DNA of 64,000 nt, taken from positions 1 through 64,000 of the forward strand of contig CACYGX010000015.1 in assembly GCA_902774055.1 (NCBI GenBank). The letters run 5' to 3'. A program made the position numbers and the translations under genes. The notes under the pieces were generated by a model that saw only the letters and a program-made list of their open reading frames with translations, ran no database searches and was not told the origin of the DNA. The stretch comes from an uncultured Bacteroidales bacterium (GTDB taxonomy: Bacteria > Bacteroidota > Bacteroidia > Bacteroidales > Muribaculaceae). Positions 1 to 64,000 of the stretch are shown here, piece by piece. Each line of letters starts with the position of its first letter. Position 1 is the first letter of the stretch.

Positions 1-88
1 TGAGATTGGTTGTAGGGGTGAATTGGCAGTTCTGCCAGGACTCGTCGGAGCCTAAAGCGGTGGACTTGCGGTAATAGTTGATTTCCAT
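1..88 (-). CDS. Partial CDS, N-terminus of an unrecognised protein
   Basis: The minus strand opens with ATG at 88 and reads 29 sense codons (MEINYYRKSTALGSDESWQN...) to the edge of the window. I do not recognise the family from this fragment. It lies about 107 bases downstream of the ruvC stop in the same orientation, so it could be co-transcribed with ruvC. The start is chosen because it is the only ATG in the open frame; the true length is unknown. Confidence 0.5.
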   Translation of the reverse strand, partial: MEINYYRKSTALGSDESWQNCQFTPTTNL

Positions 89-195
89 GGTGTTTTTCAG
101 TTTAAAAATTAATAATGTGGCAAAGGTATAGACACTGGCATGTGGTTGTCAATGTCAAAAAGCACAAAAATGATACTATATTAAGCGGGGAGGGG

Positions 196-762
196 TTATT
201 TCTTGATGCGGTCGGGGTGCTGGGCGATGAAGGATTTCCAGGATTTGGTGCCCTTGCCCTGGAAGGGCTTATTGCGCTCGTAGAAGTGGCACAGGGCGGC
301 GGCGAGGGCGTCGGTGGCGTCGAGCAGGGCGGGCATCTTTGCCTCGTCGATGCCGAGGATGCGCTGCAGCATCAGGGCGACCTGCTCCTTGCTGGCGGCG
401 CCGTTGCCGGTGATGGCCATCTTGATTTTGCGGGGCTCGTATTCGGTGATGGGAATCTCGCGGTTGAGGGCGGCGACCATGGCGACACCCTGGGCGCGTC
501 CCAGCTTGAGCATCGACTGGACGTTCTTGCCGTAGAAGGGGGCCTCGATGGCCATCTCGTCGGGCAGGTACTCGCCGATGACGCCGCTCACGCGCTCATA
601 GATGTGGCGCAGGCGCATGTAGTGGTCCTCCATGCGGCTGAGCTGTATCACGCCCATGACGATGAGTTCGGGCTTCTTGCCGTTGACGCCCAGCAGGGCG
701 TAACCCATGACATTGGTGCCCGGGTCGATGCCGATGATGATATTCTGGTATTGCTTGTCCAT
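196..762 (-). CDS. ruvC: Crossover junction endodeoxyribonuclease RuvC
   Basis: RuvC is the Holliday-junction resolvase that works as a dimer with the RuvAB branch-migration motor. The 188-residue product shows the RNase H-like fold signatures: IGIDPGT near the N-terminus (Asp13), AIEAPF with Glu73, and [12 protein letters not shown] with Asp148 and Asp151, matching the four acidic metal ligands of the family at the expected spacing. Length is normal for RuvC. The frame stays open to 783, but a TACCTTTG promoter box at 773-780 lies inside that extension, so the ATG at 762 (MDKQYQN) is preferred; this leaves only a few bases of 5' leader. Identification is secure from the motifs. Confidence 0.96.
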
Positions 763-772
763 CACTCGAGCA

Positions 773-780
773 CAAAGGTA
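773..780 (-). promoter_or_regulatory. Promoter -7 box of ruvC
   Basis: Read on the minus strand the site is TACCTTTG, a full match to the Bacteroidetes -7 consensus TAnnTTTG. It ends 10 bases before the ATG at 762, implying a near-leaderless ruvC transcript. No clear TTTG -33 element is seen at the usual distance. Confidence 0.55.
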
Positions 781-863
781 CAAAATAAAAACGGCGAATG
801 ACGAGAATTAAACGGATTTATTTTTTTGAGGTTTCATTATTCGCCGTTTCAATATTCGTAGTG

Positions 864-905
864 AAAAACGCCCACCTCCACGTGGGGAGGTGAGCGCTTT
901 TTCGT
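864..905 (-). terminator. Intrinsic terminator behind the alpha-amylase gene
   Basis: A hairpin with a CACCTCC/GGAGGTG core flanked by GCGC/GC-rich arms is bordered by A5 on one side and T5 on the other. On the minus strand it follows the amylase stop (926) and is followed by GTTTTTC, so it probably ends that transcript. Confidence 0.7.
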
Positions 906-925
906 TCCTTAAGGGGGCTGGTTGG

Positions 926-3900
926 TTATTGCCAGTTGCCGCGCAGGAGGTAGTCGATCAGCGTCGAGAGGTCTTCGATAGTTACCGTTCCACTCTGGTC
1001 ACAGTCGGCATTGGCGACATTGGCCAATGCGGGATCCTCGGTCAACAGATAGTCGATGAGAGCCGAAACGTCCGAAATGCCGATCTCGCCGTCATCGTCC
1101 ACGTCGCCGCGGCGCACGGGAGTGGGCTCGGTCCACTTCTCGACCACGAGGATGCCCTGGCTCAGGTAGAGCGTCAGGTTGTACTTGGCAGTGGCGATCC
1201 TGAAGGAGTTCTCACCAGGCACAACGGCCAGGTTGGTGCCCAGGCGCTGCTCGGTGATGGGGAAGTTGTTGGACGTAGCGCCCAAGCGGTTGGATGCGAT
1301 CTCGTTCCAGCCGTCGGGTGTCGATGCCAGGGCTGTCGTGAAGCTGAAGTAGCTGTAGCCGCCGTAGGGATCCACAAAGTCGATGGTGGCGGTGTACTTC
1401 TCGCCATTGGTGGTCGTCATCTCAAAGCCGTTGTTGGCATACCAATTCGTCGAAACGGCGTTACCCAGGACATATACCTTTTCGTAGCTTGCAGCACCGG
1501 CGCCAGCGTACTTCTCAGTGACGTCAACGTAGGTGTCAGCGGGCTTGTAGGCGTAGGTCTCCAGGTCGCTGTTGGGATAGAGGAAGAAGGCGTCGCGATC
1601 GACGGTGATAGTGGCCGTCTGGTTCTCGAAGCCGCCGTTGCCGTTGTTGAAGATGAGCGATACCTCATCGTCGTTGACATGCAGGCACGACCACTCGATG
1701 TCGTTGATGGTGACCTTGTCCAGGCTGCTGATCTTCTTGCCGGGCCAGCTGTTGCCCGTCACGCTACCAGTGCTTGTCCAAGCCCAGATGTAGCCGTTGG
1801 CGATCGAGGACCTCACATAGATGTTGATGCCCGTGGTAGCGGCATCGGTAATGGTGTAGATGTAGTTCTCGATATTCTCAACCTGGTCGCCGTTGAGGAC
1901 ACCCACCTTGAGGGTGGTGCTCTCGGTGAAGGTCATCGGGGTCGATGTGGTGATCATCGTGCTGGTGGTAGTGGGCTCGCTGCCGTCGGTGGTATAGACG
2001 AGCTTGGTACCGTTCTTGCTGGGAGCCACGGTGAGCGATACGTTGCCCACATAGTTGCCCGCAGCCTTGCTCACAACAGGATAGCCCAGGATGCTGCCAT
2101 CCTTAGCCACATGCTGCCAGTCAATGCCGTTGCTGATGAACAGGTTGTAACCGTCACCGCCCTGCACGAGGGTGTAGCCGCTAGGTGTACCGTTGTTGAC
2201 GGCACCGCCCAACTGCAGGTACAGGTTGCCACGGGTACCCTGGGTCTCCAGGATGTAGCCACCGCTGCTCTCCTGCTGGGTGAGGATAGCGCTCTGGTTG
2301 TGAACGCCAGCGGCACGACGGGCCTTGATGCAGTTGTTGATTTCGTCGCCATAGACGAGGTAGTGCTTGTAGAACACACAGGGGGTGCCAGGCATCGTCA
2401 AGATGAAGGCGTTGGCAGGCATGATGTTGGTCTTCAAGCAGTCGTAGTTGGTGTTTTGACCCGTGTCGTGGTTATCGACGAAGGTCACCGAGTAGCGCTG
2501 ATAGTTGGGGTCTGCAGCGAGGCCCTTGTCGTTGAGGGCGCTCCAGTTGCCGCTGGCGAAGGCGCTCTGCATCGGATACTTCAACGCGAAGTCGAACACG
2601 GCGGTCTGGATGCGGTTATCCTGCTTGGTGCTCTCGAGCCACCAGCGCAGGGTCTCGGCATTGCCGTCCCAATACTCACCCACCGAGAATGTGGGCTGGC
2701 TGGCCTTGTTATACAAGCCCACATAGTAGCCTGCATAGCCCTTACACATGTCATAACGGAAACCATCATAGCCGAGCTCGTCCATGAGGTACTTCTGGTA
2801 GGTCTTGACGTTCTTCTGCACATTGGCGCTGGTGTGGTCCAGGTCACGGCTGCCATCAAAGTCCTCGCCCTCGTCGGCAGCACCTGTTGCGGCATAGCCG
2901 GCGCCCACACACTCATCGGTGCGGCAGATGTCGGCGAGCGACCAGGTCATGCTGTAGTTCTCACCAGTAACGGGGCCCGTAACGGTCTCGTCGGCAAAAT
3001 CTACCCAACCCGTCTTGGCACTCTTGTGGTTGATGACCATATCCATCATCACACTGGTGTTGTGGTTGTGGAAGGTGGTGATCATGTCGCGCAACTGCGA
3101 CTCGGTGCCGAAGCAGGTGTTGTGCTTCAACCAATAGACGGGCATGTAGCCCATGCTCTCGGCCGTGCCATAGGGGTCAACGCTACCCGAGTTGGGTACC
3201 CAAATCAGGTCAAAGTACTGGCCCAGTTCCTGGGCGTTCTCGTTCAAGTTATTCCACTTGGTAGCCTTGTAGCTGTCCCAGTAGAAGCCCTGGAGCATCA
3301 CACCGCCATACATTGCGGGCCAGCCCATACCGGAGACGGTGCCGCCACCGCCCTCGCGCGTGATGACACAGGTGCGGTCGTTCAGGTTCACCGTGATATT
3401 GTATGTGCCAGCGGGGATGCGGAATGCCACATCAACGTTTACACCATAGTCATTCAACTGGATGGTATTGCCCAGCATCGAAGAGGTCACCCAGAAGTTG
3501 GTACCCTCGTCGGCAATGGGCGACAGGCGATAGTCGTGAATGCCGTCCCAATCATCGGCTGTAGCAGCCAGCTTGGTCGTGAACGAGAAATAGCTCACAT
3601 CGGCATCCTCTTCATGGCTCTCACCATTAAAGGTCACCTGGGCGCCATACAGGCCCGTTGAACTGTCATAGGCCAAAGGCACGCCCACGTTGGGAGCCCA
3701 ATCATTACCATTGGCCTGGCCCAAGATGAACAAGTCGCCTGAAGGCTGCGGACCGGGGGTGTCACCCTCCTTCTCGACAATCAGGTAACCGTCGGCCAAG
3801 CTTGCGGTGAGCTTCCACGTGCCTGCAGGAATCATGAAGGCAGTCTCACCCTGCTGGAGGGGCATCTGAACGTTCTCAGTCACCAGATAATCCTCAGTAC

Positions 3901-4537
3901 CACTGGCACCATAACGGTAGTTGGCAATGGCATCCCAGTCACCTGCAGCCACTGCGAGACGGGTCGTGAACGAGAAGTAGCTGTAGCCCTCGTTCTCGCC
4001 CTGGGTGGTCACTGTAGCAGTGAAGACGCCCGAGTTGGGGTTATAGTCCATGGGCACGCCAATGCTGGGATCCCAGCCATTGCCGTTCACCTCACCCAGG
4101 ATGTAGAGGTCGTCAGAAACAGGACCACTGCTTGAAATCCTGAAGCGCTTGTTGATCGTGTCGAACGTGAAAACATAGCTCGAACCGTCACCTGTAAAGG
4201 CATAAGCGCCTGAGGAGGTCTTCTGGGTCGAGATCCACGTGTCGCCAGACACTTCCTGATCCACATTATTGGGACCATAACGGTAGTTGCTGTTGAACGT
4301 GTTCCAGCCAGCTGCGTCGTTAGACGTAGCCAATGCGTCACCGAACACAAAATACACCTTGCCACTGATGGTGGCCGTGTAATTGTAGGTTCCGTCGGCC
4401 TTAGCAGTCATCGAAACACCGCCGGCAGGATTCCAACTGCCAAACGGAGCGTCGCCCACGATATACATCTGGGCGCTGACTTGCAGCATCAATAACGACA
4501 CCACAAGCGACAGAAAGAATGTAAATGTCTTTTTCAT
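926..4537 (-). CDS. Secreted multidomain GH13 alpha-amylase with repeated beta-sandwich modules and dockerin-like tail
   Basis: The 1203-residue product hydrolyses starch-like alpha-glucan outside the cytoplasm. A signal peptide (about 1-22) is followed by three related modules (about 24-135, 144-255, 270-395) with the pattern LGxxNGNxWxPxxGxxM and YSYFSFTTxLA, then the GH13 barrel (about 400-800). Its motifs are DMVINH (about 498), GFRYDMCKG with the nucleophile Asp (about 592), VGEYWDG with the acid/base Glu (about 619) and FVDNHDT with the third Asp (about 689). After it come a chitobiase-like C-terminal repeat (YTTDGSEPTT), a CBM26-like starch-binding module (YIWAWTS..., SWPGKK), a fourth copy of the N-terminal module, and a final dockerin-like pair (GDVDDDGEIGISD, DCDQSGTVTIED) ending at GNWQ. 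No type IX tail is present. It is monocistronic. Confidence 0.92.
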   Translation of the reverse strand: MKKTFTFFLSLVVSLLMLQVSAQMYIVGDAPFGSWNPAGGVSMTAKADGTYNYTATISGKVYFVFGDALATSNDAAGWNTFNSNYRYGPNNVDQEVSGDTWISTQKTSSGAYAFTGDGSSYVFTFDTINKRFRISSSGPVSDDLYILGEVNGNGWDPSIGVPMDYNPNSGVFTATVTTQGENEGYSYFSFTTRLAVAAGDWDAIANYRYGASGTEDYLVTENVQMPLQQGETAFMIPAGTWKLTASLADGYLIVEKEGDTPGPQPSGDLFILGQANGNDWAPNVGVPLAYDSSTGLYGAQVTFNGESHEEDADVSYFSFTTKLAATADDWDGIHDYRLSPIADEGTNFWVTSSMLGNTIQLNDYGVNVDVAFRIPAGTYNITVNLNDRTCVITREGGGGTVSGMGWPAMYGGVMLQGFYWDSYKATKWNNLNENAQELGQYFDLIWVPNSGSVDPYGTAESMGYMPVYWLKHNTCFGTESQLRDMITTFHNHNTSVMMDMVINHKSAKTGWVDFADETVTGPVTGENYSMTWSLADICRTDECVGAGYAATGAADEGEDFDGSRDLDHTSANVQKNVKTYQKYLMDELGYDGFRYDMCKGYAGYYVGLYNKASQPTFSVGEYWDGNAETLRWWLESTKQDNRIQTAVFDFALKYPMQSAFASGNWSALNDKGLAADPNYQRYSVTFVDNHDTGQNTNYDCLKTNIMPANAFILTMPGTPCVFYKHYLVYGDEINNCIKARRAAGVHNQSAILTQQESSGGYILETQGTRGNLYLQLGGAVNNGTPSGYTLVQGGDGYNLFISNGIDWQHVAKDGSILGYPVVSKAAGNYVGNVSLTVAPSKNGTKLVYTTDGSEPTTTSTMITTSTPMTFTESTTLKVGVLNGDQVENIENYIYTITDAATTGINIYVRSSIANGYIWAWTSTGSVTGNSWPGKKISSLDKVTINDIEWSCLHVNDDEVSLIFNNGNGGFENQTATITVDRDAFFLYPNSDLETYAYKPADTYVDVTEKYAGAGAASYEKVYVLGNAVSTNWYANNGFEMTTTNGEKYTATIDFVDPYGGYSYFSFTTALASTPDGWNEIASNRLGATSNNFPITEQRLGTNLAVVPGENSFRIATAKYNLTLYLSQGILVVEKWTEPTPVRRGDVDDDGEIGISDVSALIDYLLTEDPALANVANADCDQSGTVTIEDLSTLIDYLLRGNWQ

Positions 4538-4724
4538 AATTAATATTGTTAGTGTTACGTATAGAATTGTTGGTTATTCCGATGGCGGCAGGGCACAACG
4601 GCCCCAAAAAAGATTAGATGTACAAAATAAGTGAATTTTACCAACATTATTACTAATCACTCACCCCTACACCCGCCAAAAAACAGCGCAAACGATTGCA
4701 CTCGACACAACTATTCACCACCTC

Positions 4725-4755
4725 TTGCAACTAAGACGCAAAAGCACTATCTTTG
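4725..4755 (+). promoter_or_regulatory. Promoter of the HAD phosphatase gene
   Basis: TTG at 4725-4727, a 20-base spacer, then TATCTTTG at 4748-4755 match the Bacteroidetes TTTG/TAnnTTTG promoter. Transcription would begin near 4761, which supports the ATG at 4779 and excludes in-frame starts upstream. Confidence 0.7.
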
Positions 4756-4778
4756 CACCGAAATACGAGAACGAGACA

Positions 4779-5447
4779 ATGAAGAAGTTGGTGATTTTTG
4801 ACCTTGACGGCACGCTGCTCAACACCATTGAGGATTTGGGACAGGCGGCTAATTATGCACTAGAGCGTAATGGTTATGCAACCCACAGCATGGCGAGTTA
4901 TCCCTATTTTGTAGGCAATGGCGTGCGTCGCCTGATGACCCGCGTATTGCCCGAGGATGCCCGTGACAACGAGACGGTGGACCGTGTGCTGGGCGACTTC
5001 CTGGAGTACTACGATGAGCACTGTACCGACTACACCAAGCCCTACAACGGCATGCCCGAGCTACTGCAGGACCTGCGCGACCTGGGCGTGTCGATGGCTG
5101 TGGCCAGCAACAAGTACCAGAAGGCTGTCGATAAAATCATCCCCCACTTCTATCCCGACATCGACTTCGTCGCCATCGAGGGTCATCGCGAGGGCGTGAA
5201 CGTCAAGCCCGACCCCAGCGTGGTGTTTGCCATCCTCGCCCAAGCCAAGATGGCCAAGGCCGACACGCTTTACATCGGCGACAGCGGTGTGGACATGGAG
5301 ACGGCCCGTCGGGCATGCATCGACTCGGTGGGCGTGACCTGGGGTTTCCGCAGCAAGAAGGAACTGGTCGAGTACCATGCCGACGTCATCGTCAACAACC
5401 CCGTTGACATCCTTGACATCGTCGAGAACGGCATCCGCATCTCTTAG
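4779..5447 (+). CDS. HAD-superfamily phosphatase, phosphoglycolate phosphatase-like
   Basis: This 222-residue cytoplasmic enzyme belongs to the Gph/PGP branch of the haloacid dehalogenase superfamily, which removes phosphate from small phosphometabolites such as 2-phosphoglycolate. Motif I is FDLDGTLLNT with the nucleophile Asp at residue 8, followed by a helical cap domain. Motif II is the conserved Ser of MAVASNK, motif III the Lys of NVKPDPSVV, and motif IV GDSGVDMETA. The start follows directly from the mapped promoter. A transporter gene begins 68 bases downstream in the same direction and could share the transcript. The family is certain; the substrate is not, since many HAD enzymes of this size act on other sugar phosphates. 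Confidence 0.85.
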   Translation: MKKLVIFDLDGTLLNTIEDLGQAANYALERNGYATHSMASYPYFVGNGVRRLMTRVLPEDARDNETVDRVLGDFLEYYDEHCTDYTKPYNGMPELLQDLRDLGVSMAVASNKYQKAVDKIIPHFYPDIDFVAIEGHREGVNVKPDPSVVFAILAQAKMAKADTLYIGDSGVDMETARRACIDSVGVTWGFRSKKELVEYHADVIVNNPVDILDIVENGIRIS

Positions 5448-5514
5448 TTCACGCTAGCATTGCAATTTACCAAATTAACACATATATAATTAAGAAACAT
5501 AAACACAAGAAGAT

Positions 5515-7200
5515 ATGGATTGGTTCACTGAATTATGGATTGGCAACGGGGTGGCACACACCATCCTCGTCTATGCCATCGTCATTGCCATGGGCGTCAT
5601 GCTGGGAAAAGTCAAGTTCTTTGGCATTTCGCTGGGAGCGACCTTTGTGCTGTTTTGCGGCATTCTCATCGGGCACTTGGGCGTGACGGTAGATCCCGCA
5701 ACACTCAAGTTCATCCAGGAGTTCGGCCTCATCCTGTTCATCTTCTCCATTGGTCTGCAGGTGGGTCCCAGCTTCTTCTCGTCGTTCAAGCAGGAGGGCA
5801 TCCAGCTCAACGGCATAGCCATGCTCATCGTGGGGCTCAACGTGGTGGTGGCACTGGCCATCTACATTATCGCTGGCAATATCTCGATGACCGACATGGT
5901 GGGCGTGATGAGCGGCGCCGTGACCAATACGCCCGGACTGGGTGCCGCCCAACAGGCACTGATCGAGACCGTGGGCGACCAGGCCAACGACTTGAACGAG
6001 TCGATGTCGCTGGGATATGCCGCTGCCTATCCGCTGGGCGTCATCGGCATCATCTTGTCGATGGTGCTGCTCAAGGCCTTCTTCCGCATCAATGTCGATA
6101 AGGAAATCGAGGATATCGAGCACGAGAAAGAGGACAGCCAGCTCAAGCCCCACGTCATCACTTATCAGGTGACCAACAAACTCATCTATGACATCCCCGT
6201 GACGCGCTTGCACGCCATCATCGACCATAATTTTACCATATCCCGCATGAAGCGCGCCGATGGCACCGTGGAGATCCCCCAAGGCGAGACCATCATCCAT
6301 CAGGACGACGTGCTGCGCATCGTCATGAGCGCCCACGACCAGGACATCTTTGACGCCATCATTGGCCCCCATGTGGACTTTGACTGGCAATTGGAGACAT
6401 CTCCCAAGGGCATCGTGAGCAAGCGCATCGTCATCACCAATAACGAACTTAACGGACGCAAAATCGGCTCCATCCGCCTCCATGAAGGCTACAAGGTCAA
6501 CGTTACCCGCATCTATCGTGCTGGCGTTGAACTGCTTGCCAGCCCTAACCTGTCGCTGCAAGTGGGCGACCGCCTCACCGTGGTGGGTCGCGAGGAAGAC
6601 GTGGACCGCCTGGGCAAGCGCATGGGCGACTCCTACAAGCGCCTGGAGCATCCCAACCTGTTCACCATGTTCATCGGCATCGTCCTGGGTATCATCGTCG
6701 GCTCTATCCCCATTATGTTGCCGGGCATGTCAGTACCCATGAAACTCGGTCTGGCAGGAGGCCCCCTCGTCGTGGCCATCCTCATCGGGCGCTACGGCCA
6801 TAAAGCCCGTCTGGTCACCTACACGAGCACAGCGGCCAGCCTCATGCTGCGAGAGTTGGGTCTGTGTCTGTTCCTCGCCTCGGTAGGCATTGCCGCCGGT
6901 GGCAGGTTTGTATCGACCATCTTGAGCGCCAATGGCGCAATGTGGGTATTGTACGGTTTCCTCATTACCATGATTCCGCTACTCATCGCCGTGGTAGTGG
7001 CCCGTGGCAAGCTGCATCTGAACTACTGCACCATCATGGGTGTGGTTGCTGGTGCGACCACCGACCCTCCAGCACTGGGTTATGCCAACAACACCGCGGG
7101 TAATGACGCCCCAGCCGTAGCCTATGCCACAGTCTATCCCTTGACGATGTTTATGCGCGTCCTCATCGCCGAACTCATCATCATCTTCGCCGTCGCGTAG
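5515..7200 (+). CDS. Putative antiporter of the AspT/YidE family with two RCK-C domains
   Basis: The 561-residue inner-membrane protein has the layout of the aspartate:alanine exchanger / YidE-YbjL family: five or six N-terminal membrane segments, a soluble centre (about residues 205-375) with two TrkA-C (RCK-C) domains (for example RIVITNNELNGRKIGSIRL and LQVGDRLTVVGREEDVDRLG), then a second membrane half that repeats the first. The duplicated AspT-YidE signature appears as GVMSGAVTNTPGLGAAQQAL in the first half and GVVAGATTDPPALGYANN in the second. The RCK-C domains usually sense ligands. The transported solute cannot be read from the sequence. The gene follows the HAD phosphatase closely. 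Confidence 0.85.
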   Translation: MDWFTELWIGNGVAHTILVYAIVIAMGVMLGKVKFFGISLGATFVLFCGILIGHLGVTVDPATLKFIQEFGLILFIFSIGLQVGPSFFSSFKQEGIQLNGIAMLIVGLNVVVALAIYIIAGNISMTDMVGVMSGAVTNTPGLGAAQQALIETVGDQANDLNESMSLGYAAAYPLGVIGIILSMVLLKAFFRINVDKEIEDIEHEKEDSQLKPHVITYQVTNKLIYDIPVTRLHAIIDHNFTISRMKRADGTVEIPQGETIIHQDDVLRIVMSAHDQDIFDAIIGPHVDFDWQLETSPKGIVSKRIVITNNELNGRKIGSIRLHEGYKVNVTRIYRAGVELLASPNLSLQVGDRLTVVGREEDVDRLGKRMGDSYKRLEHPNLFTMFIGIVLGIIVGSIPIMLPGMSVPMKLGLAGGPLVVAILIGRYGHKARLVTYTSTAASLMLRELGLCLFLASVGIAAGGRFVSTILSANGAMWVLYGFLITMIPLLIAVVVARGKLHLNYCTIMGVVAGATTDPPALGYANNTAGNDAPAVAYATVYPLTMFMRVLIAELIIIFAVA

Positions 7201-7259
7201 TTAACAACCGTTTTTTTTGTAACTTCATCACTTTAATAATTCTCAAATAAACATACTTT

Positions 7260-8558
7260 ATGAAAAAAATCATCGTTTTACTTTTTTTGATGCTGGGCTA
7301 CATTGCACAGACACACTCAGAGACTTTTGAATCGGGTGGGATTTGCTATGAAACCAGTTCAGACAGTACTTGTCGCGTAGTTATGAACACAAATGGCTAT
7401 TCAGGTGATATAGTGCTCCCAAATACCGTTTCTCATAATGGTAAAAGATATTATATCACAGGCATCGGCAAATATGCTTTTGAGTACTCCAACATTGAAA
7501 GTATATCTTTAGGCAACTATGTAACTAGTATTGGTTATGGTGCTTTTAAATACAGCGAAATTGAAAGTATTGATTTTGGGAATGCTCTTCAGACAATCGG
7601 AAGTTATGCATTTGGCAGCTGCCACAAATTAACCAGTATAGCCATACCAAACTCTGTTACAAGCATTGGTGAGGCTGCATTTGCTGGATGTGTGGGAATA
7701 GTAAGTGTATCTCTGGGTAATTCTGTAAAATCAATAGGTTTAGAAGCTTTTTGGAAAACAAAAATCAGTCAAATCGATATACCAAATTCTGTCACCAGTA
7801 TAGGTGCAGCAGCTTTTAGCAACACAAACCTTACAAGTCTTTTTATTCCCCGTTCAGTCACTTCGATTTATTCTGCCAGCTATTCTAGTTCCGCTAATAT
7901 CGTCTCTGGCTGCGATCTATTAAAGAGTATTGTTGTTGAAAATGGTAATCCAAATTATGACTCTCGAGGAAATTGTAATGCTATTATTCGCAAAAGTTCA
8001 AACACTTTGATATCAGGTTGTTCAAATACGGTTATACCCAATTCTGTAAAGACAATTGAATGTATGGCTTTCGAAGAATTGGACAGCCTGAAAAGCATCA
8101 CCATTCCTAATTCTGTTGAAAAAATCAAGTCCTCTGCGTTTTCACATTGCAGAAACATGACTAGTGTTACCATCGGAAAATCCGTCACTTTTATTGGAGA
8201 ATACGCATTTAGTTACAACACCCAATTAACCGAAGTTAACTGCTTAGCAATGACTCCTCCTCAAATGGAGGAAAGATCCTGCTTTTGGTGTTATAATACA
8301 GCAACACTCACAGTCCCAGCCGGTTCTTTAGCAGCTTACCAAACAACAAACTGGTGGAATGAATTTAGTAATATTATACCCATTTATGCTCCAGGAGACG
8401 TGGATGGAGACGGCAGGATGAGCATCGATGATTTGGCACAACTCATTGACATCTTACTTAGAGGAGAATCATCAGCAGGAAATGCTGACGTTAATGGCGA
8501 CGGTAGCATCAATATAGAGGATCTTTCTGAATTAATAGACATGCTACTTAATAGCTAA
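7260..8558 (+). CDS. BspA-like leucine-rich-repeat surface protein with dockerin-like C-terminus
   Basis: The 432-residue protein begins with a signal peptide (MKKIIVLLFLMLGYIAQTHS) and contains eight or so LRR_5/BspA-type repeats with the pattern IPNSVTSIGxxAFxxC between about residues 40 and 360. Such proteins are exported in Bacteroidales and often bind host or bacterial surfaces. The C-terminal 55 residues form a dockerin-like pair: GDVDGDGRMSIDDLAQLIDILL and DVNGDGSINIEDLSELIDMLL (each 20-22 residues). There is no type IX tail. Codon use is more AT-rich than in the flanking transporter and phosphatase genes, suggesting a different history. It starts 59 bases after the transporter stop; no convincing own promoter is visible. 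Confidence 0.85.
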   Translation: MKKIIVLLFLMLGYIAQTHSETFESGGICYETSSDSTCRVVMNTNGYSGDIVLPNTVSHNGKRYYITGIGKYAFEYSNIESISLGNYVTSIGYGAFKYSEIESIDFGNALQTIGSYAFGSCHKLTSIAIPNSVTSIGEAAFAGCVGIVSVSLGNSVKSIGLEAFWKTKISQIDIPNSVTSIGAAAFSNTNLTSLFIPRSVTSIYSASYSSSANIVSGCDLLKSIVVENGNPNYDSRGNCNAIIRKSSNTLISGCSNTVIPNSVKTIECMAFEELDSLKSITIPNSVEKIKSSAFSHCRNMTSVTIGKSVTFIGEYAFSYNTQLTEVNCLAMTPPQMEERSCFWCYNTATLTVPAGSLAAYQTTNWWNEFSNIIPIYAPGDVDGDGRMSIDDLAQLIDILLRGESSAGNADVNGDGSINIEDLSELIDMLLNS

Positions 8559-8603
8559 TACAAGTTATAATAATAACAGCAAGCGTATTACCACCTGTCG
8601 CAT

Positions 8604-8630
8604 AGCGGCCACGCCAAGGCGAGGCCCTAC
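8604..8630. repeat. Dispersed palindromic repeat (copy 1 of 2)
   Basis: A 27-base element containing the imperfect palindrome GGCCaCGCCaaGGCGaGGCC (8607-8626) followed by CTAC. A copy with one mismatch lies at 53404-53430. It sits in the convergent intergenic region between the BspA-like gene and the DUF2200 gene. It resembles REP-type elements in size and structure; the family is not known to me. Confidence 0.6.
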
Positions 8631-8670
8631 AGACCATCTACGTCAGTGCAGCAATTTACACTAATGAAGT

Positions 8671-9024
8671 TTAATTAGGTAGGATTTTTTCTAGGGGTTT
8701 TCCTTTGGCAAGCTCATCGACGAGTTTGTCGAGGTAGCGTATGTCTTGCATGAGCGGCTCGTCGATTTCGGCAAGTTTTACCCCACAAATGGAGCCTTTG
8801 ATCAGGTGTCGTGACGAATTCATCTGCGGAGCCTGAAGAAAGAAGTCTCCATAAGTGATATCGCTATCGAGTGCCTTCACGATATCGGCTACAGCATAGC
8901 CTGTCAGCCATGACGTCACCGACAGCACATCCTCAAGGGTACGCCCCTTCTTCTCGGCCTTAGCGACGAGAAAAGGGTACACCTTCTTGAGTTTCATGCC
9001 ATAAACCTTATCATAATTACCCAT
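8671..9024 (-). CDS. DUF2200 family protein
   Basis: The 117-residue product matches the small DUF2200 family: KVYGMKLKKVYPFLVAKAEK near the start, SWLTGY in the middle, QAPQMN and the invariant IKGSICGVK, then a C-terminal LDKLVDELAKGKPLEKIL. The family has no established biochemical function. The ATG at 9024 gives the family's normal N-terminus; longer in-frame starts would overlap the preceding tamL gene. It lies 13 bases downstream of the tamL stop, so the two are probably co-transcribed. Confidence 0.85.
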   Translation of the reverse strand: MGNYDKVYGMKLKKVYPFLVAKAEKKGRTLEDVLSVTSWLTGYAVADIVKALDSDITYGDFFLQAPQMNSSRHLIKGSICGVKLAEIDEPLMQDIRYLDKLVDELAKGKPLEKILPN

Positions 9025-9037
9025 AACCGATAATCTA

Positions 9038-11377
9038 TTAGAAGGGGTAGCCGACCGAGAAGTGGAACTCGCTGTCGCGCTTGAACTTGGGGCGGAACAT
9101 GGGCCAATGATCCTGTCCACTGGCTGGGTTGTGGGCCTTCATACCCATATCGACACGAACCAGGAAATACTTGAAATCGAGTCGGATGCCAGCACCATAG
9201 GCGGCAGCAATCTGCTCATAGAACTTATTGAACTTGAACACGCCACCCTGCTGGTCCTCATAATCCTTGATGGTCCAAATATTGCCTGCATCCACAAACA
9301 GTCCCAGCTCAACGACCCAGAAGAGCTTGGCACGGTATTCCAGGTTGATGTCAAAGCGGATATCACCGCACTGGCGGATGAAGTTGTAAACGCTATTATT
9401 GCTGTCGTAGCTACCTGGACCCAGCGTGCGGACACCCCATCCACGGACGCTGTTGGCGCCACCGCTATAGAATCGTTTCTCGAAGGGCAACGCGTCGCTG
9501 TTGCCATAGGGGATAGCCACACCCGCTCCCACATGGAAGGCAATACTCTGACGGCGGTCGAAGTAGTGGGTGATGGCATAATCGCCATCGGCCTTGACAT
9601 ACTGGGCATAACGGATACCCAAGGCCTTATAACTGCCGTTGTCATCGGCCTTTTGCCGCAGGAGGTGGGAGAAGCCATAGAGCAGGTTGCCCGCTATCTC
9701 GGCATTGGCGCGAATGGTGTAAACGTTGCTCTGGAACGAGCCCATCTGCTGAACGTTCATCTCGGCCTTGTTAGTGCGATAAAAGTTATAGCCCATCCTC
9801 ATGATCAAGTGGTCCCTGTAACTATAATGCAGCAGCGGATTCTTGATGCTGTCGAGGAAAGCCTGTTTGAACTTGGGCACACTGATTACGCTCACGTCAA
9901 CCAACGTGAAGGTGTGGGACATGCGGCGGGTGCGTTCACTCCACTGGTAACGCCATCCTCCACCAGCAATAACGCGGGTGTACTCGGGACGCGCTTGATA
10001 GTCAAAGTTGAGGGTAAATGCCGTCGAAGCCTGGATTTTGCGCTTGAATGAGCGTTTCAGGAAGGGCGCCATGAACTTGGGAAAGGTAATGCCCAATTCG
10101 GCTGAATACTCACTGTAATTGTTGTTAATGAGGCCTGCCACGTCACCCGAGAGGCTCTCGTAGGCCACCTTTGTCTTGGCACTCAGCACCTCGGCACCCT
10201 TGAAGATATTGCGGTGCTCATAGTCCAGCCCGACACCAAATCCCAAGTCGCCCTCACTGTTGGTGCCCTCGAGCGAGACCGAGATGGTTTGGGACCTGTC
10301 GGACTGCAGGAGCACATAGGCATCGACCATGAGCACGCCATCGACCTCACCAATGGGGCGAACGTCGATGTTAATCTGCTTGATGACGCTGAGACGCCCC
10401 AGGGCGCGATAGGTGCGGTTGATGGCTTCGGCATTGTAAAGCGATCCCGGCTCGATGTAGTTGCACTCATCGAGCACCTTGGGCCGCAGGTAATGGGTCG
10501 AATCCTCAAAAACCCGAACGCCGCTGGCCAGCGTAACGGTATCCTCGCCCCAATAGCCATCGCGCATGGCCACAGGGTCATATCGCGTGACATAAGTCAC
10601 ATTGCGGACATAGAATGGCTCATGCTCGGTGTAATAGGGCATGTGGTCGTTGTGGTAGGGGTCACGCGTGTTAAGCGTGAGGTCCACCGCATGGGAATTG
10701 GCTGCCGTATCGGCCATGAAGGTGATATACTCCTTGTTAAAGGCGTAATAGCCCTGATTACGCAGGTTCTCGGTGATAGATTGGCGCCACTCGTCCAGGC
10801 GGCTGAAATTCAGCAAGTCTCCCGTCTGAACAGTGAATGACGCCGAATCACGCAGAATTATTTCCCGAAGCTCTTCATCGGGGATCTCGTATTGAATGGA
10901 GCGGATGTAGTATGGCTCGCCCAAGGTGATGTCGAAGTCCACACGGGCCTTGCGCTTGACGCTGTCGGCCTTGACGCGGTAGGTGACCACATTATTCATG
11001 TAGCCGCGGTTACTCAACGCAGTGTGCAACTGCTCGGCGCTGGACTCGGTGAGTGCGTCGTCATAGATGACAGGCGGCGTGCCCACACGCTGAATCCATC
11101 GGTTAAGCCACTTGGTGCTATCCCTGCCCGACAGATTGTAGAAGGCCAGTTGCAACTTGAGACCGCCCAGGACGCGGTGATTAGCGTTCTGGCGCAGGTA
11201 GTTGGCCAGTTGAGCGTTCTCGACATCGCGTTGCGGGTCGGCGATATTGATTTTGACCTTGTCCAGCAGCAACTTGCCCTGGGGCACATGCTTGGTCGAT
11301 GAGCAAGACGACAACACCGCCACAAGCGTCAAAGCCATGGCGATGCCTGTCAATACCCTATAAACCAAGCGGCTCAT
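9038..11377 (-). CDS. tamL: BamA/TamA-family outer-membrane lipoprotein TamL
   Basis: The 779-residue protein starts with a lipoprotein signal ending in VLSSCSST, so Cys is the predicted lipidated residue. This separates Bacteroidetes TamL from non-lipidated TamA. The N-terminal half (about 40-400) has POTRA-like repeats (for example KADSVKRKARVDFDITLGEP and YNAEAINRTYRALGRLSVIK). The C-terminal half (about 420-779) is an Omp85 beta-barrel with the strand-rich GVGLDYEHRNIFKGAE, the FYSGGANSVRGW motif that corresponds to the conserved (V/I)RG(F/Y) of lid loop 6, and a terminal FHFSVGYPF. TamL is thought to insert or support outer-membrane proteins with TamB; no tamB lies in this window. DUF2200 follows. 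Confidence 0.9.
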   Translation of the reverse strand: MSRLVYRVLTGIAMALTLVAVLSSCSSTKHVPQGKLLLDKVKINIADPQRDVENAQLANYLRQNANHRVLGGLKLQLAFYNLSGRDSTKWLNRWIQRVGTPPVIYDDALTESSAEQLHTALSNRGYMNNVVTYRVKADSVKRKARVDFDITLGEPYYIRSIQYEIPDEELREIILRDSASFTVQTGDLLNFSRLDEWRQSITENLRNQGYYAFNKEYITFMADTAANSHAVDLTLNTRDPYHNDHMPYYTEHEPFYVRNVTYVTRYDPVAMRDGYWGEDTVTLASGVRVFEDSTHYLRPKVLDECNYIEPGSLYNAEAINRTYRALGRLSVIKQINIDVRPIGEVDGVLMVDAYVLLQSDRSQTISVSLEGTNSEGDLGFGVGLDYEHRNIFKGAEVLSAKTKVAYESLSGDVAGLINNNYSEYSAELGITFPKFMAPFLKRSFKRKIQASTAFTLNFDYQARPEYTRVIAGGGWRYQWSERTRRMSHTFTLVDVSVISVPKFKQAFLDSIKNPLLHYSYRDHLIMRMGYNFYRTNKAEMNVQQMGSFQSNVYTIRANAEIAGNLLYGFSHLLRQKADDNGSYKALGIRYAQYVKADGDYAITHYFDRRQSIAFHVGAGVAIPYGNSDALPFEKRFYSGGANSVRGWGVRTLGPGSYDSNNSVYNFIRQCGDIRFDINLEYRAKLFWVVELGLFVDAGNIWTIKDYEDQQGGVFKFNKFYEQIAAAYGAGIRLDFKYFLVRVDMGMKAHNPASGQDHWPMFRPKFKRDSEFHFSVGYPF

Positions 11378-11416
11378 TGTCTCATCAAGACTTAAAAAGC
11401 CTAAATCTTAAAAATA

Positions 11417-13015
11417 TTAATTGAAATTCCTCTGGGCCTTCTCAATGAGCAGGTCAAATCCAGGCTCAGAACGCAACGACTTGAGACCCAGCAGGGACAA
11501 CGTGTCATAGTTGAGCTTATACAGACTTCCAAAGCCGTTGTCAATGGCCTTTTGGACATATTCCATAGCCTTGAAGTTGTCACCCCTGAGCGCCATGAAC
11601 AATGCGGCATAGTAGTAGTTTTCGCCACCAGGCACGTTGGTCCTAGTAATGGTGTTGAGCCACTTGAAGGCATCGTTGTCACGGCCCAGTTCGCTCAAGG
11701 CGAGGCCTTTGAGGTCATACACGTTATCGCCCATGAGCGAAACGATGTTGAAGTCCTTGACGGCGATCTTGAGGTTGTCGAGGCGCTTGAGCAGCAGGCC
11801 GCGCGAGAGTCGAGCCTCGGCATTGTCGGGCTCGTTGGCGACGGCGGCATTGAGATAGCCCAGGGCATCCTTGTCCTTGCCTTGACTGGCAAGAATCGAC
11901 GCCTTGGCAAGCAGCATGGGCACATGCTGGGGAGCGATGGCCGAGCAACGGTTCAGCGTCTCCATGGCAGCCTCGGCGTTATTGCCCTCGCCGGCATTGA
12001 ACTCTGACAGAGCCTTGACAACGTAGAAATCAGGCTGTGACGGGTTGGCGGAGATGGCACGGTCGGCGCTGATAATCGCCTCGTCAAAGCGAGCCAACTC
12101 CAGGTTGCACTTGGCGATATTGTAATCCACGGTGGGGCTGTTATACAAGCCATTGCGCTTGACAAAGTTCAAGTCGCGCAGTGCCTGGCCATAGTGCTGG
12201 TGATCCAGGGCGATGTTAGCGCGCAGGTAGCGGTACAAGCCGCTGTCATTGGACTTGTCGGACAAGGTCTCCAGCGAGTTCATTACCGCGTCATAGTTAG
12301 TATCGCTCAGGTCAAACAAGCGCTGCACGGCGTTGCCACCGTTGCCCACCGACATGCCCGTCATCAGATCGTTGACAGCGGCTTCGATGTTGTTCTGGCG
12401 CGCATAGATGTCAGCACGGTTGACATAGACCTGGGGCTCGACACGGAACAACTCCACGGCTTTGTCCACCTGCTCGATAGCAGCCTTGGCATTGCCACGG
12501 GCCTGCTCCACCTGGGCGAGGCCATACATCGCGTCATAGTTCATCGACTCGGCGCGCAGGATAGACTTGAAGGCCTTTTCGGCGGCGTTGAGATTGCCTG
12601 CCTTGAGATTGGCCTTAGCAATGAGGTCGGTGCAAGCCAGCGACTTGGGCTCCAGCTCCTGGGCGAGACGCAGGTCGGCCAACTCACCCACATAGTCCTG
12701 ACGTGCATCGCTGATGCGGGCACGCAGGATGTACTCGTCAAAACGCAATTCCTTGTCGGTCTTGGGCGTGATGAGCAGGGCCTGATTAACATCGGCCAGC
12801 GCAGATGTGTAATCACCGTTATAATAGTGCTGATGGGCACGGGCAAACAACGTATTGTAGTCATTGGGGTCCTTGGCCAACTGGTCATCATAGACCTTCA
12901 TCACAGCATTGGTGATCTTGTCTCGAAGGACGGCATCACTGCTTTGGGCCACGGTGGTCATCGCGCTGCCGGCAATGACAAGGGATAGGATGAATTTAAC
13001 TATTCTTGAATTCAT
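11417..13015 (-). CDS. Exported tetratricopeptide-repeat protein
   Basis: The 532-residue product has a signal peptide (about 1-23, ending SAMTTVAQ) and is then almost entirely TPR helices, with units such as NTLFARAHQHYYNGDYTSALADVNQAL, AMYGLAQVEQARGNAKAAIEQVDKAV (each quoted in part) and ANIALDHQHYGQALRDLNFV. It is likely a periplasmic scaffold rather than an enzyme. It lies between kdsA (21 bases upstream) and tamL (39 bases downstream), which suggests an envelope-assembly role, but that is inference from context only. Confidence 0.8.
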   Translation of the reverse strand: MNSRIVKFILSLVIAGSAMTTVAQSSDAVLRDKITNAVMKVYDDQLAKDPNDYNTLFARAHQHYYNGDYTSALADVNQALLITPKTDKELRFDEYILRARISDARQDYVGELADLRLAQELEPKSLACTDLIAKANLKAGNLNAAEKAFKSILRAESMNYDAMYGLAQVEQARGNAKAAIEQVDKAVELFRVEPQVYVNRADIYARQNNIEAAVNDLMTGMSVGNGGNAVQRLFDLSDTNYDAVMNSLETLSDKSNDSGLYRYLRANIALDHQHYGQALRDLNFVKRNGLYNSPTVDYNIAKCNLELARFDEAIISADRAISANPSQPDFYVVKALSEFNAGEGNNAEAAMETLNRCSAIAPQHVPMLLAKASILASQGKDKDALGYLNAAVANEPDNAEARLSRGLLLKRLDNLKIAVKDFNIVSLMGDNVYDLKGLALSELGRDNDAFKWLNTITRTNVPGGENYYYAALFMALRGDNFKAMEYVQKAIDNGFGSLYKLNYDTLSLLGLKSLRSEPGFDLLIEKAQRNFN

Positions 13016-13036
13016 AGTGCTATATAAAAGTGCTTT

Positions 13037-13852
13037 TTAATGATTATCAATCTCGTTAATGGCTGCTTTGAGGCGGGACAGGCGCGTCAACAGCCCCTCA
13101 AGGCGGTCAAGCTTGAGCATGTTGGCGCCATCACTCTTGGCCTCGGCCGGATTTTGATGGGTCTCCAGGAACAAGCCATCGGCACCCGAGGCAATAGCGG
13201 CGCGTGCCATGGTCTCGATGAGTTCGGGACGGCCACCAGTCACTCCCCCACCCTGATTGGGTTGCTGCAGGGAGTGGGTCACATCGACAATCACCGGTGC
13301 AAAGGCCTGCATCACGGGAACGCCGCGGAAGTCAACCACCAGGTCCTGATAGCCGAAGGTTGTGCCACGCTCGGTGATGGCGACCTGGTCATTGCCAGCA
13401 TCACGCACCTTTTGCACAGCGAAGCGCATGGACTCTGGGGCCAGGAATTGGCCTTTCTTGATGTTCACCATGCGGCCCGTGTGGGCGGCAGCGACCAGCA
13501 ATTCCGTTTGACGGCAAAGGAATGCGGGAATCTGCAACACATCAACATATTCGGCGGCTATATCGGCCTCGACGGGCTCGTGGATGTCGGTCACCACAGG
13601 GATGCCGAAGGTCTCCCCCACCTTGCGCAGGATGCGCAGGGCTTTCTCGTCGCCGATACCCGTGAAGGAATCGATGCGAGAGCGGTTAGCCTTGCGGTAA
13701 CTCCCCTTGAAGACATAAGGAATGCCTAATGATTGGGTGATCTTTAACGCCTTCTCGGCAATATCCATAGCCATTTCCTCGCCCTCGATCACACACGGAC
13801 CGGCGAGCAGGAAAAAGTTGTGCTGTGGTGATGACAACAGTTTATTCAACAT
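13037..13852 (-). CDS. kdsA: 3-deoxy-8-phosphooctulonate synthase KdsA
   Basis: KdsA condenses arabinose 5-phosphate with phosphoenolpyruvate to give Kdo-8-phosphate for lipid A-core synthesis in the cytoplasm. The 271-residue protein shows LLAGPCVIEGEEMA, where Cys at the position occupied by Asn in E. coli KdsA indicates the metal-dependent class, then FKGSYRKANRSR, TDIHEP, QIPAFLCRQTELL and VNIKKGQFLAP. It is the first gene before the TPR protein and tamL on the minus strand. A separate KdsB-like gene at 24752 sits in the polysaccharide operon and is probably not its housekeeping partner. Confidence 0.95.
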   Translation of the reverse strand: MLNKLLSSPQHNFFLLAGPCVIEGEEMAMDIAEKALKITQSLGIPYVFKGSYRKANRSRIDSFTGIGDEKALRILRKVGETFGIPVVTDIHEPVEADIAAEYVDVLQIPAFLCRQTELLVAAAHTGRMVNIKKGQFLAPESMRFAVQKVRDAGNDQVAITERGTTFGYQDLVVDFRGVPVMQAFAPVIVDVTHSLQQPNQGGGVTGGRPELIETMARAAIASGADGLFLETHQNPAEAKSDGANMLKLDRLEGLLTRLSRLKAAINEIDNH

Positions 13853-13893
13853 AATCTTTCTTATTAGAGCTGTTAGCCTTAGCTATCAGCAGT

Positions 13894-14613
13894 TTACTTA
13901 TTAATCATATCTATCGTGTGGATGGCGGCGATGGCCATCATGCCGGCAGTCTCGGTGCGCAGGCGGCTCTCGCCCAGCGTCACTGGCACAAAGCCTGCAG
14001 CGCGGGCCGACTGTACCTCCTCGGGGCTGAAATCGCCCTCGGGGCCGATGAGCACCATCACATCACCACCAGGCCTATAGAAGCTGGCGACAGTCTGTCG
14101 CTCCTGGCGCGGCAGCATTTCGTCACAATAGGCGATGCAACGCGTGCCGTCGAAGGGCTCGGCCAGTACTTGCTCCAGCGGCGTCATCTCGTCCAAGCGT
14201 GGCAAGGTCGCCTTGAGCGACTGCTTCAAGGCCGACACCATGATCTTCCTTATGCGCTCGGTCTTGAGCACCGTGCGCTCGCTATTGTGGCAACGCAGGG
14301 GTATGATGCGGTCCACGCCCATCTCCACACATTTCTCCACCAGCCACTCGATGCGGTCCAGATTCTTGGTGGGTGCGACACCCAGCACAATCTGGTGTCC
14401 CCAATGCGGGGGCTGATGTTGCTTGTCCAGCACCTCGACAGCACACCGCTTGGGGTGTGCCAGCGTGATGCGGCAAGTGTATAGGTTTCCGTTCCCGTCC
14501 ACCACCTCGATGGTGTCGCCCTCTCCCATGCGCAGCACGCGCACGCAGTGCTTGGAATCTTCCTCGCTCAGCGTCAATGTGTCGGCTATGTCGGGACTAT
14601 AGAAACGGTGCAT
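13894..14613 (-). CDS. rsmE: 16S rRNA (uracil(1498)-N(3))-methyltransferase RsmE
   Basis: RsmE methylates N3 of U1498 in 16S rRNA in the assembled 30S subunit, using S-adenosylmethionine. The 239-residue protein has the N-terminal PUA-like segment (MHRFYSPDIADTLTLSEEDS..., CVRVLRMGEGDTIEVVDGNG) and the C-terminal SPOUT knot with WLVEKCVEMGVDRIIPL, LIGPEGDFSPEEV and ILGESRLRTETA-like sequence (VTLGESRLRTETAGM). Length is typical. It lies 41 bases upstream of kdsA in the same direction. Identification is secure. Confidence 0.94.
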   Translation of the reverse strand: MHRFYSPDIADTLTLSEEDSKHCVRVLRMGEGDTIEVVDGNGNLYTCRITLAHPKRCAVEVLDKQHQPPHWGHQIVLGVAPTKNLDRIEWLVEKCVEMGVDRIIPLRCHNSERTVLKTERIRKIMVSALKQSLKATLPRLDEMTPLEQVLAEPFDGTRCIAYCDEMLPRQERQTVASFYRPGGDVMVLIGPEGDFSPEEVQSARAAGFVPVTLGESRLRTETAGMMAIAAIHTIDMINK

Positions 14614-14670
14614 TCTTTTCTCAGTTGTCAGGAATCTGCTATGCCGTGGCTAGGGCCGCGGCAGGCACGT

Positions 14671-15996
14671 TTATTTCTTGTCTTCGCGCACGTGTTTGTA
14701 CTTGAACAGGAACATGAAGGACACGGCTACCACCAGTGCGAAGGTGGCAAAGATGTACCATGCTGTGCTCCAGCTCGTCGGTGTATTACCCACGAGGAAG
14801 CCGTCCTCGGTCCAGTGGCACAGGCTGTTGACGATAGCACCAGCAGCAAGCGTACCGATAGTGGCACCCAAGCCGTTGGTCATCAACATGAACAACCCCT
14901 GAGCCGATGCCTTGACATCGGGCTCGCACTCCTTATCGACAAAGATGCCGCCCGAGACGTTGAAGAAGTCAAACGCAACACCATAGACCAGGCACGAGAG
15001 CACGATAAGGATCACACCGGGGAAGGCGGGGTTACCGGCACCGAAGAAGCCGAACCTGAGCACCCAGGCAAACATCGCAATCAGCATCACGACCTTGATA
15101 CCATAGCGTTTCAAGAAGAAAGGAATCAAGAGGATACACAGGGCCTCGGCAATCTGGGACAGCGACACGAGCATCGTAGCATTGTTGGCGCCGAAGGTGT
15201 CGGCCATCGTGGGATCACTCTTGAAATGAGTCAGATAGGGGGTAGCAAAACCATTGGTTACCTGCAAGGACATACCCAGCATGGCCGAGAAGATGAAGAA
15301 CATCGCCATCTTCTTGGTCTTGAACAGTTTAAAGGCGCTCAAGCCCAACTGCTCGGCCAGCGATTGAGACTCCTTCTTGACCAGCCTGCAAGCGGGCAAG
15401 GTCATGCAATAGAGGAACAACACGATGCTCAGCAAGCCCGAAACCATGAATTGCATGTAGGTGTACTGGAACTTGTTATCGTTCTCGCCCAGCGTGAAGC
15501 CGAAGCGGCCACCATCGAGCACGGCGCAGTTGACAAACCACATCGTAGCGATGAAACCGATGGTACCGAACACGCGGATGGGCGGGAAGTCCTTCTCGGT
15601 GTCCATGCCGTTGTCCTTGAGGATGGTGAAGGCCACCGTGTTGGACAAGGCCAAGGTCGGCATGTAGAAGGCCACGCTCAACGTGTAGAGTGTGATGAAG
15701 GCCACCTTGTTGGGCATGGGGTTGGTCATACCCATGTAGGCCAGGGCAATCATTGCCATACCTGCAATCAAGTGGCAGATACCCAGCAGGCGCTGGGGCT
15801 GAATGTACTTGTCGGCGACAATACCCATCAACGTGGGCATGAAAATCGACACGATGCCCTGGATAGCATAGAACCACGAGATTTCGCTTCCCATACCGGC
15901 ACGTCCCAGATAATTGCCCATGCAGGTCAAGTAGGCACCCCACACGGCAAACTCCAGGAAATTCATCACAATGAGTCTCAATTTTAGATTTTTCAT
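14671..15996 (-). CDS. MFS transporter, nucleoside:H+ symporter (NupG-like) family
   Basis: The 441-residue integral membrane protein has 12 predicted membrane helices and opens with LRLIVMNFLEFAVWGAYLT, typical of the nucleoside:proton symporter group of the major facilitator superfamily. Other group features are IVSIFMPTLMGIVADKY, PTLALSNTVAFTIL and GIFVDKECEPDVKASAQGLF. The likely job is nucleoside uptake across the inner membrane, but Bacteroidota members have not all been tested. A TAATTTTG box lies 40 bases upstream. It precedes rsmE by 57 bases, a spacer containing a short GC-rich inverted repeat (14643-14661). Confidence 0.85.
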   Translation of the reverse strand: MKNLKLRLIVMNFLEFAVWGAYLTCMGNYLGRAGMGSEISWFYAIQGIVSIFMPTLMGIVADKYIQPQRLLGICHLIAGMAMIALAYMGMTNPMPNKVAFITLYTLSVAFYMPTLALSNTVAFTILKDNGMDTEKDFPPIRVFGTIGFIATMWFVNCAVLDGGRFGFTLGENDNKFQYTYMQFMVSGLLSIVLFLYCMTLPACRLVKKESQSLAEQLGLSAFKLFKTKKMAMFFIFSAMLGMSLQVTNGFATPYLTHFKSDPTMADTFGANNATMLVSLSQIAEALCILLIPFFLKRYGIKVVMLIAMFAWVLRFGFFGAGNPAFPGVILIVLSCLVYGVAFDFFNVSGGIFVDKECEPDVKASAQGLFMLMTNGLGATIGTLAAGAIVNSLCHWTEDGFLVGNTPTSWSTAWYIFATFALVVAVSFMFLFKYKHVREDKK

Positions 15997-16035
15997 AAGA
16001 ACCTATGTTTTAATTATGATTGATTTTTCAACTTG

Positions 16036-16043
16036 CAAAATTA
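16036..16043 (-). promoter_or_regulatory. Promoter -7 box of the MFS transporter gene
   Basis: On the minus strand this reads TAATTTTG, a full TAnnTTTG match, about 40 bases before the ATG at 15996. A matching -33 TTTG is not evident; the upstream part would lie in the 3' end of the nuclease-family gene. Confidence 0.45.
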
Positions 16044-16058
16044 ATGAAAATTGACGGA

Positions 16059-16655
16059 TTATTCGTCGCCCTGAGACGGATTCAGCTTGCTGGCGATGAT
16101 TTTTTGTACCCTCGCGGCCTTCTCATATTCCTCCTTGTCAACGTAGCGCTGGAGGCGCTGTTCGAGCTTTTCGACGGGCAGGTCTTCAAGACGCACGGGG
16201 CGCTGAGGCTTGTAATCACCGTCACGACGCCACTCATAGGAAGTGAGCTTCATCACCTCGGGGGTCGTGTAGATGGGAGCCCCGGTGCGCAGGGCAATGG
16301 CGATGGCGTCGCTCGTGCGGGAATCCACATCCACACTCAGGGTACCGTTATTCAAGTGCAGGAACGAGGAGAACACGCCCTCCTTGAAGCTGTAGATGGT
16401 CACACCCTCAAGTTCAATGCCATACACATGAAACATGCTCACAAACAAGTCATGGGTCAACGGGCGCGACGGGGTCACCTGCTCGAGACGTACCGCGATG
16501 GACTGAGCCTCGGAAGCGCCCACCACGATGGGGATGCGTCGGGCTTCGTCAGGCGTACTGTCGGCATTCTCCAGCAACAGGGCGTAAGCCCCAGGCTGCA
16601 CCTCACTGCGCGTGATGCCCAACACCTTCAACTCTATTAAATTATCTTTCTCCAT
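16059..16655 (-). CDS. Bifunctional nuclease family protein with C-terminal UVR motif
   Basis: The 198-residue product combines an N-terminal BFN (DUF151) domain (about 5-135: IPIVVGASEAQSIAVRLE, GTLSVDVDSRTSDAIAIALR, PIYTTPEVM) with a C-terminal UvrB/UvrC-type helical motif (about 150-190: LEQRLQRYVDKEEYEKAARV). Proteins with this pairing are common in Bacteroidota; a DNase/RNase activity is reported for plant BFN relatives, but the bacterial role is unclear. The start follows a short tandem repeat behind mnmA, 21 bases away, so the pair is likely co-transcribed. Confidence 0.88.
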   Translation of the reverse strand: MEKDNLIELKVLGITRSEVQPGAYALLLENADSTPDEARRIPIVVGASEAQSIAVRLEQVTPSRPLTHDLFVSMFHVYGIELEGVTIYSFKEGVFSSFLHLNNGTLSVDVDSRTSDAIAIALRTGAPIYTTPEVMKLTSYEWRRDGDYKPQRPVRLEDLPVEKLEQRLQRYVDKEEYEKAARVQKIIASKLNPSQGDE

Positions 16656-16656
16656 T

Positions 16657-16677
16657 CTCTAATCTCTAACCTCTAAT
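16657..16677 (-). repeat. Three 7-base tandem repeats directly behind the mnmA stop
   Basis: Read on the minus strand, ATTAGAG GTTAGAG ATTAGAG fills the gap between the TGA of mnmA and the ATG of the nuclease gene. It resembles, on a smaller scale, the CTAGA-based arrays at 42278 and 54250, which also start at stop codons. Confidence 0.7.
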
Positions 16678-17741
16678 CACATCGTAATCACCCCGCTGCC
16701 GTAGCACAAGTGGCCCTGCGGATCATAGACCACGGCAAACTGGCCCGGAGCAATGCCCTGGACGTCCTCCTCGCTCTCGATGACCCACTGGTGGCCGTCG
16801 AGATGCTTGAACTTACCGCGCATGATGTGGGGCGTGTGGCGGTTCTTGAACATGATGTCCACGGGGCCCTCTATGCCCTCCCAGGGATTGCCCGAGATGA
16901 AATGCATGTCGTCCAGGCGCAGCGTGCGGCCGTACTGCTTGTCCGTGCCATATCCGTTGGAGACGTATATGACGTTTTCCCGCACATTCTTGCGCACGAC
17001 ATACCACGGTCCACCGCTCAGGCCCAAGCCCTTGCGCTGGCCAATGGTGTGAAACCAATAGCCGCGGTGCTCGCCCAATTTGCGTCCTGTCTCCAACTCG
17101 ATGATGGGACCGGGACGCTCGCCCAGGTGGCGGCGGATAAAGTCGTTATAGTCAATCTGACCCAGGAAGCAGATGCCCTGACTGTCACGGCGATGGGCGT
17201 TAGGCAGGCGTACGTCCTCGGCAATGCGGCGCACCTCCTCCTTGGGCAGGTTGCCGATGGGGAAGATGACGTGCTTCAATTGGTCATAGGTGATCTGGGC
17301 CAGGAAGTCGGTCTGGTCCTTCACGGGATCAACGGCTGTTGCAAGGTATTTTACCCCGTCAATCATCTCGGTGGTTGCATAGTGGCCTGTAGCGGTCTGG
17401 TCAAAATCCTTGCCCCATCGTTGCTCAAAGAAACCGAACTTGATCATGCGGTTGCACATTATGTCGGGATTGGGTGTGAGACCGGCCTTGACGGTGCGCA
17501 GGGCATACTCCATCACGTGGTCCCAATATTCCTCGTGAAGCGAGACCACCTCCAATGGCAAGCCATAGCGGCGGGCGATGAGGGTACACATCTCGATGTC
17601 CTCCTCGGCGCTGCAATCGCCCTCGTCATTGTCCATGCCGATGCGGATGTAAAACAGGTGCAGGTCCTCGCCCTGCTCCTTGAGCAGGTGAACCACCACG
17701 GCGCTGTCAACGCCTCCCGATATCAGTACTGCAGTTCTCAA
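16677..17741 (-). CDS. mnmA: tRNA-specific 2-thiouridylase MnmA
   Basis: MnmA adds sulfur to C2 of the wobble uridine in Lys, Glu and Gln tRNAs, using ATP and a sulfur relay. The 354-residue protein has the PP-loop [13 protein letters not shown] at residues 8-20 and the two catalytic cysteines in [13 protein letters not shown] and [11 protein letters not shown], followed by the tRNA-binding [20 protein letters not shown] and the C-terminal beta-barrel ([11 protein letters not shown]). Length is normal. It is followed by the bifunctional nuclease gene. Confidence 0.96.
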
Positions 17742-17799
17742 AGTCTTTCAGTCGTCAAGTTTGTTGTGAAGGGACAATTACTTTGTATTTCTAAATAAA

Positions 17800-18285
17800 T
17801 TAGGCATTTTCAATGACTTGCTCGTCGGCAGGGCTCTCGGTGAAGTGGGCGCCAATGACGTAGTCCAGCGAAATCTTGCCGGGCCCAGCAAGCAGGAAAT
17901 AGATGAAGATGCCGATGAACATCACGGGATATCCTGGCCCAAAGTTGAACAGATGGTCGGTAACGGCCGTTTGAGATGACATGATGACCTTTTCGACCAT
18001 CAGCATCAGCGCCAGCGGAAACAGGACGGCAAGCCTCGTGAGAAATCCCAGCATGATGCATACTGCGCACAACAGTTCAAGCACCACCAGCAGGGTCACC
18101 GAAGCCTCGGGGGACATTCCCATGAAACCGTCAAACGAGGGCACAATAGCATCAAAATTCAGCATCTGGCGAATGCTCAGTTGCAGAAACATGACACCCG
18201 TGAACAGGCGCAGGAACAACCGCGAGAGGTTGCTGTAGGTGTGCCCCACACTATACAGGAAGAGGTTTTTAAAAAATCCAGTCAT
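17800..18285 (-). CDS. DoxX family membrane protein
   Basis: The 161-residue protein has four predicted membrane helices and the DoxX-type pattern: LSRLFLRLFTGVMFLQLSIRQ at the first helix, LLVVLELLCAVCIMLGFLTRLAVL in the second and third. Family members are linked to redox or thiosulfate metabolism in some bacteria, but most, including this one, have no known role. It lies 58 bases before mnmA on the minus strand. Positive residues at the C-terminus are few; nothing suggests a fused domain. Confidence 0.82.
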   Translation of the reverse strand: MTGFFKNLFLYSVGHTYSNLSRLFLRLFTGVMFLQLSIRQMLNFDAIVPSFDGFMGMSPEASVTLLVVLELLCAVCIMLGFLTRLAVLFPLALMLMVEKVIMSSQTAVTDHLFNFGPGYPVMFIGIFIYFLLAGPGKISLDYVIGAHFTESPADEQVIENA

Positions 18286-18355
18286 AGCGTTATATCTTGT
18301 TTTTGTTGAATGCTTAAACTATTGCTTGACGTCTGCCCGCCTTAATGCTTGAGGA

Positions 18356-19252
18356 TTAATAATTAGGATTAACGGCCGACATCAGTCCCTCGACCGACAG
18401 GGCCTTGTTGATAATCGCACGCTCGCCGTCAAGGACATAGCAGCACGGGAAGACACGCAGGTCGAGCTTGCGCGCCAAGTCATCACCACACCCCACGGTC
18501 CAATTGGTGGCATAAGCCGCTGCGGCACTTGCCCAGTCGGCACTGTACTTGTTCGTGCCTAGACACACCAGCATGGCTTGGCCAGAGTCGAGCAAGGCGT
18601 TGAGGGCCACATCGGTGCTCAAGCGCAGGCGGCCAATCGTGCTGTCGGTGCTGTCGTCCACAAACAGCAGGATGTAGGACTCGGCAGCGGGCAACTCGCT
18701 CAGGCGGTACTTTTCACCATCAATCCCCGTGTACTCGAAATCGAGCACAGCACCCACCTGCACCGAATTGATGCGCGCCAGCTGCTCGGCATAGTGGTCA
18801 CGCACATCCTTAGGCAACTGCTTGCTGGCGGCCAGTGAACGGGCAAATGCGACATAGACCTCGTCACTCCAGTACTCGGCCTCGGTGCCATAGAGCGCCC
18901 GCTCAGCGACTTGACCCAATTTCTGCAGGTTGGCAGTGTTGGACTGGGCCTTATTGACCAAGTCACGTACCACACCCAGGACGATGTTGCGGTGAGAGTA
19001 ACGGAAAAAGTCCACAAAGTCGCGGAAGGTCATCTCAAACGCCTGATCATCGGTTATGTGCTTGCTGATGTCAAAATTATCCCAAAAATGCGTGATGATA
19101 TAGTTGCATCGGCTCTCAAGCGTCGAGCAAGTGTCGGGAGCGAGGGGATAGGCAAACAGGCGTCCCGGTTGCAGTTCGGCCAGTTGATTCTGTGCAGTGA
19201 GCATGCTGCTCGTCAGCGCCAATGCGGTGAATAATAACAATATACGTTTCAT
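18356..19252 (-). CDS. DUF5106-type thioredoxin-like exported protein
   Basis: The 298-residue product begins with a signal peptide (MKRILLLFTALALTSSMLTA). Residues 45-150 form the helical DUF5106-like region (HFWDNFDISK..., FVDFFRYSHRNIVLGVVRDL), and residues 165-298 are thioredoxin-like (GAVLDFEYTGIDGEKYRLSE, YILLFVDDSTDSTIGRLR, CCYVLDGERAIINK). The usual CxxC redox pair is absent at the expected position (DDSTDST), so a disulfide-exchange role is unlikely in the standard form. ATG 19252 is chosen because it gives the signal peptide; the in-frame start at 19279 only prepends polar residues. Probably periplasmic. Confidence 0.72.
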   Translation of the reverse strand: MKRILLLFTALALTSSMLTAQNQLAELQPGRLFAYPLAPDTCSTLESRCNYIITHFWDNFDISKHITDDQAFEMTFRDFVDFFRYSHRNIVLGVVRDLVNKAQSNTANLQKLGQVAERALYGTEAEYWSDEVYVAFARSLAASKQLPKDVRDHYAEQLARINSVQVGAVLDFEYTGIDGEKYRLSELPAAESYILLFVDDSTDSTIGRLRLSTDVALNALLDSGQAMLVCLGTNKYSADWASAAAAYATNWTVGCGDDLARKLDLRVFPCCYVLDGERAIINKALSVEGLMSAVNPNY

Positions 19253-19379
19253 TTCATTAAATACAGGCCTTGTAGCCATTTCTTTTAACCTGCTAAATTA
19301 CTATAAAACCCGCAATTACCACCATTCCCATCCTCAAAAATCACGATGCGACAACATTTTTTCACAATCCATGCCCCAG

Positions 19380-19499
19380 AAAAAAATAATGGCTGGAACG
19401 TCCCCTGTGGGATTCGTCCAGCCTGCTTATCTATCAGACCATAAGGTAATACGTTCAAGTTTCTAGTAATTACAGTGGAGGGTCAATATGCTTTTTGAG
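19380..19499 (-). ncRNA. Candidate structured small RNA with own promoter and terminator
   Basis: In the 570-base gap between the DUF5106 gene and the next plus-strand gene, the minus strand carries a TAATTTTG box (19506-19513), then about 120 bases without a credible reading frame. These end in the hairpin GGCTGGA...TCCAGCC (19391-19423, with inner TCCC/GGGA) and seven T residues (19386-19380). The 5' part can fold: ATTGACC pairs with GGTCTGAT and GTAAT with ATTAC, separated by an internal bubble. It could be a 6S-like RNA or a Bacteroidales-specific small RNA; the identity is not established. The rest of the gap shows nothing further apart from the promoter at 19717. Confidence 0.5.
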
Positions 19500-19505
19500 G
19501 CGAGG

Positions 19506-19534
19506 CAAAATTACTATTCATGAGATAGTCGAAA
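19506..19534 (-). promoter_or_regulatory. Promoter of the candidate small RNA
   Basis: Minus strand TAATTTTG at 19506-19513 with TTTC at 19531-19534 at 17 bases distance, a weaker -33 match. There is no coding sequence between it and the terminator at 19380, which is why it is assigned to a small RNA. Confidence 0.45.
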
Positions 19535-19716
19535 TTATAAAAAACGGCAAAAAAGATTGTAACTATTTGTATTTTTTTGACCTTGGATTTATATTTTTTT
19601 GACCTAAAAATAACACATTAGACTGTAAACCAATAGATTAAGAATGCAAACGATAGTTATCAACAAGAATACAATCAACAAAAAACAACCTTTACCTCGT
19701 TTTTCTTGACAAAATG

Positions 19717-19747
19717 TTGCGTATATCGATATTTCTGTATAATTTTG
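19717..19747 (+). promoter_or_regulatory. Promoter of the 463-residue dockerin-like protein gene
   Basis: TTG at 19717-19719, a 20-base spacer, then TAATTTTG at 19740-19747. It would give a 5' leader of about 68 bases before the ATG at 19822. Confidence 0.65.
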
Positions 19748-19821
19748 CATCCAATTCTCATGTAACTGGTGACAAAGAGTCAACCAAACACATTTTTTTA
19801 TACCATTAACATTAACTACAA

Positions 19822-21213
19822 ATGACAAAAAACAACCGATTTTTCATTCTTGCCGTTATGGCAATGATGTGCTTTAACCTTTTGGCCCAGGGTCTCACCT
19901 TCCGTGGCGTGTATCAAACCAGCCGTGACAACGATTATCCCAACGGTTACTATAGCGAGTATGTGGGATGGAACTACACCTTGCAGAAGGCTATTTTCAT
20001 CGTTCAACAAGGACTGTACAAGATGGAATGGGATGGCGCCAACGACGTCACCATGCCCGTCAAGGACCCCGAGGTCAACAAAGCCGACTTCTACAGCAAC
20101 GGCCAGTTTACCGACGACGCCAAAGCCCTGTGGGCCACCAACTTCAACCTGATGTATGCCAACTCTGGAGCCATCATCCACAACGGTATCCTCACCACCA
20201 TTATGTCGCGCACCGACTTGGATGCCAATAGCGGAGCGCAGGTCGTCCCCGGTGCCACCACCAACGACACAACCCGATTCTGCGTGCGCAAGTGGACAGC
20301 CGATCACGGTGACCTGATCAGCAGCGAAATCCGCCCTGCATGGGATTGTCTGGAATCGGCCGGCATGGCTGTGAACCCCAAGGACGGCAAAGTTTATGGC
20401 CTGTTCCACATCACCAACAAATACCTGCCCGACTCTATTCTGAACGATCCTGACTTCTTCGCCGAGGAGAATGCCGACTCGACCGACAGCGGCTATGCCA
20501 TCTGCACCATTGACCTCGACAAGATGGAAATCAGCCAGATCACCCCGGGCCTGTACTACGAGAACTACATCACCTTCGCCATCAACAGCGAGGGACGCGC
20601 ATTCGCCCTCACTAGCGGCGGCACCGCAGCAAGCCTTGGCGACGACGGCCGATACTACGACATCAACGGCAACCTGGCCGGCGCCCACCTCTACGAGTTT
20701 GACCTCAATACCGGACTCGTCATCAGCGACACCCGCAGCAACGTGGGCTACATGTCACAGGTGAAACGCCAGGCCGCCTGCTTCAGCAAGAATGACCCCA
20801 ACAAGATGTACTGGATGGGATACTACAACAGCGGCATGGGATATGACAACTACGGCAACTGGAACCCATTGACTGACCGCGAATGGAAGACCAACGGCAA
20901 ATATGACACCTCACTCTATGAGGTGGACATCACCACCGGCGAGGGACACCGCATAGCCAACATCGACGACCGTTACCTCTTTGCCTACATGTGGGTTGAC
21001 GGCGAGGCAGAACCCGCACCCGCAGGCCTCCGCGGCGACGTGAACAACGACAAGGACGTCACCATCGCCGACGTTAGCGCCCTCATCGACTACCTCCTCA
21101 CCGGCAACGCCGACGGCATCAGCCTCGATAACGCCAACTGCAACCTCGTTGACGACATCACCATCGCCGACGTCAGCGCCCTCATCGACTACCTCCTCAC
21201 CGGCCAGTGGTAA
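19822..21213 (+). CDS. Secreted protein of unknown function with dockerin-like C-terminus
   Basis: The 463-residue product has a signal peptide (MTKNNRFFILAVMAMMCFNLLA, cleavage after LAQ) and a body (25-400) that I cannot assign. Its repeated short phrases (GMAVNPKDGKVYGLF, GYAICTIDLDKMEIS, GAHLYEFDLNTG, TSLYEVDITTGEG) look like beta-propeller blades that report and compare values, so a propeller fold is a reasonable guess. The last 60 residues are two dockerin-like repeats: GDVNNDKDVTIADVSALIDY and DDITIADVSALIDYLL, ending TGQW. The second repeat has lost some acidic loop residues (NCNLVDD). It is transcribed alone from its own promoter and faces the polysaccharide operon. Confidence 0.75.
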   Translation: MTKNNRFFILAVMAMMCFNLLAQGLTFRGVYQTSRDNDYPNGYYSEYVGWNYTLQKAIFIVQQGLYKMEWDGANDVTMPVKDPEVNKADFYSNGQFTDDAKALWATNFNLMYANSGAIIHNGILTTIMSRTDLDANSGAQVVPGATTNDTTRFCVRKWTADHGDLISSEIRPAWDCLESAGMAVNPKDGKVYGLFHITNKYLPDSILNDPDFFAEENADSTDSGYAICTIDLDKMEISQITPGLYYENYITFAINSEGRAFALTSGGTAASLGDDGRYYDINGNLAGAHLYEFDLNTGLVISDTRSNVGYMSQVKRQAACFSKNDPNKMYWMGYYNSGMGYDNYGNWNPLTDREWKTNGKYDTSLYEVDITTGEGHRIANIDDRYLFAYMWVDGEAEPAPAGLRGDVNNDKDVTIADVSALIDYLLTGNADGISLDNANCNLVDDITIADVSALIDYLLTGQW

Positions 21214-21297
21214 GCCACCCGGCCTCTCCACCCGGCTGGTGGTGCCCCCTGGTTTGAGGAAACCCATCCAGCCACCCCAAGTGACCCAAACCAAAAA

Positions 21298-21327
21298 GGG
21301 AGCCGACTCATTATCGAGCCGGCTCCC
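21298..21327 (-). terminator. Terminator of the polysaccharide operon
   Basis: Stem GGGAGCCG/GGCTCCC region with one mismatch and an inner CTC/GAG, closed by ATTAT. On the minus strand it is followed by TTTTTGG, so it ends transcription coming from the 21388 gene. It could also act on the plus-strand transcript from 19822, although the T-run there is poorer. Confidence 0.8.
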
Positions 21328-21387
21328 ATTATTCTATGTCTTTGAATGAGACTCACACAAGCCTCAATTCTCATCTTTCTTTACATT

Positions 21388-22407
21388 TCAAACGCCAAAT
21401 GCTTTATGCCAAGGCAAACGCTTTACAAACTCGTTGACAGGAATCAGTACAACTAGAATAACTATCAAGGTAACGATGGCACGCTCTACATCAACCGTAA
21501 TACCTCCCGATTGGAACAATCCAAAGTGGGCATACAACATGCCACATGCAACAATGATAATGCGAGAATGCCATGAGAACAGTATCATCGTGTTGCGACC
21601 CAAGTAGGTAATAAACTTAGAGTGCACAACAGGTGACAATGACATAAACATTAAGATTCCTGCTAGGGCGGCTATCAAGGTCAATGCTTCATTACCATAC
21701 ATTCCAATAGACATGTCCAAAGAATCTCCAGAAACAATGATGCATGCTTTTGCCGCGATACCGTTAATCAAGAAGCATATTACGATTATTCCGATTCTTT
21801 TTGCCACAGGCATAGGGCCAACAAAAAAATCCCGTAAGCGAGAATTGTGCATAAAACAATAGCCAAGATGGAAGAAGAACTGGGCAATCAATGCCACATC
21901 AAGGTTCCAAGGCAGTCCATCCCACCCCATTCGATATCGAGCAAAACCCAACAGACACAATCCAAATGAAGCAGCCGTAACAGCATATTTCCATTGATGA
22001 AGACACTTGTCAATTCCGTAATAAATAATCTGTGACAGAAACAATGCGGCCAGGAACCATATCGTCCAGTAATGCTTTTGAATCAAGAACGAACGCAGCA
22101 TCTCAAGGTATGCCGATGACGGTTCGTTATAATAGGCATAGACACAACAATAGAATAACGCAATCACAGCGCCAAGTGTGAAATAAGGAATCACCAGCCC
22201 CTTGAACCGCCGCCATGTGAACTCGGTGAATGTATACTTCTCACAACCCGGATACAACAAGCCGCTGAGGAAGAAAAACAGCGGCATGTGAAAAGTATAT
22301 ACCCAAGCCGATGCAAAAGGAATGCTCAAGTGCCCAACAAACACCAACAGCAAACCCATTCCCCGCGCGGTATCCACCCAATCAATACGTCCACCTATCG
22401 CCTTCAT
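21388..22407 (-). CDS. Acyltransferase 3 family membrane protein
   Basis: The 339-residue polytopic protein belongs to the acyltransferase-3 (OafA/NodX-like) family that O-acetylates surface sugars. It begins RIDWVDTARGMGLLLVFVGH, with the conserved Arg and His of the family in helix 1, then TFHMPLFFFLSGLLYPG and about ten membrane helices. Motifs such as the WTIWFLAALFLSQIIYYG stretch fit small Bacteroides members annotated as fucose 4-O-acetylase-like. It is the last gene of the polysaccharide operon and likely decorates the finished glycan or a precursor. Acceptor and donor cannot be told from the sequence. Confidence 0.85.
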   Translation of the reverse strand: MKAIGGRIDWVDTARGMGLLLVFVGHLSIPFASAWVYTFHMPLFFFLSGLLYPGCEKYTFTEFTWRRFKGLVIPYFTLGAVIALFYCCVYAYYNEPSSAYLEMLRSFLIQKHYWTIWFLAALFLSQIIYYGIDKCLHQWKYAVTAASFGLCLLGFARYRMGWDGLPWNLDVALIAQFFFHLGYCFMHNSRLRDFFVGPMPVAKRIGIIVICFLINGIAAKACIIVSGDSLDMSIGMYGNEALTLIAALAGILMFMSLSPVVHSKFITYLGRNTMILFSWHSRIIIVACGMLYAHFGLFQSGGITVDVERAIVTLIVILVVLIPVNEFVKRLPWHKAFGV

Positions 22408-22477
22408 CGAAAATGCTGATAAAAATGATCTAACTCAAAAACAAAATAAAAGGTGTTACCCTTTATTCCTTTATCCA

Positions 22478-23173
22478 TCAATCAAGTTTCCTGCCCACAA
22501 TAAAACGGTACTTTATACCAGGCATCAGAAATTCACCCTTGTACGGTTTACCGTCAATTGAGACACTAAGCCCACGCTCTAAAGCAAGATTAATACCTGG
22601 TAATATATCCCAGGAATAAGCGCCCTTAAGATGTACAAATTTACTATATGAGCCCTTTATAACGTTGTACATGTTATACATACAACAACCCATAATCCTA
22701 TATTCATAGGTATTATCAAGTCCAATAAAGTCATCAGAAGACATATAAGAAGATAGGCCGCAGATTCGCGAATCAGACACCCCTTCAATCATATCTCCAG
22801 AGAATAGGCTCAATCCAAGTTCAGGCAACATAATCATTGATTGCTCATGAATCCCATTACAATAAATTGACACACCTATGCCCCATTCTTTAAGCCCACT
22901 CACAAAGTTTTCTGTTCCATCGATCGGATCAATTGTTATTATCCTCATAGCGGAATCCGTATGCAGATTTGTAAAGTCAGCTTCTTCTGAAATCAGGACA
23001 AAATCATCTAATGATCGATTAAGATAGCTGAAAATAATCTCCTGGCACAGGATATCACCCTTAGAAACAAAGGTGCCATCTGGCTTGAGCATCTTCGTTG
23101 ACCGTAAAGATACAATCTTGTCAAGATGTGACAACACTTCATTATAGATACCTCGGCATATGTCCATAATCAT
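22478..23173 (-). CDS. Inositol monophosphatase-family sugar phosphatase
   Basis: The 231-residue protein belongs to the FIG/IMPase superfamily of Mg2+-dependent phosphatases. It has the metal-binding motifs LISEEADF (Glu) and IDPIDGTENFVSG (Asp, Asp, with the Gly-Thr phosphate loop), plus the C-terminal GAYSWDILPGINLALERG with the final metal Asp. It starts at ATG 23173, whose A is shared with the TGA stop of the upstream aldolase gene (TGATG), a tight translational coupling. Placed between aldolase, cytidylyltransferase and acyltransferase genes, it most likely dephosphorylates a sugar-acid phosphate during glycan precursor synthesis; true inositol metabolism is less likely. Confidence 0.82.
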   Translation of the reverse strand: MIMDICRGIYNEVLSHLDKIVSLRSTKMLKPDGTFVSKGDILCQEIIFSYLNRSLDDFVLISEEADFTNLHTDSAMRIITIDPIDGTENFVSGLKEWGIGVSIYCNGIHEQSMIMLPELGLSLFSGDMIEGVSDSRICGLSSYMSSDDFIGLDNTYEYRIMGCCMYNMYNVIKGSYSKFVHLKGAYSWDILPGINLALERGLSVSIDGKPYKGEFLMPGIKYRFIVGRKLD

Positions 23174-24747
23174 CAACAATTATATAATGAAGGTGTTACA
23201 AACTCAATCGATAAAATACTAGACAATTCCCTGATTCTCTCGGTCATCGCAGCATTAAGTTCACCAACATTGTCTTGTTTAGACATATTAAGACGCTCTT
23301 GATAAAAATTACTCTCATTCTCTTTATAACCATCAAGACCAGCAAGGTAGACCTTTGATGGATTCAATTTTACCAAGAGATTCAATAGCATCATTGCTGT
23401 ATTATCCATTATTAAGTCTTTTTCGCATAATAAAGACGAATAGTTGACAACCAGCTTGCTTTCCTCTTGAATCTCAATATTTGAGGTGTGAATAAGATTC
23501 ACTTTTCTATGGTCAGGATTAAATGTGGTGTGATAACGCTTAAGATTACTTAAAAAGGTGAAATCACACTCGATAAATTGGGGAATAAAACCAACTGAAA
23601 TTGTTATACATCCACTTGACTTAACAAACTTCAATATTTCCTTCTCATATTCATTTAAAGAAGGGCCAGGAGCAAGGACCAACACAGGCTTTTGAGCTAT
23701 TTGCTCCGTTAAATAAGTCAGATTCTGTGAATCGTCTATTTCCCTCGATTGAAATTCTAGATACTTTTTTTCAGCAAGTTCTTTGTTGAACAAAGAACGC
23801 TTTTCGGGTTCAATCGAACGCAGAATTGTAGAGATATTCTTGACAGTAAGCCGCTGCTTAGAGCTTAAATATGCAGCATAGTTTGGGTGGCATCCATTAA
23901 TTGCAGCAAGATAATGAGGCACTGTATAACCCCAATTATATTGTGACTTAATCTTATTGATGTGCTCATCTATTATCTCTAGCAATGGTTCTATCTCATA
24001 TTTATGTTGAAAATGAGTATTCAAGTAATTTGCCATTAACTCCGTATTCAGGTTCCCTGCGCCGCGCCCCATACCATAGACAGAGGCATCAAGGGACATG
24101 ACACGATCACTTTCAAGTGATGTAAGTGACTGGCAATTGGAATAAGACAATTGCAAGTTGTTGTGTGAATGGAAACCCATGTGTATGGCTTTATCCAGAT
24201 TGTGATTGATCAGATAGAAAAACCTCATCACATCTTCGCGGTGCATCAAGCCCAGGGTGTCAACAAGATAGAACGAATAAGGCTTCAAGTCATTGACTAG
24301 ATGAATCAAGGACAATAATTCCTCATCACAATAGCTGGTAGTGCCAACAGGCTGAATGAACACCTTGTACCCTTTCTGCTTAATTTGATGGCAATACTCT
24401 ATCCCCTCTTCCACCTCATTAAAGTGGAAAGAGACCCTAATACCATCTATGCTGGTTCCATCATATGGTGGTAAACATTCGATTGGATACTTGCCCAAAC
24501 GGGTCATTGCGACGTAGCAAGTATTCCTGCGATCTTTTGGTAAGAACGCAGCAATCTGGTCCACGTGATTGTAAAAAGAACAATCCGGATCATAGTCACA
24601 TTCTTCCATGAATCCGCACTCAATTATGTCAACCCCTGACAAAGTGAGTTTTTGGATGATCCTTGCTATAGCATTTTTTCCAAAACGCCAATCATTCACA
24701 TAACCGCCATCACGCAACGTGCAATCCAGAATTTGGATGTCTCTCAT
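23173..24747 (-). CDS. DRE-TIM aldolase fused to a GT42/DUF115-like domain
   Basis: The 524-residue protein has two parts. Residues 1-320 are an HMGL-like (DRE-TIM metallolyase) barrel: QILDCTLRDGGYVND near the N-terminus carries the conserved Arg-Asp pair, MGFHSHNNLQLSYSN supplies the HxH metal site and YGMGRGAGNLNTELM the conserved C-terminal loop, as in 4-hydroxy-2-oxovalerate aldolase relatives found in capsule loci. Residues 345-524 begin VLVLAPGPSLNEYEKEI and contain KVYLAGLDGY, a Rossmann-like domain resembling DUF115/GT42 sialyltransferases. The gene is coupled to the IMPase downstream and starts 4 bases after the KdsB-like gene. A pyruvate-dependent carbon-carbon bond formation giving a ulosonic acid is inferred, not shown. 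Confidence 0.75.
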   Translation of the reverse strand: MRDIQILDCTLRDGGYVNDWRFGKNAIARIIQKLTLSGVDIIECGFMEECDYDPDCSFYNHVDQIAAFLPKDRRNTCYVAMTRLGKYPIECLPPYDGTSIDGIRVSFHFNEVEEGIEYCHQIKQKGYKVFIQPVGTTSYCDEELLSLIHLVNDLKPYSFYLVDTLGLMHREDVMRFFYLINHNLDKAIHMGFHSHNNLQLSYSNCQSLTSLESDRVMSLDASVYGMGRGAGNLNTELMANYLNTHFQHKYEIEPLLEIIDEHINKIKSQYNWGYTVPHYLAAINGCHPNYAAYLSSKQRLTVKNISTILRSIEPEKRSLFNKELAEKKYLEFQSREIDDSQNLTYLTEQIAQKPVLVLAPGPSLNEYEKEILKFVKSSGCITISVGFIPQFIECDFTFLSNLKRYHTTFNPDHRKVNLIHTSNIEIQEESKLVVNYSSLLCEKDLIMDNTAMMLLNLLVKLNPSKVYLAGLDGYKENESNFYQERLNMSKQDNVGELNAAMTERIRELSSILSIEFVTPSLYNC

Positions 24748-24751
24748 TTAT

Positions 24752-25504
24752 CTACAGTTTTATAAGCCCATCACTAATGCGACGTTGTATTACTCTCGTA
24801 ACTACAGTTAGGTCTGCTCTCGTATCAACAGTAAGTGTTTCTGCCGGAATCTCTATAAATTTAATTTTCTTACCATTTTCAAGAAAACGGTATTCATCAA
24901 TATCCTCTATCGACTCGAGTTTTCCTCTAGGCGTTTCTCCACAAAACAATAAAGCCTTTCGGGTAAAGCACTGGATTCCAACAAATTTCATGTAATCAAA
25001 GTCTGAGCTAGCTTTGGGATAAGGAATAGGCACCCTTGCAAGATATAACCCGTACCCCTGATTATCTGTTGCAATCTTTATTCGTGACACATCATTAACC
25101 TCAACAGGCTTTTTGATTTTTGTCATTGCATTAGCAAAGTAGAAGCCGTTAGGGTCTATTTCAGGCCCAGGAAGCAATTTCTCAACATACTCTGGCATCA
25201 TTAAGGGTTCATCCCCATTAATGTTTATATAAAAATCTGCCTCTAATTTCTGCGCCACTTCGGCTAGCCGATCAAGATGAGTAGGATGCTTATCTGATGT
25301 CATGATATATTTAATATCATATTTCTCGCAAACATCAGATATTATTGTATTATCAGTTGCAACGTAAATCTCAGAAATTCCTTTTGCAAGCTTCAACTGC
25401 CTGTGCACCCACCATATCATAGGTTTTCCACATATATCAACAATAGGTTTCCCTGGGAATCGAGTACTTTGATACCTTGCTGGTATTATTGCTACAATCT
25501 TCAT
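24752..25504 (-). CDS. KdsB-like CMP-sugar-acid cytidylyltransferase
   Basis: The 250-residue protein is close to 3-deoxy-manno-octulosonate cytidylyltransferase, which joins CMP from CTP to Kdo. It has IPARYQSTRFPGKPI at the N-terminus, KPMIWWVHRQL, YVATDN, the DKHPTHLDRLAEV region (family: T..C/S..GT.R), and FYININGDEPLMMPE. The TSDKHPTHLDR sequence replaces the usual SGTDR at the substrate side, suggesting another sugar acid. Its position between the aldolase fusion and a DUF115 protein, and the separate location of kdsA at 13037, argue that it is a pathway-specific paralogue. ATG 25504 is used; the TTG two codons upstream is less likely. Confidence 0.82.
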   Translation of the reverse strand: MKIVAIIPARYQSTRFPGKPIVDICGKPMIWWVHRQLKLAKGISEIYVATDNTIISDVCEKYDIKYIMTSDKHPTHLDRLAEVAQKLEADFYININGDEPLMMPEYVEKLLPGPEIDPNGFYFANAMTKIKKPVEVNDVSRIKIATDNQGYGLYLARVPIPYPKASSDFDYMKFVGIQCFTRKALLFCGETPRGKLESIEDIDEYRFLENGKKIKFIEIPAETLTVDTRADLTVVTRVIQRRISDGLIKL

Positions 25505-25516
25505 GATCAATATCTA

Positions 25517-26314
25517 TTATAAAAGTTCATCTAAATTAACACGTTCGAAACTCTCTAGTTTACCACCTCTTGTTGCATTAAAGATCCTGAAGCCCATTTT
25601 TCTTGATACCTTCTCAGCTGTATCATAGGCAATGGTCGTCTCTACCACTCGAGGCAAGTTCCCTTTATTAATAAAATCCTGCATGCCTTTAGGATAATTA
25701 CTATCTGTTTCATTCTTGATGATATTCCCTTCGGCATCTCGAATAATGCTATAGTTATGGTCCACTCCAATCAAGTATATCTCCTTAAAGCCCATATATA
25801 CTGCAATCTGGATAGCACCATAAGTCACAGTAAAGCCTTGAGAAAGATATTTAGAGACATTCCTGCTGAACGGAGCCATTTTGGGATAAAACTCTTTGTG
25901 TTTGAGCACAAAATAATTAATTCTTGTATCATCCTCGTCAAATAGGCTCTTAAAATCAACAGGCAAGAACAAATACTTTGATGGGACTGCTGCAATTCTA
26001 TCTCTGAACTTCTTGATTAATTCACTGTCCTGATTCACATAAAAAGTGGGTCTCCAATCAGTCTGATCAAATAACTCATAGATTCGATTCGTCCCAAACG
26101 TGTATTCGTTCCGCAACCTTTCCAAGTCACTGATTGTCAAACTCGGACCTGTTCCAATAACAAAACATCTTTTGCCTTCAAAAGCACCTTTAAGCGAACG
26201 GATTTTCTTGAATGCCTCTTTATTCTTCCAGTATTGCCGCTTTGCAATACATGCATATAAAAAATTATATACAAGCCTTGAGACCTGTTTATTTTTTATG
26301 ACCTTTTCTATCAT
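25517..26314 (-). CDS. DUF115 / GT42-like putative sugar-acid transferase
   Basis: The 265-residue protein has the Rossmann-like DUF115 domain: RCFVIGTGPSLTISDLERL (GTGPSL loop), TFGTNRIYELF, FYVNQDSELI, then VTYGAIQIAVYMGFKEIYLIG followed by DHNY. The GxGPSL loop and the GxxxIQIAxYMGFxxIYLxGxD block are shared with GT42 sialyltransferases and Maf flagellin glycosyltransferases, which use CMP-nonulosonates. It overlaps the flippase gene by ATGA and precedes the KdsB-like gene. It may transfer the CMP-activated product made by its neighbours; other annotations of this family (MptE-like pyrophosphokinase) seem unlikely here. Confidence 0.75.
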   Translation of the reverse strand: MIEKVIKNKQVSRLVYNFLYACIAKRQYWKNKEAFKKIRSLKGAFEGKRCFVIGTGPSLTISDLERLRNEYTFGTNRIYELFDQTDWRPTFYVNQDSELIKKFRDRIAAVPSKYLFLPVDFKSLFDEDDTRINYFVLKHKEFYPKMAPFSRNVSKYLSQGFTVTYGAIQIAVYMGFKEIYLIGVDHNYSIIRDAEGNIIKNETDSNYPKGMQDFINKGNLPRVVETTIAYDTAEKVSRKMGFRIFNATRGGKLESFERVNLDELL

Positions 26315-27831
26315 CTGAAGGTACTTTTTATTCTGTTAAACAACCAAACCCGTTGCGAATACGAAAGAAGAAAATGGGCAATTATCAAAGAAGAGAGCAA
26401 AGTAGATCCCCCTCCAATGAAAACTAACTTCACCCATGTGTTTAAATTTACGAAATGATTGATTAGCAACCCAAATATGCAACAAAATGCCAAACAAGCA
26501 TAAGATACTAATAAGTCTGGCCACAATGCTGTCAACTTCTGCTTCGCACAATAGGCACCTAGAGGAGCATTAAAAAAGAAGTTTCTTATAAATCCTATAA
26601 TAGCACTCACCATAACTATCGCATATACACCCAAGTTTGTTGTCTTTAAAATGACATACACAATTACAACATTCAAAACTCCAGTAACCAACAAAGCAAT
26701 GGCTTGCCATCTCACCTTATCGGCAACGGTATATAAATAATTCGTCGAACTAATTGCGCCACCTGAGAATAATGGGAGCGCAACAATAAGCGAAAGATTA
26801 TAAACGGTTTTAACATCTGTATCCGGTGTCCATAATTGATAAAACGGACAACCAAAAGCAACCAGGAAACTAATGGGCAGACATGTAATTACAGTCAAGA
26901 ACTTAATACTATTACGCAAATCATGAAACATTTCTGTATACTTCTCCAATGAATATAATTCAAGGAAGCGGGGAGTGAAAACGTTTGCTAAAGTAAAGAT
27001 GCAGGTGCCAATCACGCCAGGAATTAAGTTTGCAACTGATAATAGCCCCATTGCTGTCGCACTTACTAAAACATTCGCAATCAAAAGGTCAAGACCATGT
27101 AAAAGAACAACGCTTAACTGATTAAGCGAGTTCCATACACCAGAAGACACTATTGTCTTAACTGATTTTAAAGAAGAGTAACTATATCTAAGTCTTAACT
27201 CGGGTGTTATTCGTTTAGTAAAAATAACACTACAGACTGCGATAAAAATACTTGCACACAGTGTAGCGGTTCCAAGATATACAATCGATGGTTTAAATTT
27301 CCAGTATAACACCACTAGTATCGATGCCTTCATTACACTGGAAATAATATTTAATGTCGATGATATATCAAGCCTGTTTTTTATAACAAACGCACATCCA
27401 AAAACCGCAAAAATGACATTGCAACACATATTAGCAAAAACAATGTAAAACAATGTCTTTACATCTAAAAGGATATCTGCAGGAACAGTAATCAACTTGT
27501 CTATGTAAAAAATCGCAAAGCAACTAGGCAAAAGTATGATCAATGCAAATAATAAATCAGCGACAAAAACTGATGAGAAATATCCACATGCATGTCGCAT
27601 ATTGCCTCTATGATAGTCGATGCCAATATAGCGAGCAGCCATTGAATTAAGGGCTGTCGTGATAATAAGTGCATAATTCACGAAAGAATTGGCTAATCCC
27701 CAGAACCCAAAAGCAGTTGAACCCACTGTCCTAACAAGATAGGATGTAAGGAAAAAATTAATACCGAATTGAATCACAAGATTCAATGCAGTAGCAATGG
27801 TATTTACAGCAAACTGACGGTTATTCCCCAT
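26311..27831 (-). CDS. Wzx-type oligosaccharide flippase
   Basis: The 506-residue integral membrane protein has 12-14 predicted helices and the polysaccharide-transporter (MVF/MATE-like) pattern: NTIATALNLVIQFGINFFLTSYLVR at the start, FGFWGLANSFVNY, MAARYIGIDYHRGN and the long hydrophobic C-terminus. It should move lipid-linked oligosaccharide across the inner membrane. It lies mid-operon and overlaps the DUF115 gene by 4 bases. No Wzy polymerase or initiating phosphoglycosyltransferase is recognisable in this window, so either these lie elsewhere or a single repeat unit is exported. Low GC is marked. Confidence 0.88.
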   Translation of the reverse strand: MGNNRQFAVNTIATALNLVIQFGINFFLTSYLVRTVGSTAFGFWGLANSFVNYALIITTALNSMAARYIGIDYHRGNMRHACGYFSSVFVADLLFALIILLPSCFAIFYIDKLITVPADILLDVKTLFYIVFANMCCNVIFAVFGCAFVIKNRLDISSTLNIISSVMKASILVVLYWKFKPSIVYLGTATLCASIFIAVCSVIFTKRITPELRLRYSYSSLKSVKTIVSSGVWNSLNQLSVVLLHGLDLLIANVLVSATAMGLLSVANLIPGVIGTCIFTLANVFTPRFLELYSLEKYTEMFHDLRNSIKFLTVITCLPISFLVAFGCPFYQLWTPDTDVKTVYNLSLIVALPLFSGGAISSTNYLYTVADKVRWQAIALLVTGVLNVVIVYVILKTTNLGVYAIVMVSAIIGFIRNFFFNAPLGAYCAKQKLTALWPDLLVSYACLAFCCIFGLLINHFVNLNTWVKLVFIGGGSTLLSSLIIAHFLLSYSQRVWLFNRIKSTFR

Positions 27832-27897
27832 AATGACTCTATCAGGAAGTAATATCTATTCTCTTCACAAATAAAACCATTGGCTCATAATAATTTC

Positions 27898-28800
27898 TTA
27901 TAACGTTAACACAATTTCTTGTATTTTGCGAATTGGTTTTGTCAACACAACCCGGTGTTCGAGGACGTCAATCACCTCATAATGAAGACTGCGATTGAAG
28001 GTATGGAGCCGCTCAAAACTGTATTTCTTATCAAATAAGACGTCAGTACACGTTAATTCGAAAATCGGTTGTTCTTGAGCGAGTCCTGCATCAATCTTAT
28101 TAATATCATCAAGTCTGGAAAACAGTATTTTCTCACCATACATTCGAGAACAATCCTGTAAAACTCTTATAGATTTACCATTCAACGATAGACAATTGCC
28201 GCCACATCGCTCTTGATTCAATTTAGAATTGCTTTCACACGGTCTAATCTCCATCGAAGATACATCGAACTTATACACCAACAGTTCTTTTGTCTCAAAA
28301 TCTTGGGAAAAAAGATAGTTAGGCGCCCCTTCATCATCAAACAAAATCGATGAATCCACAAATCGACGTCCACTTGCAAGAACGTGGTCGAGTTCCCAGT
28401 CATAAGGGAATTGTTTTGCGCGATAAAGGCGAATCTGATTAGCCTTCTCTGACTCTGGAATCATGTAAATTGTCCCATTTACCATGAACACATTGGGATA
28501 CGATAAATGGAATGGCTCTGCCAGAACTTCATTGAACCCTACGACGATTCCGTTTTTATCCAATTCAAAACACGCTATTGACCCTAGACCTCTAAACCTC
28601 TTATACAGTTCGACAAATATAAAGAACCGGTCATTGTGCTCGAAGGGGAAAGGGTCAGCCCACCACTGCGTTTGTCCACTTCGTATCAAGTTATAGCAGG
28701 GTTGCGCTCCACACACTGGAAGTGGAGATTCATAATCCACCTTCCGCCAACCGACGGCATAACTCTCCTCGAGAAACAGTTTCTTCAGTAAGCCAAGCAT
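27898..28800 (-). CDS. GINT1 N-terminal-like beta-propeller protein of the polysaccharide locus
   Basis: The 300-residue protein resembles the N-terminal domain of plant glucosamine inositolphosphorylceramide transferase (a five-bladed GH43-like propeller) seen in bacterial polysaccharide loci. Signatures are QTQWWADPFPFEHNDRFFIF, EPFHLSYPNVFMVNGTIYMI, PESEKANQIRLYRA and RFVDSSILFDDEGAPNYLF. No signal peptide is evident. The free-standing domain has no proven activity; a glycan-processing or formyl/acyl-related role is possible. It sits between the LicD and flippase genes in the operon. Confidence 0.65.
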   Translation of the reverse strand: MLGLLKKLFLEESYAVGWRKVDYESPLPVCGAQPCYNLIRSGQTQWWADPFPFEHNDRFFIFVELYKRFRGLGSIACFELDKNGIVVGFNEVLAEPFHLSYPNVFMVNGTIYMIPESEKANQIRLYRAKQFPYDWELDHVLASGRRFVDSSILFDDEGAPNYLFSQDFETKELLVYKFDVSSMEIRPCESNSKLNQERCGGNCLSLNGKSIRVLQDCSRMYGEKILFSRLDDINKIDAGLAQEQPIFELTCTDVLFDKKYSFERLHTFNRSLHYEVIDVLEHRVVLTKPIRKIQEIVLTL

Positions 28801-28860
28801 TGGAGTCTTTACATCCTATTTAGATTCCTTATGATTGAGATTGGGTTTACAACATTATTA

Positions 28861-29706
28861 TCAACTGATCTCTAGGACAGTCTCAAATCTATCTAGATTA
28901 CATCGTTTATCCTCAGGAGGCGGTGTCATATAGTCGCCATAAGCTCTTGTCAAAATCTCATCATAATTGGAAGGAATGAGGACCTTGAGACCATCAAAAT
29001 CAACTTTCTTAAGAGAAAAATGTGAACTGAAATATATCGGTTGACGTACACCCATAAGCACGCCCATGTATTCACTACTCTTGGTAGTATCAACAGCCAA
29101 GTTATAAATCATATGCTCAATACCTTTCTCCGTAAATAACAACCGAAAAACATGCATTCCATACAATGCAATTATCCGCAAGTACTTAAATCGACTCGTT
29201 CCTTGTTTAAAAGCTCTCATCATAAAACGCTTCTCATTCCAGTTCAATTTCGCAATTGACAAAATCAATCTAAGAATATTCTTGCGCTTGATATCTTTGA
29301 CATAACTTGGTTTAAGGTAATCGACACAATAAATGTCAACTGTAATTTGACTATTAATATTGAGATCCTCACCAATCTTAGGGCAATACTTTGTGCCTCG
29401 CCTTCCTACTTTAACTTCTGAGACATAGTCTGCTGAACCTGAACCATTTATTTTTATATCATTTAGATGAAGGATTTCCTTCCCATCAGCTTTAACACAA
29501 TCGATAAAACGGTAATAATTGTCTCTAGTCATTGCAATATCGATATCATCATCCCAGGGTATCACTCCACCATGTCTAACTGCTCCTAAGAGCGAACCAT
29601 GTATCATGAAATAATCAATATCATGTTTCTCACAAAAGACAATTATCTCCTTAAGAATATCTCGACAAATATTTTGGACAGTCTGTCTCTGTTCTGTTGT
29701 ATTCAT
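28861..29706 (-). CDS. LicD family phosphotransferase
   Basis: The 281-residue protein has the LicD nucleotidyltransferase-fold motif: YFMIHGSLLGAVRHGGVIPW followed by DDDIDIAM, with the paired acidic residues that bind metal. LicD enzymes move phosphocholine or other polyol phosphates from a CDP carrier onto a sugar of a surface glycan. The C-terminal region (VLIPSNYDEILTRAYGDYMTPP) is also typical. It lies between a GT2 gene and the GINT1-like gene. No choline kinase or licC is seen nearby, so the transferred group is unknown. Confidence 0.87.
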   Translation of the reverse strand: MNTTEQRQTVQNICRDILKEIIVFCEKHDIDYFMIHGSLLGAVRHGGVIPWDDDIDIAMTRDNYYRFIDCVKADGKEILHLNDIKINGSGSADYVSEVKVGRRGTKYCPKIGEDLNINSQITVDIYCVDYLKPSYVKDIKRKNILRLILSIAKLNWNEKRFMMRAFKQGTSRFKYLRIIALYGMHVFRLLFTEKGIEHMIYNLAVDTTKSSEYMGVLMGVRQPIYFSSHFSLKKVDFDGLKVLIPSNYDEILTRAYGDYMTPPPEDKRCNLDRFETVLEIS

Positions 29707-29728
29707 ATATTATAATTTTTTTGTAATA

Positions 29729-30748
29729 TTAATTCTTCATCCTTAACGAAACCCTTATCATCTTAAATAGTAGATGATAGTGATGGCGCTTCATGCAGTA
29801 GGCAAATACATTCATCTTATTTCCGAGATTGGATGAATGATTACTGCATATTTCATCAATTTTGTCCTGGTCGACAACAGAAATGAACTGCCTAACAGTT
29901 TCGCTGACTGTATCTGGACTTGACTTCACAGTCCATAGTACCAAACCATAAAGGTACTCCAGCATTGTGTTACCAATAGCTATATCGACAGATGGATAAG
30001 ACCTTCTCTTGCGTTCTTCAAAGAGCAGCTTTACACGGTTCCACTCGTCCTGGATGCTGAATTGAGATAGCATCTTCTGAGTGATTGACGTTGGGTTATT
30101 GATATAATTATATATAACCCCATCACTAACCATTACACTCTGACAAGCATTGACAAAATCTATATTAAATATCTCATCTTCATAGGGCTGAAGCTCTTTT
30201 ATAAAAGAAAACTTGTTACTCTTAATAATCGAATGTTTATAAATCTGCTTCCATACAAATCCTTTTAGCTGAGGACGTCCAGGAAGAAAACCATAAACCT
30301 GAGTCTTAATAACATCCAACTTGTCACCACGATAAAGGCCTGTTTCAAAAGGCGGGCATTTTATCACATTCCTACCATCTTCTCTACAATCCTTATAAGC
30401 GGCAATAAACAAGTCACAATCCGTTTCTCTAAGCTTCGCAATGGCTTCATCATACCCTCCAGGTTCGAGTATATCATCACTGTCACAGAAGCCGATATAA
30501 TCAGCCTCTACTTCCGTTATCCCCAAGTTTCTTGCACCAATATATCCGATATTGTCCTTGATGGTCCGAACTACAAATCGAGGGTCCTTTTTGGCATATT
30601 CGGCACATATTTCGCCGCAACGGTCGGGTGATCCATTATCGATGAGAAAGAACTCCAGTTCTGGGCTTTTCAAGGCCATCATGGAGTCCAATAGACGAGG
30701 CAAGTCCTTCTCAGCCTTATAAATCGTTGTGATGATGCTTACTTTCAT
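29729..30748 (-). CDS. Glycosyltransferase family 2
   Basis: The 339-residue cytoplasmic enzyme has a GT-A fold: MKVSIITTIYKAEKDLPRLL at the N-terminus, FFLIDNGSPDRCGEICAEYA, a nucleotide-sugar site GARNLGITEVEADYIGFCDS with the DSDD metal motif near residue 94, and FVWKQIYKHSIIKSNKF. It transfers one sugar residue during assembly of the lipid-linked repeat unit. Its ATG directly abuts the stop of the cupin epimerase gene (TGAATG). Donor and acceptor are unknown. Confidence 0.87.
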   Translation of the reverse strand: MKVSIITTIYKAEKDLPRLLDSMMALKSPELEFFLIDNGSPDRCGEICAEYAKKDPRFVVRTIKDNIGYIGARNLGITEVEADYIGFCDSDDILEPGGYDEAIAKLRETDCDLFIAAYKDCREDGRNVIKCPPFETGLYRGDKLDVIKTQVYGFLPGRPQLKGFVWKQIYKHSIIKSNKFSFIKELQPYEDEIFNIDFVNACQSVMVSDGVIYNYINNPTSITQKMLSQFSIQDEWNRVKLLFEERKRRSYPSVDIAIGNTMLEYLYGLVLWTVKSSPDTVSETVRQFISVVDQDKIDEICSNHSSNLGNKMNVFAYCMKRHHYHLLFKMIRVSLRMKN

Positions 30749-31321
30749 TCAACGTGATTCCAGTTGTGAGTATTCTTTAAAGCTCATCAGGTTGAGGTCT
30801 TTTTCACTGATGATTAGGTTCTGTTCTCCTCCGATTTCTTCAAATGGCCACTCTATTGCCAAATCGGGGTCATTGTACATGATGCCAGAATCACCGTCAC
30901 CGTAGAACACCTCTCCACACTTGTAGCTGACAATCGAGTCCTCAATCACAAGATAGCCGTGGCCAAAGTACTGAGGGACAAGCAAAGACAAGGTGTTTTC
31001 TCCTGTGAGATGAAAACCGCGCCATTGGCCATAAGTTGGCGAATCTGGACGCAAATCGGCTATCACGTCATAAACATGTCCGCTGACACACCGCACTAAT
31101 TTGGCCTGTTGCTTTAGCAATTGAAAATGCATGGCACGGATAACACCCCTTTTAGAGATGGTATAAAAAACTTCTTTCAAGTCGTGGTCGATGCCATTGG
31201 CCTTGAAAGTGTCAATGTTATAATCTTTAATAAAGCCACCGCGGTTATCTGTGGCATGGAAACTCTTGATTAGATAGGCCCCTTTTAGGTCCAGCTCTTG
31301 AAACTCAAACTTTTGAATCAT
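30749..31321 (-). CDS. Cupin sugar-nucleotide epimerase, RmlC-like
   Basis: The 190-residue protein is related to dTDP-4-dehydrorhamnose 3,5-epimerase: DLKGAYLIKSFHATDNRGGFIKDY, VIRAMHFQLLKQQAKLVRCV, GHVYDVIADLRPDSPTYGQW and FGHGYLVIEDSIVSYKCGE. His in RAMHFQ and the Asp of DLRPDS fit the catalytic pair. Because it lies directly behind CDP-glucose 4,6-dehydratase and a reductase and no rml genes are present, it probably epimerises CDP-4-keto-6-deoxyglucose at C3, or C3 and C5, rather than the dTDP form. Confidence 0.82.
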   Translation of the reverse strand: MIQKFEFQELDLKGAYLIKSFHATDNRGGFIKDYNIDTFKANGIDHDLKEVFYTISKRGVIRAMHFQLLKQQAKLVRCVSGHVYDVIADLRPDSPTYGQWRGFHLTGENTLSLLVPQYFGHGYLVIEDSIVSYKCGEVFYGDGDSGIMYNDPDLAIEWPFEEIGGEQNLIISEKDLNLMSFKEYSQLESR

Positions 31322-31344
31322 GTTAATTGAGTTTTTCTATTTAT

Positions 31345-32256
31345 TTAGATGGTTTTGAGCCACTCCATGGTCATACGAGTCCCCTCGGCAAATCCAACTT
31401 TGGGCTTGAAGCCACAGTCTTGTTCTATATCTGTTGTATCAAAAGCAGACAGCGGCAGATTTGTTCCAGTAAATGGTACGTCACCGAATTGTGGAGTCTG
31501 ATCGGGTGCCAACTCTTGCTGCATTTCAATGATAAATTCTTTGAGTGGACGGGCATTACCGCTGCCAATGATGTATTCCTTGAAAGGCACACCTTTTTCT
31601 GCGACATCAAAGAAAGCCTGAGCTACGTCAGTCACATAGACAAAATCGTAATTTTGGGTTCCTGCCGTGAATTGCAAGGGTTCGTGGTTGATAATCTTTC
31701 GCAACGTAGTATTAACAAATCGGGGAGACAATTCCCCTACACCATAAGCATTGGTAATCATTGGCCACAATAGGTCTAAGCCGATATTTGCGGCAACCGA
31801 TTTACACAAACAATGAGCAATGTGCTTTCCCATCCCATAGATATACCCCATTCCGGGACGACTGCCCTGAGTGTGCACGGCTGCTTCCACCTCGCGCTCC
31901 ATGATGCTGCCTGCACAAACAAACCTTAAGCACCCCATGTCCCGAGCTGTTTTTAAGCACTCTACAGTACTCAAGGCATTCTGCATCTGCAAGTTATAAT
32001 CGGTCCTGAGAGGACCTGCCGAACCTGCCCATGCAAAATGAACAAATGTATCAAACTCACCAATTGGGATTGCTTTTAAAAGTTGTTCCTTGTCAGTGAT
32101 GTCAACACACTTATAAGACAAACCTGTTTGTGGAGTTAGACGCCTTGGCTTATCAACTATATCCAATGCCAACACCTCAATGCCATGGTCAAGAAAGCAT
32201 TGAGCCGTATTGCTGCCCACAAAGCCATCGGCTCCTGTGATAACCACTTTATTCAT
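31345..32256 (-). CDS. NAD(P)-dependent sugar-nucleotide epimerase/reductase
   Basis: The 303-residue short-chain dehydrogenase has the extended-SDR features VVITGADGFVGSNTAQCFL (GxxGxxG cofactor loop), TFVHFAWAGS, the catalytic YGMGK (Tyr and Lys) and WPMITNAYGVGELSPRFVN. In the operon it follows rfbG, so reduction of a CDP-4-keto-6-deoxyhexose at C4 is the likely role, as with CDP-abequose/paratose-type reductases. No RfbH (C3 dehydrase) is encoded, so a 6-deoxy rather than a 3,6-dideoxy sugar is expected. Confidence 0.82.
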   Translation of the reverse strand: MNKVVITGADGFVGSNTAQCFLDHGIEVLALDIVDKPRRLTPQTGLSYKCVDITDKEQLLKAIPIGEFDTFVHFAWAGSAGPLRTDYNLQMQNALSTVECLKTARDMGCLRFVCAGSIMEREVEAAVHTQGSRPGMGYIYGMGKHIAHCLCKSVAANIGLDLLWPMITNAYGVGELSPRFVNTTLRKIINHEPLQFTAGTQNYDFVYVTDVAQAFFDVAEKGVPFKEYIIGSGNARPLKEFIIEMQQELAPDQTPQFGDVPFTGTNLPLSAFDTTDIEQDCGFKPKVGFAEGTRMTMEWLKTI

Positions 32257-32272
32257 GATATGATGAAAACAA

Positions 32273-33328
32273 TTAATTTAAGAAATCTGTGATTTGTTTT
32301 TCCATGCAGGCATTCAGATTGCCATTTCCTTGCCAGCATTTGCTCCACTCAACGACTTTTTCAACACCAGTGTCGAGATTCCAACGCGGCGACCAGCCGA
32401 AAACAGACTTAATCTTTGAACAGTCCAATTTCAAGAAGTTGGCCTCGTGAGGGCCTTCTACATTTGATGGCGTACTCCAAGAGAGGCCTTCGCCCCAATG
32501 CTTGACAAATAAATCCACAAGGGCTCCTGTCTTAAAACAATCCTGCTCATCAGGTCCAACGTTATACCAACCTGAGTATGCATTGTCCTCGTACTGCTTT
32601 GCACATATCATCAGATATGCAAACAACGGCTCAAGCACATGCTGGTAAGGCCGAGTAGAGTGAGGATTTCGGACAATAATCTCCTCATGCCTTACTGCTG
32701 CTCTAACACAATCAGGGATAATGCGGTCATTTGCAAAATCGCCACCTCCAATCACGTTTCCAGCTCGCGCTGTAGAAATGGCAACACTACCGTCAACAAA
32801 AAAACTATTTTTGTAGCTATGAGTAACAAGTTCAGAACAAGATTTGGAATTGGAATAGGGATCAAATCCGTCAAGCATCTCGTCTTCACGATAGCCCCAC
32901 ACCCACTCTCGATTCAAGTAAACCTTGTCTGTGGTCACATTAAGAAATGAACGAACCGAAGAGGTCCGCCTTAAGCATTCCATAACGTTGACAGTACCCA
33001 TCACGTTTGTTTCATAAGTATAACGTGGTTCCTTATAACTATCACGTACAATAGGTTGGGCCGCCAGGTGAAGAACGATTTCTGGATTTGCTTCGTCAAA
33101 TACCCTCATTAAGTGAGACACGTCTCTGATGTCACCAATGACGGAATGGCAAATATCCTCTCCCCTAATAAGAGCAAAAAGAGAAGGTTGCGTATTAGGT
33201 TCTAACGAGTAACCTGTAACATCGGCACCCAACAAGGAAAGCAGTTTGCACAACCAAGATCCTTTGAATCCTGTGTGTCCGGTTACAAGTACGCGTTTTC
33301 CTTTATAAAAATTCAAATCAAATTCCAT
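32273..33328 (-). CDS. rfbG: CDP-glucose 4,6-dehydratase RfbG
   Basis: This enzyme converts CDP-D-glucose to CDP-4-keto-6-deoxy-D-glucose with bound NAD+. The 351-residue protein has KRVLVTGHTGFKGSWLCKLL, the typical start of CDP-glucose dehydratases, LHLAAQPIVRDSY, the TTDKVYLNREW segment, and NSKSCSELVTHSYKNSFF. ARAGNVIGGGDFANDRIIPD and RPYQHVLEPLFAYL complete the family pattern. It is adjacent to rfbF and the reductase; together they form the CDP-6-deoxyhexose branch of the operon. Confidence 0.94.
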   Translation of the reverse strand: MEFDLNFYKGKRVLVTGHTGFKGSWLCKLLSLLGADVTGYSLEPNTQPSLFALIRGEDICHSVIGDIRDVSHLMRVFDEANPEIVLHLAAQPIVRDSYKEPRYTYETNVMGTVNVMECLRRTSSVRSFLNVTTDKVYLNREWVWGYREDEMLDGFDPYSNSKSCSELVTHSYKNSFFVDGSVAISTARAGNVIGGGDFANDRIIPDCVRAAVRHEEIIVRNPHSTRPYQHVLEPLFAYLMICAKQYEDNAYSGWYNVGPDEQDCFKTGALVDLFVKHWGEGLSWSTPSNVEGPHEANFLKLDCSKIKSVFGWSPRWNLDTGVEKVVEWSKCWQGNGNLNACMEKQITDFLN

Positions 33329-33372
33329 GAAAACGATCCTCCAGCAATGGTGTCTATTGATAAATGAGAAAT

Positions 33373-34152
33373 CTATTTATCCCATAATTTCCATGGGGCT
33401 TCGCCTGTTTCCCATAAACGCTCAAGTTTTTCCTTCTCTCTCAATGTATCCATACATTGCCAAAAACCCTTGTGTACATATCCCATCAGTTGGTGATCAC
33501 GTACCAGTCCATTCATCGGTTCTTTTTCAAATATGATATCATCACCTGAGATGTAATCAAACAGTTCTGGTTCAAACACCATAAAACCGATATTAATCAT
33601 GTCATCGTCCTGGTCACTCTTCTCTCGGAAGGCTTCCACATCTCCACTACCAGACAGTTCCAAAACCCCTTTATTTTGGCTAAAGTTGTAAACCGAAACT
33701 GTACCTATCTTCTTGTGAGCCTTATGGTAATCCAACAATTCTTTCACGTTGATATCACCCACAGCATCCCCATAAGTCAACATAAAAGTCTCATTACCCA
33801 CATAGTCCTTAATTCGCTTCACTCGCCCTCCGGTCTGAGTGTTTAGTCCCGTGTCAATAATAGTTACTTTCCAAGGTTCGACATGTTTGCGATGGACAAT
33901 AATCTCATTTCCTTTAGTGAAATCAAATGTCACATCGGATGTGTGCAAGAAATAATCAGCGAACCACTCCTTGATGACGTGTTGGCGATAACCTGCACAA
34001 ATGATGAAATCATTAAAACCATAGTGAGAATAAACCTTCATGATGTGCCACAAAATGGGCATGCCACCTATCTCAACCATGGGTTTAGGACGGAATTGGG
34101 ATTCTTCAGAAATGCGGGTTCCAAAACCTCCCGCTAATATCACGACTTTCAT
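33373..34152 (-). CDS. rfbF: Glucose-1-phosphate cytidylyltransferase RfbF
   Basis: RfbF joins CTP and glucose 1-phosphate to give CDP-glucose. The 259-residue protein shows VVILAGGFGTRISEESQFRP with the nucleotide loop and Lys in KPMVEIGGMPILWHIMK, FIICAGYRQHVIKEWFADYF, MLTYGDAVGDINVKELLDYH and NGLVRDHQLMGYVHKGFWQC (ends with MDTLREKEKLERLW). It is the second gene of the operon and supplies the substrate of the adjacent RfbG. Identification is secure. Confidence 0.95.
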   Translation of the reverse strand: MKVVILAGGFGTRISEESQFRPKPMVEIGGMPILWHIMKVYSHYGFNDFIICAGYRQHVIKEWFADYFLHTSDVTFDFTKGNEIIVHRKHVEPWKVTIIDTGLNTQTGGRVKRIKDYVGNETFMLTYGDAVGDINVKELLDYHKAHKKIGTVSVYNFSQNKGVLELSGSGDVEAFREKSDQDDDMINIGFMVFEPELFDYISGDDIIFEKEPMNGLVRDHQLMGYVHKGFWQCMDTLREKEKLERLWETGEAPWKLWDK

Positions 34153-34168
34153 GAAACTTTATGATATG

Positions 34169-35290
34169 TCAGAGTGAATCAAAAAACTTTTCATACTCAT
34201 CAACCAAGCTCTGAGTTGTCATGCGTGGAGCCTCGCTGATCGCTTGTGCATATTGTTTGATTTTCTCATGATGAGTAAGTAAATCCTTCAAACCCTCATA
34301 TATCGACTCATCATCATTGGGCACAATCATACCATACTTGCCACCTTCAAGGATTTCGTCCATACCAGAGCAATCTGTCGTAAAAACAGGAACTCCAAGA
34401 GCCACAGACTCAGTTACTGCAGTACTATATCCCTCATGATATGAAGTACACACAAAAAGATCCATTTTTGACAAATAACGATATGGGTTCGGGTCAAAGC
34501 CCAGCAGTTTGATGTTATCACTCAAACCAGCCTGTTCAATTGAACGCTTCAAAGAATAATGTTCATTTCCTTTACCTAATATGTAAATTTTAACATTATC
34601 CATCAATTTGTCTTGTTTTAATTTAGCACAAGCATCAACCAGTCGATGGAAACCTTTAATCTTATGCAATTTATTAACTGCACACAAATTCAGTTTTCCT
34701 TCAGACAACTCCAAAGGCATAGGCTCTTTAGCTAGTTCATAGATCCTTTCATAATCATTCACATTATGAAGAACCCTCATCGGTATTTTTATCTCAGGAT
34801 ACAATTTTCTAAACGAAGATCTAGCACGGTGGGCAACAAACACCAACTCATCAAGACGATTATAGGCATCTATCATCTCATCTTCATCATGGAATCCTCT
34901 AAAGGGCCTTGTTCTATTCTTCACCTCAGTATGAATCCATCCAATTTTTTTTGTTTTATCATTTGGACAAGCAGCTACGATTCTTGTCGGAGATGTTTCC
35001 AAATAGCCAATTTCGATGTCATAATCATCTTTGACAAAAAGCCTATGCCAGAATTTAGCTGGAAACAACTTCATTATCTTGTTGAAACCACGAAACTCAT
35101 ACCTAAAGAAATAACTGAACTTTATTCCTTTTGGAACATTCTTTACATGAGGACCGGCGCCAAATATGGTCTTTAATGTCACATCATATTTATTGAGGTC
35201 AAGGTGCTTCAAGAGGTTAATCAGTACCCTTTCAGCACCTCCTCCCTTCAAATCGAAATGAAAGAACAGTATTTTCTTTTTGTCAGCCAT
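34169..35290 (-). CDS. Glycosyltransferase family 4
   Basis: The 373-residue GT-B enzyme begins ILFFHFDLKGGGAERVLINL and has LCAVNKLHKIKGFHRLVDAC, YILGKGNEHYSLKRSIEQAG, LLGFDPNPYRYLSKMDLFVC and the donor-binding SYHEGYSTAVTESVALGVPV (E...E pattern of retaining GT4 enzymes). It is the first gene of the polysaccharide operon, 257 bases from the predicted promoter. The sugar it transfers is unknown. Confidence 0.9.
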   Translation of the reverse strand: MADKKKILFFHFDLKGGGAERVLINLLKHLDLNKYDVTLKTIFGAGPHVKNVPKGIKFSYFFRYEFRGFNKIMKLFPAKFWHRLFVKDDYDIEIGYLETSPTRIVAACPNDKTKKIGWIHTEVKNRTRPFRGFHDEDEMIDAYNRLDELVFVAHRARSSFRKLYPEIKIPMRVLHNVNDYERIYELAKEPMPLELSEGKLNLCAVNKLHKIKGFHRLVDACAKLKQDKLMDNVKIYILGKGNEHYSLKRSIEQAGLSDNIKLLGFDPNPYRYLSKMDLFVCTSYHEGYSTAVTESVALGVPVFTTDCSGMDEILEGGKYGMIVPNDDESIYEGLKDLLTHHEKIKQYAQAISEAPRMTTQSLVDEYEKFFDSL

Positions 35291-35546
35291 AACAATAAAA
35301 GTATCAAGTGTTATACGGATTGAATATTAGCGATGCCATTCATATCAATTCATAAAAACACTCTTAATGTCAATAAACAAAACATGGGGGTCACCGGGTC
35401 TTTGGGGAGGCGGTGAACGTGTGAAGAGCGGGTAAGGCTGGGGACACTATCGCAGTAGTCATTATCAGCGGGTTACCTGTTGTATGTGTCAAGTGGGGGT
35501 CATGAAAGACGGGGGAGCCGTCGTGGTTGACCTGCACTTTAAATGG
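35291..35546 (-). other. Long leader of the polysaccharide operon
   Basis: About 256 bases separate the predicted promoter from the first gene. The part near 35391-35540 is GC-rich compared with the operon and has a short TCACCG/CGGTGA pair (35391-35416). A short open frame of 68 codons crosses it but lacks support. Such a leader could hold an attenuation site for a NusG-like (UpxY) antiterminator, as in Bacteroides capsule operons, but no upxY lies in this window. Confidence 0.4.
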
Positions 35547-35577
35547 CAAAATTAAGTCATTTTGGCGAAATGAGCAA
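35547..35577 (-). promoter_or_regulatory. Candidate promoter of the polysaccharide operon
   Basis: On the minus strand, TTG near 35577 and a 20-base spacer precede TAATTTTG at 35547-35554. It is the only full TAnnTTTG match found upstream of the GT4 gene. Confidence 0.5.
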
Positions 35578-35600
35578 CATTTGCAAACGAAAAACAAACG

Positions 35601-35636
35601 AAAAAAGGCTTTTGCAATTATAATCTTGCAAAAGCC
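35601..35636 (-). terminator. Intrinsic terminator behind the SGNH hydrolase gene
   Basis: Perfect 11-base stem GGCTTTTGCAA (35607-35617) / TTGCAAAAGCC (35626-35636) with an 8-base loop, followed on the minus strand by six T residues (35606-35601). It ends the transcript from the 35660 gene. Confidence 0.85.
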
Positions 35637-35659
35637 CTATAAATTTTGATGGGATGGGG

Positions 35660-36316
35660 TTATTTGATGTAGGGGCGGATGGCGTCGCGCCAGATGAGGT
35701 AGCCCGGGCCCATGAGGTGGAGGCCGTCGTTGGTGAGGTCGGCGCGCAGGCGGCCTTGCTCGTCGGCAAACAGGGGGTAGAGGTTGATCCAGGTAACTCC
35801 TTGACGGCGTGCGACTTGTTCGAGCAGTTGGTTGGTCTCGACGACGATGTGGTCTCGTCCCTTGAGGAGTTTCCACTCGCGCACGTCGTTGTTGAAGGGC
35901 AAGAGGCTCTGGAGGTAGATCTTTGTGCGGGGGGAGCCTTGCTTGACCATAATGATGAGTTTTTCGGTCACACGGGCGATGCTGTCGGCGGTCACGCCGT
36001 GGGAGATGTCGTTGACACCGCTCATGATGAAGAGTTTCTTGGGTTGCCCCTTGATGATGGGGTCGATGCGGTCGATGAGGCCCTGGACGATGTCGCCGAC
36101 GATGCCGCGGTTCTTGATGTGACGGTTGCCCAGGAGTTCGTTGAACTCGCAGCCGTCGGTGAGGCTGTTGCCGAGCATGACGATGTCCTTCTTGCCGATG
36201 GGCAACTCGTCGAAGAGGGTCGCGCGGCGGGCGTAGTAGGGGTCCTGGTTGGCTTGGGCCATGGCGGCGAGGGCGGTGAGGACCGCGAGGGCGGCTAGGA
36301 TTGCTATCTTTTTCAT
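35660..36316 (-). CDS. Exported SGNH/GDSL esterase
   Basis: The 218-residue protein has a signal peptide (MKKIAILAALAVLTALAAMA) and the SGNH hydrolase blocks: I with the nucleophile Ser in VMLGNSLTDG (about residue 51), II Gly in NRGIVGD, III Asn in MSGVNDISHG, and V with Asp and His in NDGLHLMGPGY. Such enzymes remove acetyl groups from sugars. Placed directly after murQ in the same direction, it may deacetylate peptidoglycan sugars, but that is inference. The frame is open upstream through a 42-base repeat array, but only ATG 36316 gives a signal peptide. Confidence 0.85.
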   Translation of the reverse strand: MKKIAILAALAVLTALAAMAQANQDPYYARRATLFDELPIGKKDIVMLGNSLTDGCEFNELLGNRHIKNRGIVGDIVQGLIDRIDPIIKGQPKKLFIMSGVNDISHGVTADSIARVTEKLIIMVKQGSPRTKIYLQSLLPFNNDVREWKLLKGRDHIVVETNQLLEQVARRQGVTWINLYPLFADEQGRLRADLTNDGLHLMGPGYLIWRDAIRPYIK

Positions 36317-36336
36317 TGTTACTTGGTTATTGTGGG

Positions 36337-36492
36337 GGCGCGATGGCATCGCGCCATACTTGACGGGCTTGCTTGACAGGCGCGATAGCATCGAGCCATA
36401 CTTGACGAACTTGCTAGACGCACGCGATGGCGGCGTGCCATACTTGATGGGCTTGCTTGACAGGCGCGATGGCATCGCGCCATACTTGACGG
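36337..36492. repeat. 42-base tandem repeat with hairpin units, 3.7 copies
   Basis: Copies begin at 36337, 36379, 36421 and 36463, an exact 42-base period. Each unit holds the hairpin GGCGCGAT-ggc-ATCGCGCC followed by ATACTTGACgGGCTTGCTTG. Copies 1 and 4 have perfect arms; copies 2 and 3 have base changes, some breaking pairs. The array fills the gap between murQ and the SGNH gene. A single related unit occurs at 38293-38318. It is not a CRISPR because there are no unique spacers. Confidence 0.85.
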
Positions 36493-36516
36493 CTGGCCTG
36501 GCTCGTTGATTGGGAG

Positions 36517-37332
36517 TTACTGGTCGCGGAAGGCGTCGATGGCTTTTTTTACTGAGCCGTGAAGGAGGAGCAGGCGCTTGGCGTCGTCGTAGGGGAGTTT
36601 CAATTCCTCGACGAGCCAACGGGTGCCTCGGTCGACGAGCTTTTGGTTGGTCAGTTGCATGTTGACCATCTTGTTGCCCTTGACGCGCCCCATCTGTATC
36701 ATGACGCTGGTGGAGATCATGTTGCAGATGAGTTTCTGTCCTGTGCCGCTCTTCATGCGCGAGCTGCCTGTGACATACTCTGGGCCGACGATCATCTCGA
36801 TGGCGATCTCGGCTGCATGGCTCACGGGGGCATCGGGATTACTGGTGATGGCGGCAGTCAGGCAACCGTTGGCGCGGGCGTCGCGCAGGGCGCCGATGAC
36901 ATAGGGCGTCGTACCTGATGCTGCGATGCCGATTACCGTGTCGAGCGGTGTGACATTGTACTGCTGCAGGTCTTTCCAGCCCTGGGCGGTGTCGTCCTCG
37001 GCATTCTCGACCGCATTGCGCAACGCTACGTCGCCACCAGCAATCAAACCGATAATCCACCCTGGTGACATGCCAAAGGTGGGTGGTATCTCGCTAGCGT
37101 CGAGCACCCCCAGTCGGCCGCTGGTGCCCGCTCCCATGTAGAAGATGCGTCCACCCTTCTTCATGCGCTCGACGATGCCCGTGACGAGTTTCTCGATCTG
37201 GGGTATCGTCTGCTGGACGGCATCGGCCACCTTGTGGTCCTCCTGGTTAATCTCGGTGAGTATTTCACGCACCGATTTCTTTTCCAGGTCATTATATAGC
37301 GACTCTTGTTCGCTGATTTTCACAAAAGCCAT
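36517..37332 (-). CDS. murQ: N-acetylmuramic acid 6-phosphate etherase MurQ
   Basis: MurQ cleaves the lactyl ether of MurNAc-6-phosphate to give GlcNAc-6-phosphate and D-lactate in the cytoplasm. The 271-residue protein has the SIS domain with GGRIFYMGAGTSGRLGVLDA, SEIPPTFGMSP and the catalytic-region Glu residues, VIGIAASGTTPYVIGALRDA, then VTGSSRMKSGTGQKLICNMI and the C-terminal helix LLLLHGSVKKAIDAF. In this cluster it acts after the adjacent sugar kinase phosphorylates MurNAc, downstream of NamZ and AmpG. Confidence 0.95.
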   Translation of the reverse strand: MAFVKISEQESLYNDLEKKSVREILTEINQEDHKVADAVQQTIPQIEKLVTGIVERMKKGGRIFYMGAGTSGRLGVLDASEIPPTFGMSPGWIIGLIAGGDVALRNAVENAEDDTAQGWKDLQQYNVTPLDTVIGIAASGTTPYVIGALRDARANGCLTAAITSNPDAPVSHAAEIAIEMIVGPEYVTGSSRMKSGTGQKLICNMISTSVMIQMGRVKGNKMVNMQLTNQKLVDRGTRWLVEELKLPYDDAKRLLLLHGSVKKAIDAFRDQ

Positions 37333-37404
37333 ATTCTCATCAAATTATTATTCTACTATTGCTTGAAACACATGTTCCCTTGGGGTGGTGTACCCCACCA
37401 GGCG

Positions 37405-38256
37405 TCACTCTTGAGTCGAGTGGTACTTCACCAGGCCCTCCATCGGGTCCTTGATGATGGTGCCAATGGTGATGCCCTGGGCATCGGCTGCTTCCTTGAG
37501 CACTGCCCTCTCGCAATGGGCGATCGAGCCGACGAAGTTGCAGGGCAGATCCTTATATCCCGGATAGCTGGCCACGTTGCGTGTAAAGAAGTCGGTGAAT
37601 GAACGCAGGACGATGTTGTGGATTGATGGCTCCGCGATGTTGCGCTCCAAGAAGGGGGCGAACTGGGCCAGGAAGCGGTTAGCAGCGGGCTTGCGATAGA
37701 CCGACGTGATGATGGTCGTGTAGTCCAAGCCATACTCCTTCATGAACTTGTCGCACAAGTGTTCGGGCAACTGCTTCTTCAGCACATCGCCCACGAGCAG
37801 TTTGCCCAACACGGCACCACTGCCCTCATCGCCCAGGATATAGCCCAGAGGCGAAACATTCAGCACGACCTTCTCGCCATCGTAGTAACACGAGTTGCTG
37901 CCAGTGCCCAGAATGCAGGCAATGCCCGGCTCACGGCCGCACACCGCACGAGCTGCTGCCAGCAGGTCGCTTGCCACCTCAATCTTGCTGGCGCTAGGCA
38001 GGTTGGCGCGCAGGGCGTTGACCACCTGCTGCTTGATTTCGTCCGAGATGATGCCAGCGCCATAGTAGTGAATCTCGTCCACCCTGTAGTTGGTCAAGTG
38101 AGGCATCAGCTCACGCTTGATTTGTTCTTTCATTTCCTCCTCGGTGAGCAGGAGGGCATTCATGCCGGTAGTGAAAATTTGCGCTACCTTCTCTTTTCCG
38201 TTAAGCAGCGTCCAGTTGATCTTGGTGGAGCCGCAGTCAGCAATAAGGATCATCAT
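37405..38256 (-). CDS. BadF/BadG-type sugar kinase, probable MurNAc kinase (MurK-like)
   Basis: The 283-residue ASKHA-fold protein has the phosphate-1 loop MILIADCGSTKINWTLL, the phosphate-2/adenosine region ACILGTGSNSCYYDG and GYILGDEGSGAVLG. Tannerella forsythia MurK, a MurNAc kinase, belongs to this family and is encoded beside murQ, as here (72 bases apart). Phosphorylating MurNAc, or both MurNAc and GlcNAc, is therefore likely. A second copy at 52313 differs in the first loop. Confidence 0.85.
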   Translation of the reverse strand: MMILIADCGSTKINWTLLNGKEKVAQIFTTGMNALLLTEEEMKEQIKRELMPHLTNYRVDEIHYYGAGIISDEIKQQVVNALRANLPSASKIEVASDLLAAARAVCGREPGIACILGTGSNSCYYDGEKVVLNVSPLGYILGDEGSGAVLGKLLVGDVLKKQLPEHLCDKFMKEYGLDYTTIITSVYRKPAANRFLAQFAPFLERNIAEPSIHNIVLRSFTDFFTRNVASYPGYKDLPCNFVGSIAHCERAVLKEAADAQGITIGTIIKDPMEGLVKYHSTQE

Positions 38257-38292
38257 ATTATCTTTAGTTTTTTAGTTAATTGTCTCTTGTTG

Positions 38293-38318
38293 GCCGCGAC
38301 AAAGTCGCGGCATACTTT
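38293..38318. repeat. Single hairpin-CATACTT repeat unit
   Basis: GCCGCGAC-aaa-GTCGCGGC followed by ATACTTTAACC, between the kinase and membrane acyltransferase genes. The layout (CGCGA hairpin with a 3-base loop, then CATACTT) equals that of the 42-base tandem repeats at 36337-36492, so these belong to one family. Confidence 0.65.
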
Positions 38319-38326
38319 AACCTTGA

Positions 38327-39487
38327 TTATATCTTGATGTAGATTTTCTTTTTGTAGAGGATGTGACCGATGAGCCAGTTGAGCAACACGAAGCAGATGG
38401 CGTAGAGTGCCGAGGCTGTGTACTCGTTGCAGAACGATGTGAAGAAGTTATACACCGCGCTGTGGATGGTGATGTTGCCACCTTCGGCATCGTGTCCGAT
38501 GGGTATAGCGCCGAACAAGATGGCGAGAATTGTCCCTATCAGGTATATCGCCAACGGGTTTACACCAAATGACTCAAAGAACCGCGCCCAAGAGCCCTTC
38601 TTGCCCTTGATATCGACAAAGTGGATGAGCATCGCCTGGATGCACATCGCCATGCCGCAGGTAATCATCACAAACGTGGAGGACCATATCTTCTTGCCGC
38701 AGGGGATGCCATATTGCAGCAACCATCCCGCCAGCAACATCACCGAGCCCCACAACAGCATCGTAGTCACGCGCTCGGTGTTGTTATGCACGCTCAGAAT
38801 CATACGGCCCACCAGGTAACCGATGAGTACATGGGCAATACATGGCAGTGTGCTCAAGATGCCCTCAGGGTCAAACGAGAGGGTCTCATCAAAGGCGCTC
38901 ATGTGATACATGTGGTTGGTGCCCAGCACTCGGTTGTCGATACGGGCAATGATATTCTCGAGCGAGAAGTCATAACCATGGCCAAAACCCAATATCAAGG
39001 CATAGGCCACCAAAATGATGCCCACGAGCCACGGAATGAACTTGCGATTGAACAGCACGGCGCAAACCGACCCAAAGAAATAGACCAACGCCAGACGCTG
39101 GAAAACACCCAAGTAGCGCAGCGAGTCCAGGTTATTGACCGCCTCGCCGAACGGCATGTCATTGCACAAACCCCGCACCAGGTGGCCAAACCACTGCACC
39201 ACCCAGCCGATGAGGAACAGAATCACCGTGCGACGCACGATTTTCCACATCAGCGGCCCCGACAACCTGTAATTGAACTTCTTCAACGAGAATGCCATCG
39301 ACACGCCCATGCAGAAAATGAAAAAAGGAAATACCAAATCGGTGGGCGTCAGCCCAATCCACTCGGCGTGTTCCAGCGGACGGTAGATGCTACTCCACGA
39401 GCCAGGATTATTCACCAGCAGCATACCCGCGATGGTGATACCCCTCAAGATATCCAGTGACAACAGACGTTTATTCTCTTTACTCAT
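38327..39487 (-). CDS. NagX/HGSNAT-like membrane acyltransferase (DUF5009/DUF1624)
   Basis: The 386-residue protein has about ten membrane helices and the family start RLLSLDILRGITIAGMLLVN, then PTDLVFPFFIFCMGVSMAFS and GVFQRLALVYFF. It belongs to the group that includes heparan-alpha-glucosaminide N-acetyltransferase and NagX. In the peptidoglycan-salvage cluster it may acylate or transport amino sugars, such as glucosamine at the membrane; the activity is unproven in Bacteroidota. ATG 39487 (MSKENKR) is chosen as it yields the normal N-terminus; two codons upstream is another Met. Longer starts run into a direct repeat. Confidence 0.83.
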   Translation of the reverse strand: MSKENKRLLSLDILRGITIAGMLLVNNPGSWSSIYRPLEHAEWIGLTPTDLVFPFFIFCMGVSMAFSLKKFNYRLSGPLMWKIVRRTVILFLIGWVVQWFGHLVRGLCNDMPFGEAVNNLDSLRYLGVFQRLALVYFFGSVCAVLFNRKFIPWLVGIILVAYALILGFGHGYDFSLENIIARIDNRVLGTNHMYHMSAFDETLSFDPEGILSTLPCIAHVLIGYLVGRMILSVHNNTERVTTMLLWGSVMLLAGWLLQYGIPCGKKIWSSTFVMITCGMAMCIQAMLIHFVDIKGKKGSWARFFESFGVNPLAIYLIGTILAILFGAIPIGHDAEGGNITIHSAVYNFFTSFCNEYTASALYAICFVLLNWLIGHILYKKKIYIKI

Positions 39488-39502
39488 AATCATTTCATTT
39501 TT

Positions 39503-39567
39503 CGTACAAAGGGACGGTTCTTTTGTCCCAATTTTGTCCCACTCGTACAAAGGGACGGTTCTTTTGT
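39503..39567. repeat. Identical 24-base direct repeats flanking a short spacer
   Basis: CGTACAAAGGGACGGTTC plus TTTTGT occurs at 39503-39526 and 39544-39567, identical in both, with 17 bases of CCCAATTTTGTCCCACT between. Each copy can form an ACAAA...TTTGT hairpin with G-T pairs. It fills the gap between the namZ stop and the NagX-like start. Nothing identifies it as an insertion-sequence end. Confidence 0.75.
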
Positions 39568-39570
39568 ACG

Positions 39571-40824
39571 TTAGTGATAGAGGTAATATTTTGCTGAACG
39601 GGTGCGGAAGATGTCCACATCCTTGTTCCAGTAGTCGGCGATGTCCTCGACGCGATAGCGCTTGATGAAACGCTCGCGGATTTCCTTGGTGCCGCACACC
39701 TTGTCAAACATAGCGTAGCGTTTGGGGTTCTGCTCGAACAATTCCACCTGGGGGTACATCTCGTGGATGACCTGCAGGAAGTAGAACTGTGTGAGACACA
39801 GGTTGGCAGCATCGGGGTCGGTGATATAGGTCTGCACGCCGTGCACCTCCTGGAGCGACTTGTCCACGGCCACGCTCAGGGCGAAGAACGGCTTGTAGTT
39901 GATGGGCCTGAAGTGCATTCCCGGCAGGTTCAAGGCGTTCATATTCATCGCCAATGAATCAGCATTGATCCACGAGGCAGCAAACGTCTGGAACGGCAAG
40001 GTGTAACCAATACCGGTGTTAAAAATGTACAACTCGCCCAGAATGCCCGACACCGGGTAGAAAAAAGCGCTCTCGGGCGTGGGGATTTGGGGCGAAGGCA
40101 GCACCCAAGGCATGCCCGTATCACGGAACTTCATATCGCGGGTCCAACCCTCCATGGGGATGACGGTGAGTCTGCACTTGCGGCCCGTTTTGGATTCCTG
40201 GCCAATAATGCCCTCCTCGTTGAGGAAGGTGGCCAGTTCGCCAGGTGTCAAACCATAGATATAGGGGATGGCATACTTGCTCACGAATGAGAAATAGCCA
40301 GGTTCAACCAGGTTGCCCTCAATCTTGTTTCCACCCAACGGATTGGGTCGGTCAAGTACCATAAACTCCACGCCATGCTTGGCACAGGCCTGCATACACA
40401 CGCCCATCGTGGCGTAGAACGTGTAACTGCGGCAGCCTACATCCTGGATGTCATACACTAGCACATCGATATCCTTGAGCATCTCGGCTGTGGGCTCATG
40501 CGTTTTGCCGAAGAGCGAATACATCTTGATGCCAGTGATTGGGTCAACTGCGTCGCCCACGGCATCGCCCGCATGGGCATTACCGCGCACACCATGCTCA
40601 GGGCCGAACAGTGCCACCAGCTTCACACCTGGCGCCTCGTTGAGGATGTCAACGGTGCTCTTGAGGTTGTTGTCGATGCCGCTGGGATTCGTCACCAGCC
40701 CGACACGCTTACCCTGCAATGGCTCGAATCCGCCGTCACGCAGCACCTCGATGCCCGGCTTGACAACCGCCCCAGCCGCCACGGCCACCATCACCACTAT
40801 CAATGTCAATAATAACTTCTTCAT
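39571..40824 (-). CDS. namZ: Exo-beta-N-acetylmuramidase NamZ (DUF1343)
   Basis: NamZ releases MurNAc from the non-reducing end of peptidoglycan fragments. The 417-residue protein has a signal peptide (MKKLLLTLIVVMVAVAAGAV), then the DUF1343 pattern: KRVGLVTNPSGIDNNLKSTV, VALFGPEHGVRGNAHAG (conserved Glu and His), LVYDIQDVGCRSYTFYATMG, FMVLDRPNPLGG and EGWTRDMKFRDTG, and the C-terminal domain to residue 417. It acts in the periplasm. Its neighbours ampG, murQ and the kinase complete the path from disaccharide to GlcNAc-6-P. Confidence 0.92.
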   Translation of the reverse strand: MKKLLLTLIVVMVAVAAGAVVKPGIEVLRDGGFEPLQGKRVGLVTNPSGIDNNLKSTVDILNEAPGVKLVALFGPEHGVRGNAHAGDAVGDAVDPITGIKMYSLFGKTHEPTAEMLKDIDVLVYDIQDVGCRSYTFYATMGVCMQACAKHGVEFMVLDRPNPLGGNKIEGNLVEPGYFSFVSKYAIPYIYGLTPGELATFLNEEGIIGQESKTGRKCRLTVIPMEGWTRDMKFRDTGMPWVLPSPQIPTPESAFFYPVSGILGELYIFNTGIGYTLPFQTFAASWINADSLAMNMNALNLPGMHFRPINYKPFFALSVAVDKSLQEVHGVQTYITDPDAANLCLTQFYFLQVIHEMYPQVELFEQNPKRYAMFDKVCGTKEIRERFIKRYRVEDIADYWNKDVDIFRTRSAKYYLYH

Positions 40825-40909
40825 AGATTTTTAATGCTAATTACGCTAATTATACGAATAGTATTAAAATATGCGAATTTCGTGAAATTTGCATTTAGGG
40901 CGAAGAGGG

Positions 40910-42247
40910 TTAGTTGGTTTTCTTGCCGTAGTTGGGGTCGATGGTACGGTCAACAAAGTAGGTCACGATCAGGGTGGCGAAGCAGCAGGCCATCACCATC
41001 CAGAAGAAGTTCACATAGCCAATGGCCTCTTGGATGTAACCGGCGACAAAGCCTGGCAACATCATGCTCAACGCCATGAAAGCAGTGCAGATGGCATAAT
41101 GAGAGGTCTTGAATTCGCCCTCGCTGAAGTACATCATGTACAACATGTAGGCCGTGAAACCGAAGCCGTAACCGAATTGCTCGATACATAAGGCAATGGT
41201 GATAATCACAACGTTGGAGGGCTGTGCAATGGCCAGATAGACAAACGTCAGGCAGGGTAAGGTCATACATGCCGCCATCACCCAAAGTGATTTTTTGAGG
41301 CCCACGCGCGAGGAATAGATACCTCCCAAGATACCTCCCAGCAACAAAGCGATCACGCCGAAAACGCCATAGACGGTTCCAACCATCTCGGTGCTCAGGC
41401 CCAAGCCGCCCTGCTCGGTGGAATGTACGAGGAAGGGCTGGCACAACTTGATGAGGAAGCCCTCGGGCAAGCGGTAGAGCAGCATGAAGGCAATCGCCAA
41501 CAACACACCCGGCTTCTTGACAAAGGTCACGAAGGAGTTGCCCAGTTCGGCAAGGCTGTTCTGGGTTGACCCATCGGCACCGGCGCGAGGTTTATCATCG
41601 GCCGATCGCGGCAGGGCAAAGGTGTGATACAGCGTGATCAAGAAGAAGACGACAGCCGACACGCCCAGCGTAATCTGCCAGGACAAGGGGATATTATCGG
41701 TATTCTTCTCGATGAGGCCGGCAATGAAAACCAAGCCACCCTGACCAAAGACCGATGCCACACGGTAGAACACGCTACGGATTCCGATGAAGGCCGCCTG
41801 GCTGCTGGGGCTGTGCGCCAGCATATAGAAGCCGTCGGCAGCAATATCGTGGGTAGCCGATGCAAAGGCAGCAATAATAAACAGCAACAGTGTGAACCAG
41901 AACATGCTGATTGACGTGTTACCGCCTGCAATCGTTGCAGCATCGGGGTGAGGCAAGGTGAAGGTGAGCAAGATGAGCATAGCCGTCATGATGACCTGCA
42001 TGGCGATAATCCACCAGCGTTTGGTCTTCACCACGTCAACAATGGGGCTCCAAATGCCCTTGAGGAACCATGGGAAATACAATAAGGTCGTGAAAAACGA
42101 CATGTCGCCGTTGGGGACACCCATCTTGGTAAACATCATCACCGAGATATTGTTGACCACAAAGTAAGGCACACCCTCGGCAAAGTAGAGGGTCGGAACC
42201 CACCACCACGGGGTTTTCTGTCTAGGTTCAATCTGGACTTCTTTCAT
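40910..42247 (-). CDS. ampG: AmpG-like muropeptide permease (MFS)
   Basis: The 445-residue inner-membrane transporter has 12-14 helices and AmpG-type motifs: WWWVPTLYFAEGVPYFVVNN, YFPWFLKGIWSPIVDVVKTK, FASATHDIAADGFYML and CIEQFGYGFGFTAYMLYMMY (ends with FSEGEFKTSHYA). AmpG imports GlcNAc-anhydroMurNAc peptides by proton symport; the Bacteroidota relatives in MurNAc clusters import MurNAc or disaccharides. A palindrome GCGAATTTCGTGAAATTTGC at 40874-40893 lies between its stop and namZ. Upstream is the CTAGA tandem array. Confidence 0.88.
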   Translation of the reverse strand: MKEVQIEPRQKTPWWWVPTLYFAEGVPYFVVNNISVMMFTKMGVPNGDMSFFTTLLYFPWFLKGIWSPIVDVVKTKRWWIIAMQVIMTAMLILLTFTLPHPDAATIAGGNTSISMFWFTLLLFIIAAFASATHDIAADGFYMLAHSPSSQAAFIGIRSVFYRVASVFGQGGLVFIAGLIEKNTDNIPLSWQITLGVSAVVFFLITLYHTFALPRSADDKPRAGADGSTQNSLAELGNSFVTFVKKPGVLLAIAFMLLYRLPEGFLIKLCQPFLVHSTEQGGLGLSTEMVGTVYGVFGVIALLLGGILGGIYSSRVGLKKSLWVMAACMTLPCLTFVYLAIAQPSNVVIITIALCIEQFGYGFGFTAYMLYMMYFSEGEFKTSHYAICTAFMALSMMLPGFVAGYIQEAIGYVNFFWMVMACCFATLIVTYFVDRTIDPNYGKKTN

Positions 42248-42277
42248 ATCTTTATCATTAATTTTTTATCATAATTT

Positions 42278-42331
42278 CTAGAGGTTCTAGATTTTCTAGA
42301 GGATCTAGATAATCTAGATTTTCTAGATTAA
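42278..42331. repeat. 9-base tandem array, CTAGANNNN x6
   Basis: Six exact 9-base units, CTAGAGGTT, CTAGATTTT, CTAGAGGAT, CTAGATAAT, CTAGATTTT, CTAGATTAA. The last unit contains the TAA stop of the SpoIID gene (minus strand), so the array occupies the space just behind that gene and before ampG. The same unit makes the array at 54250-54348. Confidence 0.9.
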
Positions 42332-43662
42332 TATCGCTTCTCGATGCTGGCGCCAACGAAGTAGTGCAGCAGGATTTGCCTATAGTTATAGCCACGGGCG
42401 CCCATTACGGCGGCACCGATCTGGCACAGGCCGACGCCATGGCCCCACCCTGCCCCTCGCAAAACGAACTTGGCAGGATAGCCGTCTTCGCCCATGTCGT
42501 GCTTCTCGACCACAAAGGCCGAACTGTACAGGCATGAGGGCGACAAGGCGTAGCGGATGGTCAGTTCCTTGCCGATGATGCGTTCGCGCTTCTCGCCAAC
42601 GATGCGCAGGCGGTACAAACGGCCACTGGTGCCTCGAGCCACGGGCTGCAAGTCACGGATGCGGCCATAGTCGATGCCCGTACGCTCCTTGATTAACGCG
42701 GCGAGTTCTTGCTGTGAATACTCCACCTTCCAGCGGTAAAAGTCCTTGGTCTCCTGGTCATAGTCGTTGAGCACCTGGGAGAGAATCTCGGGGTCGGTCG
42801 TGTTGCAGAAGGCACTGGGAGAAGAAAGTATCCACTCGGCGGCATTGTCCTCGCGAGTGAGGTCGGGGAAGTTCTCCTCATCCTCGCCGTCATGCCGTGC
42901 CTCCAGGTAATCGTGGTGCTGCGGTTCCCAGCAATTCTCAAATTCCTCCATCACACCGCCACAGGACTTGCTGAAGCGAGCGTCACACAGTGCGCCACCA
43001 TGCATGAGCACCTGGCCCCACGCGGCACGCACGGCCTGCTCGACCTTCTCGGTCGTGGCACGCGTGATGCCCTGATAGCGCTGGCAGTGGTCATCGGCAC
43101 ACACGTCAAAGTTCACATGGTCATCGCGGTCCCACCACTTGACCTGCTCCTCGGGGGTGTCCATCATCTCGCCAGGGGCGTCAGGGTTACGATCAGAGGC
43201 CTTGACAGTCTCCTCGGTGTGTATTTGCGCCAGCAGCCAACTGCGAGAGATGACCGCATGCGCCTTCAGCAATTCTAGCGATGCGTTGGCGCTCATCTCG
43301 CTGGAAATGACGCTCAGCAGGTAGTCCTCGACGCTCAACACGTTGACGGGCGTCAACTTCCCATCCTCGACAATGAGGTGCAAGGCACCCTTGAACGTCT
43401 GGTCCTCTTGACGTTTCCAGTGGAAACTCACACCGATGGTCACCGCCTTGAGCGTGAACGACGCTTTCTCGCCATCGACAGGCTCAAACAGCAATTCGCC
43501 ATAACGCTCACCATTCCATTCCACCATGCCATCGACACAGCGGGCCATTTGGTCACCGTTGCTCACGGCGCCATTGACGCGGTAGTCACCATTGAGCACA
43601 AACGCCACCTGCGGCTCACTCATGATGCCCACCCTCACCTGCGGTATATTCTTCTCGTCCAT
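42328..43662 (-). CDS. SpoIID/LytB domain protein
   Basis: The 444-residue protein has the SpoIID/LytB domain, which cleaves denuded glycan strands in SpoIID. Features are NVLSVEDYLLSVISSEMSAN (with the catalytic-site Glu), LELLKAHAVISRSWLLAQ, LCDARFSKSCGGVMEEFENC and RGAGWGHGVGLCQIGAAVMG near the end. The first 70 residues (VRVGIMSEPQVAFVLNGDYR) are the usual N-terminal barrel. No classical signal peptide is seen, which is odd for a wall enzyme. The stop lies in the CTAGA array. Between ampG and the DUF4922 gene. Confidence 0.88.
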   Translation of the reverse strand: MDEKNIPQVRVGIMSEPQVAFVLNGDYRVNGAVSNGDQMARCVDGMVEWNGERYGELLFEPVDGEKASFTLKAVTIGVSFHWKRQEDQTFKGALHLIVEDGKLTPVNVLSVEDYLLSVISSEMSANASLELLKAHAVISRSWLLAQIHTEETVKASDRNPDAPGEMMDTPEEQVKWWDRDDHVNFDVCADDHCQRYQGITRATTEKVEQAVRAAWGQVLMHGGALCDARFSKSCGGVMEEFENCWEPQHHDYLEARHDGEDEENFPDLTREDNAAEWILSSPSAFCNTTDPEILSQVLNDYDQETKDFYRWKVEYSQQELAALIKERTGIDYGRIRDLQPVARGTSGRLYRLRIVGEKRERIIGKELTIRYALSPSCLYSSAFVVEKHDMGEDGYPAKFVLRGAGWGHGVGLCQIGAAVMGARGYNYRQILLHYFVGASIEKRY

Positions 43663-43697
43663 ATTATTAATCTCTTTTATGCTTTTTTACTACCCAA

Positions 43698-44687
43698 TTA
43701 GATGGGTTGACGGTCTTCCCAGTGCTGGTTGAAGCCGTTGATGACTGCCGCAAGGTCCTGACGGGACATGCTGATTTCATCATACAGGGCCTGGATGGCC
43801 TCGGGAGTGAGGGCATCATAATCCTTGCGCTCGGTTACAGCCCAGAGTCCTCCCATATCGACGGCGCCGGGACTGAGCAGCAAGTGTCCCTCTCCCTCGC
43901 CATAGCATGCGGGGCGATGCTTGCGGCGCGGAAAGATGACCAGGTGCCACAAGCGGCTCGTCGTGTTCCACCAGCACAATGCGTTGACCATCGGCTCCTC
44001 AGCCCCCTCGGGAACCGGAAGCAGATCCAACAGGCGCAGGGCATAACGCTCAGCAGCTCGTTGTGTCGAGGTCTCGATCGTGAAGAGGCTGCGTCCCAGC
44101 GATTCCACATAGCCGATAAAGCCTTCGTCGCCATCGGCCAGCAGGTGGGTCGTGGCATGAGCCACCTCGTCGGGCAGCGGCATTTCGCCTTTGCCTCCAG
44201 CCTGGAAATGGGCGTGGTCGGGAGCTGAAGCGCCACATTGCGGCCCATTATAGAACACGACAAACTCGGGTAGCGCTCTAGCCAGCGACAACATGTCGCC
44301 CACCCTACCCGACAAGCGCTGAGGCTGATGCCTCAGGTCGGCAATCGTCAAGTGGCGCTTGAAGATGGGATAGGGATTGACCTGTATTTTGTAGTGGTCG
44401 CCCCACAGCACAGCCTTCTGCTTGGCCGGCTGGTGTTCACTGCACAGGAAACATTGACGGCGAGCCAGTGATTGCTTATCGATAGCGGCAGCCGACGAAA
44501 TGCGCCTCGCGGGATTGAATTGCAGAGTAATGGCCGCTTCTCTCAGGTGCAGCGAGCGCGTGACGGCACTGGCGAGCGCCTCATAGTTGGCGCTAGCCAT
44601 GTCCCAGTCACGCATTTGCCGGGCAATAAGCCTATTTACCACTACACTATAATCCATTTTAGCTCGATTATCCTCACGTGCCATCAT
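43698..44687 (-). CDS. DUF4922 protein, HIT-like nucleotide-sugar phosphorylase relative
   Basis: The 329-residue protein matches DUF4922: ARRQCFLCSEHQPAKQKAVL (Cys pair), YKIQVNPYPIFKRHLTIADL, FVVFYNGPQCGASAPDHAHF and MVNALCWWNTTSRLWHLVIF. The CGASAPDHAHFQAG block has the HxHxQ-like site of the GalT/Ap4A-phosphorylase fold, implying transfer of a nucleotidyl group. The family is common in Bacteroidota and no reaction is established to my knowledge. It lies between the SpoIID and GT2 genes, 23 bases from the latter. A second Met at 44657 (MDYSVVVNRL) is an alternative start. Confidence 0.8.
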   Translation of the reverse strand: MMAREDNRAKMDYSVVVNRLIARQMRDWDMASANYEALASAVTRSLHLREAAITLQFNPARRISSAAAIDKQSLARRQCFLCSEHQPAKQKAVLWGDHYKIQVNPYPIFKRHLTIADLRHQPQRLSGRVGDMLSLARALPEFVVFYNGPQCGASAPDHAHFQAGGKGEMPLPDEVAHATTHLLADGDEGFIGYVESLGRSLFTIETSTQRAAERYALRLLDLLPVPEGAEEPMVNALCWWNTTSRLWHLVIFPRRKHRPACYGEGEGHLLLSPGAVDMGGLWAVTERKDYDALTPEAIQALYDEISMSRQDLAAVINGFNQHWEDRQPI

Positions 44688-44709
44688 ATCGTGAGGGATT
44701 TACTCTGTA

Positions 44710-46194
44710 TCACTTCTTGTTGAGTGCAATGCGGGCCTGGAGTTCCCAGGTGCGGATGCGATCCTTGTAGAGGTTGTTGCGATTCACCTTCTCCACATCA
44801 AGCGAGGCATCGCTGTTGTCTTCCCAGCGGCGGCAGATGTAAACAGGCTCATAGACGCGACCAATCTGGTAATAGCGCGAGATATTCAAGCCCAGCGCAT
44901 AGTCCTCGCCATAACTGGTGTTGGGAATCTTCACATCGCGCAGCACGGGCGTATAGAAGGCACGGGGAGCACCCAGACCGTTAATGCGCAATGCGTTATT
45001 GCGGCCATTCTCGGGGGTCCATTCCTTGTGGTCGATGATGCCGGGGGGAATGGGATTGAGGTGGATGTCGGTCATCTGGTAGGTGCCCACGACCATCGCC
45101 ACGTTCTGCTCATAGAAGGCGTTGACCATCGTCTGCAGGGTGTGCTCGTCCTTGTACATGTCGTCGCTGTCGAGCTGAACGATGAATTTTCCTGCGTTCT
45201 TACGGTGGGCGGCAAGGTTCCAGTAGCCGCCGATGCCCATATCATAGTAGTCGGCGATGATATGGATCAGGCGGGGATCGTTATACTCGGCGATAGCCTC
45301 GCGGGTGCCGTCGGTTGAGAAGTTATCCACCACCATCAAGTTGAACTTGAAGTCGCACTCCTGCTTGAGCACCGAGTCGATAGCGTCGCGGATGGTGCGA
45401 ATGCGGTTACGCACAGGAATCATCACCGTAGCCTCGACCTCAAATTCGCCCTTATCAAACTCGATATGGCGGAAGTTGGGCACTTCCTTGCCGTCCACGA
45501 TGCGCGTGGGAGCCAGGTAACCGCCCACCTCCTTGAGGTGCTCGGTGCAAGCCTGCTCCATCTCGATCTGGCGGCCACGGTTGCGCGGATCCACGTAGTC
45601 AAAATTCTTCTCGCCGCTCTTGCGGGTATCGAGTTCAACATCGCTATAGAGGTACTCGTTGATGTGGGTGATGGCAGCGAACTGCGACAACTTGAGGCGC
45701 AGGTCATACAGGCCAGCAAACGCATAGTTTACCTTCATCGCCCCAGCGGCACGCTTGAAGCACTGGCCGCAGAAGAACAATACCGAGCCAAAGTCAAAGT
45801 CATCCCTCAGGCTACCCATCTGATAGTCGATGACGGGTGCCTTATTGGCGCCGTTCTCGGTCACGTTATAGTGGTCGGCATAGAGCATGCCCGAGCAGGT
45901 GTCATCGCCCAGCTTGGCAAAACGCTCCAGGGCAAACGGGGCCATCTTCAGGGTGTCATACTTGGTGTAGAGCAACACGTAGTCGGCATCGGCACGTTCG
46001 GCGATGGCCAGCATCGTCGCGCTGGCGGTGAGGCCCTTAACAGGCATCAATTCGCAGCCCTCGACGGCAGTAGCGCCTTCCTCGGTAGCAAGGAGATAGA
46101 TTTTGTTCACCAATTCCTGCCCCTTGAGGTTCTGGATGGTTTGCGCAGCCTGCTCGGCGTTAGCAAACGGGATAAAGCAATTAATTCTTCCCAT
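44710..46194 (-). CDS. Glycosyltransferase family 2 protein with additional N-terminal domain
   Basis: The 494-residue cytoplasmic protein has a clear GT-A domain in residues 225-494: [60 protein letters not shown] (DSDD metal motif) and the C-terminal [20 protein letters not shown]. Residues 1-220 begin [20 protein letters not shown] and resemble a degenerate glycosyltransferase-like fold. It sits in a cluster otherwise devoted to peptidoglycan turnover, and its substrate is unknown. No membrane anchor. Confidence 0.8.
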
Positions 46195-46254
46195 GATTAC
46201 TTCTAGTTTAATATTTAATGATTTATGATTTCATTTTAGGGCCTCAATTATCGG

Positions 46255-49200
46255 TTAGTTTTTGAGGTACTCGAGGATGCGGGTCATCAGGCTAGTGAGC
46301 TCTTGGGGCGTTGTTACCGTCTCGAGAGGGAAGCCCACAACCACGGTGCGGTAGCCACTGCGATCGCTGGCGATGGCGGCAGGCAGGCCGTTCTCGCCAT
46401 AGCGCATCCATGTGAAACCGCGGCTATCGCTGGCACGGATAGCGTCAGGCGACTCGACAGCATAGGTTTTGTCATTCAATTTGCTGACAAAGGTCCAGGC
46501 ACCAGGTGCCGACAAGTGATTTGCCGGGCTGTCCACGCTGATAACGGTGCCATCGAGCGATGCCCTGCCATGAAGCCCCTCAAAGCCCAGCACATCCTTG
46601 ACAAACGCCTTACCAGCCTCGTCGTTGTTGCCTGCAGCATTGTCCCACAGGTCGCTACCCACATAGGCGCCCGACAGCAGCACGCTGCCACCGCCCTCGG
46701 TGAAACGGCGAAGGGCATTCATCAGCCCAGGGGTGTAGATCTTGAAACGGGTGGGCATCAAGCCGCTGCCGGTCTTGATCTCCTTCTGCTTACCCAGGAT
46801 GAGGTCCATCAGGCGGTAATTACCCGTATAATAGTTGTTTTCCAATGCCTGCTGACTGCAGGAGACGAACGAGTAACCAGCGTTCATCAGCGCCTCGCCA
46901 TGCACGGCCGGATAGTCAAAGGTATTGCCGGCCACATTCATCGTCTCGTAGTTGCTGCGGCTGGAACCGAAGCCCGGCGCGTCATCGTCCTTCCACTCCA
47001 GAGCACGGCGGAACTCATACTGTGAGCCCAAGTAATTGATCTGCTGGATATAGGGCACGCCATGGTCCTTATCGTCGTCAAAGCCGGCACGATCGGGCCC
47101 GTCAAACCAGTCAGGGGCGCTCACACGGGTAAAACCGTTCACTACCAGCACATCACCCTGGCTACCGACGGCTTCGCCCAAGCTCAACGTCTCGCTGGGG
47201 AAACTGCGGCCGCCGTCGTTCATGGCGATGATGCGGTAACTGTGTATCTTGTTGTCGTTAATGCGCACACTGTATTGTGGGCCGCGAACGGTGGCGATCT
47301 CCTTGAAGCCGCCGTCCAGTCCCACGCGTTCACACACGATATAGGATGTAGCGTCGGCATTATCGCTCAGGTTGTCATGGGTAGGCTCCCACGTGAGCAG
47401 GTAGTTGTGCTTGTCGGTCTTGCTGATGGCAAACGTATTGACGGGCAGCGGTTGCACGACATAGGAGCGGTGGTCGCGCTGGGCGATGAACTTGAGCATG
47501 CCCTTATAGATGGCGCGACTCACGTCGAAGCGGAACATCGGGTCGAGGCCATATTTCATGTCGGCAAAATTCTGGTGCGACAGCAACTCCATGAGCACGG
47601 CGGGCACCTCGGGCACACGAGCCTCGTAGTAACTCTTGTCCCACATGCCGCGGCGCGTCCAATTGGGCTCCCACTTGGCCCTGATGTCCTTGACAATCTC
47701 AGTCGAGAGCAGGTTACAGTAGCGGCGCGACAACTCTCGCGGCGTGCCGTTGGCATACTTGCCAAACTGCTTGCCGTCGGCGCGGGTGCAATAGATGAGC
47801 AGCGTGCCCACGATCTCGTCGTCGGGGGTGCTGCCGGCATCGGTGTGCAGGCAGAAGGACAAATCCACCGGCACCTTGAGGCCGCCACGGTTGGGCAACA
47901 CGTCACTGCCGCCAGCCAGATAGTTGACCCACTCGCCACGACTGCGGTAGTCGTCGGTATAGTCGTTGATGCCATGGGAAGTGGAATAGACGCTATCGGG
48001 GAAACCTGCCCACTGCAGGTAGTAGCGCGAACCCAGATGGAACCAGGGATGGTTGCCGCTGTCGAGGTAGTTGTAGTCCACACCTGGCTTGCCCAGGCAG
48101 GCTTCATTGTTTTCACCATTGGCCTTCTGCTCAGCGACGATGGCCAAGTTCTCCTCGGTGGGTAAGGCCACGCGGCGCACGATGTTGCCCTTGCCGCCAC
48201 CCACATTGATGGCATCGGCGGTGATGACAGCGTTTTTGTCCTCACTCAGGTTCGACACCTCGACCACGGCCTTATTCATGCCCTGGGCAAGGGGGAAGGT
48301 ACCCAGATAGACCCACACGCCGCCCGCCATCGTCTGATCGACAAGAAACTGGCGCTTGCCTGTCAGGCTGTTGACGGTATAGGTCACATCACGAGCGCTA
48401 TTGGGCAGTGATTTATAGGAAATATATACGGCATACTCACCGCCGTAGGGCAACTCGGCATCCCACGTGGCAGTAGAGACCTTATTCTTGTCTTTCTCGG
48501 CCTTGACCATGCGATAAGTGCCCTCGGTGAAGGGATTTTCAAAGTCCTTGTACTCGGCATGCAGGTAACCGAAGCCTGGCCCGGTGCCGTCCTGCCACTT
48601 CTGCTTGCCGTTGTGCTCGCTGTAGTTCATGAAGGCCATTCCGCCGTCGTTATCGACCACGGCGCCATAGTTGTGGGTGTCGCGTTCACGCGCATTCCAC
48701 ACATAGGCGCCCGCATTCTCCAACATGGGAATGAGGAAGGGCAACACATAGCTGTGGGTGTACATGTCCTCGACGGTCTGCATCAGGCGGGCACGTTGCC
48801 ACTCCCAGCGGTTGAGTTTCGGCTCAAAGTACCAGCCGTGGCTGGGCCACATGGCCACGATGTTGCCATCCAGGCCATGCTTATAGTGGCGATTAGCGTC
48901 AAGTTCGCTGATAAAAGGCTTGTGAGCGCGCTTATAGGCAGGCTCATAGTCGGCAAAATACTTGTTGATGTCGTTGCCCATAATGGTGATGAGCACGGGA
49001 TTGTCGTTGTAGCCTTCGCCCAGAGCCTCACGAATCTCATCGCGCATGCGTTCCACACCGTCTTGGGTGAACGGCACATCACCGAAGTTCTCGCTCACAT
49101 CGACCTTGATGGTGTCGTTCTCGAGCAAGAGCGAGCGCACCGTCAGGTCGCCCACGCCCATGTGCTCGGGCAATTTGCTGGCGACCACACGTTGAACACC

Positions 49201-49302
49201 ATCCAACTGTTCCTGGGTGAAAGTCTGTTCCTGAGCCTTCAATGGCACGATTACCGTCATGCAAGCGGCCACGCTCAACAACACTCGACTCAAATTTTTC
49301 AT
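46255..49302 (-). CDS. Large exported amidase with golvesin-like domain
   Basis: The 1015-residue protein has a signal peptide (about 1-23). A split N-acetylmuramoyl-L-alanine amidase (Amidase_3-like) fold can be traced: MWPSHGWYFE, YVWNARERDTH, LSFCLHTDAGSTPDD and PAVLMELLSHQNFADM correspond to the His, Glu, His and second Glu positions of the family. A golvesin C-terminal-like domain (YAVYISYKSLPNSARDVTYT) is inserted at about 265-380. A fibronectin-like segment (about 640-730) and a GATase-like C-terminal part follow. It would cut the peptide from MurNAc in the periplasm or outside. Relatives are often mislabelled xanthan lyase. It has its own promoter. Confidence 0.8.
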   Translation of the reverse strand: MKNLSRVLLSVAACMTVIVPLKAQEQTFTQEQLDGVQRVVASKLPEHMGVGDLTVRSLLLENDTIKVDVSENFGDVPFTQDGVERMRDEIREALGEGYNDNPVLITIMGNDINKYFADYEPAYKRAHKPFISELDANRHYKHGLDGNIVAMWPSHGWYFEPKLNRWEWQRARLMQTVEDMYTHSYVLPFLIPMLENAGAYVWNARERDTHNYGAVVDNDGGMAFMNYSEHNGKQKWQDGTGPGFGYLHAEYKDFENPFTEGTYRMVKAEKDKNKVSTATWDAELPYGGEYAVYISYKSLPNSARDVTYTVNSLTGKRQFLVDQTMAGGVWVYLGTFPLAQGMNKAVVEVSNLSEDKNAVITADAINVGGGKGNIVRRVALPTEENLAIVAEQKANGENNEACLGKPGVDYNYLDSGNHPWFHLGSRYYLQWAGFPDSVYSTSHGINDYTDDYRSRGEWVNYLAGGSDVLPNRGGLKVPVDLSFCLHTDAGSTPDDEIVGTLLIYCTRADGKQFGKYANGTPRELSRRYCNLLSTEIVKDIRAKWEPNWTRRGMWDKSYYEARVPEVPAVLMELLSHQNFADMKYGLDPMFRFDVSRAIYKGMLKFIAQRDHRSYVVQPLPVNTFAISKTDKHNYLLTWEPTHDNLSDNADATSYIVCERVGLDGGFKEIATVRGPQYSVRINDNKIHSYRIIAMNDGGRSFPSETLSLGEAVGSQGDVLVVNGFTRVSAPDWFDGPDRAGFDDDKDHGVPYIQQINYLGSQYEFRRALEWKDDDAPGFGSSRSNYETMNVAGNTFDYPAVHGEALMNAGYSFVSCSQQALENNYYTGNYRLMDLILGKQKEIKTGSGLMPTRFKIYTPGLMNALRRFTEGGGSVLLSGAYVGSDLWDNAAGNNDEAGKAFVKDVLGFEGLHGRASLDGTVISVDSPANHLSAPGAWTFVSKLNDKTYAVESPDAIRASDSRGFTWMRYGENGLPAAIASDRSGYRTVVVGFPLETVTTPQELTSLMTRILEYLKN

Positions 49303-49347
49303 ATCGTTCTATCGGTTTTTGTTCTTTTTGACCTGTTTCTTATGCAA

Positions 49348-49378
49348 CAAAAGTAGTATAATCCCACGAAAAACCAAA
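49348..49378 (-). promoter_or_regulatory. Promoter of the golvesin-type amidase gene
   Basis: On the minus strand, TTTG at 49375-49378, a 19-base spacer, then TACTTTTG at 49348-49355. It gives a leader of about 38 bases. Confidence 0.7.
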
Positions 49379-49640
49379 ACCGAACCACCTCAAAGCCCTA
49401 CTTTACAACATTTTTTATAATTTAACTACATATTTTAAGGATAATTTCCACCCAACAAGACCCACATGCCAACACACATCACTTGACACAAAATCAGGCA
49501 AGGATATGGCCATCCCTCCCCTGCAAGCTAATGAGAATATCGAACTAGCCGAACTCCAAAATTGGCGCATTTGGCATTAAAAAACACCGGGTTAAGTTAA
49601 AACTAATCGCTATAATTCACAGAAAACTGGATTTTTTTAT
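49379..49640. other. Intergenic stretch between divergent genes
   Basis: Between the two divergent promoters (49378 and 49641) I see no reading frame, RNA or repeat that I can support. The sequence is AT-rich with a few short direct repeats. Confidence 0.6.
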
Positions 49641-49648
49641 TAATTTTG
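49641..49648 (+). promoter_or_regulatory. Promoter -7 box of the second BspA-like gene
   Basis: TAATTTTG, a full match to TAnnTTTG, 66 bases before the ATG at 49715. The -33 element is not obvious. Confidence 0.5.
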
Positions 49649-49714
49649 CAGTGATAATACGTTGATGTCTAACCGAAAGCGGGTCTAGCCCTCTTTCACA
49701 AAACCTCCTTAATC

Positions 49715-51226
49715 ATGAAATATTTTGCTTCTATACTCTTTTTATTATTATTGCCATTATCCATCCATGCCTATGAGGTGATGGATTTCGCCGAAATTGA
49801 CGGCATTTGGTATGAAATCTGTTATGATTCTGAGACATACTCAGGCGAAGCCCATGCGATATTTGCAAACCCTGAGAGCGAGTATTGGCAATCGCCCAGT
49901 CCATATGTCGACATCAGAGCAGAGGTTAATGGCTATCCTGTCACCAAGGTGATCGGTATGAGTGGTATTCCACAGTTAGCCGAGCCCACTTATGTCTTCA
50001 TTCCCAACACAGTACGCGAGATCGGCGATGGCGCCTTCAGGCACTGCAACAGCATTAAGAGCGTTTCGATTTCAGGGTATTATTCCGATTACGAACCGAC
50101 AGCTATCATCATCGGCAATTCAGCCTTTGAGGGCTGTGAGAATCTGGAAGGTGTTTCCATATCATTCCCTGTTGCTGAGATTGGCGAATGCGCATTCAAG
50201 GATTGCACCAAGCTCACAGGTGTCAACTTCGCCTACGACGACAATACTGTCACCACCCTCAGCCGCGGCTGTTTCTACGGTTGCTCCAGCCTCTCAAGTG
50301 CCCCGATTCCCAGGTCGGTAACCACGATTGACGACGCCGCGTTCCTGTATTGCACGGGCATGACTTATGCATCCATACCCGACCAGGTCACCACCATCGG
50401 CAAATTTGCCTTCGGCCAGTGTGAAAAACTGAAAAGCCTCTACTTGAAGGACAACCTGACGACAATCGAGGACGGCGCGTTCGTCTTTTGCGGGGAGCTG
50501 CCCAGCGTCACTCTGCCCAACTCAGTGACCACATTGGGCAATATGGCGTTTGCCGGTTGCCGCAAGCTCACGACCGCCCGCCTCAGCACCAGCCTCACTT
50601 CAATCCCGTCACGCGCCTTTGCTGGCTGTTACGCTTTGACAGGCATCAACATCCCCAACTCGGTTAGATACATCGGTGAACGTGCGTTTGAGGGCTGCGA
50701 CTTTATGGGTGCAGCATCCGACGACATCTATGATCCCCATCTGGGCATCATGGAAGAAGGAGTCTATCAAGACAATGGCTCGATGACGAACGTCACCATT
50801 GGCGCCTCGGTTGACACGATTGACATTTATGCCTTTGTGGGCCACCCCCTGCAATCGGTCACTGTCATGGCACCTGTTCCTCCAGTGCTGAAAGTGGGCA
50901 CAGCCGTTTCCAACACCACCGTCTTCGACACCAACAACTTCGGGACCACGACGCTGTATGTCCCCCAAGTGATGGTCAACAGGTACAGGACGGCCCACGA
51001 GTGGGAACTCTTCACCCACATCGAGGGCATCCAGGTTAAAGGCAACGGCGACTCCAACGGAAACGGCCAGGTAGATATCAGTGACGTAAGCACGCTCATC
51101 GACGAACTGCTCGAGAGCGGCAGCACCGCCACCTTCAACGCCATCAATGCCGACATCAACGGCGACGGTGAAATCACCATCGCCGACGTATCGGCCCTCA
51201 TCGACAAACTCCTGGAGGCCCAATAA
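49715..51226 (+). CDS. BspA-like leucine-rich-repeat protein with dockerin-like C-terminus
   Basis: The 503-residue exported protein has a signal peptide (MKYFASILFLLLLPLSIHA) and about ten BspA/LRR_5 repeats (FIPNTVREIGDGAFRHCNSI, ITLPNSVTTLGNMAFAGCRK-type units) from about residue 70 to 395. The last 55 residues make the dockerin-like pair GNGQVDISDVSTLIDELL and DINGDGEITIADVSALIDKL. It is paralogous to the 432-residue protein at 7260, but more GC-rich. Transcribed alone and terminated by the hairpin at 51251. Confidence 0.86.
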   Translation: MKYFASILFLLLLPLSIHAYEVMDFAEIDGIWYEICYDSETYSGEAHAIFANPESEYWQSPSPYVDIRAEVNGYPVTKVIGMSGIPQLAEPTYVFIPNTVREIGDGAFRHCNSIKSVSISGYYSDYEPTAIIIGNSAFEGCENLEGVSISFPVAEIGECAFKDCTKLTGVNFAYDDNTVTTLSRGCFYGCSSLSSAPIPRSVTTIDDAAFLYCTGMTYASIPDQVTTIGKFAFGQCEKLKSLYLKDNLTTIEDGAFVFCGELPSVTLPNSVTTLGNMAFAGCRKLTTARLSTSLTSIPSRAFAGCYALTGINIPNSVRYIGERAFEGCDFMGAASDDIYDPHLGIMEEGVYQDNGSMTNVTIGASVDTIDIYAFVGHPLQSVTVMAPVPPVLKVGTAVSNTTVFDTNNFGTTTLYVPQVMVNRYRTAHEWELFTHIEGIQVKGNGDSNGNGQVDISDVSTLIDELLESGSTATFNAINADINGDGEITIADVSALIDKLLEAQ

Positions 51227-51250
51227 CCTCTCCCACAACAACGACTAACC

Positions 51251-51284
51251 AAAGTCCCGCGGCTCGCTATAGCCACGGGACTTT
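51251..51284 (+). terminator. Intrinsic terminator behind the BspA-like gene
   Basis: Stem AAAGTCCCGcGGCT/AGCCaCGGGACTTT with a 6-base loop, ending in CTTTAGTTTA. The A and T flanks make it active in both directions in principle. Confidence 0.75.
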
Positions 51285-51327
51285 AGTTTATCCAACACTG
51301 CCCACAATGTTTGACATAGTGGGGGAC

Positions 51328-51358
51328 TTGTCACATAACAAATAAAGTTGTATATTTG
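51328..51358 (+). promoter_or_regulatory. Promoter of the orphan kinase gene
   Basis: TTG at 51328-51330, 20 bases, then TATATTTG at 51351-51358. The ATG at 51381 follows about 15 bases after the predicted start site. Confidence 0.7.
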
Positions 51359-51380
51359 CGCCGAGTAAATAATTAATGAG

Positions 51381-52199
51381 ATGAATAACACAGATTTTTG
51401 GGCATCCGTTCGCAGCATTATAGCCGAGGGCTTTACGTCCGAAGGTCTGCTTAAACTTGATCGTTATGGAGAGGATTTCATCAGCGGGCGGTTGGTATAT
51501 CAACGATTTTCACCGCCAGAACAGCATGGCTGCGCAACGGGAGGTGCAACAAATGTCATTGCATCCCTGCTCGCGGGAGCAGAAGTTAGCACAGATCGAG
51601 GCGGTCAAACGACATTCAGCGATTTCCAAAGCGAACGCCAATGCGCAGCGCAGCAAGAAACAGTAATTGAACAATGGGCAAAGCGCGTAGGTCTGTGGAC
51701 AGATTGCGTAGAAAACACATTGCCTCAAAGCCTTGGTGAACAAATCGCCGAAGGAGGAGAAGCAGTTGTGTATGATCACGGAACCACGTTAATCAAGTCT
51801 ATTGGCCTTGACTATTTTATTCAACCCATCTTTGCCCTTGACAGGATTTCACTTCACAATACCTATTTCCCAGAGACTAAACTCACTGTGCTTGGATTTG
51901 GCCGCGATAAGCGGGGAAAATTTAAGATTATTGCCGAGCAACCATTTATTGACGGACAGCCCGTTGACGACGAAGAAATAGCGACATTCATGCAACAAAT
52001 GGGCTTTGAACTCAAGAATGCGCGAAATTGGACTTATGCCACACCCCAAATCTACTTAAGTGACATGCATGACGAAAATGTACTTCGCTCACTGAAGTCT
52101 GATACGATTTTTGTAGTTGATTGTGATATCCGCATCAACACCCCTGAATTGAGGCAAGGAGGAACTAGAATTCTTTCTACCGAAGTTAAGTTCATATAA
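51381..52199 (+). CDS. Orphan kinase-like protein related to polyvalent-protein kinases
   Basis: The 272-residue protein contains a small protein-kinase-like domain from about residue 120: EQIAEGGEAVVYDHGTTLIK (glycine-loop equivalent and Lys), YLSDMHDENVLRSL (catalytic-loop Asp, His and Asn) and IFVVDCDIRIN (metal-binding Asp). This matches the kinase domain found in large polyvalent proteins of Bacteroidetes mobile elements, here free-standing. The first 110 residues (ISGRLVYQRFSPPEQHGCAT) also occur upstream of these domains in such proteins, in my recollection. No mobile genes surround it. Cytoplasmic; phosphoacceptor unknown. It could be a relic or an effector or antitoxin-like gene. Confidence 0.6.
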   Translation: MNNTDFWASVRSIIAEGFTSEGLLKLDRYGEDFISGRLVYQRFSPPEQHGCATGGATNVIASLLAGAEVSTDRGGQTTFSDFQSERQCAAQQETVIEQWAKRVGLWTDCVENTLPQSLGEQIAEGGEAVVYDHGTTLIKSIGLDYFIQPIFALDRISLHNTYFPETKLTVLGFGRDKRGKFKIIAEQPFIDGQPVDDEEIATFMQQMGFELKNARNWTYATPQIYLSDMHDENVLRSLKSDTIFVVDCDIRINTPELRQGGTRILSTEVKFI

Positions 52200-52312
52200 T
52201 CCCCTACCCTCTCAAATAGCACACGCCACAACTGCATTATTACCATTTAAGCAATAAATGATTACCCTAAAAGTGTTCACTTCAGGAGGACCTTTTTGTG
52301 ATCTCGAGGCGA

Positions 52313-53179
52313 TTACACGGGTTGGTCGCTGTGGTAGGCGACGAGGCCGGGCATGGAACTGAGGACGATCTTGCGGACGGTAGCGCCGAAGTCGTTGGCC
52401 ACCTCGAGCAGGATCTCGCTATAGGTCGTAGCGATGGAGCCCACAAAACTCACTGGATAACTCTTGTAGTCATACTGCGCCACGTTGCGCTCAAAGAAGC
52501 GCCTGAACTCCCTCGCTATCAGTTCATGGACATAGGGGCTGTCCAGGTGCTCGCTCAGGAAGAAGGAGTAGCCCCGCAGGTTGCGCGTGGCAGCAGGGTT
52601 ATTGAGCACGGCGTCAAGCACCTCGGCACGGGTCACCTTGTACTTGTCAAAAAAGGCCTCAGTCAGCGCATGTGGCGCCAACCCCTTGAGCGCGTCACCC
52701 AGGAAGACACGGCCCAGCGCAGCACCGCTGCCTTCATCACCCAGGATGAAGCCCAACGCGGGAACATTCTTCACAATCTCGTTGCCGTCATAGAAGCATG
52801 AATTGCTGCCCGTGCCCAAGATGCAAGCCAGTCCCGGCTCACGCACCAGCAGACCTCGCGCGGCACCCAGCAGATCGCTCATAACCGTCACCGGGGTCTT
52901 GAACTGCGCTACCAGCGACCCCTCGATGATCTTATTCTTCTCGGGACCCGAACAGCCAGCGCCATAGAAGTAAACGTGATTCCAACGGCGCTTGAAGAAC
53001 TCAGGAGGCAGTTCCAAGCGGATGCTGTGACTGATTTCGCGGCGCGTCATGAAAAACGGGTTCAGTCCCGAGGTAAAAGCGTGCGCCAGCAGTTCACCGT
53101 TGTTGATCAATGACCACTCGGTGCGCGTCGTGCTACTCTCGGCTATCAAAGTTATATTTTGACCTTTTATTGCTCCCAT
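52313..53179 (-). CDS. Second BadF-type sugar kinase-like protein, altered phosphate-1 loop
   Basis: The 288-residue protein is a clear paralogue of the one at 37405 (shared ACILGTGSNSCFYDGNEIV and LGFILGDEGSGAALGRVFLG and end SMPGLVAYHS). The N-terminal loop reads LIAESSTTRTEWSL instead of LIADCGSTKINWTLL: the Asp that normally helps bind the metal is Glu and the Gly is Ser. Activity may be reduced or changed, or the protein may sense a sugar. It could act on GlcNAc or MurNAc released by the exported amidases next to it. Convergent with the orphan kinase gene. Confidence 0.82.
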   Translation of the reverse strand: MGAIKGQNITLIAESSTTRTEWSLINNGELLAHAFTSGLNPFFMTRREISHSIRLELPPEFFKRRWNHVYFYGAGCSGPEKNKIIEGSLVAQFKTPVTVMSDLLGAARGLLVREPGLACILGTGSNSCFYDGNEIVKNVPALGFILGDEGSGAALGRVFLGDALKGLAPHALTEAFFDKYKVTRAEVLDAVLNNPAATRNLRGYSFFLSEHLDSPYVHELIAREFRRFFERNVAQYDYKSYPVSFVGSIATTYSEILLEVANDFGATVRKIVLSSMPGLVAYHSDQPV

Positions 53180-53371
53180 TTATACTAACGGATGTATTTT
53201 TTTGTTAATTTTCTGTTAATTCGAGTATTCCCTGCTACTGCAAGACCACAAAGATAGGCAAAAAACCTATCGAAATGCTAAAAACCACTAAAGTATTGCC
53301 AAAAATAAACAATAATTAATATTAAAATACACCCATTAACAAAATTTCCTCATTGAGGCCGACCTGTGATT

Positions 53372-53430
53372 GTAGGGCCTCGCCAGCCACCGCATCGCAG
53401 GCCAGCGGCCACGCCAAGGCGAGACCCTAC
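53372..53430. repeat. Dispersed palindromic repeat (copy 2) with inverted partner
   Basis: AGCGGCCACGCC plus AAGGCGAGACCCTAC (53404-53430) is the near-identical copy of 8604-8630. Here an inverted copy of the end, GTAGGGCCTCGCC (53372-53384), lies 20 bases upstream, so the whole could form a long hairpin. It sits in the 386-base gap between the second sugar-kinase gene and hsp20, which otherwise holds AT-rich sequence, the hsp20 terminator and a short GT run (53517-53531). Confidence 0.6.
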
Positions 53431-53477
53431 GCAACGCTCCATCCATAGCATTGTGGCATTTTCAGTGGGCAACAATG

Positions 53478-53507
53478 CAAAAAACACCCGCAGGTTGTGC
53501 GGGTGTT
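53478..53507 (-). terminator. Intrinsic terminator behind the Hsp20 gene
   Basis: Perfect stem AACACCCGCA (53483-53492) / TGCGGGTGTT (53498-53507) with loop GGTTG; on the minus strand it is followed by TTTTTTGC. It follows the hsp20 stop (53566) by about 59 bases. Confidence 0.85.
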
Positions 53508-53565
53508 CGATTCGCTGTGTGTGTGTGTGTCTATTTGCGAATTAGACCCGTCTGGTCCATGGGCG

Positions 53566-54018
53566 TCATGCGATGTCAATGACGCGGTCCATCTTCTTCT
53601 CGGGCTCGAGAGCGAGCTTGGGGAGTTCGATGCTCAGAATGCCATCCTCGACCTTGGCGCTGATGTGCTCCTTGTCCACCTCGTCGGGCAGGATGTAGGT
53701 CTGCTCATAGTTCGTGTAAGAGAACTCGCGGCGAACGTAGTGGTACTTCTCGCACTCCTCCTTGCATGACTTGTCCTCATGCTCGGTCTTGCTCTCGATC
53801 TTGACAACCAGGTTGCCCTCGTTGTTGATATTGACCTTGCAGAACTCCTTCTTCAGGCCCGGAGCGGCAACCTCCATGGTGAAAGCTTTATCGCTCTCCT
53901 TGACGTTGACAGCGGGAGCTGTGGCCACATGGCGCGGGGTCCAATCCATGTCAAACAGGTCATTAAATGCGGTGTCTAACCAGTTGTTGCGGTTGTTGCG
54001 AATTACGGGAAAATACAT
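53566..54018 (-). CDS. Hsp20/alpha-crystallin small heat-shock protein
   Basis: The 150-residue cytoplasmic chaperone binds unfolding proteins without ATP. It has the alpha-crystallin domain: VNVKESDKAFTMEVAAPGLK, FCKVNINNEGNLVVKIESKT, FSYTNYEQTYILPDEVDKEH and GILSIELPKL, and ends KKMDRVIDIA. The N-terminus MYFPVIRNNRNNWLDTAFND is typical of Bacteroidales members. It starts with a strong AGGAGGT ribosome site, rare in this phylum, and has its own terminator. No other chaperone genes are close. Confidence 0.95.
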   Translation of the reverse strand: MYFPVIRNNRNNWLDTAFNDLFDMDWTPRHVATAPAVNVKESDKAFTMEVAAPGLKKEFCKVNINNEGNLVVKIESKTEHEDKSCKEECEKYHYVRREFSYTNYEQTYILPDEVDKEHISAKVEDGILSIELPKLALEPEKKMDRVIDIA

Positions 54019-54025
54019 AATCTTT

Positions 54026-54032
54026 ACCTCCT
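54026..54032 (-). promoter_or_regulatory. Strong Shine-Dalgarno site of hsp20
   Basis: AGGAGGT on the minus strand, 7 bases before the ATG at 54018. Other genes in the window lack comparable sites, so translation of this stress gene may be set unusually high. The rest of the gap to 54200 shows no gene or further motif that I can support. Confidence 0.7.
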
Positions 54033-54200
54033 AATTTTTTGTTATTTTGTTTTATGAGTCTTTAAAAATTTCTTGTTTATTGCCCACTGGGCTTGCGCCC
54101 CGTTGACACTTCCCTAATTAGCAAACCTGATGCCAAAGCCCCAAAGTATAACTACTGTTAAAAATCAAAGACAGCCTGTCAGTTTTTTAGCAAAAATTAA

Positions 54201-54231
54201 ACAAGAAACTGACAAAATGTCAGTTTCTTGT
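54201..54231 (-). terminator. Terminator behind the type IX-sorted amidase gene
   Basis: Perfect 14-base stem ACAAGAAACTGACA (54201-54214) / TGTCAGTTTCTTGT (54218-54231), loop AAA, followed on the minus strand by TTTAATTTTTGC. It lies just beyond the 9-base tandem array. Confidence 0.8.
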
Positions 54232-54249
54232 TGTAAAAGGGGGGATTTT

Positions 54250-54348
54250 CTAGACATTCTAGAGGATCTAGAGGGTCTAGAAGATCTAGATAGTCTAGAG
54301 GGTCTAGAGGGTCTAGAGTTTCTAGAGAGTTTAGTGGGGCTAGAGTTT
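54250..54348. repeat. 9-base tandem array, CTAGANNNN x11
   Basis: Eleven consecutive 9-base units from 54250, nearly all CTAGA plus four variable bases (CTAGACATT, CTAGAGGAT, CTAGAGGGT, CTAGAAGAT, CTAGATAGT...). One unit is degenerate (TTAGTGGGG, 54331-54339). The stop codon TAG of the amidase gene is inside the last unit, and because 9 is a multiple of 3 the TAG recurs in frame behind it. Same unit as 42278-42331. Confidence 0.92.
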
Positions 54349-56781
54349 TACTTTCTGGGTCGCGGTGCGGCCGTTGATGTGGACGCGCACGAGGTAGACG
54401 CCACGTTCGACGTCGGCGACGTTCAGGCAGTTGCCTGCAGCAGCCTTGACGGTGCGGCCATTGATATCAATCAGTTCCATGCCCTGGATCCAGGTATCGG
54501 CACTGGCGACAATGTAGTCGCCCTCGCAGCAAACCTTCAGGCCCGCGATGGACACCTCGTCAATGCCACTACTGGACGACTTCCTGAGCAGGTTGTCGAA
54601 GCGGATGGTACCTTTCTTTACCAATAGTTCCATGCTGGGACTTGTGCTGGGACTTATATAGAAGCCGTTGAACTTGACATAATCTCCAAAGTAATCAGTT
54701 GTAGTCGGCACAATCTTCATATATCGCCAACCGTGGAAATCGATGGGCCCCAAGACCACCCCGCAGGAAGTCATCCCCGAGGAACCGTCATTATCATAGG
54801 AGAAATATGCTATGAGACAGTGGTTACTCATATCTCCCCAGACGTGGATACCCAGCGTGTCGCCTGGGTAGAATTTTATGTCCAATGTGTTCTTGGGGAG
54901 GATGAATACCGGTCCTGTATATTCGTTAAACTCGTAAGTCACCTGCATGGATTTGCTGCCAAACAACCTGTCGGTCGAGGCTGTCAGCTCGCTATTGTCA
55001 AGGCCCTCGGGATCGCTGTTATTATTGTAACTGTAGTAGTCATCGGCACTCTCAAAGGCTTCGACGACCTCCGCGCCGGGCTTGCTGACTCCAGCATCAA
55101 CGGCGGTGAAATTGATCACACGCTGGGCGGGCAGGTGTATACCGGCGGTGTCGGCGATATCCGCATCAAGTATCAACTGGTAATCCTTGCCCGGCTCAAG
55201 GTCCCTGACGAGCGGAAGACGGACAAAGCCGTAATCGTCACCCCTCTTGTTGTACTTGATGCTGCGCTTGTTCCAAGGCACCTCGGCACCCTCGCTGTCG
55301 AGCACACGCAGGCGCTGGAACAGGTTGTAGGAGTCGAGCAACGAATCGACACGCAACTCGACGATGGGCGTCTTGTAGTGCACAGGTGCACCCTCATAGG
55401 GGAACACGCCCAACTCGGCCAAGTGGTTGCGATGCTGGGTGTAGAACTGCATCGTGAAATCCTCGTCCATGGGCGTGCCGCCGCCATGCTCGGCGCTCTT
55501 TTTCAGGGTCAAGGTGTAGAGCGTATTCACATCAAAGGCATCGGTCGGGGTGAACACCAGTCGATAATAAGAATCCTCCCACTTGAAGGAGCCCTCCACG
55601 GGCGGATCAATCGTGAACGCTTCACAGGTTGTCAGGCTATCCATGTCCCAGTTGAAGGTCAGGTCAATCTGCTCGCTGCACTTGACGGCGGGGTCACCCT
55701 CATGCCACACAGGGCTATAATCCACCACCACGGGCGCGGTGTCGCGCACGCGCTTGAGGTAGAAATTCTGGTAGGTGGGCGCATTGGGCGCCACGGTGAC
55801 GGGGACACTTTGGCCGAAATGCGACGGCTCGCTGACCTCAACAGTATAGTTGCCCGGGGTGACATACTTGAACACATAGATGCCATTCCTCAACGTGTCG
55901 GTCACGCAGCGCTGCACCTCGTTGCCGCTCTCGTCGAGCAATCGAACTGTGGCGCCACCCAGGGGCATCAAGTTGTCGTCCCCGATAACAATAAACGGAG
56001 TGGAATTCTCCTGCAGGCGCTTGATGCGGTCGTCACGCACATTGCCCGTCACGACGCCCAGGTTGTAGTTGTCTAACCGGTTGAAGTACTTGTCGGCACC
56101 GAGCGAGATGTTCCAAGCCTCCATCCAGCAATAGTAAAAACTCAGCAGGCGGTAGGCCTCGGGGATATAATCGTGGAATGAGCCCTCGCTCAGGTTGGCG
56201 ACGGCGCGGTTGCCGCGCAGCACGCCATAGCCTTGTGTGCCCCACTCGGGACGGAAAGACCAGTCACCCCAAATCTGGTAATTGCTGGTCCACACGGTGC
56301 TTTGGTTGGCATACAGGTAGGGTTCCAGGTCAGCCGCCAGCACATCGGCATTGGCGACCTGGGGCGAACCCGTATAGCCACGGTAGAACACCATCGGGAA
56401 GTTGGCCACCGAAGAGGTTCCAGTGGCGTTGCTATGGATGGAGTAGAAGACGTCGGCACCGCTCTGATTGCACAGGGCGACGATGGTCGAGAGGTTCAAG
56501 TCGTCGGCCGTGGTGTTGGTCACACGCGATATGCTGGTCCTGTAGCCCTTCTTTTCAAGGATTTCTTTCAGGGCAAGGCCTTTTCTCAGGTTGGACTTGG
56601 ATTCCCAGGAACCCGCGCTGTCACCAAGAGTGAAGGGATAAATCACCATATTGCGGTCATCGCTGTCATAGCCACCATGACCGGGGTTGATATACACATG
56701 AGGCTGCTGGGCAGTAGCGACATTCACAGCAAAAACCGCCAGCAGAGCAGTCATCATCGAGTTGAGTAGTAACTTTTTCAT
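54340..56781 (-). CDS. Exported N-acetylmuramoyl-L-alanine amidase with type IX sorting tail
   Basis: The 813-residue protein has a signal peptide (about 1-25) and an Amidase_3 zinc domain right after it: VYINPGHGGYDSDDR (His), WESKSNLRKG (Glu), YSIHSNATG (His) and ANLSEGSFHDYIPEA (catalytic Glu). Middle domains are beta-sandwich types: a carboxypeptidase-regulatory-like domain (about 290-345), a Big_5-like domain (VKCSEQIDLTFNWDMDSLTT) and a carbohydrate-binding-like domain (about 600-730). The last 75 residues are a Por secretion tail (MELIDINGRTVKAAAG, GVYLVRVHINGRTATQKVKL), sending it through the type IX system to the surface. It follows a propeller gene by 15 bases. Confidence 0.9.
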   Translation of the reverse strand: MKKLLLNSMMTALLAVFAVNVATAQQPHVYINPGHGGYDSDDRNMVIYPFTLGDSAGSWESKSNLRKGLALKEILEKKGYRTSISRVTNTTADDLNLSTIVALCNQSGADVFYSIHSNATGTSSVANFPMVFYRGYTGSPQVANADVLAADLEPYLYANQSTVWTSNYQIWGDWSFRPEWGTQGYGVLRGNRAVANLSEGSFHDYIPEAYRLLSFYYCWMEAWNISLGADKYFNRLDNYNLGVVTGNVRDDRIKRLQENSTPFIVIGDDNLMPLGGATVRLLDESGNEVQRCVTDTLRNGIYVFKYVTPGNYTVEVSEPSHFGQSVPVTVAPNAPTYQNFYLKRVRDTAPVVVDYSPVWHEGDPAVKCSEQIDLTFNWDMDSLTTCEAFTIDPPVEGSFKWEDSYYRLVFTPTDAFDVNTLYTLTLKKSAEHGGGTPMDEDFTMQFYTQHRNHLAELGVFPYEGAPVHYKTPIVELRVDSLLDSYNLFQRLRVLDSEGAEVPWNKRSIKYNKRGDDYGFVRLPLVRDLEPGKDYQLILDADIADTAGIHLPAQRVINFTAVDAGVSKPGAEVVEAFESADDYYSYNNNSDPEGLDNSELTASTDRLFGSKSMQVTYEFNEYTGPVFILPKNTLDIKFYPGDTLGIHVWGDMSNHCLIAYFSYDNDGSSGMTSCGVVLGPIDFHGWRYMKIVPTTTDYFGDYVKFNGFYISPSTSPSMELLVKKGTIRFDNLLRKSSSSGIDEVSIAGLKVCCEGDYIVASADTWIQGMELIDINGRTVKAAAGNCLNVADVERGVYLVRVHINGRTATQKVKL

Positions 56782-56796
56782 GACGTCAAAACGGTT

Positions 56797-57639
56797 TTAC
56801 TGATAAATGTTGATTTTCATCTCATACAACAGGCCATCGATGGTCGTATAGACAATCTTGCCGCCGCCACAGGTGGGGTGCATCGCCATCGAGGCGGGAC
56901 GGGTCAATTCGGCCTTCCACGTTCCGTCGGCTTTGAGCAGCAGCAACTGTGACGAGGTGAACTGGTGGCCGTCGTCCTTGGCATTCTGAGCCACCAGGTA
57001 GTCGTTATTGTACCAGCAGGGCACCTCGTAGTTGCCCAACATCGCCAGCACCTGACCACGCAGGTCGATCACCACAATGCCCTTGCCAGCGGCAAAAAAC
57101 GCCACCCGCTTGCCATCGGGCGATAGCGAGGCCCACAGGTAGCCTGCCCACGAGTCCACAGGGCTGAAAACACGTTCCTGGCCGTCCACGGTGACATGGA
57201 CGCGGCTGCCCTCGGTCCAGGCTGCACTACCCTGCTCGGCAGGCTTGACACGCATTGCGCCATGACGCGTCGGGGTGACGACATCGACTTGACGGGTTGC
57301 AGCGTCAAAGCTTTGTCCCGTGCGATAGACCAGGTTGTCCTCCCCCACCCGCTGGGTGACGAAATACACCTTGCCGTCACTGCCGAAGCTCGCATCGTTT
57401 CCAGCCACAAAGTCCTCGGTGACCACGGTGGTGACATCATCAGCGAGGTCATACAGTTTCAAAGCCCCTTTCTCGGTACAGAACAGCAGGCGGTCGCCCG
57501 CACTGTTGAGCACAGGATAGAAGGCTGGCCCTTCAATCCCTTCGAGCAGTCGCCGTTGCGAGGTGATTTCCACCTCCTGGGCCACGGAGGGCAACACGAT
57601 GGCAACCAGGGCCGACAATAATGCTAATCTATTCATCAT
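56797..57639 (-). CDS. Exported TolB/WD40-like beta-propeller protein
   Basis: The 280-residue protein has a signal peptide (MMNRLALLSALVAIVLPSVA) and beta-propeller repeats: GDRLLFCTEKGALKLYDLAD, DGKVYFVTQRVGEDNLVYRT, GYLWASLSPDGKRVAFFAAG and VPCWYNNDYLVAQNA. It is a paralogue of the N-terminal half of the 639-residue protein just upstream, which has the same blades fused to an amidase. Here the propeller is followed by a separate amidase gene 15 bases on. It may bind the amidase or its substrate. Confidence 0.8.
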   Translation of the reverse strand: MMNRLALLSALVAIVLPSVAQEVEITSQRRLLEGIEGPAFYPVLNSAGDRLLFCTEKGALKLYDLADDVTTVVTEDFVAGNDASFGSDGKVYFVTQRVGEDNLVYRTGQSFDAATRQVDVVTPTRHGAMRVKPAEQGSAAWTEGSRVHVTVDGQERVFSPVDSWAGYLWASLSPDGKRVAFFAAGKGIVVIDLRGQVLAMLGNYEVPCWYNNDYLVAQNAKDDGHQFTSSQLLLLKADGTWKAELTRPASMAMHPTCGGGKIVYTTIDGLLYEMKINIYQ

Positions 57640-57665
57640 AATGCTATCATCTATTTGCTATTAAG

Positions 57666-59585
57666 TTATTTCTTCAAGGGTTTCTGATTCTTTTTCAGCG
57701 TCAGGTTCTTATAGGACGTCTGATTTTTCTTCACCTTGATTTTCACCGTTTGATACAGTTGCTCGTTGCCGTAGTACAGTTCCAGTTTGTACTTCTGCGG
57801 CATCAGGTTGGTGAACACAAACACGCCATTATCCAGGTCGTCAACGTTGTAAACGCGGCTGAGCGACCCACGATCGTTATACAATCGCAACATGGCTCCG
57901 TTGACGGTCAGTTGCCTGTCTTCGTTGAACATCTGCACCTCGTTGTCCTCACGGAAGATGTCGCGCCAGCGCACGGTACCGGCAAGGACGCCGTTCTGGA
58001 ATTTCTTGTTGCGCTTGAAGTACTCGTCGATGCCTAGCGACTGGTTCCAGGCCTCAAGCCAGCAGTAGTTGTTGTTCATGAGGCGCTCACGCTCGGGCAG
58101 ATAGTCATGGAAGGAGCCTTCGCTCAACATGCCCGGCAGTTTGTTGAAGCGCAGCACGCCCAGTCCCACCTTATAACCCCAGTCATAGAACGACCAGTCG
58201 CCATTGCTGCGTTCCTTGTCGGTCCACACGGCGAGTTCGTTCTTGACGGCATGTTTCATCACCAGTTCGCTCAATTTGAGGCTGCCCTCGACAACCGGTT
58301 TGCCGTCCCAGCCACGATACAGCCCCAGCGGGAAGTTGACGCGTCGCTCGACGCCCGTGGCATTGCTGTGGATTGCGAAGAAGATGTCGGCACCGCTGTT
58401 GGCTGCCAGGGCGACGATTTCAAACAGTTCCAAATCGTCCTCAGTATAGTTCGTCTTGCGCGAGATGGCGGTTTCATAGCCCTTGTTCTCGAGGATTTCC
58501 TTCAGGGCGAGGCCCTTGGTCAGGTTGGAGTTGGACTCATAGTAATGGATGGTGTCCTGGCGGCCGATGACCCACGTGGGCACGTGGCGGTCGTCACTGT
58601 CATGGCCACCGTGGCCCGGGTTGATGAACACTCGGGGCACATCCTTCTTGTTGACGGGATTCTTCACCTTCTCGGTCTTGCCCTTGCCGACGGCCATCGC
58701 AGGAGGCAGGACAGGAGCGATATCCAATTCCAGCTGCTTGACCTCGCCGCTATACAACAGCGAATAGACCACCTTGCCGCCAGCCGTCATGGGCTGCACG
58801 GCACGTTCACCACGAGGCGAGATGGGCTTGCACACCTCGCCATCGAGCGAGAGCAGCCAGACGCGCGAACCGTTGGCGCCGTTCATGGCGATGATGTAAT
58901 CGTTATTGTACCAGCAGGGCATGAGAAATTCGCCCAATTCAGTGATATATTCGCCGTTCAGGTCACAGACAAACAGGCCACGAGAAGCCGCCTCAAACAA
59001 GACCTTTGTGCCATCGGGCGACATCGATGCCCACAGGTAGCCGTTGCTGTCCTGCACAGGCTGCAACGCGCGGGTATTACCCGCCTCGTCAACCAGATAG
59101 AGCATATCGCCGCGCGTGTAGCAATAGGCGCCCACCTGCTTGGCATTGCGATAGACCTGACGCTCGCCGTTGATGACAACGCCACGGGCGGCATGCAAGG
59201 GCTGCACACGGCCATGCTGGGGCTTGAGAACCACCTGGTCCTTACCCGTCGCGGGGTCATAGCAGTGGCCCGTACGGTACAGCAGGCCGTTCTTCTTGCG
59301 CTGCTGGGTGACGTAATAGACCTTGCCATCCTGGGCCAGAATGGCGTCAAATCCGGGGTAGCCCTCGTTGGCCACCGTCTGTACGGTTCCCGTCGTGAGG
59401 TTCTTCAGCATCAGGCTGGTGCCCTCGGTGGGCGAATACAATAGCCACTGCCCGTCGGGGCTGATCTGCGGGAAAAAGCCGCAACTGTCCACCAGCGTCT
59501 GGGCACTGCCCTGCTTCACGCCCACGGCACCGCTTCCCAGCGCCCACAGGCACACTAACGCCATTACCATGTAGATTCTTTTCAT
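57666..59585 (-). CDS. Propeller-amidase fusion, exported N-acetylmuramoyl-L-alanine amidase
   Basis: The 639-residue protein has a signal peptide (MKRIYMVMALVCLWALGSGA), a propeller (about 25-300: DGQWLLYSPTEGTSLMLKNL, GYLWASMSPDGTKVLFEAAS, MPCWYNNDYIIAMNG), a Lys-rich linker, and an Amidase_3 domain (about 325-540): VFINPGHGGHDSDDRHVP, YESNSNLTKGLALKEILENK, FFAIHSNATGVERRV and MLSEGSFHDYLPERE give the zinc and catalytic residues. The C-terminus is a short beta domain without a type IX tail. It is the first gene of a three-gene set with 56797 and 54340. It splits stem peptides from wall MurNAc. Confidence 0.88.
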   Translation of the reverse strand: MKRIYMVMALVCLWALGSGAVGVKQGSAQTLVDSCGFFPQISPDGQWLLYSPTEGTSLMLKNLTTGTVQTVANEGYPGFDAILAQDGKVYYVTQQRKKNGLLYRTGHCYDPATGKDQVVLKPQHGRVQPLHAARGVVINGERQVYRNAKQVGAYCYTRGDMLYLVDEAGNTRALQPVQDSNGYLWASMSPDGTKVLFEAASRGLFVCDLNGEYITELGEFLMPCWYNNDYIIAMNGANGSRVWLLSLDGEVCKPISPRGERAVQPMTAGGKVVYSLLYSGEVKQLELDIAPVLPPAMAVGKGKTEKVKNPVNKKDVPRVFINPGHGGHDSDDRHVPTWVIGRQDTIHYYESNSNLTKGLALKEILENKGYETAISRKTNYTEDDLELFEIVALAANSGADIFFAIHSNATGVERRVNFPLGLYRGWDGKPVVEGSLKLSELVMKHAVKNELAVWTDKERSNGDWSFYDWGYKVGLGVLRFNKLPGMLSEGSFHDYLPERERLMNNNYCWLEAWNQSLGIDEYFKRNKKFQNGVLAGTVRWRDIFREDNEVQMFNEDRQLTVNGAMLRLYNDRGSLSRVYNVDDLDNGVFVFTNLMPQKYKLELYYGNEQLYQTVKIKVKKNQTSYKNLTLKKNQKPLKK

Positions 59586-59616
59586 ATTGCAATCGGTGAA
59601 TTGATTAAGATATCGG

Positions 59617-59624
59617 CAAAGATA
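59617..59624 (-). promoter_or_regulatory. Promoter -7 box of the propeller-amidase operon
   Basis: TATCTTTG on the minus strand, a full TAnnTTTG match, 32 bases before the ATG at 59585. The -33 region is weak. Confidence 0.6.
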
Positions 59625-59701
59625 ACCATTTTTCTCTAAATGAGTGGTGTTCTTCGTTTATTTGTGTCCATAAACAGCAGATTGCTGCACTCGCATCTAA
59701 C

Positions 59702-59741
59702 AAGGTGCCCACGGACCTTGAAATCAAGTCGTGGGCACCTT
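59702..59741 (-). terminator. Hairpin behind the leucine-rich-repeat gene
   Basis: Eleven-base stem AAGGTGCCCAC (59702-59712) / GTGGGCACCTT (59731-59741) with an inner CTTG-AAAT-CAAG. It lies 68 bases behind the stop at 59809. T-runs are short, so termination strength is uncertain. Confidence 0.55.
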
Positions 59742-59808
59742 TCACATGTCCAAGCATGATTGGAGTGAATTCACACATGAACGTCACCCCATCAAGAAGA
59801 TTATAAAA

Positions 59809-62448
59809 TCATTTGCAGTCCTTGCGAGGCCTCTCCAGGACGTGTCTCTTGTTGCTGGCGAGGTTCATCGGCGATAACGACGCAGGATTTGCCACTTGAG
59901 GCATCATCACCTTACTGGCCCCCGAGAGCAGCATGTCGATCAAGGCGCTCACGTCGGCGATGCCCACATCACTGTCACCGTTCACGTTGGCATTATCGAT
60001 ATTAATGTTGCTGTCGTCACCATTCAGCAGGTAGTCAATCAGGGCGCTCACGTCGGCAATCGTCACAAAGGTGTCACCGTTCACATCACCAGGGATGATG
60101 GAACTGCCAGAATAGAGTTCCCAGCCAGAGATGCCCCAATTCCAATGACAGACATTCCAATACTTGGCAGTGGCCTCGTTGACTTGACTGACAGTGATGA
60201 TATTCTCCTCCACAAATTCATCATCGGGAGAATAATCGACGATAGCATAAAAAGTTCCTTTATTATCATCAGTGAGTGTTGGCAAGGCGGCGGTTATCTG
60301 ACCCATCTGGCCGGTTTTGATTTTATTATAAAAAACCGACAATGTGCTCAGCGCAGGACAATTATCAACTTTCAGGCTCGTCAACTGATTGTTATGAGCA
60401 TACAATGACCAAAGGGCGCTATGATTGCTGGCATCCAAGCTGGTCAACTGGTTTTCAGAGGCATCGAGATACTCGAGAGCGCTGCAGCCACTGATGTTGA
60501 GACTCGTCAACTGATTAATATTGCACCACAGGTCAACCAGCTCATTGTGATTGCCAAGTACCAATTGAGAAAACTGATTATTATCGCAGGCCATTTGGTA
60601 TAGTAGGGCATACCTAGAAACATCAAGAGTACCTGAAAGCTGGTTATCGCTACAGTCAAAAGACCTGAAGTTCACAGCACTAGTACTCAAGTCCAGCCTC
60701 GTCAACTGGTTTTGTTTGCACCACAGGTAACGGAGCTGATGATTGTTGCTGACGTCCAGTTCTGTCAACAGATTATTATCACAGAAGAAGTACTTGAGTG
60801 ACGGACATGTACTGACATCCAATTCGGTCAATTGATTTCCATCACATTCAATATGTTCGAGTACGGGGCAATTATAAACATTAAAATAGGTCAAGGAACA
60901 AGATGAACTACACAACTCTTCAAGTAACTGATTTCTACTAGCGTCCAGTATTTTCAACTCTGGGTGGGGCGAGAGAATGAGTGTGGTGAACTTATTGTTG
61001 TGGCAATAGAGCTCCCTCAGATCGCTCATGCGGTTAACAGCCAAGTCCAAGAGGGCGCAATCGGAGCATTCGAGATAGTATATCTTAGTACAGTCATCCA
61101 AACCGGTAATATCCTCAAGATCATAATTCTGCATACAATTCAACAAATCCAATTTGGTCAAGCCCGTCACGTCGAGCGATGTCAGCTGGTTGTGGTAACA
61201 ATACAATTTCTGCAAGTTGGGGCTATGGGTCATGTCAAGAGAAGTCAAGGCACAATACTCGCCCGAGAAATAGGTCAACCCCGTACAGGTAATAAGACCC
61301 GTGATTGAAGTGAGATTGGGATTGCTATTACAATCTATCTCAAACATTGAGGTACAGCCTGTCACATCCAGGCTGTACAAGTTGCAATGACGGCAGTGGA
61401 GTATTTGCAAGGCAGTATTGCCCGAGGCCCTGAGATAGGACAACTGGCTCTTTTCTTCGATAAAGAGTTCGGTTAACTGGTTGTTGCGGCACAATAGCGT
61501 ATTCAAGTTGGTCATGCCGTTCACCCCAGTCAGGCTGGTGATGGCACAGTCCTCACAGTCCAGATAGGTCAAAGCGGTGCAATCAGCCAGGCCATCGATA
61601 CTGGCAAGATTATAATTGTAGTAGCACTTGAGTGTGGTTAACGCCGTGCAGCCAGACACGTTAAGCGATGTCAGGGCACAGCTATAGCAGACAAGCTCGG
61701 TTAACTGTTTGTTGCCCAAGACACGTAACTTATTCAAATGACTCTTGCCTGACACTGTCAAGGTGGACAATTTGTTGTTTTGGGTCAGCAGGGTTTCCAA
61801 GTTGGGCATGCCGCTCACTGCATCCAGGCTAGTGATGGAACAATCCTCGCAGTCCAGATAGGTCAAGGCGGTACAGGAGGCCAAACCAGTGATTGTGGCA
61901 AGGTTGGCATTGTTGTAGCACTTGAGCCACTTCAATGAGGTACAATTCGACACATCGAAGTTAGTCAAGGCATTGCGCCAGCAGTACATACCCGTCAAGT
62001 TGGGGTTATTATTCACCCATAGCGTCCTTAGTCTACTGTGACTGCTCACATTAATCGTGGTGAAATTGTTGTGCTGGAGGTACAATTGTTCCAGCGCAGT
62101 ATTGGCCGAAACATCGATTGAGGTCATCTGGTTATATCCAACATTGAGGTATTTCAACTTGGTATTGGCACTCACATTAATTGAGGTCAAATTGTTGGAG
62201 TAGCAATCCAGATAGGTCAACTGAGTGAAGTATTCGACTCCTTTCATGTTGGATATACCCTTGTAGGACAATTTCAACGAGTCTCGGGCATTAAGCTGCG
62301 CCGTGGTAATGACGTTGCCTGAATACTGCGAGTTCAAGTAGGAACGGAAGTTCGCATCAGGAAAGTTGGTAGCGTTGATGGCGACATCGGCCAGCATGGG
62401 CAACGATGACATCAACACCGTAACGATCAATAGTAAAATCTTTTTCAT
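59809..62448 (-). CDS. Large exported leucine-rich-repeat protein with dockerin-like domain
   Basis: The 879-residue protein has a signal peptide (MKKILLLIVTVLMSSLPMLA) and then around 30 LRRs of 20-23 residues from about 50 to 700 (for example YNQMTSIDVSANTALEQLYL and CTALTYLDCEDCSITSLDAV), internalin-like, many with Cys at fixed places. A beta domain follows (710-780). The dockerin-like pair is GDVNGDTFVTIADVSALIDY and VNGDSDVGIADVSALIDMLL. Unlike the other four such proteins here, about 35 residues follow, ending in a basic KRHVLERPRKDCK. Probably surface-exposed and adhesive; the ligand is unknown. It has its own promoter. Confidence 0.85.
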   Translation of the reverse strand: MKKILLLIVTVLMSSLPMLADVAINATNFPDANFRSYLNSQYSGNVITTAQLNARDSLKLSYKGISNMKGVEYFTQLTYLDCYSNNLTSINVSANTKLKYLNVGYNQMTSIDVSANTALEQLYLQHNNFTTINVSSHSRLRTLWVNNNPNLTGMYCWRNALTNFDVSNCTSLKWLKCYNNANLATITGLASCTALTYLDCEDCSITSLDAVSGMPNLETLLTQNNKLSTLTVSGKSHLNKLRVLGNKQLTELVCYSCALTSLNVSGCTALTTLKCYYNYNLASIDGLADCTALTYLDCEDCAITSLTGVNGMTNLNTLLCRNNQLTELFIEEKSQLSYLRASGNTALQILHCRHCNLYSLDVTGCTSMFEIDCNSNPNLTSITGLITCTGLTYFSGEYCALTSLDMTHSPNLQKLYCYHNQLTSLDVTGLTKLDLLNCMQNYDLEDITGLDDCTKIYYLECSDCALLDLAVNRMSDLRELYCHNNKFTTLILSPHPELKILDASRNQLLEELCSSSCSLTYFNVYNCPVLEHIECDGNQLTELDVSTCPSLKYFFCDNNLLTELDVSNNHQLRYLWCKQNQLTRLDLSTSAVNFRSFDCSDNQLSGTLDVSRYALLYQMACDNNQFSQLVLGNHNELVDLWCNINQLTSLNISGCSALEYLDASENQLTSLDASNHSALWSLYAHNNQLTSLKVDNCPALSTLSVFYNKIKTGQMGQITAALPTLTDDNKGTFYAIVDYSPDDEFVEENIITVSQVNEATAKYWNVCHWNWGISGWELYSGSSIIPGDVNGDTFVTIADVSALIDYLLNGDDSNINIDNANVNGDSDVGIADVSALIDMLLSGASKVMMPQVANPASLSPMNLASNKRHVLERPRKDCK

Positions 62449-62512
62449 AATCCTGTATTTTTTAAGAGTTAATAATATGTCGAAATATGATAATTTGCTA
62501 CATCAACACCCA

Positions 62513-62543
62513 CAAAGATAACATATTTTTAAATAACAACAAA
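62513..62543 (-). promoter_or_regulatory. Promoter of the leucine-rich-repeat gene
   Basis: On the minus strand, TTTG at 62540-62543, a 19-base spacer and TATCTTTG at 62513-62520. It gives a leader of about 58 bases. Confidence 0.72.
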
Positions 62544-62660
62544 AAAATGAGGAATAATACAGATGTTGACCTTAAAAGTTTTTTTAATACACCCGTTAGC
62601 GGAATTAAAGAATCTAATTCCTTGCCAGTCAATTTTCACCCGAAGGGTGGCCTATAGATA

Positions 62661-62862
62661 ACCCCCGATAAGTCAGGCGACTGAGCAAAGCGAAGGAGGC
62701 TGATTCATCGGGGGTGTGTTGAAGCGTGAACAGTCGCTGAAGGCGACCCCACAATTTTGGACTGGCACAATTGGGGTCGCTTCCAGCGACGGAGATAGTA
62801 TTGCCCTGCCGTGGGTGATGCAAACCACTTCACTAACGCTCAGCGGTTTGCATTACCCACGG
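62661..62862. repeat. Three successive long imperfect inverted repeats
   Basis: IR1 at 62661-62715 has arms ACCCCCGATAAGTCAG and CTGATTCATCGGGGGT. IR2 at 62733-62790 has arms GTCGCTGAAGGCGACCCC and GGGGTCGCTTCCAGCGAC, with AATT pairs inside. IR3 at 62809-62862 has arms CCGTGGGTGATGCAAACC and GGTTTGCATTACCCACGG. Each arm is 16-20 bases with few mismatches. A short CACCC-GAA-GGGTG hairpin lies before them (62637-62649). No reading frame covers the region. Confidence 0.85.
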
Positions 62863-63011
62863 TTATTCAAATGACCATCAGTAAATCACCTTTACTTTTT
62901 CACGCAGTCACTACTTATTCAGATAATTCCGCCAATGGGTTTAATACGAATTTCGCTAATGTGAACGAATTATTACTGTCATTGGAAAGTTTAGCAGGTA
63001 GAAGGCCTGCA

Positions 63012-63230
63012 CAAGGCCAGCGGCCTTGACTATCATTAACCCCAGGGCGCACATGTCGGAAGACCTCGTGTGGCCTGGGGAAAGCAGGCAAGAACTAGAG
63101 CGGGCCTCGTAGAGGGCCAATAGCTCCTGAATCATGTGATTTGACTGGGACGCGCTTGTCGCAGTGAGTGGCGACCAAGTCACAGGCAGCATGAAGGTTT
63201 AAGTCAATAACCGTTCTTGAGTTTTTTCTG
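63012..63230 (+). other. Candidate structured RNA or decayed element with four hairpins
   Basis: Four hairpins follow in a row: CAAGGCC-agc-GGCCTTG (63012-63028); CCCCAGGGCGCAC / GTGTGGCCTGGGG (63040-63080, 12 of 13 pairs including one G-T); GAGC...GGCCTC-gta-GAGGGCC...GCTC (63098-63126); and TGTGATTTG / CAAGTCACA (63135-63184, with inner GTCGC/GCGAC). A T6 run follows at 63222-63227. There is no clear promoter upstream on the plus strand. It matches none of the RNA families I can recall (RNase P, tmRNA, SRP, 6S). Confidence 0.4.
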
Positions 63231-63259
63231 CACAAAATGCACAAAAAACACTCATTTTA

Positions 63260-63291
63260 TTTGCTTTTTTTCTTTATTTATCATATTTTTG
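63260..63291 (+). promoter_or_regulatory. Promoter of the partial secreted-protein gene
   Basis: TTTG at 63260-63263, exactly 20 bases, then TATTTTTG at 63284-63291: the best promoter match in the window. It leaves a leader of about 110 bases before the ATG at 63407. Confidence 0.75.
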
Positions 63292-63406
63292 CAGAAGATT
63301 GGTGGTATCTTATGCAATGTTAACCCCACCATTCTCGTTAAGACCTGCTTAATCAGAGACTTGTCTAATATTATTTATTTTTTATTAACTTTTAAACTTA
63401 ATGGTC

Positions 63407-64000
63407 ATGAAAAAAATTCTATTACTATTGCTAGGCCTCACCATTGCGGTGGGAGCCTCGGCTGGAGTGGATTCGTGGAATCAACAGCATGACGCTATCA
63501 AGCCAAAGCAGCATCAGGCGTTAGACCAACGTCTCACGCAGCGCAACCTGCAGCACAAGTCCACGACACCGACAAAACGACGGGGTGAAGGCCCTGAGAT
63601 TATCACCGAGCAACCTGCTGGCCAACTTGTAACCTACCAGCGCTCTGGAAATTACGCTTATATTTACGATGCCACAAACAGTCAACCTGGCCATGTTATG
63701 GTGGTTTATGACCCTGATGGAACCACAGTATATGTCAAGGGTCTGGCATGCCGTGTGTATGAGAGTGCCTGGGTGACTGGCACCATTGCGAACGGGAAAA
63801 TCACGATTCCGCTTGGACAGTACGTTTACGCCTATTACGGTGAAGAAGGAGACTATTATTACGGCCTCTATCTGGCATGGGGCTCGATCGAGAAGAACCA
63901 GAGTACCGGAAAATTCGTGTTCACTGCCGACCCTAATGTGACCGAGGTGACCTACACCATCGACGGTGACAACATCATCCTGGACAACTCCAACGGAGGT
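63407..64000 (+). CDS. Partial CDS, secreted protein of unknown function
   Basis: From ATG 63407 the frame is open to the window edge (198 codons). It begins with a signal peptide (MKKILLLLLGLTIAVGASAG), then a Gln/Lys/Arg-rich stretch (NQQHDAIKPKQHQALDQRLT...) and a Tyr-rich beta-like part (YQRSGNYAYIYDATNSQPGH, YVYAYYGEEGDYYYGLYLAW). I do not recognise the family. The start is the second ATG-like site after 63401; it gives the signal peptide. C-terminus not visible, so a dockerin-like or type IX tail cannot be judged. Confidence 0.75.
   Translation, partial: MKKILLLLLGLTIAVGASAGVDSWNQQHDAIKPKQHQALDQRLTQRNLQHKSTTPTKRRGEGPEIITEQPAGQLVTYQRSGNYAYIYDATNSQPGHVMVVYDPDGTTVYVKGLACRVYESAWVTGTIANGKITIPLGQYVYAYYGEEGDYYYGLYLAWGSIEKNQSTGKFVFTADPNVTEVTYTIDGDNIILDNSNGG

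Follow-up and report, generated by a model that had tools for sequence, protein, structure and literature searches.

To our knowledge, the routes to CMP-activated ulosonic acids use PEP-dependent synthases (KdsA, NeuB). The locus described here lies in a 64,000-nucleotide stretch of an uncultured Bacteroidales genome (the window). It has in common with the Kdo pathway (KdsD-KdsA-KdsC-KdsB) activation by a KdsB-family enzyme and a phosphatase step, and with the NeuB-type pathways (sialic, legionaminic and pseudaminic acids) the 2-keto-3-deoxy acid logic, CMP activation and a transferase of the DUF115/Maf type. It differs from the former in that an HMGL/DRE-TIM pyruvate aldolase stands for KdsA, KdsD and KdsC and that residues of KdsB outside the core are altered, and from the latter in that NeuB is missing from the window's genome and from 79 of the best 80 loci of aldolase relatives. 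In the EPS cluster of the B. cereus group, a PF01973 protein, KdsB, KdsA, KdsD and KdsC are encoded by genes 3504, 3502, 3501, 3500 and 3499, respectively (PMC8470653, in an excerpt that does not cover gene 3503); a DUF115 protein thus lies near KdsB as it does in the window, and judged by this gene order, the aldolase seems to take the place of KdsA. No description of the cassette pathway was found in the open-access literature searched. The Klebsiella K38 capsule contains a 3-deoxy-pentulosonic acid. We considered a link between it and the cassette, and literature searches gave none: the available K38 text of PMC4616057 concerns Wzy, and the main text of that paper mentions no aldolase, cytidylyltransferase or HMGL.

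The four open reading frames named by the initial annotation are all present, on the minus strand at 22478-26314, and the tight coupling it described is evident at the three junctions given below. A Wzx-like flippase gene (26311-27831, minus strand; Polysacc_synt, 35.2 bits) overlaps by ATGA the gene for a free-standing DUF115/MptE-like protein of 265 residues with a GTGPSL loop (25517-26314, minus strand). This is followed by the second KdsB-like CMP-sugar synthetase paralogue of the genome (24752-25504, minus strand), a gap of 4 bases, and the aldolase gene (23173-24747, minus strand), whose product joins a DRE-TIM/HOA-like aldolase (approximately residues 1-320) to a weakly DUF115-like domain (approximately residues 335-524). 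The aldolase gene in turn overlaps by TGATG the gene for an IMPase-type phosphatase (22478-23173, minus strand; 231 residues from the ATG at 23173). The phosphatase and KdsB-like genes likely start at ATG codons (23173 and 25504) instead of the listed TTG codons. An Acyltransferase 3 family gene lies downstream, 70 bases past the phosphatase gene (21388-22407, minus strand; Acyl_transf_3, 77.7 bits). The remaining glycan operon (27898-35290, minus strand) encodes, by profile matches, a GINT1_N-like protein, LicD, GT2, an RmlC-like epimerase, an SDR, CDP-glucose 4,6-dehydratase, glucose-1-P cytidylyltransferase and GT4. The absence of NeuB and KdsA from the operon stands, as the 14 operon proteins scanned include no PEP-dependent synthase; the four-gene module contains neither KdsD nor KdsC.

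The N-terminal half of the fusion protein matches Pfam HMGL-like (63.5 bits, E 2.7e-17) and, among PDB profiles, the putative aldolase 3dxi (E 2.7e-45) and the 4-hydroxy-2-oxovalerate aldolases (best approximately 1e-21). By sequence it belongs with 3dxi and DmpG (1nvm) to the same TIM-barrel family. R12, D13, H193 and H195 are invariant across 53 sequences of the aldolase family and are shared with these proteins, and D13, H193 and H195, which we take to be metal ligands, align with the solved aldolases. Unlike DmpG and 3dxi, the window enzyme has an extra fused domain, a glycan setting and a tyrosine at the presumed position of a catalytic histidine: Y16, which is at least 90% Tyr in the 53 sequences, aligns to the position after LRDG, presumably that of the catalytic base His of 4-hydroxy-2-oxovalerate aldolases. 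The score against the equivalog for those enzymes, TIGR03217, is 69.2 bits, short of the cut-off of 286. The 4-hydroxy-2-oxovalerate aldolases are catabolic and are the nearest characterised relatives, which raises the question of whether the aldolase runs in the breakdown direction, releasing pyruvate and an aldehyde from a 2-keto-3-deoxy acid, with the cassette serving to salvage or recycle a sugar acid. A PfkB kinase adjoining the aldolase in three of the best 80 loci, the single one tested being a 2-keto-3-deoxygluconate (KDG) kinase homologue, would fit such a role. Against this, the setting is one of glycan synthesis, with flippase, glycosyltransferases and cytidylyltransferase, and another source of ulosonate is missing in nearly all of the best 80 loci; we consider breakdown very unlikely.

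The C-terminal domain had been called DUF115/GT42-like, and that likeness lies only at the edge of detection. It scores 15.4 bits against Pfam MptE-like (cut-off 34.6), which matches the fused domain at E 0.01 or better in 4 of the 53 family members; alignment with the free-standing DUF115 family by hhalign gives a probability of 61.7% (E 7.7e-5). The domain is retained in four relatives that are linked to a ThDP enzyme and lack a cytidylyltransferase, which argues against it being simply a CMP-sugar transferase.

The KdsB-like enzyme matches Pfam CTP_transf_3 (139.7 bits, E 1.6e-40), and its nearest solved structures are CMP-Kdo synthetases. Among the NCBIfam KdsB models listed, it exceeds the cut-off of a single subfamily (NF003952, 223 vs 193 bits) and falls short of the other four (the equivalog TIGR00466, 134.4 vs 155.2; NF003948, 128 vs 281; NF003950, 182.2 vs 234; NF009905, 238.5 vs 255). 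It would have counted against the proposal of the initial annotation if this were the only kdsB of the genome; it is not, since a canonical kdsB is found on another contig. In the tree, the window enzyme does not group with this LPS KdsB of its own genome but clusters with Gram-positive aldolase-linked KdsBs, separate from 24 canonical Bacteroidales KdsBs (SH-aLRT 98). R12, S15, R17, K21, R81, D100, K145, R159, D229 and D233, which we take to form the CTP/Mg site, are identical in the 24 canonical and 40 main-clade aldolase-linked enzymes. Five positions invariant in the canonical set (Q, Y, E, Q, W) are altered in every one of the 40, and 26 of them also differ at a sixth (H); the window enzyme is altered at all six. 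From this pattern of conservation we infer that the altered positions are on the sugar side. Of the 46 KdsB-type enzymes linked to an aldolase, six are placed by the tree on the canonical side, and these keep the canonical Q (5/6) and E (6/6).

The phosphatase scores 55.2 bits against Inositol_P (cut-off 27, E 9.4e-15), and its translation retains DPIDGTENF and WDILPG, whose DPIDGT and WD stretches are presumably the IMPase catalytic motifs. A gene 60% identical to it occupies the equivalent slot in Phocaeicola vulgatus. The free-standing DUF115 protein matches MptE-like PF01973 (57.3 vs 34.6 bits, E 2.2e-15). Its family also matches, below cut-off, the NCBIfam models PseD (7 of 13 members) and WaaZ (4 of 13), and among PDB profiles, 5mu5 (E 4e-4), which we take to be Maf, and a CMP-Neu5Ac sialyltransferase (E 0.015). 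The family thus leans, at scores below cut-off, towards CMP-Pse and Kdo transferases, and the protein is probably a CMP-ulosonate transferase.

A scan of species-level genomes with the aldolase gave at least 572 relatives (tblastn, E 1e-3 or better), and neighbourhoods were counted in the best 80, fetched by aldolase similarity alone (66 of the 80 are from Bacillota). A cytidylyltransferase lies within 6 kb in 75 of these 80 loci and no more than 120 nt upstream of the aldolase in 71. By comparison, none was found in 15 loci with a stand-alone aldolase (approximately 316 residues), although in three of these the sequence ends a short way from the gene at one flank; the association far exceeds chance. 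Within 6 kb, 47 of the 80 have a phosphatase of the HAD or IMPase type, which lies within 120 nt in 40. Non-homologous types share this slot (44 HAD and 3 IMPase, plus the IMPase of the window), and the 33 loci with no phosphatase within 6 kb include 10 that are incomplete. Where 6 kb is available on both sides (55 loci), the counts are 53 for the cytidylyltransferase and 32 for the phosphatase. The nearest cytidylyltransferase is closer to PseF than to KdsB in 32 of the 75 loci, and the three that were tested do not reach the cut-off for PseF. None of the 80 loci contains KdsA over its whole length, KdsD is absent within 6 kb in all 80, and NeuB occurs in one. In one sublineage, the KDG-kinase homologue stands where the phosphatase would be, a hint that the product is a short 3-deoxy-ulosonic acid. 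An equivalent triad, 25% identical and in the order aldolase, KdsB, HAD, is found on a Leisingera plasmid, where NCBI annotates it gene by gene ('aldolase catalytic domain-containing protein', '3-deoxy-manno-octulosonate cytidylyltransferase', 'HAD family hydrolase') and the record names no pathway. Overall, the cassette is found in several phyla, in many gut and soil bacteria that are not related to one another, Bacillota foremost.

Five of the best 80 loci have no cytidylyltransferase. One of them is truncated where its contig stops, and the other four carry instead a ThDP enzyme resembling acetolactate synthase, so not every member of the aldolase family supplies a CMP-sugar pathway. The aldolase could instead make or modify either a nucleotide sugar with a branched chain or a small 2-keto acid, which these ThDP-linked relatives may also do, the link with the cytidylyltransferase then concerning another step. 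One of the four (L098) lies beside RfbF/RfbG/RfbH; in a fifth locus (L071), which does have a cytidylyltransferase, a ThDP homologue lies further upstream; a Desulfobaculum plasmid carries rfbH, a split transketolase and a short aldolase; two short aldolases (L036 and L037) lie beside a cytidylyltransferase, the former also with a split ThDP enzyme; and the window itself carries the CDP-glucose genes RfbF and RfbG. However, the ThDP-linked fused aldolases and the Desulfobaculum aldolase form a separate set (SH-aLRT 89), the cytidylyltransferase is a near-constant partner in the best 80 loci, and neither a ThDP enzyme nor RfbH is among the 14 operon proteins scanned in the window. We regard this explanation as unlikely. 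RfbF/RfbG was rejected as a general partner of the aldolase, giving only scattered matches in a map of 77 loci, and a phosphonate role for L036 was dropped, there being no PEP mutase among six scanned neighbours.

More simply, the KdsB-like enzyme might make ordinary CMP-Kdo from housekeeping Kdo, with the aldolase and phosphatase unrelated to it, for example supplying a substituent. Kdo is available in the genome because it has the canonical kdsB and a true KdsA (13037-13852; 381.6 vs 314 bits), the latter in a housekeeping stretch of the window outside the glycan operon. The solved CMP-Kdo synthetases and the NF003952 match fit this explanation, and so does a near relative, G003 (KdsB 82% and aldolase 61% identical to those of the window), in a locus outside the best 80. 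There, KdsA-like and KdsD-like genes and a further cytidylyltransferase gene lie directly upstream of the cassette, so that a Kdo-type synthase is at hand in the cluster; the KdsA-like protein is 50% identical to the KdsA of the window's genome. Nevertheless, that further cytidylyltransferase and a canonical kdsB elsewhere in the G003 genome could serve Kdo, and the four failed cut-offs and six altered positions also argue against ordinary CMP-Kdo synthesis. So, too, do the named genomes checked: no KdsA over cut-off is present in 15 of the 16, and 10 of these have no true NeuB either. These 10 are all Firmicutes that have the cytidylyltransferase-aldolase pair (KdsB-type in eight, PseF-like in two), and eight of them have exactly one KdsB-type gene, whose coordinates are those of the aldolase-linked copy. 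In this the cassette is unlike the Kdo pathway, G003, with both sets side by side, being an exception. We judge the ordinary CMP-Kdo explanation improbable. Another locus outside the best 80, G186, has a NeuB-like ORF (32%) and another cytidylyltransferase-like ORF at least 2.7 kb upstream.

On balance, we favour the reading that the four genes form a CMP-ulosonate cassette whose carbon-carbon bond is formed by a metal-dependent aldolase that uses pyruvate. Its chemistry, step order, substrate and product we infer from the gene families. The N-terminal half of the aldolase would condense pyruvate with an aldehyde phosphate drawn from central metabolism, and the resulting 2-keto-3-deoxy sugar acid would still carry the phosphate; the IMPase (in most phosphatase-bearing relatives, a HAD phosphatase) would strip it off; the KdsB-like enzyme would join the free ulosonic acid to CMP; the DUF115 protein, perhaps aided by the fused DUF115-like domain, would transfer the ulosonate into a surface glycan; and the neighbouring flippase would export the glycan. 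The initial proposal that such a route replaces KdsA and NeuB holds in part: the recurrence of the cassette and the lack of these synthases in nearly all of the best 80 loci and in 10 of the 16 genomes support it, and the KdsA-like gene of G003 and the four ThDP-linked relatives count against it.

More tentatively, and with somewhat less confidence than an even chance, we suggest a widespread class of CMP-ulosonate pathways in which a metal-dependent pyruvate aldolase acts on central metabolites and a PEP-dependent synthase has no part. The product would be a short 3-deoxy-2-ulosonic acid, with six carbons if triose phosphate is the partner of pyruvate and seven if it is erythrose 4-phosphate. 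It would enter surface glycans in Bacillota, Bacteroidota and further groups, including bacteria that seem to synthesise neither Kdo nor sialic acids. If true, this reading predicts that gut bacteria, Phocaeicola vulgatus for one, carry an acidic surface sugar without description in the literature searched. It would also explain the KdsB-like genes in Gram-positive genomes that lack KdsA, and the pyruvate-aldolase route would mean that CMP-ulosonate synthesis has been solved by a second kind of chemistry.

A minus-strand glycan operon spans 35290 to 21388 and ends with genes for a Wzx-like flippase, a DUF115/MptE-like protein, a KdsB-like cytidylyltransferase, an HMGL-type aldolase carrying a long C-terminal extension, an IMPase-type phosphatase and an acyltransferase. 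The couplings given in the initial annotation hold: ATGA between the flippase and DUF115 genes, a 4-base gap between those for KdsB and aldolase, and TGATG joining aldolase and IMPase. The operon also contains genes for glucose-1-phosphate cytidylyltransferase, CDP-glucose 4,6-dehydratase and an SDR (31345-34152, minus strand) and for an RmlC-like epimerase (30749-31321, minus strand). RfbH was missing among the scanned operon proteins; we read this gene content as a second, CDP-linked 6-deoxy sugar on the same glycan.

A scan with five aligned aldolases as query, limited to a single genome for each species, yielded at least 587 stretches, of which at least 572 are relatives at E 1e-3 or better, the fusion not being required in all. 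The best 80 of these loci, many of them MAGs, were kept, with matches extending into both halves of the protein. By their titles, 66 belong to Bacillota, 7 to Bacteroidota and one each to Elusimicrobiota, Thermoplasmatota, Pseudomonadota and Thermodesulfobacteriota, with 3 unassigned. The initial annotation had described the cassette from the window and proposed looking for its co-occurrence elsewhere; the observation is confirmed and is much more general, a cytidylyltransferase lying within 6 kb of the aldolase in 75 of the best 80 loci (71 of these at most 120 nt upstream) and in none of 15 control loci with a stand-alone aldolase. A phosphatase is present within 6 kb in 47 of the 80 (44 HAD, 3 IMPase; 40 within 120 nt), and 10 of the 33 loci with none are cut short. 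Where at least 6 kb is available on both sides (55 of the 80), the counts are 53 for the cytidylyltransferase and 32 for the phosphatase. A PfkB kinase occurs in 3 and a free-standing DUF115 gene in 15 of the 80. The cytidylyltransferase closest to the aldolase is KdsB-type in 43 loci and of a different, PseF-like kind in 32; three tested examples of the latter scored highest against PseF, under its cut-off. Neither KdsA nor KdsD was found within 6 kb in any of the 80, nor KdsA when the whole loci were searched with the window genome's true KdsA, and NeuB appears once, in the very Phocaeicola locus from which the NeuB query was taken. Of 295 genomes from the same order as the window, 3 (its own, G003 and G186) match the fusion over its full length, a patchiness expected for exchanged glycan genes.

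In one locus (L114), the contig bearing the aldolase, HAD and KdsB-like genes is labelled as a Thermoplasmata archaeon MAG, which may reflect transfer or a binning error. Close to the cassette, Paenibacillus and Clostridia encode proteins similar to alpha-2,8-polysialyltransferase (PF07388), a set that includes two neighbour-protein clusters (L069 6510-8228 and L090 5353-6501 were scanned as representatives). Related proteins of about 690 residues are found near it in 15 of 77 loci (for example, L064 4562-6646); neither of two representatives reached a Pfam cut-off.

Among 16 named cassette-bearing genomes, mostly draft assemblies, KdsA exceeds its cut-off only in P. vulgatus. The main KdsA matches elsewhere (about 100-130 bits, frames of 314-400 residues; one genome has none) look like DAHP synthases. 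True NeuB (at least 288 bits) is present in 6 of the 16, the remaining NeuB matches reaching at most about 40 bits at DAHP-synthase positions (again, one genome has none). Ten genomes, all Firmicutes, thus have neither enzyme. Eight of these hold a single KdsB-type gene, whose coordinates are those of the aldolase-linked copy; the other two have no KdsB-type gene but a PseF-like gene beside the aldolase. In these ten, mostly draft, assemblies no candidate but the neighbouring aldolase was seen that could make the sugar acid.

The possibility that the window KdsB is the sole one of its genome does not hold, as another kdsB lies on a second contig (C12:37036; 310 bits, against 223 bits for the window copy). 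The genome (54 contigs, completeness 94%) also encodes a true KdsA (Kdo-8-P synthase) among housekeeping genes outside the glycan operon (13037-13852, minus strand), and no NeuB was found in it. A quick tree of 76 cytidylyltransferases unites 24 canonical Bacteroidales KdsBs in a single clade (SH-aLRT 98) and groups the window enzyme with those of Phocaeicola vulgatus, Bacillus, Gottfriedia and the Thermoplasmata MAG, every one aldolase-linked; on the canonical side are six further enzymes that are also linked to an aldolase. Compared with the 24 canonical KdsBs, the 40 main-clade enzymes retain ten core residues (R12, S15, R17, K21, R81, D100, K145, R159, D229 and D233), which we take to be largely CTP- and Mg-binding. 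Five canonical-invariant positions are altered in all 40 (Q to N, Y to Q/L/E, E to D/N, Q to E/H, W to F) and a sixth (H) in 26, whereas the six outliers, compared separately, keep the first Q in 5 cases and the E in all 6. From this pattern of conservation we infer that the enzyme would carry out unchanged chemistry on another sugar. Two loci from genomes of the same order, both outside the 80, are exceptions, having KdsA-like or NeuB-like genes near the cassette. G003, the closest relative by KdsB (82%), has KdsA-like, KdsD-like and further cytidylyltransferase genes directly upstream of the KdsB-like, aldolase and HAD genes (L034 11630-17098), its KdsA-like protein being 50% identical to the window genome's KdsA. 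This cluster may yield Kdo and the product of the aldolase side by side, each served by its own cytidylyltransferase; alternatively, the sugar may itself be Kdo. In G186 (L035 9008-11631), an HpcH/HpaI aldolase and an LdpA-like Fe-S protein come between the fused aldolase and the HAD and KdsB genes. Further upstream lie a NeuB-like ORF (32%; 3880-4728) and another cytidylyltransferase-like ORF.

The aldolase half matches best, among solved structures, the 'putative aldolase' 3dxi (E 2.7e-45) and also resembles 4-hydroxy-2-oxovalerate aldolases (best E about 1e-21). R12, D13, H193 and H195 are invariant in 53 aligned sequences; the Asp and the two His are presumably the metal ligands of the family, and Tyr occupies what we take to be the position of the catalytic His in 4-hydroxy-2-oxovalerate aldolases. 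Since its score against the curated equivalog is 69 bits (cut-off 286), the enzyme is a relative of that family and not a member. By Pfam, the free-standing DUF115 protein clearly belongs to the MptE-like family. Among its relatives, sub-cut-off matches are to PseD (7 of 13) and WaaZ (4 of 13), and against solved structures the family places 5mu5, which we take to be Maf, and CMP-Neu5Ac sialyltransferase ahead of MptE, a pyrophosphokinase (E 0.12). PseD, WaaZ, Maf and the sialyltransferase use CMP-ulosonates as substrates.

An IMPase fills the phosphatase slot in the window, in P. vulgatus and in two loci of Paenibacillus, and a Gph-like HAD does so in most relatives that have a phosphatase. 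That two unrelated phosphatases share this position suggests that dephosphorylation belongs to the route. A PfkB kinase occupies the slot in L076, L112 and L128, which with L135 (no such gene) form one aldolase subclade (SH-aLRT 90); in L053 and L055, of a more distant clade, one directly follows the cytidylyltransferase. The L076 kinase (10616-11638), the only one tested, is a KDG-kinase homologue that matches the solved 2-keto-3-deoxygluconate kinase 2afb over its whole length (E 1.6e-109), which hints at a short 2-keto-3-deoxy acid as the sugar made. None of the neighbour clusters annotated, many having no annotation, was a sugar-phosphate isomerase; this absence would fit a common acceptor such as triose or erythrose phosphate. 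An epimerase/dehydratase-type cluster is found in 10 of 77 loci.

Five of the 80 loci have no cytidylyltransferase. One (L074) is cut by a contig end; the other four have an acetolactate-synthase-like ThDP enzyme adjoining the aldolase or one gene off (L098 4486-6300, L122 6356-8209, L136 232-2043, L138 3-1619; scanned in L098, the others being 54-76% identical to it). The aldolase family therefore serves at least one further purpose, perhaps in branched-chain sugars, as the ThDP enzyme together with RfbF/RfbG/RfbH in L098 suggests. These four aldolases group with a short aldolase of a Desulfobaculum plasmid (SH-aLRT 89) that adjoins rfbH and a split transketolase. A similar ThDP enzyme lies further off in L071 (1521-3365), together with a cytidylyltransferase. 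The fused C-terminal domain is kept in the four ThDP-linked loci that lack a cytidylyltransferase, so it is less likely to act simply as a CMP-sugar transferase. The domain carries an APGPSL/APGKS loop and an AGxDG motif and is only weakly DUF115-like: 4 of 53 members match Pfam MptE-like at E 0.01, and hhalign to the free-standing family gives a probability of 61.7%. For this fused domain, the DUF115/GT42-like description in the initial annotation is weak as a glycosyltransferase label.

In a B. cereus group EPS cluster, the genes seen are those for a PF01973 (MAF_flag10) protein (3504), KdsB (3502), KdsA (3501), arabinose-5-P isomerase (3500) and Kdo-8-P phosphatase (3499; PMC8470653). Against that order, three Gottfriedia loci (L072, L075 and L121) read DUF115, KdsB-like, aldolase, HAD, so that the aldolase seems to stand in place of KdsA and KdsD, and the HAD in place of KdsC. 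On a Leisingera plasmid an aldolase (25% identical), a '3-deoxy-manno-octulosonate cytidylyltransferase' and a 'HAD family hydrolase' lie side by side, annotated singly with no pathway named. We found no description of an aldolase-based CMP-ulosonate route in the open-access papers searched. The interpretation first proposed is partly supported: its pathway logic is strengthened, with the chemistry still putative. On balance, we incline to the view that the cassette would direct CMP-ulosonate biosynthesis with another class of enzyme forming the key bond.
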